A stretch of DNA of 23,706 bases. It comes from a virus. Position numbers and translations under genes: made by a program. Within the stretch, counting starts at the first letter, position 1; the number at the start of each line of letters is the position of its first letter. The DNA lies in IMG/VR virus record IMGVR_UViG_3300020057_000154, positions 1-23,706 of that record; one strand, given 5' to 3'. Below the pieces are notes generated by a model that saw nothing but the letters and a program-made list of their open reading frames with translations, made no database searches and was not told the origin of the DNA. Below, one piece after another: positions 1 to 23,706 of this stretch.

Positions 1-49
1 AATTTATTGGACGTATATTCCCTAATTCCTTACGAGCCGGGCGTGCCTA

Positions 50-655
50 GTGCCGCGTGAAAAGGCCAAGGTGGGAACCGTTCGTGGGGTGCACATCTCC
101 GCTGAGGAGTTGTCGGCCCTGTTCAACGTCAGCCGGGACACGGTGGCCCGGTATGTCCGGGATGATCAGATGCCGAAGTCGTCCTGGGGGAAGTATCCGG
201 TGTGGGACTGCGTCCAGTGGTTCATCAATCGGGCGGCGGGGCAGGGCACGGGCGCTGGGCAGCTGGAGGACGCGCGGAAGCGGCTGCTGGAGGAGCAGAT
301 CAGGCGGGCGCACATGGACAATGAGAAGGAGCGCGGTCAGCTGCTGGACTTGGAGTCGGTGCGGGTGGCGGTCAGTGCGGCGATGGCGGATATAGCGACC
401 CAGATGCGCGGTTTGGCGGCCCGGAACGCGGCGCGGTTGGCGGCTTTGGACGATCCCCAGACGATTCAGAGGGTACTGACTGATGAGATTCGACACGTCC
501 TTGATTCCGCCAGCCGACAGGTTGCTGCTTTCGCACTTGTTCTCGCAAGTGGCGCCGATCCTGATGCCCCCACCAAGCCGAAACGCCGGGGAGTGGGCAG
601 ACGAGCACCGGATTCTGCCGCCGGGCTCACCGGAGCCGGGGCCTTGGCGGACTGA
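50..655 (+). CDS. Terminase small subunit, Nu1-like
   Basis: Probable DNA-recognition subunit of the packaging terminase. The first 65 residues (RGVHISAEELSALFNVSRDTV and the following WGKYPVWDCVQWF) look like the winged helix-turn-helix of the Nu1 family, where a short helix pair is followed by a Tyr/Trp-rich strand. Residues about 80-150 are a charged helical stretch of the kind that mediates oligomerisation. The start is GTG with no clear ribosome binding site; an in-frame GTG at 71 is an alternative. The 3' end overlaps the large-subunit gene by 173 bases in another frame, longer than usual, and the overlapped C-terminus is low in complexity. Position directly before the large terminase supports the call. 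Confidence 0.8.
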   Translation: MPREKAKVGTVRGVHISAEELSALFNVSRDTVARYVRDDQMPKSSWGKYPVWDCVQWFINRAAGQGTGAGQLEDARKRLLEEQIRRAHMDNEKERGQLLDLESVRVAVSAAMADIATQMRGLAARNAARLAALDDPQTIQRVLTDEIRHVLDSASRQVAAFALVLASGADPDAPTKPKRRGVGRRAPDSAAGLTGAGALAD

Positions 656-2405
656 TCGGGTCCCCTTCTGGAAGCCGATCTACGCGGCCGTTGCCGACCC
701 CCAATACGAGACGGTGGTTATCGTCTGCGGCAGTCAGATGTCCAAAAGCGAGGCCCTGCTGAACATTATCGGCCACCGGTTCACGGACGGCCCTTATTAC
801 CCAGCGATGTACATCGGCCCGACCGAGAAGAACGTCAGGAGCATGTCCAGAGACCGGTTCGACTCCATGCTGCGCTCGACGGCCATTTTGTGGGAGCGGC
901 TGGAGAAGGGGCACCGTAACGGGGTCTTTGAGAAGTTCATCGCCGGGGTGCGGTTTGGCTTTGCCTGGGCCGGTTCTGCTACCGAGTTGGCCTCCCACCC
1001 GTGCGGTCTGGTGCTGATGGACGAGCGGGACCGCATGGTGCTGGACGCTGACGGGGAGGGCGACCCTAAGACCCTGGCGAAAGCTCGGATGTCCAACTAC
1101 CTAGAACCGAAGATGGTTATTGCCTCGACGCCGACGGTGGAGGGGGTCTCGGTAGTCTGGAAGGACTGGGAGAGCGGGACCATGCACATGCTGGCCTGGC
1201 CCTGCCTGGGTTGCGGGAAGTTCTTCGTGCCGCACCTGAAGCTGCTGAAGTGGCCGGACAAAGCCACGCCGGACGAGGCCTTGAGGATGGCCAATGTCGT
1301 CTGCCCGTACTGCGGCCGCGAACACGTCGACCGAGAAAAGCCGAAGCTCAACGCCCTCAGTCGGTTCATACGCCACCGGTCGCTGGGGGCTAACGAGCGC
1401 AACGAGCGGGCGGTGCTGGATCATTACTGCCCCGACGAGAACCCGCAACCCAGCACCACGGCGTCTTTCTGGATGTCTGGTTTGGCCAGCCCGTGGAACG
1501 GCTTCGGGCGCATTGCTGCCGATCTGGTGGTGGCTCTTCGCGGCGGTGATCCAGAGACTATCCAGGGCGTGATCAATACCAAGGGTGGCGAGTTGTTTCG
1601 CATCAAGGGCGAAGCTCCCGCCTGGGCAGAAGTCAGCGAAAACCGGGCGGAATACGAGCCTGGGCAACCCCCGCACGGCGTCCAGGTCATCACGATGGGC
1701 GCGGACGTGCAGAAAAACGGCATTTATTACGTCATCCGCGGCTGGGGCCACATGATGGAGTCCTGGCTGCTGGATCAGGACTTTATTGCTGGGGAAACGG
1801 AATATGACGCGGTCTGGAGCGAGTTCAGGCGCCCGATCATGGATCAGTTCAATGGGATGCCGATTCGCCGGGTGTTCGTCGATTCGGGGTACCGGCCTGG
1901 CGACGAGCACCGACGCCCTGATCATGCGGTGTACACCTTCGCCCGGAGTTTCCCCGGAACGGTGTTCCCGACCAAGGGTCAGGACACCTTATCGACGCCC
2001 TACATCCCGAAGGACATCGACTACAGCTACGGCGGGAAGGTGGTCAAGGGCGGGGTGCGGCTTTACCACTTGGACACTGACTACGCTAAACGCTGGCTGC
2101 ACGCCAGGATCCGGTGGCCCAAGAATCACCCTGGCGGATTTCACCTACACCGCGCGGCGACTGAGGACTACTGCCGGCAGCTGGTGGCCGAAGAGTTGGT
2201 CATCAAGGCGAGCGGGCGACCGATGTGGATTCGCAAGTCCCGCGCAAACCACTTCCTGGACTGCGAGGTAAACGCGCTCATGGCGGCGCTATCTCTGGGC
2301 GTGCATAAACTCGCGCCGGCACCGGTGGCCGTATCCAGCGGTAAAACCGACAGCCCAGTGGCGGAAGTCAAGCGCCAAAGCCGCTACGAGCGCCGCTCTT
2401 TGTAG
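483..2405 (+). CDS. Terminase large subunit, GpA family
   Basis: Packaging ATPase and nuclease that pumps DNA into the prohead and cuts it. It has the GpA-family N-terminal signature (GEWADEHRILPPGSPEPGPW, residues 36-55), then a Walker A-like loop GSQMSKSE (83-90) and a Walker B LVLMDE (176-181). IASTPT near 213-218 is the usual coupling motif. Cysteines 241, 244, 274 and 277 form two CxxC pairs of a zinc ribbon, common in this family. The C-terminal nuclease begins near GADVQKNG (Asp about 408), with VDSGYR further on. Length (640 aa) is normal. The ATG at 483 has AGAGGG nine bases upstream; an ATG at 564 has none, so the earlier start is preferred despite the overlap. In the Walker A loop the Gly usually found before Lys is Ser; lambda gpA is also divergent here. 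Confidence 0.95.
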   Translation: MRFDTSLIPPADRLLLSHLFSQVAPILMPPPSRNAGEWADEHRILPPGSPEPGPWRTDRVPFWKPIYAAVADPQYETVVIVCGSQMSKSEALLNIIGHRFTDGPYYPAMYIGPTEKNVRSMSRDRFDSMLRSTAILWERLEKGHRNGVFEKFIAGVRFGFAWAGSATELASHPCGLVLMDERDRMVLDADGEGDPKTLAKARMSNYLEPKMVIASTPTVEGVSVVWKDWESGTMHMLAWPCLGCGKFFVPHLKLLKWPDKATPDEALRMANVVCPYCGREHVDREKPKLNALSRFIRHRSLGANERNERAVLDHYCPDENPQPSTTASFWMSGLASPWNGFGRIAADLVVALRGGDPETIQGVINTKGGELFRIKGEAPAWAEVSENRAEYEPGQPPHGVQVITMGADVQKNGIYYVIRGWGHMMESWLLDQDFIAGETEYDAVWSEFRRPIMDQFNGMPIRRVFVDSGYRPGDEHRRPDHAVYTFARSFPGTVFPTKGQDTLSTPYIPKDIDYSYGGKVVKGGVRLYHLDTDYAKRWLHARIRWPKNHPGGFHLHRAATEDYCRQLVAEELVIKASGRPMWIRKSRANHFLDCEVNALMAALSLGVHKLAPAPVAVSSGKTDSPVAEVKRQSRYERRSL

Positions 2406-2426
2406 TTATGCGCATATTCTGCGGGC

Positions 2427-2672
2427 GTGGCAACACTCGCAGAGAAGCAGGCCGAACTGGTCCTCGCGAAGGACGCGCTCAACGCAGCGCGGCTGGCCCA
2501 GTCCTATGGTCAGGGTGATCGCAGCCTCCAGCGGGCGAGCCTGAAGGACCTGGAGTCCCACGTCTCCCGGATCGCTCGGGAGGTTGACGAGCTCGCCGCT
2601 GTGGCGGCTGGTGCACGGAACCCCCTGTTTGTCACGGCCTCCTACCGGCAGCCCGGATGGGATACCGAGTGA
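2427..2672 (+). CDS. gpW/DUF6148-like head-tail connector protein
   Basis: An 81-residue, mostly helical protein starting at GTG. The central stretch QSYGQGDRSLQRASLKDLES followed by HVSRIAREVDEL matches the pattern of DUF6148/gpW-type proteins (a helix, a GQ..gdRsl turn, then a second long helix). Proteins of this kind lie between terminase and portal in lambda-type genomes; lambda gpW closes the head-tail junction. No strong ribosome binding site is visible, and the gene overlaps the portal gene by 16 bases, so coupling to the portal is likely. The family assignment rests on the short motif and the position. Confidence 0.7.
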   Translation: MATLAEKQAELVLAKDALNAARLAQSYGQGDRSLQRASLKDLESHVSRIAREVDELAAVAAGARNPLFVTASYRQPGWDTE

Positions 2673-4186
2673 AGGCGGTAGACCTTCTCGGCCTGGTCAT
2701 GCCGCGCACCGCCGCAAAGTACCTGATGGGCCGTTACCAGTTCCAGCAGGCCCAGCGGCTGTATGAGGGCGTGAGTTCGTCCCAGTACCGACCCACCATT
2801 GCCAACCGCACCAGCGGCGACGGGGTCATGAACATCGCCGGGGGCCGCCTCCGGGAGTATTCCAGGGAGCTCGAGGAGAACCACGATCTGGTGGTCTCGG
2901 TCTTTGACGATCTGGTGAACAACGCCATCGGTGAGGGGGCCCGGGTCCAGCCGATGGTGCGGATGGCTGACGGCACTCTGGCTGAGGACTTTAACGACTC
3001 CCTGGGCGAGTTGTGGACGAAGTGGGGCCAGGACCCGGAGACCACCGGTGAGTTGGCCTTTCCGAGTGTCGAGCGGCTGGTTGCTCGCTGCATGTTCCGG
3101 GACGGCGAGATCTTTGTGCAGAAGGTCATCGACGGGCGCTACCCGCACCGCACTGACCTGCGCTTGGCTTTGGAGTTGATCGAGGCTGACTTCTGCCCGT
3201 TCGACTACCAGGACATTTCTCGCAATGTCCTCCACGGGGTAGAGAACAACGCCTGGAACCGGGCGACGGCCTTTTGGCTGTGGAAGAACCACCCGGGCGA
3301 CCCGCTGAACCTGTCGATCATGCCCCGGGCCGAGGATTTGAAGCGCGTTCCGGCGTCGGACATGTTGCACATCAAGTTCAGTCGTCGCCTGCGGCAAAGG
3401 CGGGGGGTGCCGATCATTCACGCGGTCCTGAACCGGATGCGGGACGTGAAGGATTACGAAGAGTCCGAGCGGATCGCGGCCAAGGTGGCGGCGGACATGA
3501 CGGGTTTCATTAAGCGCACGGCCGAGTACAACGGGCCGACTGAAGTGAACGCCAGCGGCAATCGGGAGTTCAGCCTGCAGGCGGGGGCGATCTTCCAGCT
3601 GCAGCCGGGTGAAGATGTGGCGACGATTGCCAGCAACCGCCCGAACGCGGGACTGGAGAAGTTCCGCAACGCGATGCTCCGGGCGGTTGCTGGCGGGACG
3701 GGCACGCGGTACTCGTCGATCTCCAGGGACTATAACGGCACATACAGCGCGCAGCGGCAGGAGCTGGTTGAGGGCGCGATTGCTTACCGGGCGCACTTCG
3801 CCTATCTGGTGTCGCGGTTTCACCGGCCGGTTTACGAGCAGTTCATCGCCCAGGCCATGCTCTCGAAACAGCTGGGCCGGATTCCCCGCGGGTTGGACAT
3901 GACCACGCTGAACCGCGTGGACTTCCGCGCTCCCGCCCTCCCGTGGATCGACCCATCGAGTGAGGCGAAGGCCTACGCGACGCTGGTCGAGGCCAACCTT
4001 GAGAGCCGCGCTGAGATCATGCGTCAGCGGGGGCGCGACCCGGTGAAGGTGATCGAAGAGATCGAGGAAGAGCGGGCCTCCGGTCTGTCGGCGGTGATGA
4101 TTCAAAAGGCGGCCGCCTCGGCCACGCCAGGACAGGCCAGTGAAGATGCACAGCCGGGAGAGACCGACAGTGCGGCCGCCGCTTAA
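2657..4186 (+). CDS. Portal protein, lambda family
   Basis: Dodecameric ring at the head vertex through which DNA enters and to which the tail joins. The N-terminal region (RLREYSRELEENHDLVVSVF then DDLVNNAIGEGARVQP, residues about 65-105) is characteristic of the lambda gpB-type portal family. The later GVPIIHAVLNRMRDVKDYEE segment and YSSISRDYNGTYSAQRQELV are also typical. The length of 509 residues is normal. The last 40 residues are a charged and Ala-rich tail (GQASEDAQPGETDSAAAA). The chosen ATG overlaps the preceding gene; no good ribosome binding site is seen, and the ATG at 2699 is an alternative. In lambda a protease gene follows; here a fibre-like module intervenes. Confidence 0.93.
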   Translation: MGYRVKAVDLLGLVMPRTAAKYLMGRYQFQQAQRLYEGVSSSQYRPTIANRTSGDGVMNIAGGRLREYSRELEENHDLVVSVFDDLVNNAIGEGARVQPMVRMADGTLAEDFNDSLGELWTKWGQDPETTGELAFPSVERLVARCMFRDGEIFVQKVIDGRYPHRTDLRLALELIEADFCPFDYQDISRNVLHGVENNAWNRATAFWLWKNHPGDPLNLSIMPRAEDLKRVPASDMLHIKFSRRLRQRRGVPIIHAVLNRMRDVKDYEESERIAAKVAADMTGFIKRTAEYNGPTEVNASGNREFSLQAGAIFQLQPGEDVATIASNRPNAGLEKFRNAMLRAVAGGTGTRYSSISRDYNGTYSAQRQELVEGAIAYRAHFAYLVSRFHRPVYEQFIAQAMLSKQLGRIPRGLDMTTLNRVDFRAPALPWIDPSSEAKAYATLVEANLESRAEIMRQRGRDPVKVIEEIEEERASGLSAVMIQKAAASATPGQASEDAQPGETDSAAAA

Positions 4187-5741
4187 TCACCTGATGCTGA
4201 ATGAGGGCGCGCTGGCGGATGACTTCGCCACGATCCTGGGGTATCGCACCAGTCATGCGGGGCTGGTGCAGTCGGGGGACGTTCCCTCGTCCTTCTACGA
4301 GCCGTCGGCGTGGGCGTGGTTCGACGGTAAATCCACGCTGCTCAAGACTGCCGCTCTGACTGGCGCGAGTGCCACGGTAAATACCCATTTGTTTACCTGC
4401 TGGTTCTCGCCGGAGGGGGATAACTTGATTCTCGGTTTGTTCACGGCAAAGGAAACCGTCTCCGGGGAGTTCCCGTTTTACTCCAACCGGGTTAACGCAG
4501 TAGCCCCTAACAATCGCATGAAGATTGTTTCAAATATTGCCAACCTCTATACCACCAGCACCGAGTATGCGAATGCTGCCGCCCCGGTGAATGCCAATCG
4601 GTATTTCATGGCGGCGTGGGTCGATCAGGTGAACTTGACAGGGACCATTGCGATCTTCAGCGGGACGGCGTGGCACGTTGTCAGCGGCGTGACCGGGGCG
4701 GGGGTCGCGTGGAATTTCACGCTGGTTAATGAGATCGGCATTGGCCGCCACTTTGGTGTGGCCGGGACGCACTGGTGGGGGCGGATCGCTAACATTTGGT
4801 TCAAGCAAAACGTAACAATTGACCTGACTAATGCCGCTGCTCGCAATGCGCTGCTGGTAGACCCCGGCGCTGCTGGGAGCGGCCTGGGACTCGGAGCGCC
4901 TGAGATTTTCTTTAGTGGTGCCGCCGACAAGTACAACACGCTCACGAACGATGGCAGTGGCGGGGCCTTTAACACGTTGCTGGGCCTTGTCTCGTCCAGT
5001 CCCTACACCCAGCGGCGGGTCGCCCCGACGAATACTCAGGCGTTGAATATCGCCGCCCTGACGGGGCTGGATAGTCCGTTGACGGCGTTCACGCTGTCGG
5101 TGTGGTTCAAGTCGTCTGCCAGTCCGACTACGACGACAGTGCTGTTTGCCTTGTACGGCGGCACTGGCGTTTTGAACTTGCAGAAAAGCGCCGACGCCGC
5201 CGGGAACAGACTGCATCTAGCCATCACGGATTCCCTCAGCGCAGTCGTCACGGCTGCTGACGGGCCAGCGGCGCAAAGTACGCGCACCAGTGTTGCTGTA
5301 AATGACGCGGCACTGCACCACGCTTACATCGTCGCGAGTATCTCTGGCGATTACGTCGAGGGCTACGTTGATGGCGTTCTAGCCTTTACCAACAACCCGG
5401 TTAGCAGCGCCGGGATGGTTGACTTCTCCACCCACGTCGGCGCTCGGATCGGCGAAAGCGCCTCTGCAGCCCTCCGCTGGGTCGGGAGTATTGGGGACGT
5501 GTGGTTTGCTGATGCCATCCCTTCAAGTCACGCCACGCAAGCGGCGCGGTTGGCGCGGGCTGTTGAGATGTACAACGCCGGATCGCCGCCACTGTTGAGC
5601 GGCTTTGGGCGCGAGTGGTACGGCACGACACCACTCCTGTGCGTGGGCTTTGGGACCAATGCAGCGAGCTGGAACACCACTGCGGTCAATCTGGGCACGG
5701 GTGGGACGCTAACCACCACCGGGACGTTTGTCCTCGAATGA
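4146..5741 (+). CDS. Protein with two LamG/concanavalin-like domains (putative fibre or receptor-binding)
   Basis: About 531 residues, apparently built from two tandem copies of one unit. Each unit is a beta-rich jelly-roll-like domain: the first includes TVNTHLFTCWFSPEGDNL and ends at WWGRIANIWF; the second includes FTLSVWFKSS, HAYIVASISGDYVEGYVDGV and WVGSIGDVWF. Each is followed by a linker resembling PEIFFSGAADKYNTLTNDGS / PLLCVGFGTNAASWNTTAVN. The strand pattern and the xWFKS and GYVDG motifs are typical of LamG/concanavalin-like domains in phage fibres, which often bind glycans. No secretion signal is seen. The ATG at 4146 has AGGACAGG about nine bases upstream and overlaps the portal end; a GTG at 4140 and an ATG at 4194 are alternatives. 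The placement between portal and capsid is odd, so the product could be a head decoration rather than a tail part. Confidence 0.65.
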   Translation: MHSRERPTVRPPLNHLMLNEGALADDFATILGYRTSHAGLVQSGDVPSSFYEPSAWAWFDGKSTLLKTAALTGASATVNTHLFTCWFSPEGDNLILGLFTAKETVSGEFPFYSNRVNAVAPNNRMKIVSNIANLYTTSTEYANAAAPVNANRYFMAAWVDQVNLTGTIAIFSGTAWHVVSGVTGAGVAWNFTLVNEIGIGRHFGVAGTHWWGRIANIWFKQNVTIDLTNAAARNALLVDPGAAGSGLGLGAPEIFFSGAADKYNTLTNDGSGGAFNTLLGLVSSSPYTQRRVAPTNTQALNIAALTGLDSPLTAFTLSVWFKSSASPTTTTVLFALYGGTGVLNLQKSADAAGNRLHLAITDSLSAVVTAADGPAAQSTRTSVAVNDAALHHAYIVASISGDYVEGYVDGVLAFTNNPVSSAGMVDFSTHVGARIGESASAALRWVGSIGDVWFADAIPSSHATQAARLARAVEMYNAGSPPLLSGFGREWYGTTPLLCVGFGTNAASWNTTAVNLGTGGTLTTTGTFVLE

Positions 5742-5761
5742 AGAACGGGAGTCGCACCTAA

Positions 5762-6508
5762 ATGGCCGTTGGTAAATTCACCGACCAGCTCAACCCGATT
5801 GCCTATGCGGCAATTAACCCGGCCGCCGACCTGGACATGGTCTGGGACGACTCAGCCAACGAGCTGGCGTACATCGCGGCGGTCGAGCGGATCAAGCGGA
5901 GTCTCGGCTCGGCTGATGTGGCGTGGATGACGGCTCTGGCTTTGTCCGGGGTCGACGCCGCCGCTGACAAGTTCATGATTTTTGACAACAGCGTCACGGG
6001 CTTCCGGGCCATGACGGCTTCGGAACTGCTGAACGTCACCTTTGCTGGCGCAGCCCACAGCGGGATCACGGCGCTGGCGAACATGGCGGCTGTCGATGGT
6101 GCCGCCGATTACCTGATCGTGTTCGACAACAGCGCGCTGGGGTGGCGGAAGATTCTGGCGTCGGAGTTCATCAACCGGCTGCTGCCTTCGACCACCACCG
6201 TGGTGACTTCAACGCCCACGACCCGCACCGCTGGCGAGAGCGGCCGCCGGTTCACGAATTTCGGCGCGACTCAGATCACTGAACACGACCTGCCAGCTGG
6301 GGCGGCGGGCTTGCGGTACTCGTTCATGCGGCAGGCTGATTTCGCCGTCCGGGTTGATCCGAACGGCTCTCAGATCATCGCCGGGGGTGCAGCCGGGAAG
6401 TATCTGGAGATCACCAGCACTCGCGGCCAGGTTGATCTGGAGTGGCTGACGGACAGCGGGACTTGGGAAGTAACTGGCGGCAGCGCCGTCTTTGCCTTTG
6501 AGGCGTAA
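5762..6508 (+). CDS. Repeat-containing fibre or tailspike-adaptor protein
   Basis: A 248-residue protein with three degenerate repeats of 46-47 residues: AADLDMVWDDSANEL (from 21), AADKFMIFDNSVTGFR (from 67) and AADYLIVFDNSALGWR (from 114). The D..S turn repeat occurs in phage fibre and structural proteins. A Thr-rich linker (143-157) leads to a C-terminal beta domain (164-243) that resembles residues 37-113 of the next gene's product. This suggests the two proteins share an assembly or docking domain. It lies 20 bases after the LamG-like gene and three bases before the tailspike gene, so the three are likely co-expressed. Function is inferred from context; no enzymatic motif is seen. Confidence 0.6.
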   Translation: MAVGKFTDQLNPIAYAAINPAADLDMVWDDSANELAYIAAVERIKRSLGSADVAWMTALALSGVDAAADKFMIFDNSVTGFRAMTASELLNVTFAGAAHSGITALANMAAVDGAADYLIVFDNSALGWRKILASEFINRLLPSTTTVVTSTPTTRTAGESGRRFTNFGATQITEHDLPAGAAGLRYSFMRQADFAVRVDPNGSQIIAGGAAGKYLEITSTRGQVDLEWLTDSGTWEVTGGSAVFAFEA

Positions 6509-6511
6509 AAC

Positions 6512-9043
6512 ATGTCACTTGTAGCAAAAGACATCCAGAATTTTAGAAGGCATCTCGTTGGGCTCAGCCTAACCAGCGACACCACTCTTACCGTTTTACA
6601 GCTGGACATGCTGGTTAGTAACACGGGGGCTACTGCCACAGTCACCGCGACACTTCCCGTTGCTACGGTCGGGATGGGCCTCACCGCCTCACGGCAAGCC
6701 GCCCACGCCTTTCGCCTGAAGCCCGCCACTGGCGGGTTCATCCTCGGCGGGGCGGTGAACGACTATCTGGAAATGATCTCTGCCGGCGAGGTGGTGCTGT
6801 ACTGCCACGCCGCGGGGACGTGGACGGTGGTTTCTGGCAGTGCTACTTGGCGTTTGCAGAACGGCCACAGCAGCGTTTCCGAGTACCTCGGCTTTTACAA
6901 CATCAAGGACTTCGGGGCGCTTCTTAACGGCATAGCCAACGACTCCCCTGCTGTAAATGCGGCGAATGATATGGGCCTTGCTAATAAACGGCCGGTGTTC
7001 TACCCGGCTGGGAATATTAAGGTCGATGACCCTGTCGTCATCAAAGCGCCGATGATCTGCGCTGGCGGTAACACGCCGCGAACTAACTGGGTGATACCGG
7101 AATCCGGCACACGCTTTGTCAATGGCGGCATCACCGGCTCTACGAGAAGCATTAGCGCGATCACTGTTGGCACTACCACAACCATAACAACGTCGGCAGC
7201 GCACGGGTTTACATCCGACGTCGTCGTGGGGCTGTCTGGGATCGTCGGGACCACGCAGCTTAATGGCGTCACTAATGAGATCGTTGTGACCTCGACCACG
7301 CAGTTCACCGTCAGGGACTTGGACTCTACCGGGTTCGGCGCGTGGGTGTCTGGCGGTACAGTGCAGTCCCTCCCAGGGGTGCTGACCGTTGCGTCGGGGT
7401 CGGCGGGAGCGGCTACGGCTCGTGGTTTTTACGTCCAAGGCGGCTTCGCTGTGGATGGTGCCGGGTACGCCTGCACGGGGTTCCACGCCACAGGGAACCT
7501 GACCGTAAACCTATTTTCGCGATTCCGCCTTGAGAATATCTTTGTCACTGGCTGCGTGTCCGGCTACGACCTCAATGGTTTCACCGGGGTTCTATCCAAC
7601 TGCTACGCCTTGCTGAACACAGCCGTTGGGTTGACCCTTCGTACGGCGAACTCTGTGCAGGTCATTGGCGGTGAGTATGTCCCCGCTGACCTGGCAACAA
7701 GCTGGGGAGTGAAGGTTATCTCTGCCGAGCAGCTAAAGTTCATCGGTGCAAACATTCAGGGCCAACCGGATTGGCTTGGAAACGGCATTGATGTTGCGGA
7801 GGGCTGCAACCAGGTTTCCATCTCAGCGTACTTTGAGCACATGGCAGGCACTGCTTCGGTTGTCGGCTACCACGCACGGATTGGCGGTATAAACCGATAC
7901 GGCGGCCCGCCGACTAACCTGCTGGAAAACTGCACGCAGGGCGTGTACTTCACTGACAGCTTTTCGAATGCCAGCATTGCTTCAGCATCCGTGTACGGCA
8001 GTCTCGGCCCGCGAGTTTACCTGGGCAACGTCACTGGCGTTGACCTTGGGTCTATGGCGATGGTTACGAAGGGCCTGGAGGTAAGCGAGTATGCAAACGA
8101 CATCAGCGGCGCAATGGTGTCTACGGCTATCCTTCGGGGCGCGACAACAGCGCCCAACAACTACCCCCAATCGTTAATGATTGCCGACGCTTCGGGAAAG
8201 GTCGGACGACCGGCGTTGTCGTACCTTCCGAATCCAAGCGCCGTGGGGTCAGTCGGGGCGGCGATTCGGGGCTACCAATCGGTTAACCCAGGCTCGGGCA
8301 TAACGGTTGCTGCAGAGACGGCGATCAGCCGCGACGGGAAGTCGTCTATCAGGATCACAAGGGACGCTGCACAGGTTGGCACGTTCTCACGATGCAGCTT
8401 CTTCCCGTTTGGGCAGGATGATCTGATTACCCAAAAGGGCACGGCGATCCTTACGGGGTGGATCTACGTTCCCACCGGGGTTGACGGCACACCGAATGAC
8501 GCTTTTAAACAGAACGGAAACGCGAATCTGCGCTGGCCGAGAGTTGGGTTTGAGTTTGACGACGGTGCATTAAAGACTAGTCATTACGCACTGTCTGGCG
8601 GCTCTGGCGCTTCCTTAACGGGCTACTACAACTTGAGCGGCTGGACCCGGTTTTTTTGCTTTAAGCCGATAGCTGACTTTGGCGTCATCACGCGACTGGG
8701 CTGGTCGGTAATGCCGATTGACGATCAGGCTCCGGTAATCAGCGGGGCAGGGCAAAGCCACAGCGTCTACATCGCTGACGTTTCTCTGTGCGTCTCACCG
8801 CAGTCGTGGGCGGATGTGATGGCGGGTCGGTTCAGCCTCGCCCATGAAGCCGGGATATTCATTGGCCGCAACTTCATGGTGGCCGATTCTGCCGCGCCCA
8901 CCAACGTAAACACCTACTGGCTAAAGGGCGACCGGGTACTCAATACCGGGGTAGTTGCTGGCGGCTCGCCGGGTTGGGTGTGTACGACCTCTGGGGCAGG
9001 CGGAACGGCAGTGTTCAAGACGGAAGCAACGGTGGCCGCATGA
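6512..9043 (+). CDS. Tailspike, pectate-lyase-like beta-helix protein
   Basis: Probable receptor-binding tailspike of 843 residues, likely trimeric and possibly able to cleave surface polysaccharide. Residues 37-113 form a beta domain shared with the upstream protein. Residues 128-172 carry the classic pectate-lyase-3 entry (YNIKDFGALLNGIANDSPAV then PVFYPAGNIKV). Residues about 213-286 look like an inserted FCCH-type beta module (AAHGFTSDVVVGLSGIVGTT, then QLNG and SGGTV). A right-handed beta-helix follows (about 290-580). The C-terminal third looks like a carbohydrate-binding beta-sandwich and ends with GDRVLNTGVVAGGSPGWVCT, a terminal motif seen in phage tailspikes. A GAGG lies upstream of the ATG. 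Enzyme specificity cannot be read from the sequence. The gene lies before the capsid gene instead of after the tail tip. Confidence 0.82.
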   Translation: MSLVAKDIQNFRRHLVGLSLTSDTTLTVLQLDMLVSNTGATATVTATLPVATVGMGLTASRQAAHAFRLKPATGGFILGGAVNDYLEMISAGEVVLYCHAAGTWTVVSGSATWRLQNGHSSVSEYLGFYNIKDFGALLNGIANDSPAVNAANDMGLANKRPVFYPAGNIKVDDPVVIKAPMICAGGNTPRTNWVIPESGTRFVNGGITGSTRSISAITVGTTTTITTSAAHGFTSDVVVGLSGIVGTTQLNGVTNEIVVTSTTQFTVRDLDSTGFGAWVSGGTVQSLPGVLTVASGSAGAATARGFYVQGGFAVDGAGYACTGFHATGNLTVNLFSRFRLENIFVTGCVSGYDLNGFTGVLSNCYALLNTAVGLTLRTANSVQVIGGEYVPADLATSWGVKVISAEQLKFIGANIQGQPDWLGNGIDVAEGCNQVSISAYFEHMAGTASVVGYHARIGGINRYGGPPTNLLENCTQGVYFTDSFSNASIASASVYGSLGPRVYLGNVTGVDLGSMAMVTKGLEVSEYANDISGAMVSTAILRGATTAPNNYPQSLMIADASGKVGRPALSYLPNPSAVGSVGAAIRGYQSVNPGSGITVAAETAISRDGKSSIRITRDAAQVGTFSRCSFFPFGQDDLITQKGTAILTGWIYVPTGVDGTPNDAFKQNGNANLRWPRVGFEFDDGALKTSHYALSGGSGASLTGYYNLSGWTRFFCFKPIADFGVITRLGWSVMPIDDQAPVISGAGQSHSVYIADVSLCVSPQSWADVMAGRFSLAHEAGIFIGRNFMVADSAAPTNVNTYWLKGDRVLNTGVVAGGSPGWVCTTSGAGGTAVFKTEATVAA

Positions 9044-9045
9044 AC

Positions 9046-9074
9046 GCGTTAATAGCCGCACCCGTTATTAACGC
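9046..9074. other. Inverted repeat between tailspike and capsid genes
   Basis: GCGTTAATA (9046-9054) and its exact reverse complement TATTAACGC (9066-9074) flank an 11-base spacer. The repeat starts just after the tailspike stop codon and lies 25 bases before the capsid ribosome binding site. There is no T-run after it, so a simple intrinsic terminator is unlikely. It could be a protein-binding operator or an RNA hairpin separating expression of the two genes. Confidence 0.45.
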
Positions 9075-9099
9075 CGCCCAGTAATGCACGGAAAGTCTT

Positions 9100-9104
9100 A
9101 GGAG
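9100..9104 (+). promoter_or_regulatory. Ribosome binding site of protease-capsid gene
   Basis: AGGAG lies five bases before the ATG at 9110. It is one of the better ribosome binding sites in the window and fixes this start. Confidence 0.8.
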
Positions 9105-9109
9105 TAGTC

Positions 9110-11146
9110 ATGCCAGACGGTTCAAAGCGATCAATCAAGGGCGAGCAGACGCGGACGTTCCGACTGGAGCGAGCGGCTGACCCCAAGCAATTCACAGCAG
9201 CACTTTCGAGCGAGTTGCCGGTAGAGCGGTGGTTTGGCTCAGAGGTACTGCGTCACTCTGCCGAGTCCGTGAACATGGACCGGGCCTCACGCGGTCTGCC
9301 GCTGCTGTTCAACCACGACACCAGCCTGCCCATCGGCCGGGCGCGGAACGTGCGCTTGGATGGCAACAAGCTGCGGGCCGAGATCGACTTCTCGCCCAAC
9401 TCAGAACTCGGCAGGCAGATGGCCGCTGATGTCGAGGGCGGGTTCCTCGACGAGGTCTCCATCCGCTACAGCATCGACGAGTACGAAACGACCACTGACA
9501 AGGCGGGGCAAGACACCGTCACCATCACGCGCTGGACGCCGCTTGAAGCGTCCATCGCCCCAGTACCGGCTGACCACACGGTCGGCATCGGCAGGAGCCG
9601 GGATTCCGGCAAGCAACCCAAGGAGAGACTCATGGACGACGAGAAAGATACCGGCGACGCCGGTTCGACGGCCGGTAATCTGGCTGTCGTCACGGAGTTG
9701 CGCGGCAAGCGCAAGGCCGACGAAGAGCGGGGCGCCAAGAATGCCATCAAGGGCGAGCGGGAGCGCCTCGCGGAGCTGAACGACATCTTCGGGTCGGTCG
9801 ATACCCGCTTCCGTGGTGACGACTTCGATTCACTTCGCGAGAAGTGCATCGTGGACGGCATCCGGGCTGATGGCGCTCGCAAGCTGCTGCTTGACCTGAT
9901 CCAGGGCAACCTGCCGGAGCAGACCCCCTCGACGCGTCAGGTGGCTGACGACATCAACGGTGGGACTCGCGGCCGCGATCCGTTCGTGACGGCGGGTAAG
10001 GACGGCGGGGACAAGATGGTTGAGGGCATTTCCCGCTCCATCGAGGTTCGCGCCGGCCTGGTCGACAAGGCAGAAGCCGCCAAAGACTCTGGGAGCGAGT
10101 ACAAGGGCCTGTCCATGGTTGAGCTGGCCCGGGCGTTCGCCCTGCGTCAGGGCATGAACGTGCGCGGCCTGTCGCCCTACCAGATGCTGGGCGTGGTCCT
10201 GAAGGGTGGCGGGCGCCGCGATATCGGCTCTGGTACGGAGGACTTCACCGGCATCCTGGCCAACGTCTCCAGCAAGAGCCTGCTCAAGGGCTGGGAGACC
10301 GCTGCCACGACCTACCGCCAGTGGGTTCGGATCGGCAACCTGTCCGATTTCAAGCGGGCGAACCGGACGGGTCTGTCCGGCATGGCGCTGCTTGACGAAG
10401 TACCGGAAAGCGCTGAGTACAAATACGGCAAGCCCTCGGATCGGACTGAGTACATCACGGCTATCAAGTACGGCAAGCTCTTCAGCATCTCGCGTGAGGC
10501 CCTGGTCAACGACGACCTGAACGCCTTCACTCAGGTGCCGATGATGATGGGCCGGGCTGCTGACCTGACCATCAACAAGGCGGTCTATGACTCGCTGACC
10601 AGTGCCTCTGGCCTTGGGCCGACGTTGAATCAGGACGCCGTCGCCTTGTTCAATTCTGCGACCCACGGCAACTATGACGCCACGTCTGGTGGCATCACGG
10701 TGCTGAACCTCGAAGTGGGCCGGGGAAAGATGGCATTGCAGGCTGATCCGACCAATGCCATGCCTCTGAACATCGTCCCCCGGTACCTGCTGGTGCCGTC
10801 GGCGTTGACTTCAGCGGCACGGGTGCTGGTGGCCAGCGAGAAGGACCCTGTGGGTTCCACTGGTGCTATCGGTGGGGCGACCACGCCCAACCAGTTCTAC
10901 AACGCCTTCACGGTAATTTCCGAGGCCTACCTGGACGGTCGGACCAATGGCGCCACGGCGTGGTACCTGCTGGGCGATCAGAACATGACCGACACCTACG
11001 AGGTCGGCTTCCTGAACGGTCAGCAGACTCCTTACCTGGAGTCGAAGAACGGCTGGGACGTTGACGGCGTTGAGTACAAGGTGCGGATCGAGGCCGGCGT
11101 GGCCGCTCTCGACTTCCGTGGCGTGTACCGCAAGAGAGGCGCGTAA
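9110..11146 (+). CDS. Prohead protease / major capsid protein fusion
   Basis: A 678-residue polyprotein. Residues 1-165 are a prohead maturation protease: His69 in LPLLFNHD and Ser117 in DEVSIRYS are the expected catalytic residues, and WTPLEASIAPVPAD (142-155) is the usual C-terminal signature. Residues about 175-300 are charged and helical, fitting a scaffolding/delta domain. Residues about 360-678 are the major capsid protein, of the Mu gpT-like group within the HK97 fold (SDFKRANRTGLSGMALLDEV, then KYGKLFSISREALVNDDLNA and AVALFNSATHGN). Self-cleavage between the parts during head maturation is expected from the family. An internal start at 9632 may supply extra capsid subunits. Downstream lie two hairpins and the decoration gene. 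Confidence 0.9.
   Translation: MPDGSKRSIKGEQTRTFRLERAADPKQFTAALSSELPVERWFGSEVLRHSAESVNMDRASRGLPLLFNHDTSLPIGRARNVRLDGNKLRAEIDFSPNSELGRQMAADVEGGFLDEVSIRYSIDEYETTTDKAGQDTVTITRWTPLEASIAPVPADHTVGIGRSRDSGKQPKERLMDDEKDTGDAGSTAGNLAVVTELRGKRKADEERGAKNAIKGERERLAELNDIFGSVDTRFRGDDFDSLREKCIVDGIRADGARKLLLDLIQGNLPEQTPSTRQVADDINGGTRGRDPFVTAGKDGGDKMVEGISRSIEVRAGLVDKAEAAKDSGSEYKGLSMVELARAFALRQGMNVRGLSPYQMLGVVLKGGGRRDIGSGTEDFTGILANVSSKSLLKGWETAATTYRQWVRIGNLSDFKRANRTGLSGMALLDEVPESAEYKYGKPSDRTEYITAIKYGKLFSISREALVNDDLNAFTQVPMMMGRAADLTINKAVYDSLTSASGLGPTLNQDAVALFNSATHGNYDATSGGITVLNLEVGRGKMALQADPTNAMPLNIVPRYLLVPSALTSAARVLVASEKDPVGSTGAIGGATTPNQFYNAFTVISEAYLDGRTNGATAWYLLGDQNMTDTYEVGFLNGQQTPYLESKNGWDVDGVEYKVRIEAGVAALDFRGVYRKRGA
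9620..9625 (+). promoter_or_regulatory. Internal ribosome binding site inside the protease-capsid gene
   Basis: AAGGAG lies six bases before an in-frame ATG at 9632 (codon 175), just where the protease domain ends. Spacing and match are near ideal, better than at many gene starts in this window. Confidence 0.6.
9632..11146 (+). CDS. Putative separately translated scaffold-capsid product from an internal start
   Basis: In-frame initiation at ATG 9632 would give a 504-residue protein starting MDDEKDTGDAG, with the helical scaffold-like region and the whole capsid domain but no protease. The start lies exactly at the protease boundary and has a strong ribosome binding site (AAGGAG, six-base spacing). 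Lambda uses the same device: Nu3 scaffold is made from an internal start within the C protease gene. A capsid needs hundreds of shell subunits but few proteases, so such a product would solve the stoichiometry problem of a fusion gene. This is an inference from the sequence; expression is not shown. Confidence 0.5.
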   Translation: MDDEKDTGDAGSTAGNLAVVTELRGKRKADEERGAKNAIKGERERLAELNDIFGSVDTRFRGDDFDSLREKCIVDGIRADGARKLLLDLIQGNLPEQTPSTRQVADDINGGTRGRDPFVTAGKDGGDKMVEGISRSIEVRAGLVDKAEAAKDSGSEYKGLSMVELARAFALRQGMNVRGLSPYQMLGVVLKGGGRRDIGSGTEDFTGILANVSSKSLLKGWETAATTYRQWVRIGNLSDFKRANRTGLSGMALLDEVPESAEYKYGKPSDRTEYITAIKYGKLFSISREALVNDDLNAFTQVPMMMGRAADLTINKAVYDSLTSASGLGPTLNQDAVALFNSATHGNYDATSGGITVLNLEVGRGKMALQADPTNAMPLNIVPRYLLVPSALTSAARVLVASEKDPVGSTGAIGGATTPNQFYNAFTVISEAYLDGRTNGATAWYLLGDQNMTDTYEVGFLNGQQTPYLESKNGWDVDGVEYKVRIEAGVAALDFRGVYRKRGA

Positions 11147-11160
11147 GCGCGAGCAAGGTG

Positions 11161-11174
11161 GCCCGATAACGGGC
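11161..11174. other. Small hairpin after the capsid gene
   Basis: GCCCG ATAA CGGGC forms a five-pair stem with a four-base loop, 15 bases after the capsid stop codon. It precedes a stronger hairpin and may stabilise the capsid mRNA 3' end. Confidence 0.4.
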
Positions 11175-11190
11175 TGCTGGGTGATGTAGT

Positions 11191-11212
11191 GGGGGGCTGG
11201 AAACGGCCCCCC
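11191..11212 (+). terminator. GC-rich hairpin after the capsid gene (weak or partial terminator)
   Basis: GGGGGGC (11191-11197) pairs with GCCCCCC (11206-11212) across an eight-base loop. It lies between the capsid and decoration genes. The following bases (TATTCCAAAA) are not a T-run, so it may attenuate transcription or block 3' exonucleases rather than stop the polymerase fully. Head genes often show such a step-down after the capsid. Confidence 0.5.
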
Positions 11213-11238
11213 TATTCCAAAACGCAAGGAGAAATACG

Positions 11239-11607
11239 ATGCCTTTGGTAGGAAATGGAAAGAGGATGAACGTCACCCTGTCGGGTACGGTCGTCAAAGA
11301 TACGGTTTTCGCGGCTGCGGCTGGCGGGTTCGCTGGCATCTACATGAAAAGCGGCGTGAGCGGTGCCGTGGTGCCGGTGGCCCTTGAGGGCACTTTTACG
11401 CTGTCAACGGCCACCACGGCCGCAGCGACCAAGGTGTTTGCCGTGATGGACTGCATTTATGCCGTCATTGCGACGGGTGCCATCACCAACGCCCGGGCGA
11501 CGGGGACGGCTGTGCCTTTGGGCTTCAACGCCGGCGCTGCGACCACCAGCGCCGCCGGTGCCCAGGTGGTGCAGGTCAGGCTGGCCCGGTTCGGTTCGGC
11601 GGCGTAA
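11239..11607 (+). CDS. Head decoration/stabilisation protein, DUF2190-like
   Basis: A 122-residue beta-rich, Ala/Gly/Thr-rich protein. The pattern (VVKDTVFAAAAGGFAGIYMK, VVPVALEGTFTLSTAT, then ATGTAVPLGFN) resembles DUF2190 capsid cement proteins, in which small beta domains sit on the capsid surface. It follows the capsid gene directly and has a good ribosome binding site (AAGGAG before the ATG). Like other decoration genes it follows the strong hairpin, so its transcript level may differ from that of the capsid. Confidence 0.72.
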   Translation: MPLVGNGKRMNVTLSGTVVKDTVFAAAAGGFAGIYMKSGVSGAVVPVALEGTFTLSTATTAAATKVFAVMDCIYAVIATGAITNARATGTAVPLGFNAGAATTSAAGAQVVQVRLARFGSAA

Positions 11608-11913
11608 ATGGCCGCCACGCTACTCGCGCAGATCTCCGCAGACCTGGCTGGCAAGTACGACGCCACGTTCGGGTTTGCGGAGTCCGTCACCGGGCCCACC
11701 GGCGTCTTTCTGGGGATCTTCAGCAATGAATATCTTCAGGCGGACGCCGGTGGGTTCGTGGGCGTGAGCTCGAGTAGCCCGCTGCTGCGTTGTCGTGACG
11801 CGGATGCCTTGAGCAAGGGCGACTTCGTGACGGTGCGCACCCAGCAGTACCAGGTGGTTGAGATCCGGCCGGACGGGTATGGCGAGACGTTTCTCAGGCT
11901 GCAGAAGGCATGA
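11608..11913 (+). CDS. Head-tail joining protein, gpFII-like
   Basis: A 101-residue protein whose ATG directly follows the previous stop codon. The C-terminal half (SKGDFVTVRTQQYQVVEIRP, then DGYGETFLRLQKA) has the beta-strand pattern of small head-tail joining proteins in lambda-type phages, which cap the portal and bind the tail tube. The position between decoration protein and tail terminator fits. It overlaps the next gene by four bases (ATGA). No clear ribosome binding site is present, so translation is probably coupled to the upstream gene. Confidence 0.62.
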   Translation: MAATLLAQISADLAGKYDATFGFAESVTGPTGVFLGIFSNEYLQADAGGFVGVSSSSPLLRCRDADALSKGDFVTVRTQQYQVVEIRPDGYGETFLRLQKA

Positions 11914-12362
11914 GCCACGTTCGCCAGAACGTACGGACGGCGGCGGCGGCGGCGGTGACTAACCTCGCCACCACCGGCACGCGGGTATTCATGTCTCGGA
12001 CGTTGCCGTTGAGGCAGGGCGACTTCCCCTGTCTCGCGGTCTACGCCCGGGCTGATGCCCCTGACTACAGTGACTCAACGATGGGTGTGCAGCAGCTGGT
12101 CCCCCGAACGATTGAACTGCATGTGCAGGGCTTCGTGAAGGAACTCGACGACGAGGACATCGAGGACACGCTGGACGACATCGCGGAGGAGGTCGAGACG
12201 GCCCTGTTCGCGGCGTTCCCCTTCGCCAACGCTTACGGCATGACGCTGGGCGAGCAGACGCTACAGGTGGATACCTCTGGGGATGAGTCCCTGGGGGTGA
12301 TCGACATGGTTTTTAACGTGCTGTACCGGACCGCTGAAGGCGCCCCCGGGACGGCTGTCTAG
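11910..12362 (+). CDS. Tail terminator protein, gpU-like
   Basis: A 150-residue protein with an N-terminal helix (ending in TNLATTGTRVFMSR), a central acidic helix (KELDDEDIEDTLDDIAEEVE) and flanking strands (RTIELHVQGFV, GVIDMVFNVLYRT). This alpha/beta layout and the location before the tail tube match the minor tail protein U/Z-type terminators that stop tail polymerisation and join it to the head. It starts at an ATGA overlap with the preceding gene. Confidence 0.65.
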   Translation: MSHVRQNVRTAAAAAVTNLATTGTRVFMSRTLPLRQGDFPCLAVYARADAPDYSDSTMGVQQLVPRTIELHVQGFVKELDDEDIEDTLDDIAEEVETALFAAFPFANAYGMTLGEQTLQVDTSGDESLGVIDMVFNVLYRTAEGAPGTAV

Positions 12363-12376
12363 GTAAGGAGAGCAAT

Positions 12377-12817
12377 ATGGCTACGGTTGCAGTTCGAGGG
12401 TGTGCGGGCAAGATTTTTGCTGGCAGCGTGCTGACGGCTACTGGTGCGACGGCTGAAGTCGCCGAGGTCACGGAGTGGAGCTTTGAGAGCACGGCAGAGC
12501 AGCTCGATGCGTCGTACATGGGAGCCTGCACGAAAGAGTTCGTGGCGGGGCCGGTGGAGACCCAAGTGCAGCTGACCTGTAACTGGGCGCAGAACCCGGT
12601 CGCTAGTGCTGACGCGGAGCAGGTACTCCTGGCCGCGGTTGGGACCAACGTCAAGCTGGTGCTATTCCCGGCCGGCACTACGACTGGGTTCCGGAAGTAC
12701 ACCGCTCTGAGCGCCCTGATCCAGTCGGTACGGATCGGTGCGGCGGTGCAGGGCTTCGTCACCGCTTCGATGGGGCTGTTCGTCAACGGGACTATTACCG
12801 CTGGCACGGCCACCTGA
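12377..12817 (+). CDS. Major tail tube protein
   Basis: A 146-residue protein with alternating strands typical of siphovirus tube subunits: AEVTEWSFESTAEQLDASYM near residues 33-52, VETQVQLTCNW, VKLVLFPAGTT, and a C-terminal ASMGLFVNGTITAG. The acidic TEWSFES..E strand is common in these proteins. It has a good ribosome binding site (AAGGAG) and precedes the frameshifted chaperone gene, which is the standard position of the tube gene. No extra Ig-like domain is appended, unlike lambda gpV. Confidence 0.75.
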   Translation: MATVAVRGCAGKIFAGSVLTATGATAEVAEVTEWSFESTAEQLDASYMGACTKEFVAGPVETQVQLTCNWAQNPVASADAEQVLLAAVGTNVKLVLFPAGTTTGFRKYTALSALIQSVRIGAAVQGFVTASMGLFVNGTITAGTAT

Positions 12818-13152
12818 TGAGCAGCTTCGCTTCACAAGTGGGTCGGGCCTACGCCGGACGGCAGGCGCGCACGGTCAGGGTGCCGGAGTGGGATCTCACC
12901 ATCCATGTGTTTCCTATCACCCTGGGCCAGCTCTCCCGGATCCAGGAGGAGACGGACCCGATGAAGCGGCTCGTGCGCATCATCATGGTGCGGGCCAAGA
13001 AGGAGGACGGCGAGCCGCTCTTCGACTTGGAGGACGCTGAAGCTTTGGTGGCGAAAGGCGTCGGGGACTACGGCCCGGACGTGGTCATGCGGGTGTGTGC
13101 TGAACTGGGTGACGTGGAGTTTCCAGACGAGGCCCAAGCCGAAAAAAACTGA
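12817..13152 (+). CDS. Tail assembly chaperone, gpG-like (short form)
   Basis: A 111-residue protein, helical in its second half (PITLGQLSRIQEETDPMKRL, then VRIIMVRAKKEDGEPLFDLE). The position between tail tube and tape measure is that of lambda gpG, which coats the tape measure during tail assembly. It overlaps the tube gene by one base (TGATG). Its last codons sit in a run of seven A and form the slippery heptamer, so a fraction of ribosomes make the longer gpGT form. Confidence 0.8.
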   Translation: MSSFASQVGRAYAGRQARTVRVPEWDLTIHVFPITLGQLSRIQEETDPMKRLVRIIMVRAKKEDGEPLFDLEDAEALVAKGVGDYGPDVVMRVCAELGDVEFPDEAQAEKN

Positions 13153-13295
13153 GGGAGGATCCGCTGCGCCTGCAGATGCACGACTTAGGTGGGCTTCTGC
13201 ACAAGACAATCGGCGAGATGGAGTTAATGCCGGTTGAGGAGTTTTTAGGGTGGCAGGCATGGTGGCGGATCCGGCATGACAGATCGAACAATTGA
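12817..13295 (+). CDS. Tail assembly chaperone, gpGT-like -1 frameshift product
   Basis: A -1 shift at A AAA AAC (13143-13149) joins the 111 residues of the short form to 48 more, read from 13149 to the TGA at 13293-13295, giving 159 residues. The added segment (LREDPLRLQMHDLGGLLHKT, then IGEMELMPVEEFLGWQAWWR) has the E-L-M-P..E...W pattern of T domains, which bind the tape measure and tail tube. No separate start with a good ribosome binding site serves this segment. Its end overlaps the tape-measure start by 20 bases. Both the slippery site and the T-like peptide are seen directly; the shift is inferred. Confidence 0.85.
13143..13149 (+). promoter_or_regulatory. -1 programmed frameshift site A AAA AAC
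   Basis: The heptamer is in the correct phase (codons GAA AAA AAC TGA) and the zero-frame stop follows at once, which favours slippage. A weak six-pair stem TGCAGA/TCTGCA (13171-13176 with 13196-13201) lies 21 bases downstream and may or may not contribute. Confidence 0.85.
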
Positions 13296-15132
13296 CTGGG
13301 TATTCCGAGCGACCGACAAGACGGGCGCGGCGTTCCGGTCGGTAGATTCCAAGCTGGCGGGCATCACGAAGAGCCTGCGTACCTTCGCTGGGTTCGCGGG
13401 CTTCGCTGCCGTGGCGGCAGGCATTGGCACGCTCACCAAGTCCCTGGTCGACATGGGCTCGCAGCTGCAGGACGCCAGCGAGAAGCTGGGCGTGTCAGCC
13501 GAGACCCTGCAGGTGCTCAAGTTCGCCGCTGAGCAGACTGGCAGCTCGTTCGACGCCTTGCAGGCCGCACTGGCCTTTAACACCAAGCTGACCGGCAGCG
13601 CCTCACGGGGCAACAAGGAGGCCGCCGAGACCTTCCGGCTGCTGGGGCTGGACGCGAAGAAGTTCGCCGACCTGCCCATCGACAGGCGGCTATCGGTCAT
13701 CGCCCAGCAACTCAGTCAGGTGCAGGACCCGGCGCTGCGTCTGGACCTGACGCTAAAGGCACTGGGTCGCGGGGGTGCCGAGCTGGCACCTTTGCTTGCC
13801 CAGGGCGCGGCAGGACTGGCTCAGTTCGAGACGCAACTCCGCAGCACCAACTCGATCCTTTCCGATGCGCAGGTCAAGGCTCTGGACGATGCCGGGGATG
13901 CTTGGGATGCCTTTGGGCTGCGCTTAAAAAGCGCGTTCGCCCCCGCGTTGATCAAGACTATCGACCTGCTGACCAAGGCTGGAGCGGCTGCAAAGGCCCT
14001 TAATGAAGGCCGGCTGTTCCTGACTAATAGCGGGTTCGAGATCAAGGAGCCGCGCCGGCGAGTGACGGAATCGCGAGGCCGCAAGAGCGCCCCACTGTCG
14101 GAGGAAGAAACGGCGGCCATCAGTGGCGTCCCCGGCAAGAAGTCGCTCGATGCTGTCCGGGAGACGCTGGCGAAGAATGACGCGCTCTTCGACCAGATCA
14201 CTGCCAAGGGCAACGCCCGGGCGGCAAAAGCTGCCGCTGCTCAGCAGGTCATTCTGGACCGGGTGGCTGCCATCACCACCAGCAATCTGACCCCGCAAGA
14301 GGATTACTTCGCCGGCCTCGACGAGGTGGCGAAGCTGCAGGCCACGGCGGGGCTGTCTGCTGAAGCGGCAAAGCGACAGGTTGATGCGCTGGCCGCCGCG
14401 TTCGCAGAGAACCAGAAGCAGTTATACGAATCGTCTGAGGCCGGTAGTGTGTACATCCAAAGGCAGAAGGACATAAAGGCCGTTGTTGAAAGCGTCATCA
14501 CTCCGGTGCAAGCGTATTGGAATGAACTCGACAGGCTGAAGACGCTGCAGGCTGAGTTGAGCCCAGAAGTTTATGGGCTGGCCGTGACTAATGCCGGGCT
14601 GGCGTACAAGAGCGCAGCTACAAATATCAGTGAAGGTAATGACGAACTGGCCGACTCCACGAAGCGCCTACTGCAGGACATCAAGACGGCCGCTGACGGC
14701 TTCGCTCGGGATCTGACCGACGCATTCTTCGACAGCACCAAAAGCATCGGTGAGATGTTCGAGCAGCTGGCGGTCACGATTGCCAAGGCGCTGTTCACTA
14801 AGACCGTTACCGATCCGCTGATCGAAGGCATCCTCGATTCGGTTGACTTGAAGTCGCTGTTCGGCGGGGCCCGGGCGGCAGGCGGGCCCGTGGGTGGCGG
14901 CAAGGCTTACCTGGTCGGCGAGCGCGGCCCTGAGTTGTTTGTCCCGGGTGGCAGCGGTCAGATCATCCCGAACGGTGCCGGCGGCGGCGGCCAGCCGATC
15001 CAGGTGAACATGACCATCACGAGCGTGGACCCGCAGACCGCCGCCCAAACCATCGCGGCCCAGGAGCGGCTGATAACCGGGATGGTGCGGCGGTCGATGC
15101 AACGGGCGGGCGTTAGGCCGCAACTGGCATGA
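13276..15132 (+). CDS. Tail length tape measure protein
   Basis: A 618-residue, largely helical protein. The N-terminus (DWVFRATDKTGAAFRSVDSK, then LAGITKSL and a hydrophobic AGFAGFAAVAAGIGTLTKSL near 38-57) and the following EKLGVSAETLQVLKFAAEQT are typical of tape measures. The C-terminus carries GGPVGGGKAYLVGERGPELF, a well-known terminal motif of lambda-type tape measures, and a basic end (ERLITGMVRRSMQRAGVR). At the usual rule of about 0.15 nm per residue the tail would be near 90 nm. It follows gpG/T and overlaps the next gene by four bases. Confidence 0.93.
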   Translation: MTDRTIDWVFRATDKTGAAFRSVDSKLAGITKSLRTFAGFAGFAAVAAGIGTLTKSLVDMGSQLQDASEKLGVSAETLQVLKFAAEQTGSSFDALQAALAFNTKLTGSASRGNKEAAETFRLLGLDAKKFADLPIDRRLSVIAQQLSQVQDPALRLDLTLKALGRGGAELAPLLAQGAAGLAQFETQLRSTNSILSDAQVKALDDAGDAWDAFGLRLKSAFAPALIKTIDLLTKAGAAAKALNEGRLFLTNSGFEIKEPRRRVTESRGRKSAPLSEEETAAISGVPGKKSLDAVRETLAKNDALFDQITAKGNARAAKAAAAQQVILDRVAAITTSNLTPQEDYFAGLDEVAKLQATAGLSAEAAKRQVDALAAAFAENQKQLYESSEAGSVYIQRQKDIKAVVESVITPVQAYWNELDRLKTLQAELSPEVYGLAVTNAGLAYKSAATNISEGNDELADSTKRLLQDIKTAADGFARDLTDAFFDSTKSIGEMFEQLAVTIAKALFTKTVTDPLIEGILDSVDLKSLFGGARAAGGPVGGGKAYLVGERGPELFVPGGSGQIIPNGAGGGGQPIQVNMTITSVDPQTAAQTIAAQERLITGMVRRSMQRAGVRPQLA

Positions 15133-15809
15133 CCAAGCTCTATGTCAATCCGGCCCTCGACTGGCTCCTGGTCTCTGGGGTCGATGACTTCCTGTTGCTG
15201 GACGAGACCGAACGCACCCCCCCGGACTACCCGTCAACCCCGGCGCCGATGACTGCCACGATCACCAGCATTAGCCCGACCTACGTCAGCGTGACCAACA
15301 GCCTGAAGCGTCAGGTGCGCAGCCGCGGCGCGCAGGCGTGGCAGATGGACCTGTACTACGGGGCAATGACCCGGGCGACCTTCGCGCCGCTGTGGGCCTT
15401 CCTGATCAACCAGTCGGGACAGTTCAAGAGTTTTACGGTGGCGCTGTCGGCCTTCACCCCGCTGGGATCTCCTAGTGGGACGCCGCTGGTGAATGGCGCG
15501 CTGCAGACTGGAGTGACGCTCGCGACTGACGGGTGGACGCCCTCGCAGACGGTCCTCAAAAAGGGTGACTGGATTCAGTTTGAGAATGACGCGAAGGTGT
15601 ACTCGGTCATTTCGGACGCGATCTCGAACGGCTCCGGGCAGGCCAACCTGAGAATCTTCCCCGCGCTGCGGAAGTCGCCCGCCGACAACTTCACGGTCTA
15701 CACCGATCCGCTGTTTACGGTCGCAATGGTGACGGACCAGCTGCCCGTGGACTTCGATCAGTGCCTGAAGGCCCGGGGCTTCTCGATCACCTTTCAGGAG
15801 GTCCTGTGA
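15129..15809 (+). CDS. Minor tail protein, gpM/distal-tail-like
   Basis: A 226-residue protein immediately after the tape measure (ATGA overlap). The stretch VTNSLKRQVRSRGAQAWQMD followed by LYYGAMTRATFAPLWAFLIN and QSGQFKSFTVAL has the pattern of distal-tail proteins that form the ring joining tube to tip: a beta domain recording the residues around an R-x-R-G...W motif, then a helix and the GQxxSF strand. Position corresponds to lambda gpM. The end FSITFQEVL is also usual. It contains a ribosome binding site (AGGAGG) for the next gene near its 3' end. Confidence 0.68.
   Translation: MTKLYVNPALDWLLVSGVDDFLLLDETERTPPDYPSTPAPMTATITSISPTYVSVTNSLKRQVRSRGAQAWQMDLYYGAMTRATFAPLWAFLINQSGQFKSFTVALSAFTPLGSPSGTPLVNGALQTGVTLATDGWTPSQTVLKKGDWIQFENDAKVYSVISDAISNGSGQANLRIFPALRKSPADNFTVYTDPLFTVAMVTDQLPVDFDQCLKARGFSITFQEVL
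15796..15801 (+). promoter_or_regulatory. Ribosome binding site deciding the gpL-like start
   Basis: AGGAGG lies four bases before the GTG at 15806. This supports GTG 15806 (MSQRGATGAF) over the upstream in-frame start at 15761, which would overlap the preceding gene by 49 bases. Confidence 0.75.
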
Positions 15810-16417
15810 GTCAGAGGGGGGCCACCGGCGCGTTCCTCGACGAGATCGCCAAGGCGGCGAATCGCCCTGTCCATCTGCTCGAAGTGGACTTTAACCCGTA
15901 CATCTACCTGACCGACGCGGCGGTCAATCTGACCTGGAATGGCAACATCTACCTGGCTTCCCAGTGGCTGGGATTTTCGGGCATCAGTGAGACCAGTGAG
16001 CTGCTGGTAAACAGCGTGACCGTGAGTCTGTCCGGGGCCGACCAGCAAGTGGTGGCGCTGCTGCTGCAGGAGTCATACCTCAATCGGCGGATGAAGATTC
16101 GGACGGCCATGCTCAATGAGGCGCTCCAGGTCATTGCTGACCCGGTGCTGATCTTCGACGGGCGCATGGATCGCCCGACCATCGCCGTGGACCCTGACAA
16201 CGGCCAAGTCGCGTGCTCGGTAGAAGGGATCAGCATCTGGACGGATTTTGACCGCCGGCCGGGGCGCCACTCCAACGATGCGGAGCAACAGAATCTATTC
16301 CCCGGGGACAAGGGCTTCGCTCAGGTTTCTGTGATCCCTGACCAGATCTTCTGGGGCAGGGTGCGGACGGTCGAGAAGCTGACTTCAACGTCGTCCCGTG
16401 GGCGGACGCGGATATGA
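15806..16417 (+). CDS. Tail tip hub protein, gpL-like
   Basis: A 203-residue protein. Motifs such as LLEVDFNPYIYLTDAAVNLT, the RRMKIRTAMLNEA segment, DPVLIFDGRMDRP and the C-terminal RRPGRHSNDAEQQNLFPGDK are typical of hub proteins that lie between the distal-tail ring and the central tip. The position matches lambda gpL. Lambda gpL binds an iron-sulfur cluster through four cysteines; this protein has only one Cys, so no such cluster is expected. It overlaps the next gene by four bases (ATGA). Confidence 0.7.
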   Translation: MSQRGATGAFLDEIAKAANRPVHLLEVDFNPYIYLTDAAVNLTWNGNIYLASQWLGFSGISETSELLVNSVTVSLSGADQQVVALLLQESYLNRRMKIRTAMLNEALQVIADPVLIFDGRMDRPTIAVDPDNGQVACSVEGISIWTDFDRRPGRHSNDAEQQNLFPGDKGFAQVSVIPDQIFWGRVRTVEKLTSTSSRGRTRI

Positions 16418-16845
16418 CCCCGGAGATTGCCGTAAACATCTGGGCTCGCAGTGTCATTGGGCTCCCCTTCGCTTGGGGTGAGACGGACTGCGGGGTGCTG
16501 ACCTTAAAGGCGCTTTCCCAGCTGACCGGCACTAACTGGGTCACTCCCTTTGGCGGCGCGTGGCGCGACGAACGGGAGGCGCTGGCTCACTTCGAGCAGA
16601 TGATTCCGTCTCAGGTGCTGCAGGAAAGGGGCGCCGTAGAGGTGTCACCGTCGGCCGTGGTCTTTGGCGACGTGATTACCGTCCCCGCCCCGCCGTGGCC
16701 GGAACAGTGCCACTTCGTTTTCGGCCGCTTTTGCTTGGTTAGTGACATCAAGTCCGGCGTGCGTCTGTTGCCGTCGCGTTTGTTTACTCGACTTCCCGGG
16801 GCCCGGGTATGGAGGGTGGCGCCATGCCTCAAGCCATCCCAATAG
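16414..16845 (+). CDS. NlpC/P60-like tail tip protein (DUF6950-like)
   Basis: A 143-residue protein with PFAWGETDCGVL near residues 18-29. In NlpC/P60-type peptidases the Cys of this motif is the nucleophile, and the later CHFVFGRF segment (near 98-105) may supply the His. Lambda gpK has an NlpC/P60 part too, joined to a JAMM-type domain that is absent here. No gpI-like gene follows. It may cut peptidoglycan during infection or serve only as a structural piece of the tip. The gene overlaps the gpJ-like gene by 22 bases. Confidence 0.65.
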   Translation: MTPEIAVNIWARSVIGLPFAWGETDCGVLTLKALSQLTGTNWVTPFGGAWRDEREALAHFEQMIPSQVLQERGAVEVSPSAVVFGDVITVPAPPWPEQCHFVFGRFCLVSDIKSGVRLLPSRLFTRLPGARVWRVAPCLKPSQ

Positions 16846-19067
16846 TCGCAGCGGCTTTTGCCAGCACGGCAGCGGCGGCGGCCGGCTATGGCTTAATTGC
16901 GCAAGCAATCATCGGCGGCATCGTGGCCTTTGGGTCATCAAAGGTGCTGGGTCTGGATAAGGTGCCAGACATTCCTGACCCCGGCGTGCAGGCAAACGTG
17001 ACGGGGACCGTGGCCCCCATCCCGATCATCTACGGCACCCGCCGGGTGGGCGGGGTGATTGCCCAGTTAGTGACCACTGGCAAGGTCTCGTCGTCGATCA
17101 CCATCCCGATAATCCTGCCCGGCGGCGGCACCTACCCGACCGACGTCGAGACCGACAACAAGTTCCTGAACCTGATCCTGTGCTGGGCTGAGGGGGAGAT
17201 CGAGGGGGTGACCACCGTCTACTTCGACAACCTCGAGAGCACCTCCACGGAGTTCACAGGGCGGTTCTCGGTGAACCACTACGCCGGCACGGACACCCAG
17301 CCGGCGAGCGCGCCATTTCTTGCCGCTCTGGCGCGCACCTTCACGCCCGCATCGGCCGCGAAATTGTGGAGCACCAGCCACACCCTGAGCGGCGTGGCTT
17401 ACAGCTATTTCAAACTTGAGTACGATAATAACGCCTGGGTGACCGGCATCCCCGTGATCACCGCCGACATCAAGGGCCGGAAGGTTCTGGACTTGCGCAC
17501 CAGTACCTGGGGATGGTCTGACAACCCCGCGCTGATCATCTACGACTACCTGACCAATGCCCGCTTCGGGCGGGGGCTTGCCACCAGTGAGCTGGACACC
17601 GCCAGCTTCATCGAGGCCGCCAACTACTGCGACCAGAACATCTCCATTCTGACGCCGGTCGACACCTTCATCGGCCCGCCGATTATGGTGATCCAGCAGC
17701 GTTATCGGTGTGACGCAATCCTCAGCCCGGATGACACCACCCTCGACAACACCAGGCTGCTGCTGGGGACCTGTCGCGGGGCGCTGGTGTTTTCGGGAGG
17801 TCTGTACCGCTTGAAGCTCGACAAGCCGGAGGTGCCCACCTTCGCGCTGACCGAGGACAACATCATCGGCAACTGGAACATCTCTCTGGAGAACTCCCAG
17901 TCGCGGCTCAACCGGGTGCACGTCCAATGGCGCAACGCGATCAAGAAGGACCAGGACGACTACGCCATTTTGGATTCGGCGACCTTCTTGGCAGCCGACA
18001 ACAACCAGGTCCTCGAAGTAAAGATTGACCTACCGGCCACGACAAACAGGTTTCGTCCGATTCAGATGGCCGGCATGGTCTTGCGCCAATCCCGCTACTC
18101 ATTGCAAGTCGAACTGACCTGCACGATTGCGGGACTCCAGTGTGAGGTGTTCGACGTGGTGACTGTCACGCACGAACTGCCGGGCTGGACTGGCCAGCTG
18201 TTCCGGGTGATGGGAATCACGCTGGAGAGCGAGGACGTGGTGCGGCTGCAGCTCCAGCAGTATGCGGATGAGGTCTATGACCTGGACAGCCAAAATGACC
18301 AGGACAGCCCGCCGCCGACCACACTGCCGGATCCGCGACTGGTGCCGGGGGTGCAGGTGTTTGAGATCTACCCGTTCACCAACATCAACCCTGACGGCTC
18401 GATCAGAACCTTCTTCCAGCCCGTCTGGAGATCTATCTACGACAGCCCGAACCTGGAGAGCTTCCGGTTGCGCTTCCGGCCGGTGGGGGCTGATGTTTGG
18501 CAGTTCATCGAACTCCCAGTCGATGCGGTTCTCTCTGAGGGCATCGCCGACCGCTACCAGACGATCGACATCGACGTCAGAGGCGGCGTGCTCTACGAGA
18601 TGCAAATCCGCTGCGTGAATCGGCTGGGCGTGGAAAGTGCGCCTTACACTAATTCCGGCCTCATCATTGGCGGGTTGCTGCCCATCAGGCCAACCAGCGT
18701 GCGAGCGGCTGGGCACGTCACCGGCGTGGTCCTTACCTGGACGAAAGGGACGGGAGCCGTCTCGACCCAGGTCTACCGGACCACCGGCGGCGTTGATAAC
18801 TTCAACAGCGGGAATGCGGTGCTTATCGCCCTGACCGAAGGCAACAGCCACATCGACTCTATGGCCTGGGGTATCACGGCCAACTACTGGCTGCGGTCCT
18901 ACAACGCGGCCGGCCTAAGCGTCACGCAACCGGCCGCCACCAGTTTGAGTCTGGTCGCTCTCTCCGGTCTGCAAACCTACGCCAGCGACGCCTTGGCGGG
19001 GGCGGCTGGGCTCCTCACGGGCGATACCTACCTCGACGCCAGCGGCACTCTGAAGGTGAAAGCATGA
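16824..19067 (+). CDS. Central tail tip/host specificity protein, gpJ-like
   Basis: A 747-residue protein forming the tail-end plug and baseplate core. The N-terminus is Ala-rich and hydrophobic (VAAAFASTAAAAAGYGLIAQ). The following PIPIIYGTRRVGGVIAQLVT, LNLILCWAEGEIEGVTTVYF, and WSDNPALIIYDYLTNARFGR segments are hallmarks of the gpJ/phage-tail-3 family. Around residues 540-700 it has FN3-like beta domains (SVRAAGHVTGVVLTWTKG). It ends soon after LTGDTYLDASGTLKVKA, without a long fibre-like tail, consistent with a separate tailspike elsewhere. GGAGG eight bases before the ATG at 16824 favours this start over the ATG at 16809. Confidence 0.9.
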   Translation: MPQAIPIVAAAFASTAAAAAGYGLIAQAIIGGIVAFGSSKVLGLDKVPDIPDPGVQANVTGTVAPIPIIYGTRRVGGVIAQLVTTGKVSSSITIPIILPGGGTYPTDVETDNKFLNLILCWAEGEIEGVTTVYFDNLESTSTEFTGRFSVNHYAGTDTQPASAPFLAALARTFTPASAAKLWSTSHTLSGVAYSYFKLEYDNNAWVTGIPVITADIKGRKVLDLRTSTWGWSDNPALIIYDYLTNARFGRGLATSELDTASFIEAANYCDQNISILTPVDTFIGPPIMVIQQRYRCDAILSPDDTTLDNTRLLLGTCRGALVFSGGLYRLKLDKPEVPTFALTEDNIIGNWNISLENSQSRLNRVHVQWRNAIKKDQDDYAILDSATFLAADNNQVLEVKIDLPATTNRFRPIQMAGMVLRQSRYSLQVELTCTIAGLQCEVFDVVTVTHELPGWTGQLFRVMGITLESEDVVRLQLQQYADEVYDLDSQNDQDSPPPTTLPDPRLVPGVQVFEIYPFTNINPDGSIRTFFQPVWRSIYDSPNLESFRLRFRPVGADVWQFIELPVDAVLSEGIADRYQTIDIDVRGGVLYEMQIRCVNRLGVESAPYTNSGLIIGGLLPIRPTSVRAAGHVTGVVLTWTKGTGAVSTQVYRTTGGVDNFNSGNAVLIALTEGNSHIDSMAWGITANYWLRSYNAAGLSVTQPAATSLSLVALSGLQTYASDALAGAAGLLTGDTYLDASGTLKVKA

Positions 19068-19420
19068 CCTACCTGGACAACCTGACGGCCTGGGCTCGCG
19101 GCTGGCGACGCTTCGGTGAACTGAAGTTCAAGGGCGAATGGAACGCGCAGCAGCCCCGCTGGATCCTCACCTATCTGTTCAACCATGGCACCCGGACGCT
19201 GACCGGCGGCGCGTGCGTGACGTGGTCGCGGTGGTTCTACCTCACGCGCCAGCAGTACCGCGCCAGTGCCTTCATGACCCGGGTGCTCAATCACGCGCAG
19301 GACCATCACGGGGAGTTGAGTGGCGATGCGCTGTGGAATACCAAAGACACGGCTGGGGCGGCGAGCGGGGCGCTGATCCTGCTCGCCGTGGTGCTGCTCC
19401 TGATTTGGTTGCTGGCATGA
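19064..19420 (+). CDS. Small protein with C-terminal membrane segment
   Basis: A 118-residue protein overlapping the gpJ-like gene by four bases. The first 95 residues are soluble and rich in Trp, Arg and His (ILTYLFNHGTRTLTGGACVT, then WSRWFYLTRQQYRASAFMTR). The last 20 residues (SGALILLAVVLLLIWLLA) form one strong membrane helix, so it is probably tail-anchored with its bulk in the cytoplasm. The N-terminal part has the layout of small phage proteins often found between the tail and lysis genes. Its role is unknown; a lysis-timing function is possible from its place. Confidence 0.7.
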   Translation: MTYLDNLTAWARGWRRFGELKFKGEWNAQQPRWILTYLFNHGTRTLTGGACVTWSRWFYLTRQQYRASAFMTRVLNHAQDHHGELSGDALWNTKDTAGAASGALILLAVVLLLIWLLA

Positions 19421-19674
19421 CCGCCGACACTCTGACCGGGATTTACATCACCGTCCTCATTGCAATGGTGGGCGCTCTTTTGGCTTGGGTAAGGGGGACG
19501 GACGTGAGGCGGCTGGAAACTATGGAAGAAAACACGAAAAACCTGTCGGCGAAAATAGATGACCTCGCTTTAGAAACCCGGCACAACCTCACCGAAGCCA
19601 CCAACCGGCTTTCGGCAAAGATCGACGCTCACCACCAAGAGGTCATGCGGATTTTACTGGAGACGAAACGATGA
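19417..19674 (+). CDS. Small membrane-anchored coiled-coil protein
   Basis: An 85-residue protein. One membrane segment (IYITVLIAMVGALLAWV, residues 9-25) is followed by a charged coiled coil with two similar units, NLSAKIDDLALE and RLSAKIDAHHQE. The start is chosen at 19417 because it makes an ATGA overlap with the preceding gene; a longer reading from 19138 would lie inside that gene. The layout resembles an i-spanin, but a better spanin pair lies downstream, so it may instead be an accessory to the holin or an antiholin. Confidence 0.7.
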   Translation: MTADTLTGIYITVLIAMVGALLAWVRGTDVRRLETMEENTKNLSAKIDDLALETRHNLTEATNRLSAKIDAHHQEVMRILLETKR

Positions 19675-19925
19675 ACCCTGACGCACGGCCGAACATCGTC
19701 ACCGTTGGCGCACTGGGCATTCCGGCCTCTCAGCTTTTCGTCTGGGTGTGGAACGGGATGGTGGTGCCCAGCTTCCCCAAGTTCCCGCTCCTCGGCGGCA
19801 TGGAGGGTGCAGCAGTCGCCTCGTTTATGACGCTGGGGTTCCAATACTTGGATAGGCTCTCCAAGCGGGCCAGCGACCACGTTCTGACGAAGTATGGATC
19901 GGACAACGAAAACGGCGTCACCTGA
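19671..19925 (+). CDS. Putative holin
   Basis: An 84-residue protein with two hydrophobic segments, residues about 8-33 (NIVTVGALGIPASQLFVWVW and beyond) and 41-60 (LGGMEGAAVASFMTLGFQYL), a short Pro-rich turn between them and a charged C-terminus. Size, topology and position next to the spanins and endolysin fit a class II-type holin that opens the inner membrane and lets the endolysin, which lacks a signal peptide, reach the cell wall. It starts at an ATGA overlap with GGAG eight bases upstream. The family is not recognised, so the call depends on context. Confidence 0.6.
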   Translation: MNPDARPNIVTVGALGIPASQLFVWVWNGMVVPSFPKFPLLGGMEGAAVASFMTLGFQYLDRLSKRASDHVLTKYGSDNENGVT

Positions 19926-19937
19926 TGGAGGTGCTGA

Positions 19938-20354
19938 ATGTTCCCCTGGAATGCCTTGGTCAAAACCCGATTGCTTGCCGTGGCCGTGAGCTGTGCTATC
20001 GCTGTCTCAGGGTTCATTGGCTGGCACTTGAGGGGAGCTTCATGCAACGCGGACTTGGTGAAAATGTACCAAGCGTCGGAGGCTGCGGTCAGGAATCAGA
20101 GAACCGAGAACGAACGACTGAAGGAGATCAGCCGTGAGGACTCTGGGCGTATTGCTGATCTGTCTCGTGGTGCAGAGTTGCACCTCCGTAAGCCCGCCCG
20201 CAAGCCCAACGTGCCAGCCGATCCCGCCAGTCCCGGATTACCTGATTCGGGACGCGGCGAGGATGTTACGGGAATCGTCCAGCAGTTCCTTACCACGTCC
20301 TGCCAAGTAAACCGGGCTTACTACGGGCCTAAGTATCAATGTCCGCTGGATTGA
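19938..20354 (+). CDS. i-spanin, Rz-like
   Basis: A 138-residue inner-membrane spanin. It has an N-terminal membrane anchor (RLLAVAVSCAIAVSGFIGWH, residues 11-30) with positive residues before it, then a periplasmic helix (MYQASEAAVRNQRTENERLK, 43-62). Spanins fuse the inner and outer membranes in the last step of Gram-negative lysis. GGAGG lies six bases before the ATG. The o-spanin gene is contained entirely within it in the +1 frame, as with lambda Rz/Rz1. The C-terminal part is Pro-rich and unlike the helical rest, probably because the second frame limits it. Confidence 0.8.
   Translation: MFPWNALVKTRLLAVAVSCAIAVSGFIGWHLRGASCNADLVKMYQASEAAVRNQRTENERLKEISREDSGRIADLSRGAELHLRKPARKPNVPADPASPGLPDSGRGEDVTGIVQQFLTTSCQVNRAYYGPKYQCPLD
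20121..20126 (+). promoter_or_regulatory. Ribosome binding site of the nested o-spanin
   Basis: AAGGAG lies seven bases before the GTG at 20134, inside the i-spanin coding sequence. This decides the o-spanin start. Confidence 0.75.
20134..20310 (+). CDS. o-spanin lipoprotein, Rz1-like, nested in the i-spanin gene
   Basis: A 58-residue reading frame in the +1 frame of the i-spanin gene. It has a short signal peptide (MRTLGVLLICLVVQSC) with Cys16 as the likely lipidated residue; the lipobox VQS-C is slightly unusual, with Gln at the -2 position. The mature 43 residues are Pro-rich (SPPASPTCQPIPPVPDY), the hallmark of Rz1 proteins, which reach from the outer membrane to the i-spanin. It ends 44 bases before the i-spanin stop. 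The ribosome binding site, signal peptide and Pro-rich content together make it convincing despite its size. Confidence 0.85.
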   Translation: MRTLGVLLICLVVQSCTSVSPPASPTCQPIPPVPDYLIRDAARMLRESSSSSLPRPAK

Positions 20355-20368
20355 TAGAGGGTCGATAG

Positions 20369-20812
20369 ATGCCCTTCCGGCTCAGCCAGCGAAGCCTCAA
20401 GGCCCTGGTCGGGGTGCATCCCGATCTGGTCAGGGTGGTCAAGACGGCCATCAAGATCACGGCGGTGGATTTTGTCGTGATCGAAGGGCTGCGGACCCCC
20501 GCCAGACAGGCCCAGCTGGTCAAGGCCGGGGCCTCGCGGACCCTGAACTCAAGGCACCTAACCGGCCACGCTGTAGACCTCGCCGTATGGCTCGGCACGG
20601 TGCGCTGGGAGTTCCCCCTATACCAAGCCCTCTGGGACGCTATGCAGGCCGCTGGGAGGACTGAGGGGGTTCCTGTGCAGTGGGGTGGGCTGTGGCGGTC
20701 CAGGGACGGCCCGCACTTCCAGCTGCCCTGGGCCAGCTACCCCAGCGCGGCTACAGATGCATCCAGCGCGGCGATAGCGTCATCCAACTCAGCAAGGGCG
20801 GCCAAATCGTAA
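20369..20812 (+). CDS. Endolysin, M15-family peptidase
   Basis: A 147-residue zinc peptidase that likely cuts a peptide bond in peptidoglycan (L-Ala-D-Glu endopeptidase or D,D-carboxypeptidase-type M15). The S-R-H-L-T-G-H-A-V-D-L motif (61-71) supplies His63 and Asp70, and DGPHFQLP (113-120) the third ligand His116; EGLRTPARQAQLVKAG (39-54) is a normal companion motif. No signal peptide is present, so export depends on the holin. AGAGGG lies seven bases upstream of the ATG. The last 25 residues, Ala/Ser-rich, overlap the oppositely oriented gene at 20737-21021. Confidence 0.9.
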   Translation: MPFRLSQRSLKALVGVHPDLVRVVKTAIKITAVDFVVIEGLRTPARQAQLVKAGASRTLNSRHLTGHAVDLAVWLGTVRWEFPLYQALWDAMQAAGRTEGVPVQWGGLWRSRDGPHFQLPWASYPSAATDASSAAIASSNSARAAKS

Positions 20813-21021
20813 GCGGAAAGGTCGGGATCTCCGTACATGCGCCAATACACTTTTCTGGCCGCATCCCGGAGCACGCAGAGCTTTTCGGCGTCGTTGCGGA
20901 GGTCGTCGTCAAGCTTCAGGCCAGCCCTACTGTCAGGTAACTTGTGCCATTCCTTTAGCCCCTCGGCATCGGCATCCACGGCTTCCGCCAGCAGCGCCCG
21001 CGTTCTCTCTGACCAGTTCAT
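20737..21021 (-). CDS. Hypothetical protein, last gene of the leftward cassette
   Basis: A 94-residue acidic, helical protein (MNWSERTRALLAEAVDADAE at the start; an Ala/Asp-rich C-terminus AALAELDDAIAALDASVAAL). WRMYGDPDLSAYDLA near the middle is the only less regular part. It starts at an ATGA overlap with the upstream gene. Its 3' end overlaps the convergent endolysin gene by 76 bases. The family is not recognised. Confidence 0.65.
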   Translation of the reverse strand: MNWSERTRALLAEAVDADAEGLKEWHKLPDSRAGLKLDDDLRNDAEKLCVLRDAARKVYWRMYGDPDLSAYDLAALAELDDAIAALDASVAALG

Positions 21022-21263
21022 GACACCGATCCTCGGGCAGCCTTCAGCCGCTCCACAAAGAACGCCCCCTCGCTAATAACTTCCTCCATGGCGTCACGCT
21101 GCCCCTCCAAGTACGCCGCCTGCACGATCTTGTCCACCTCGAAGGCGTCAGCGTTGCGTGATAGGTCCATAATCACGGGGCCACCGACAAAATCCCACCG
21201 TGCCGTGCAAGTGTGATCGGCGGGGGCAATGCTGCTTTCCAAAGAGAATTGGGGTTTGCTCAT
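21018..21263 (-). CDS. Hypothetical protein
   Basis: An 81-residue protein. The first half (ADHTCTARWDFVGGPVIMDL) looks like beta strands, the second (DKIVQAAYLEGQRDAMEEVI) an amphipathic helix. It begins and ends in ATGA overlaps. The family is not recognised. Confidence 0.65.
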   Translation of the reverse strand: MSKPQFSLESSIAPADHTCTARWDFVGGPVIMDLSRNADAFEVDKIVQAAYLEGQRDAMEEVISEGAFFVERLKAARGSVS

Positions 21264-21478
21264 CCGGTGATTCCCTTCAGTGTTTTTAGCGACTGAAACA
21301 TCGCCACAACGTCGCCTTCAATCATTGCCTTCGCCGCTGCGTCCAAAGCCCTATGGACCCTGTGCACGCCGGCCCCCGCTGCTGCGATCATGTCAACGTA
21401 ATCCGGCAGCACAACGTCACGCACACGGTCTACCTCTTTCAGCAGGGCTTCGTCTAATGGTGCGATTGGTTTATTCAT
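21260..21478 (-). CDS. Hypothetical helical protein
   Basis: A 72-residue protein, almost wholly helical by composition (LLKEVDRVRDVVLPDYVDMI, then HRALDAAAKAMIEGDVVAMF). It contains no Cys, unlike several neighbours. ATGA overlaps at both ends. The family is not recognised. Confidence 0.65.
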   Translation of the reverse strand: MNKPIAPLDEALLKEVDRVRDVVLPDYVDMIAAAGAGVHRVHRALDAAAKAMIEGDVVAMFQSLKTLKGITG

Positions 21479-21717
21479 GTCGGTTGCTTCTGTAGGCTGT
21501 AGATGGCTTCACAAAGATCGACGTAGCCGCAGTGACAGTCCTCGTCAACGCCACGCCACGAGGCGCAACTCTGGTGACATGCGGCATCCTGGTGGGAGAC
21601 GTAAACGCCTGCCGCGTCCACCACCGCCTGAGCGGCGCGCAGCAGGCCGGCGTTGTCCGTGCCGTCGATCAAGTCCTCGCGGGTAATCCACTGGGCGAGT
21701 TTTTCGAGCTTGGTCAT
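21475..21717 (-). CDS. Hypothetical Cys-rich protein sharing its N-terminus with the next gene
   Basis: An 80-residue protein starting MTKLEKLAQWITREDL. The middle is Cys/His-rich (HQDAACHQSCASWRGVDEDC then HCGYVDLC), so it may bind a metal. The start at 21717 is chosen because it overlaps the upstream stop by four bases; an ATG at 21738 lies further up. Its first seven residues and the DNA beneath them are identical to those of the neighbouring gene starting at 21896. Confidence 0.68.
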   Translation of the reverse strand: MTKLEKLAQWITREDLIDGTDNAGLLRAAQAVVDAAGVYVSHQDAACHQSCASWRGVDEDCHCGYVDLCEAIYSLQKQPT

Positions 21718-21720
21718 TTC
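21697..21720. repeat. 24-base direct repeat, copy 1
   Basis: Identical to 21876-21899. On the minus strand it spans the ATG and first seven codons (MTKLEKL) of the gene starting at 21717. Confidence 0.9.
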
Positions 21721-21896
21721 CCCGCCCTCCGGTTCCACGCCTTAATCGCACTTTCCTGCCGCTGCCGGTCAAAGTCTCCGTGATGATCCGCGCCTCTTTG
21801 GCACCAGACTACCCAAGCGTCTATGTTCATGTTGTGTTCCATCTGCGGCTGCTTCCCGCAGAACGGGCACGGCAGGAGTTTTTCGAGCTTGGTCAT
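21714..21896 (-). CDS. Lar-like zinc-ribbon protein
   Basis: A 60-residue protein starting MTKLEKLLPCPFCGKQPQ. The LLPCPFCG motif, a later WCQRGADHHG and the C-terminal SAIKAWNRRA match the layout of the Lar (restriction alleviation protein) superfamily, whose members are small zinc-ribbon proteins common in phages. Lar itself modulates type I restriction; whether this one does cannot be said. The second metal pair is atypical (Cys/His). The ATGA overlap decides the start. The N-terminal 47 bases are made of two repeats shared with neighbours. Confidence 0.72.
   Translation of the reverse strand: MTKLEKLLPCPFCGKQPQMEHNMNIDAWVVWCQRGADHHGDFDRQRQESAIKAWNRRAGK
21853..21878. repeat. 26-base direct repeat, copy 1
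   Basis: Identical to 22375-22400. On the minus strand it encodes LLPCPFCGK of the Lar-like gene starting at 21896. Confidence 0.9.
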
Positions 21897-21899
21897 TTC
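21876..21899. repeat. 24-base direct repeat, copy 2
   Basis: Identical to 21697-21720. It covers the start of the Lar-like gene at 21896 and abuts, with three shared bases, the 26-base repeat at 21853-21878. Confidence 0.9.
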
Positions 21900-22060
21900 A
21901 CTATCTCCCGCCAGCCTTTTTCCGTCCATCGGTGTTGTTCAGCATTCCAGTACCCTTCAGCCCTCATGCGCTGCCAGTAATCCACGCAGCCGTCGCAGGC
22001 GTCGACTGGATCGCACGGTTCCCCGCACGTTGGTTCGTATTCGTCCCGGAGCTTGTTCAT
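21893..22060 (-). CDS. Small Cys-rich protein
   Basis: A 55-residue protein (MNKLRDEYEPTCGEPCDPVD, then ACDGCVDYWQRMRAEGYW and WTEKGWREIVK). Four cysteines in CxxxC and CxxC pairs suggest one metal site. The W-x-EKGWREI ending is known among hypothetical phage proteins. The start at 22060 is favoured over 22105 by the ATGA overlap and by GAGGAAGAAGG upstream. Function unknown. Confidence 0.68.
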   Translation of the reverse strand: MNKLRDEYEPTCGEPCDPVDACDGCVDYWQRMRAEGYWNAEQHRWTEKGWREIVK

Positions 22061-22239
22061 ACCTTCTTCCTCGTTTCCCACGTCACAGACATGTAGGCAT
22101 GCCACAGGTACTTTTCACCGCACCGGCAGCAGTGCTGCTCGCCGCCCTCGTCATTCCCCAACCACTCCCGCCAGTGCTTGTCCTGATAACCGCAGTAAGG
22201 GCAAACAGGGGCATCGGTGTACTCGTGATCTATCGCCAT
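22057..22239 (-). CDS. Zinc-ribbon protein
   Basis: A 60-residue protein with CPYCGYQD (from residue 13) and CCRCGEKYLW (from 37). These two CxxC knuckles with a spacer of about 22 residues form a simple zinc ribbon. The product is otherwise unrecognised. It overlaps the upstream gene by ten bases, the only junction of the cassette that is not four bases. Confidence 0.68.
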   Translation of the reverse strand: MAIDHEYTDAPVCPYCGYQDKHWREWLGNDEGGEQHCCRCGEKYLWHAYMSVTWETRKKV

Positions 22240-22418
22240 TTCTTTGCCCTCTTGTTCGCCGCTCTGATCGCCGCCGCTAGGGTCGTGCGAAAGAACTCGC
22301 CGTGGCTATCCCCGCGCCAGCTGCACCGGATCAAGGTATGGCCGACAGGGGCCAGTGCGATGACCTTCATCCTTTTCCCGCAGAACGGGCACGGCAGGAG
22401 GTTTGGGGGCTGGGTCAT
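22230..22418 (-). CDS. Lar-like zinc-ribbon protein, paralogue
   Basis: A 62-residue protein starting MTQPPNLLPCPFCGKRMKV. It shares LLPCPFCGK and 26 exact bases with the gene starting at 21896. The second knuckle is reduced to a single Cys (LIRCSWRGDSHGEF), and the C-terminus (AAAIRAANKRAKKW) matches the Lar ending only loosely (AANKR for AWNRR). It may therefore be a degraded or diverged copy. ATGA overlap at the start. Confidence 0.68.
   Translation of the reverse strand: MTQPPNLLPCPFCGKRMKVIALAPVGHTLIRCSWRGDSHGEFFRTTLAAAIRAANKRAKKWR
22375..22400. repeat. 26-base direct repeat, copy 2
   Basis: Identical to 21853-21878. It encodes LLPCPFCGK of the second Lar-like gene, starting at 22418. 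Confidence 0.9.
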
Positions 22419-22591
22419 ACCAGCTCGCTCAGCGCGCCAATCGCTTCATCAAGGCTGTCCACTGCCCGTTCGCAGCTCCCCTCCAGATCCTCGACCTCAG
22501 CGCGGAGATCGCGCAAAAAGTCTCGGTCCCTGGCCACAAGTTTTTTGGCCGTCTCTAAGCGGGTGATTAATGCTTTTGTCTTCGTGGTCAT
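22415..22591 (-). CDS. Very small coiled-coil protein
   Basis: A 58-residue reading frame (MTTKTKALITRLETAKKLVA at the start, then RDRDFLRDLRAEVEDLEGSC). Heptad-like Leu spacing suggests one long coiled coil. It fills what would otherwise be the only gap in the leftward cassette, and starts and ends in ATGA overlaps, which argues strongly that it is real. Function unknown. Confidence 0.68.
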   Translation of the reverse strand: MTTKTKALITRLETAKKLVARDRDFLRDLRAEVEDLEGSCERAVDSLDEAIGALSELV

Positions 22592-22893
22592 ACGGTGGAC
22601 CCTTCGCCGGGGAATTTAGCCAAGACGGCAATGAGCGCGTTCAAGCCAACGGGATAACGCAGGCAGTACTGCGGGAAATCGCCGTTCTCAACGCAGGAGC
22701 AGTTTTCGCCACAAGGCTCGGTGACCATCACCGTCACCAGCAGTCCGCACTGCTCAGCCATTTCTTGCAGCGATCCGCCATCCACGTCGCCGCAGTAGTC
22801 TCGGTGGCTGTCGATAACCTTCGCGCCAAATCTAGCGAGGGCCGACTGCAGGCCATCGAGTGAGTTGATGGCTCTGGATTCTTCGTTGGTCAT
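22588..22893 (-). CDS. Conserved-looking phage hypothetical protein
   Basis: A 101-residue protein. Segments DSHRDYCGDVDGGSLQEMAE followed by QCGLLVTV and TEPCGENCSCVENGDFPQYC are the kind seen in small hypothetical proteins of many tailed phages. The PCGENCSC cluster could hold a metal. The start at 22893 is preferred over 22944 because it makes an ATGA overlap and has AGGGAG upstream. Function unknown. Confidence 0.7.
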   Translation of the reverse strand: MTNEESRAINSLDGLQSALARFGAKVIDSHRDYCGDVDGGSLQEMAEQCGLLVTVMVTEPCGENCSCVENGDFPQYCLRYPVGLNALIAVLAKFPGEGSTV

Positions 22894-23078
22894 TTCGCTC
22901 CCTTCCGACACTCGCGGATGATGCGGCGGACCATGCGGTTCCACTCCTGCACTGCCTGTTGTTCAGTAGGGTATGAGTCCGCCTGCAAAGTTCCTTGCTC
23001 CATAGAGATGAAGCCCTCATATTCCTGATAGAGCCTGGGATCACCAGCGACGCCGGGAATTTTCAGGGGATTGGTCAC
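22890..23078 (-). CDS. Hypothetical protein (Lar-like C-terminus, no Cys knuckle)
   Basis: A 62-residue protein starting at GTG in a GTGA overlap. The end YPTEQQAVQEWNRMVRRII resembles the S-x-x-x-A-I-x-x-WNRR helix of Lar-like proteins, but the N-terminal CPFC knuckle is missing. It could be a derivative of that family or unrelated. Function unknown. Confidence 0.65.
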   Translation of the reverse strand: MTNPLKIPGVAGDPRLYQEYEGFISMEQGTLQADSYPTEQQAVQEWNRMVRRIIRECRKGAK

Positions 23079-23398
23079 TGCGCACCTTCCTTGCCCGCGA
23101 GGCCGCAGTAGCCGGTCTTAACTTCGACAAGAACCGTTGCTGTGGTTTCAGTCACGGCGTCATACTCCTGTCTCTGGTACAGACTCGGCTTCCCGCCCAG
23201 AAAATAAGTCCACGTTTTCTCTGTGGTCCGTAACGGCTCGTCCCAACGCCACGCCATGCAGTCGGGGCCGATGCATTTGTGTGCAGCCATTCCCATCTGA
23301 CGAATAACGTCCCCTCGGTTAGTTGTAACCAGCCCTGGTGGCCCTACGGTGTGCCGCACGAACGGGCACCACTTGGTCTGTGCTTGTTCAGGTGTCAT
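23075..23398 (-). CDS. Hypothetical Cys-containing protein
   Basis: A 107-residue protein starting MTPEQAQTKWCPFVRH. The segment HKCIGPDCMAWRW with Cys near the N-terminus is a recurrent small-phage-protein motif and may form a metal site. The C-terminal part (TEKTWTYFLGGKPSLYQRQE, then a TATVLVEVKTGYCGL strand) is unrecognised. The ATG at 23398 overlaps the upstream stop by four bases; an in-frame ATG at 23404 is less likely. Confidence 0.7.
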   Translation of the reverse strand: MTPEQAQTKWCPFVRHTVGPPGLVTTNRGDVIRQMGMAAHKCIGPDCMAWRWDEPLRTTEKTWTYFLGGKPSLYQRQEYDAVTETTATVLVEVKTGYCGLAGKEGAQ

Positions 23399-23565
23399 TT
23401 CCATTTCCTCGCTGCCATCTGTTGCTCAATCAGGCTCTGCGGCCACGACTCTGCCTCCAGCCTGTCGTCATCCTGCGGCCCCTCACCCAGCAGCGCGCAG
23501 TAGCGGACGCAATCTGGCCCCATGCGCTGGCAGCCTTTCTTGTCACAGATGTCGTGGAGTTTCAT
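23395..23565 (-). CDS. Small Cys-rich protein
   Basis: A 56-residue protein starting MKLHDICDKKGCQRMGPDCV. Four or five cysteines in the first 25 residues suggest a metal site. GPDC recurs in the next gene downstream (CIGPDCMAW). The start at 23565 is chosen over 23592 for its ATGA overlap. Function unknown. Confidence 0.65.
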   Translation of the reverse strand: MKLHDICDKKGCQRMGPDCVRYCALLGEGPQDDDRLEAESWPQSLIEQQMAARKWK

Positions 23566-23706
23566 GCTGCTTGCTCCCGTGGCTTCAGCCATTCAAATAA
23601 CCGCTCCGCATCGTCAAAAACAGTCCACGCCTCATTGCGTCCGTCGATGTAGCTGAAGCGATCATCGCCTAAGTGGTTATAGTCGGCCCCGACCTGTATT
23701 GACGTG
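23562..23706 (-). CDS. Partial hypothetical protein, cut by the window edge
   Basis: Only the last 47 codons are in the window; they read in one open frame from the right edge to a TGA at 23562-23564. The visible end includes NHLGDDRFSYIDGRNEAWTV and FDDAERLFEWLKP. The stop overlaps the next gene's start by four bases, the same junction as elsewhere in this cassette. Family not recognised. Confidence 0.6.
   Translation of the reverse strand, partial: TSIQVGADYNHLGDDRFSYIDGRNEAWTVFDDAERLFEWLKPREQAA

Follow-up and report, generated by a model that had tools for sequence, protein, structure and literature searches.

A putative polysaccharide-targeting receptor-binding cassette in an inherited slot between the portal and capsid genes of a lambda-type phage lineage

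We call the 23,706 bases analysed here, a virus record from IMG/VR, the window. Its open reading frames and family matches outline a lambda-type structural operon. The operon starts with a small terminase, a GpA-type large terminase, gpW, the portal gene, three cassette genes and a fusion of the prohead protease with the major capsid protein (MCP). It continues with a weak cement candidate and with genes for head closure, tail terminator, tail tube, chaperone and tape measure. Behind the tape measure lie a Dit-like protein and two tip proteins, then gpJ followed by lysis genes. The features relevant to the cassette are:

2657-4186, plus strand: portal protein of the lambda B family, bordering the slot on the left; PF05136 E=3e-81, phrog_21
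4170-5741 (the ORF reaches 4140), plus strand: LamG/concanavalin-like protein; PF13385 E=2e-9, which passes the curated cut-off
5762-6508, plus strand: adaptor with three repeats of ~47 residues and a C-terminal domain of ~100 aa; named from its repeats and its likeness to the spike and to a gene of contig L346
6512-9043, plus strand: spike; PF16190 E=2e-7, PF12708 E=0.048 (below cut-off), likeness to a protein of contig L004
9046-9074, no strand: inverted repeat with perfect 9-bp arms (9046-9054 and 9066-9074), located between the spike and capsid genes
9110-11146, plus strand: prohead protease fused to the MCP, right border of the slot; PF04586, PF25209, phrog_4523
11239-11607, plus strand: weak candidate for a capsid decoration/cement protein, where such a gene ordinarily lies; PF09956 E=0.005, below cut-off
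16809-19067, plus strand: short tail-tip gpJ homologue (752 aa), directly followed by non-fibre genes; phrog_31 E=3e-63
19064-20812, plus strand: membrane protein, holin/spanin-like ORFs and M15 endolysin after gpJ, at the site of fibres in relatives

Both the ORFs and the family matches confirm the order that an earlier note had read from the letters, i.e., portal, LamG protein, repeat adaptor, spike and capsid gene, all on the plus strand. The same note described an interrupted portal-protease pair. The interruption stands, while the partner of the portal has to be corrected to a fused protease-capsid gene (PF25209 E=1e-48, PF04586 E=8e-11, phrog_4523 E=8e-136). The GpA terminase, gpW, PF05136 portal and S78 protease-MCP fusion follow each other in the expected order, and the slot between the last two is the sole difference from the head module of the family.

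The cassette genes are closely packed, and the first begins within the 3' end of the portal gene. A second, independent contig (L003), about 99% identical to the window, has the same gene order, and the layout is therefore not an assembly error. It is highly improbable that the cassette is such an artefact or a foreign fibre segment that entered a single phage recently and by chance. The GC content of the spike region is lower (0.57-0.60 versus 0.62-0.64), as might be expected of an insertion, but all frames are open, on one strand and joined by tight junctions, and adaptor-containing slots recur in L346, L257 and L256, at 61-69% portal identity. A one-off insertion is refuted by L003 and by these adaptor-bearing relatives, and is possible only for the LamG gene, which is missing from the slot of L346. 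The arms of the inverted repeat behind the spike gene are kept in L003, where one loop base is changed, and no T-run follows it.

For the LamG gene, the start at 4146 given in the earlier note is possible, but a GTG at 4170, preceded by a GGGAGA motif at a distance of about 7 bases, matches the starts of the homologues in L257 and L258 better. The N-terminal ~45 aa of the protein recur in slot proteins of L257 (36% identity, E=1.5e-5) and L258 (30%, E=3e-4), whose C-terminal parts differ from that of the window. Such an N-terminus on varied C-terminal parts fits an anchor plus an exchangeable head. The L257 protein with this N-terminus also has SGNH-hydrolase-like motifs by eye, without a family match.

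The adaptor repeats are located around residues 23, 69 and 116, and the C-terminal domain is 37% identical (E=3e-8) to residues 36-116 of the spike. The spike itself consists of this adaptor-like domain (20-117), a weakly matched pectate-lyase-type beta-helix start (about 128-185), an E1_FCCH-like insert (224-285) and a C-terminal region. In L257 the adaptor and a beta-helix spike are fused into a single 710-aa protein (33% identity to the window and E=3e-30 for the adaptor part, 33% and E=4e-12 for the spike part), and adaptor and spike therefore probably act together. From the shared domain and the L257 fusion, we infer that the two are best read as parts of one appendage. The pectate-lyase label of the earlier note is weak when taken from the window alone, where PF12708 stays below cut-off, but it is backed by the fused L257 homologue, where the same family scores E=2e-8, above cut-off. 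A protein of locus L334 (4791-6647) that resembled the adaptor by eye was dropped, as a repeat-unit HMM found no adaptor among the post-gpJ proteins of relatives.

The C-terminal ~560 residues of the spike are 54% identical to a protein of the podovirus contig L004 (9929-11920), which lacks the N-terminal ~115 residues of the spike and sits in a fibre module downstream of a DNA-ejection gene. Database searches with the cassette proteins returned little else. No match to the LamG protein, spike or adaptor was found by tblastn in 50,697 phage records, phmmer searches of the PDB gave weak E1 FCCH-domain and chance matches only, and the adaptor profile gave weak partial matches only in 385 and 369 bacterial genomes of two classes. 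The AlphaFold models are poor, with a mean pLDDT of 44 for the adaptor and 32 for the spike, and lend no support to the predicted fold.

To see how common the gene order is, we scanned 278 loci with profiles of the portal and of the capsid fusion. These loci came from viral contigs, bacterial genomes and phage records, and they are the best-matching part of a larger set and not a random sample. The two genes are adjacent (gap <300 bp) in 256 of the 278 loci. The gap exceeds 300 bp in 21 loci and 1 kb in 16, four being copies of this phage. The gaps of L232, L241 and L186 were discounted, either for a partial portal ORF or because they contain no long ORF on the same strand. All characterised relatives checked have portal and capsid fusion adjacent, namely Bordetella PBb001, Rhodobacter RcKvothe, Synechococcus MinM1, Pseudomonas LPPA33 and F10, Hafnia yong2 and Citrobacter Chris1. 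F10, RcKvothe and PBb001 share the homologous terminase-gpW-portal-capsid fusion order with the window, but have nothing between the portal and the fusion. In the open-access literature searched, no precedent is described for fibre genes between portal and capsid, which is not proof of absence.

The picture is different close to the window. At portal identities of at least 50%, all five measured loci have a gap >1 kb (L346 added, copies removed and the near-identical L003 kept), whereas below 50% the gap exceeds 300 bp in only 13/262 loci. The contigs of L256, L259 and L261 stop before the capsid gene, but another gene begins after the portal, i.e., an adaptor gene in L256 and unnamed genes in L259 and L261. 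Together with the five measured loci they form one clade in the portal tree (SH-aLRT 100). Neighbouring groups are of mixed slot states, and the slot label switches at least seven times across the tree. The order, which the earlier note had taken to be unusual, is thus unusual across the broad family, but not in the nearest clade, where a comparison of gene order finds the slot filled in 6/6 readable relatives with at least 50% portal identity (L256, L257, L258, L259, L261 and L346). Within this clade, that is the outcome which the earlier note had named as one that would refute its claim. Since every readable near relative fills the gap, the slot appears to be an inherited arrangement of the lineage with swapped contents and not a relocation specific to this phage.

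The contents of the slot vary within the clade. The nearest full match is L346, with portal (61% identity), adaptor (49%), beta-helix spike, a second spike that is 26% identical to the C-terminus of the window spike, and capsid fusion (52%). A polysaccharide theme recurs, with LamG in the window, a PF14099 polysaccharide lyase in L258 and PF12708 in L257, while the slot genes of L259 and L261 are fibre-like by eye only. Farther users of the slot have unrelated contents, such as collagen-like proteins (L016, L284), an LtfC-like protein with small beta proteins (L280) and large proteins (L095, L316). The gene-order data thus indicate that the slot is inherited in this clade and was probably filled independently outside it. 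Judged in this way, the arrangement is a lineage trait, a modular slot with exchangeable contents, rather than the result of one relocation event.

The region after gpJ bears on what the cassette does. As the earlier note had observed, nothing fibre-like follows gpJ: no fibre gene was found in the last 4.6 kb of the window, which hold a small membrane protein and lysis-type genes, although the 23.7-kb contig is a genome fragment and fibres might lie elsewhere. Within the nearest clade, the window alone is sequenced past gpJ. Among slot-empty relatives, all six that are readable (L266, L268, L180, L111, L143 and L235) have fibre-family genes soon after gpJ. The gpJ homologue of the window has 752 aa, compared with 832-1258 aa in these six and 832-1319 aa in relatives. 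Moreover, the LtfC-like slot gene of L280 (11593-11973), from a fibre-attachment family, has a 46% homologue after gpJ in the slot-empty L266, so that one family uses both positions. Fibres after gpJ in slot-empty relatives, none in the window and an LtfC-like gene in both places make up the pattern expected if a receptor-binding cassette moved. The small membrane protein right after gpJ (19064-19420) is 44% identical to the product of L004 13293-13700, at the end of the podovirus fibre module. On the minus strand at 21714-22418, the window also has several small ORFs with CPxCG zinc-ribbon motifs, which look like paralogues of each other.

We therefore favour, with some reservation, the reading that the three genes form a polysaccharide-targeting receptor-binding cassette in a fixed slot of the lineage, which replaces the post-gpJ fibres and is most likely tail-mounted. 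The adaptor would dock onto the virion via its repeats and present its C-terminal domain, and the spike would attach through its N-terminal domain, which is related to that C-terminal domain. The beta-helix and C-terminal part of the spike might then bind or cleave surface polysaccharide, and the LamG protein could be a second lectin-like arm that is anchored separately. The cassette would thus take the place of the fibre genes found after gpJ in relatives, and because it stands in for them, the tail is its most likely site in the virion, even though it is encoded among head genes. Between the two options raised in the earlier note, a relocated cassette or head decoration, the shared fibre families and the post-gpJ fibres in relatives favour relocation, though not as a single event.

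Compared with the post-gpJ fibre module of lambda-type phages, the cassette is alike in its exchangeable C-terminal parts, and spike and LtfC-type families of the slot occur in fibre modules too. The cassette differs in lying upstream of gpJ (4170-9043 versus 16809-19067), with lysis genes following gpJ. In its putative beta-helix start, and in the PF12708 match of its L257 homologue, the spike would resemble pectate-lyase beta-helix tailspikes such as phi29 p12 and the Sf6 tailspike. However, the spike of the window is linked to a repeat adaptor with its own gene and comes with an additional LamG protein, and its fold and activity are predicted only.

Phage phi29 has pre-neck appendages (PMC11476376) made of p12, likewise a beta-helix tailspike-type protein, and the cassette could by analogy encode neck or collar appendages near the portal. 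It adjoins the portal gene, and phrog_4775, a family of pre-neck appendages, gives a weak match to the L257 spike (E=1e-7). This match spans only the generic beta-helix start, though, and the proximity of two genes says little about the proximity of their products in the virion. We consider a neck location quite improbable.

It is also rather unlikely, though less so, that the cassette decorates the head, with the adaptor on capsid pentamers or hexamers, the spike and LamG protein pointing outward for a first reversible contact with capsule or another glycan, and gpJ making the final contact. The genes do lie inside the head module, and head structures of this kind are known. The head spikes of RcGTA (Rcc01079/Rcc01080, GhsA/GhsB) bind capsule (PMC7296036, PMC10218006), and the capsid turrets of HFTV1 (TBP/THP) carry carbohydrate-binding and deacetylase-like domains (PMC12494034). 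Both are functional parallels only, the former as a base plus a fibre contacting capsule and the latter as a base plus a carbohydrate-active head protein. The three proteins have no sequence match to RcGTA chains in the PDB, and no TBP or THP chain was matched by phmmer. The RcGTA genes have another location, and HFTV1 is an archaeal virus whose turrets have a demonstrated capsid location. In addition, the hydrophobic IALGLGLGL-like N-terminus by which the RcGTA head fibre docks into its pentameric base is absent from the window. One protein of the L004 fibre module (6999-7766) begins with MIGIGIGISPGW (MIGIGIGIS), which resembles that N-terminus, and the L004 module need therefore not be purely tail.

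L316 speaks for the head, as it combines a slot cassette with a protein at the tail end that is probably diversified by a DGR. One of its slot genes matches phrog_1645, a "virion structural, head and packaging" family. Since L316 has both, a filled slot does not in every case take over from receptor-binding proteins of the tail. On the other side, the post-gpJ fibre genes of relatives are absent from the window, and the spike C-terminal family (L004) and the LtfC-like family (L266) both occur in fibre settings. These shared families favour the tail for the cassette proteins, although sequence alone does not place them in the virion. A broader idea, that the whole lambda-type siphophage lineage bears polysaccharide-binding or -degrading head or neck spikes from a modular slot and uses these instead of tail fibres for first contact, we regard as speculative and doubtful.

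In phages with lambda-type heads, the search for receptor-binding genes usually turns to the region after gpJ. In this lineage, looking only there would miss the putative receptor-binding genes. A slot with exchangeable spikes and an often recognisable adaptor may thus be a handle on host-range genes in metagenomic phages, and it makes testable whether the position of fibre genes in the head operon reflects display on the head. In L094, the same slot holds a gene of another kind (4006-5190). It adjoins the portal gene, and its 394-aa product has an HHLE region reminiscent of metalloproteases. A phage with a 5.9-kb slot insert, L337 (IMGVR_UViG_3300043425_000757), carries a probable diversity-generating retroelement at 12663-15821. 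It comprises a 447-aa protein with a variable-repeat-like end, followed downstream by a template-like copy, and an ORF that resembles an RT.
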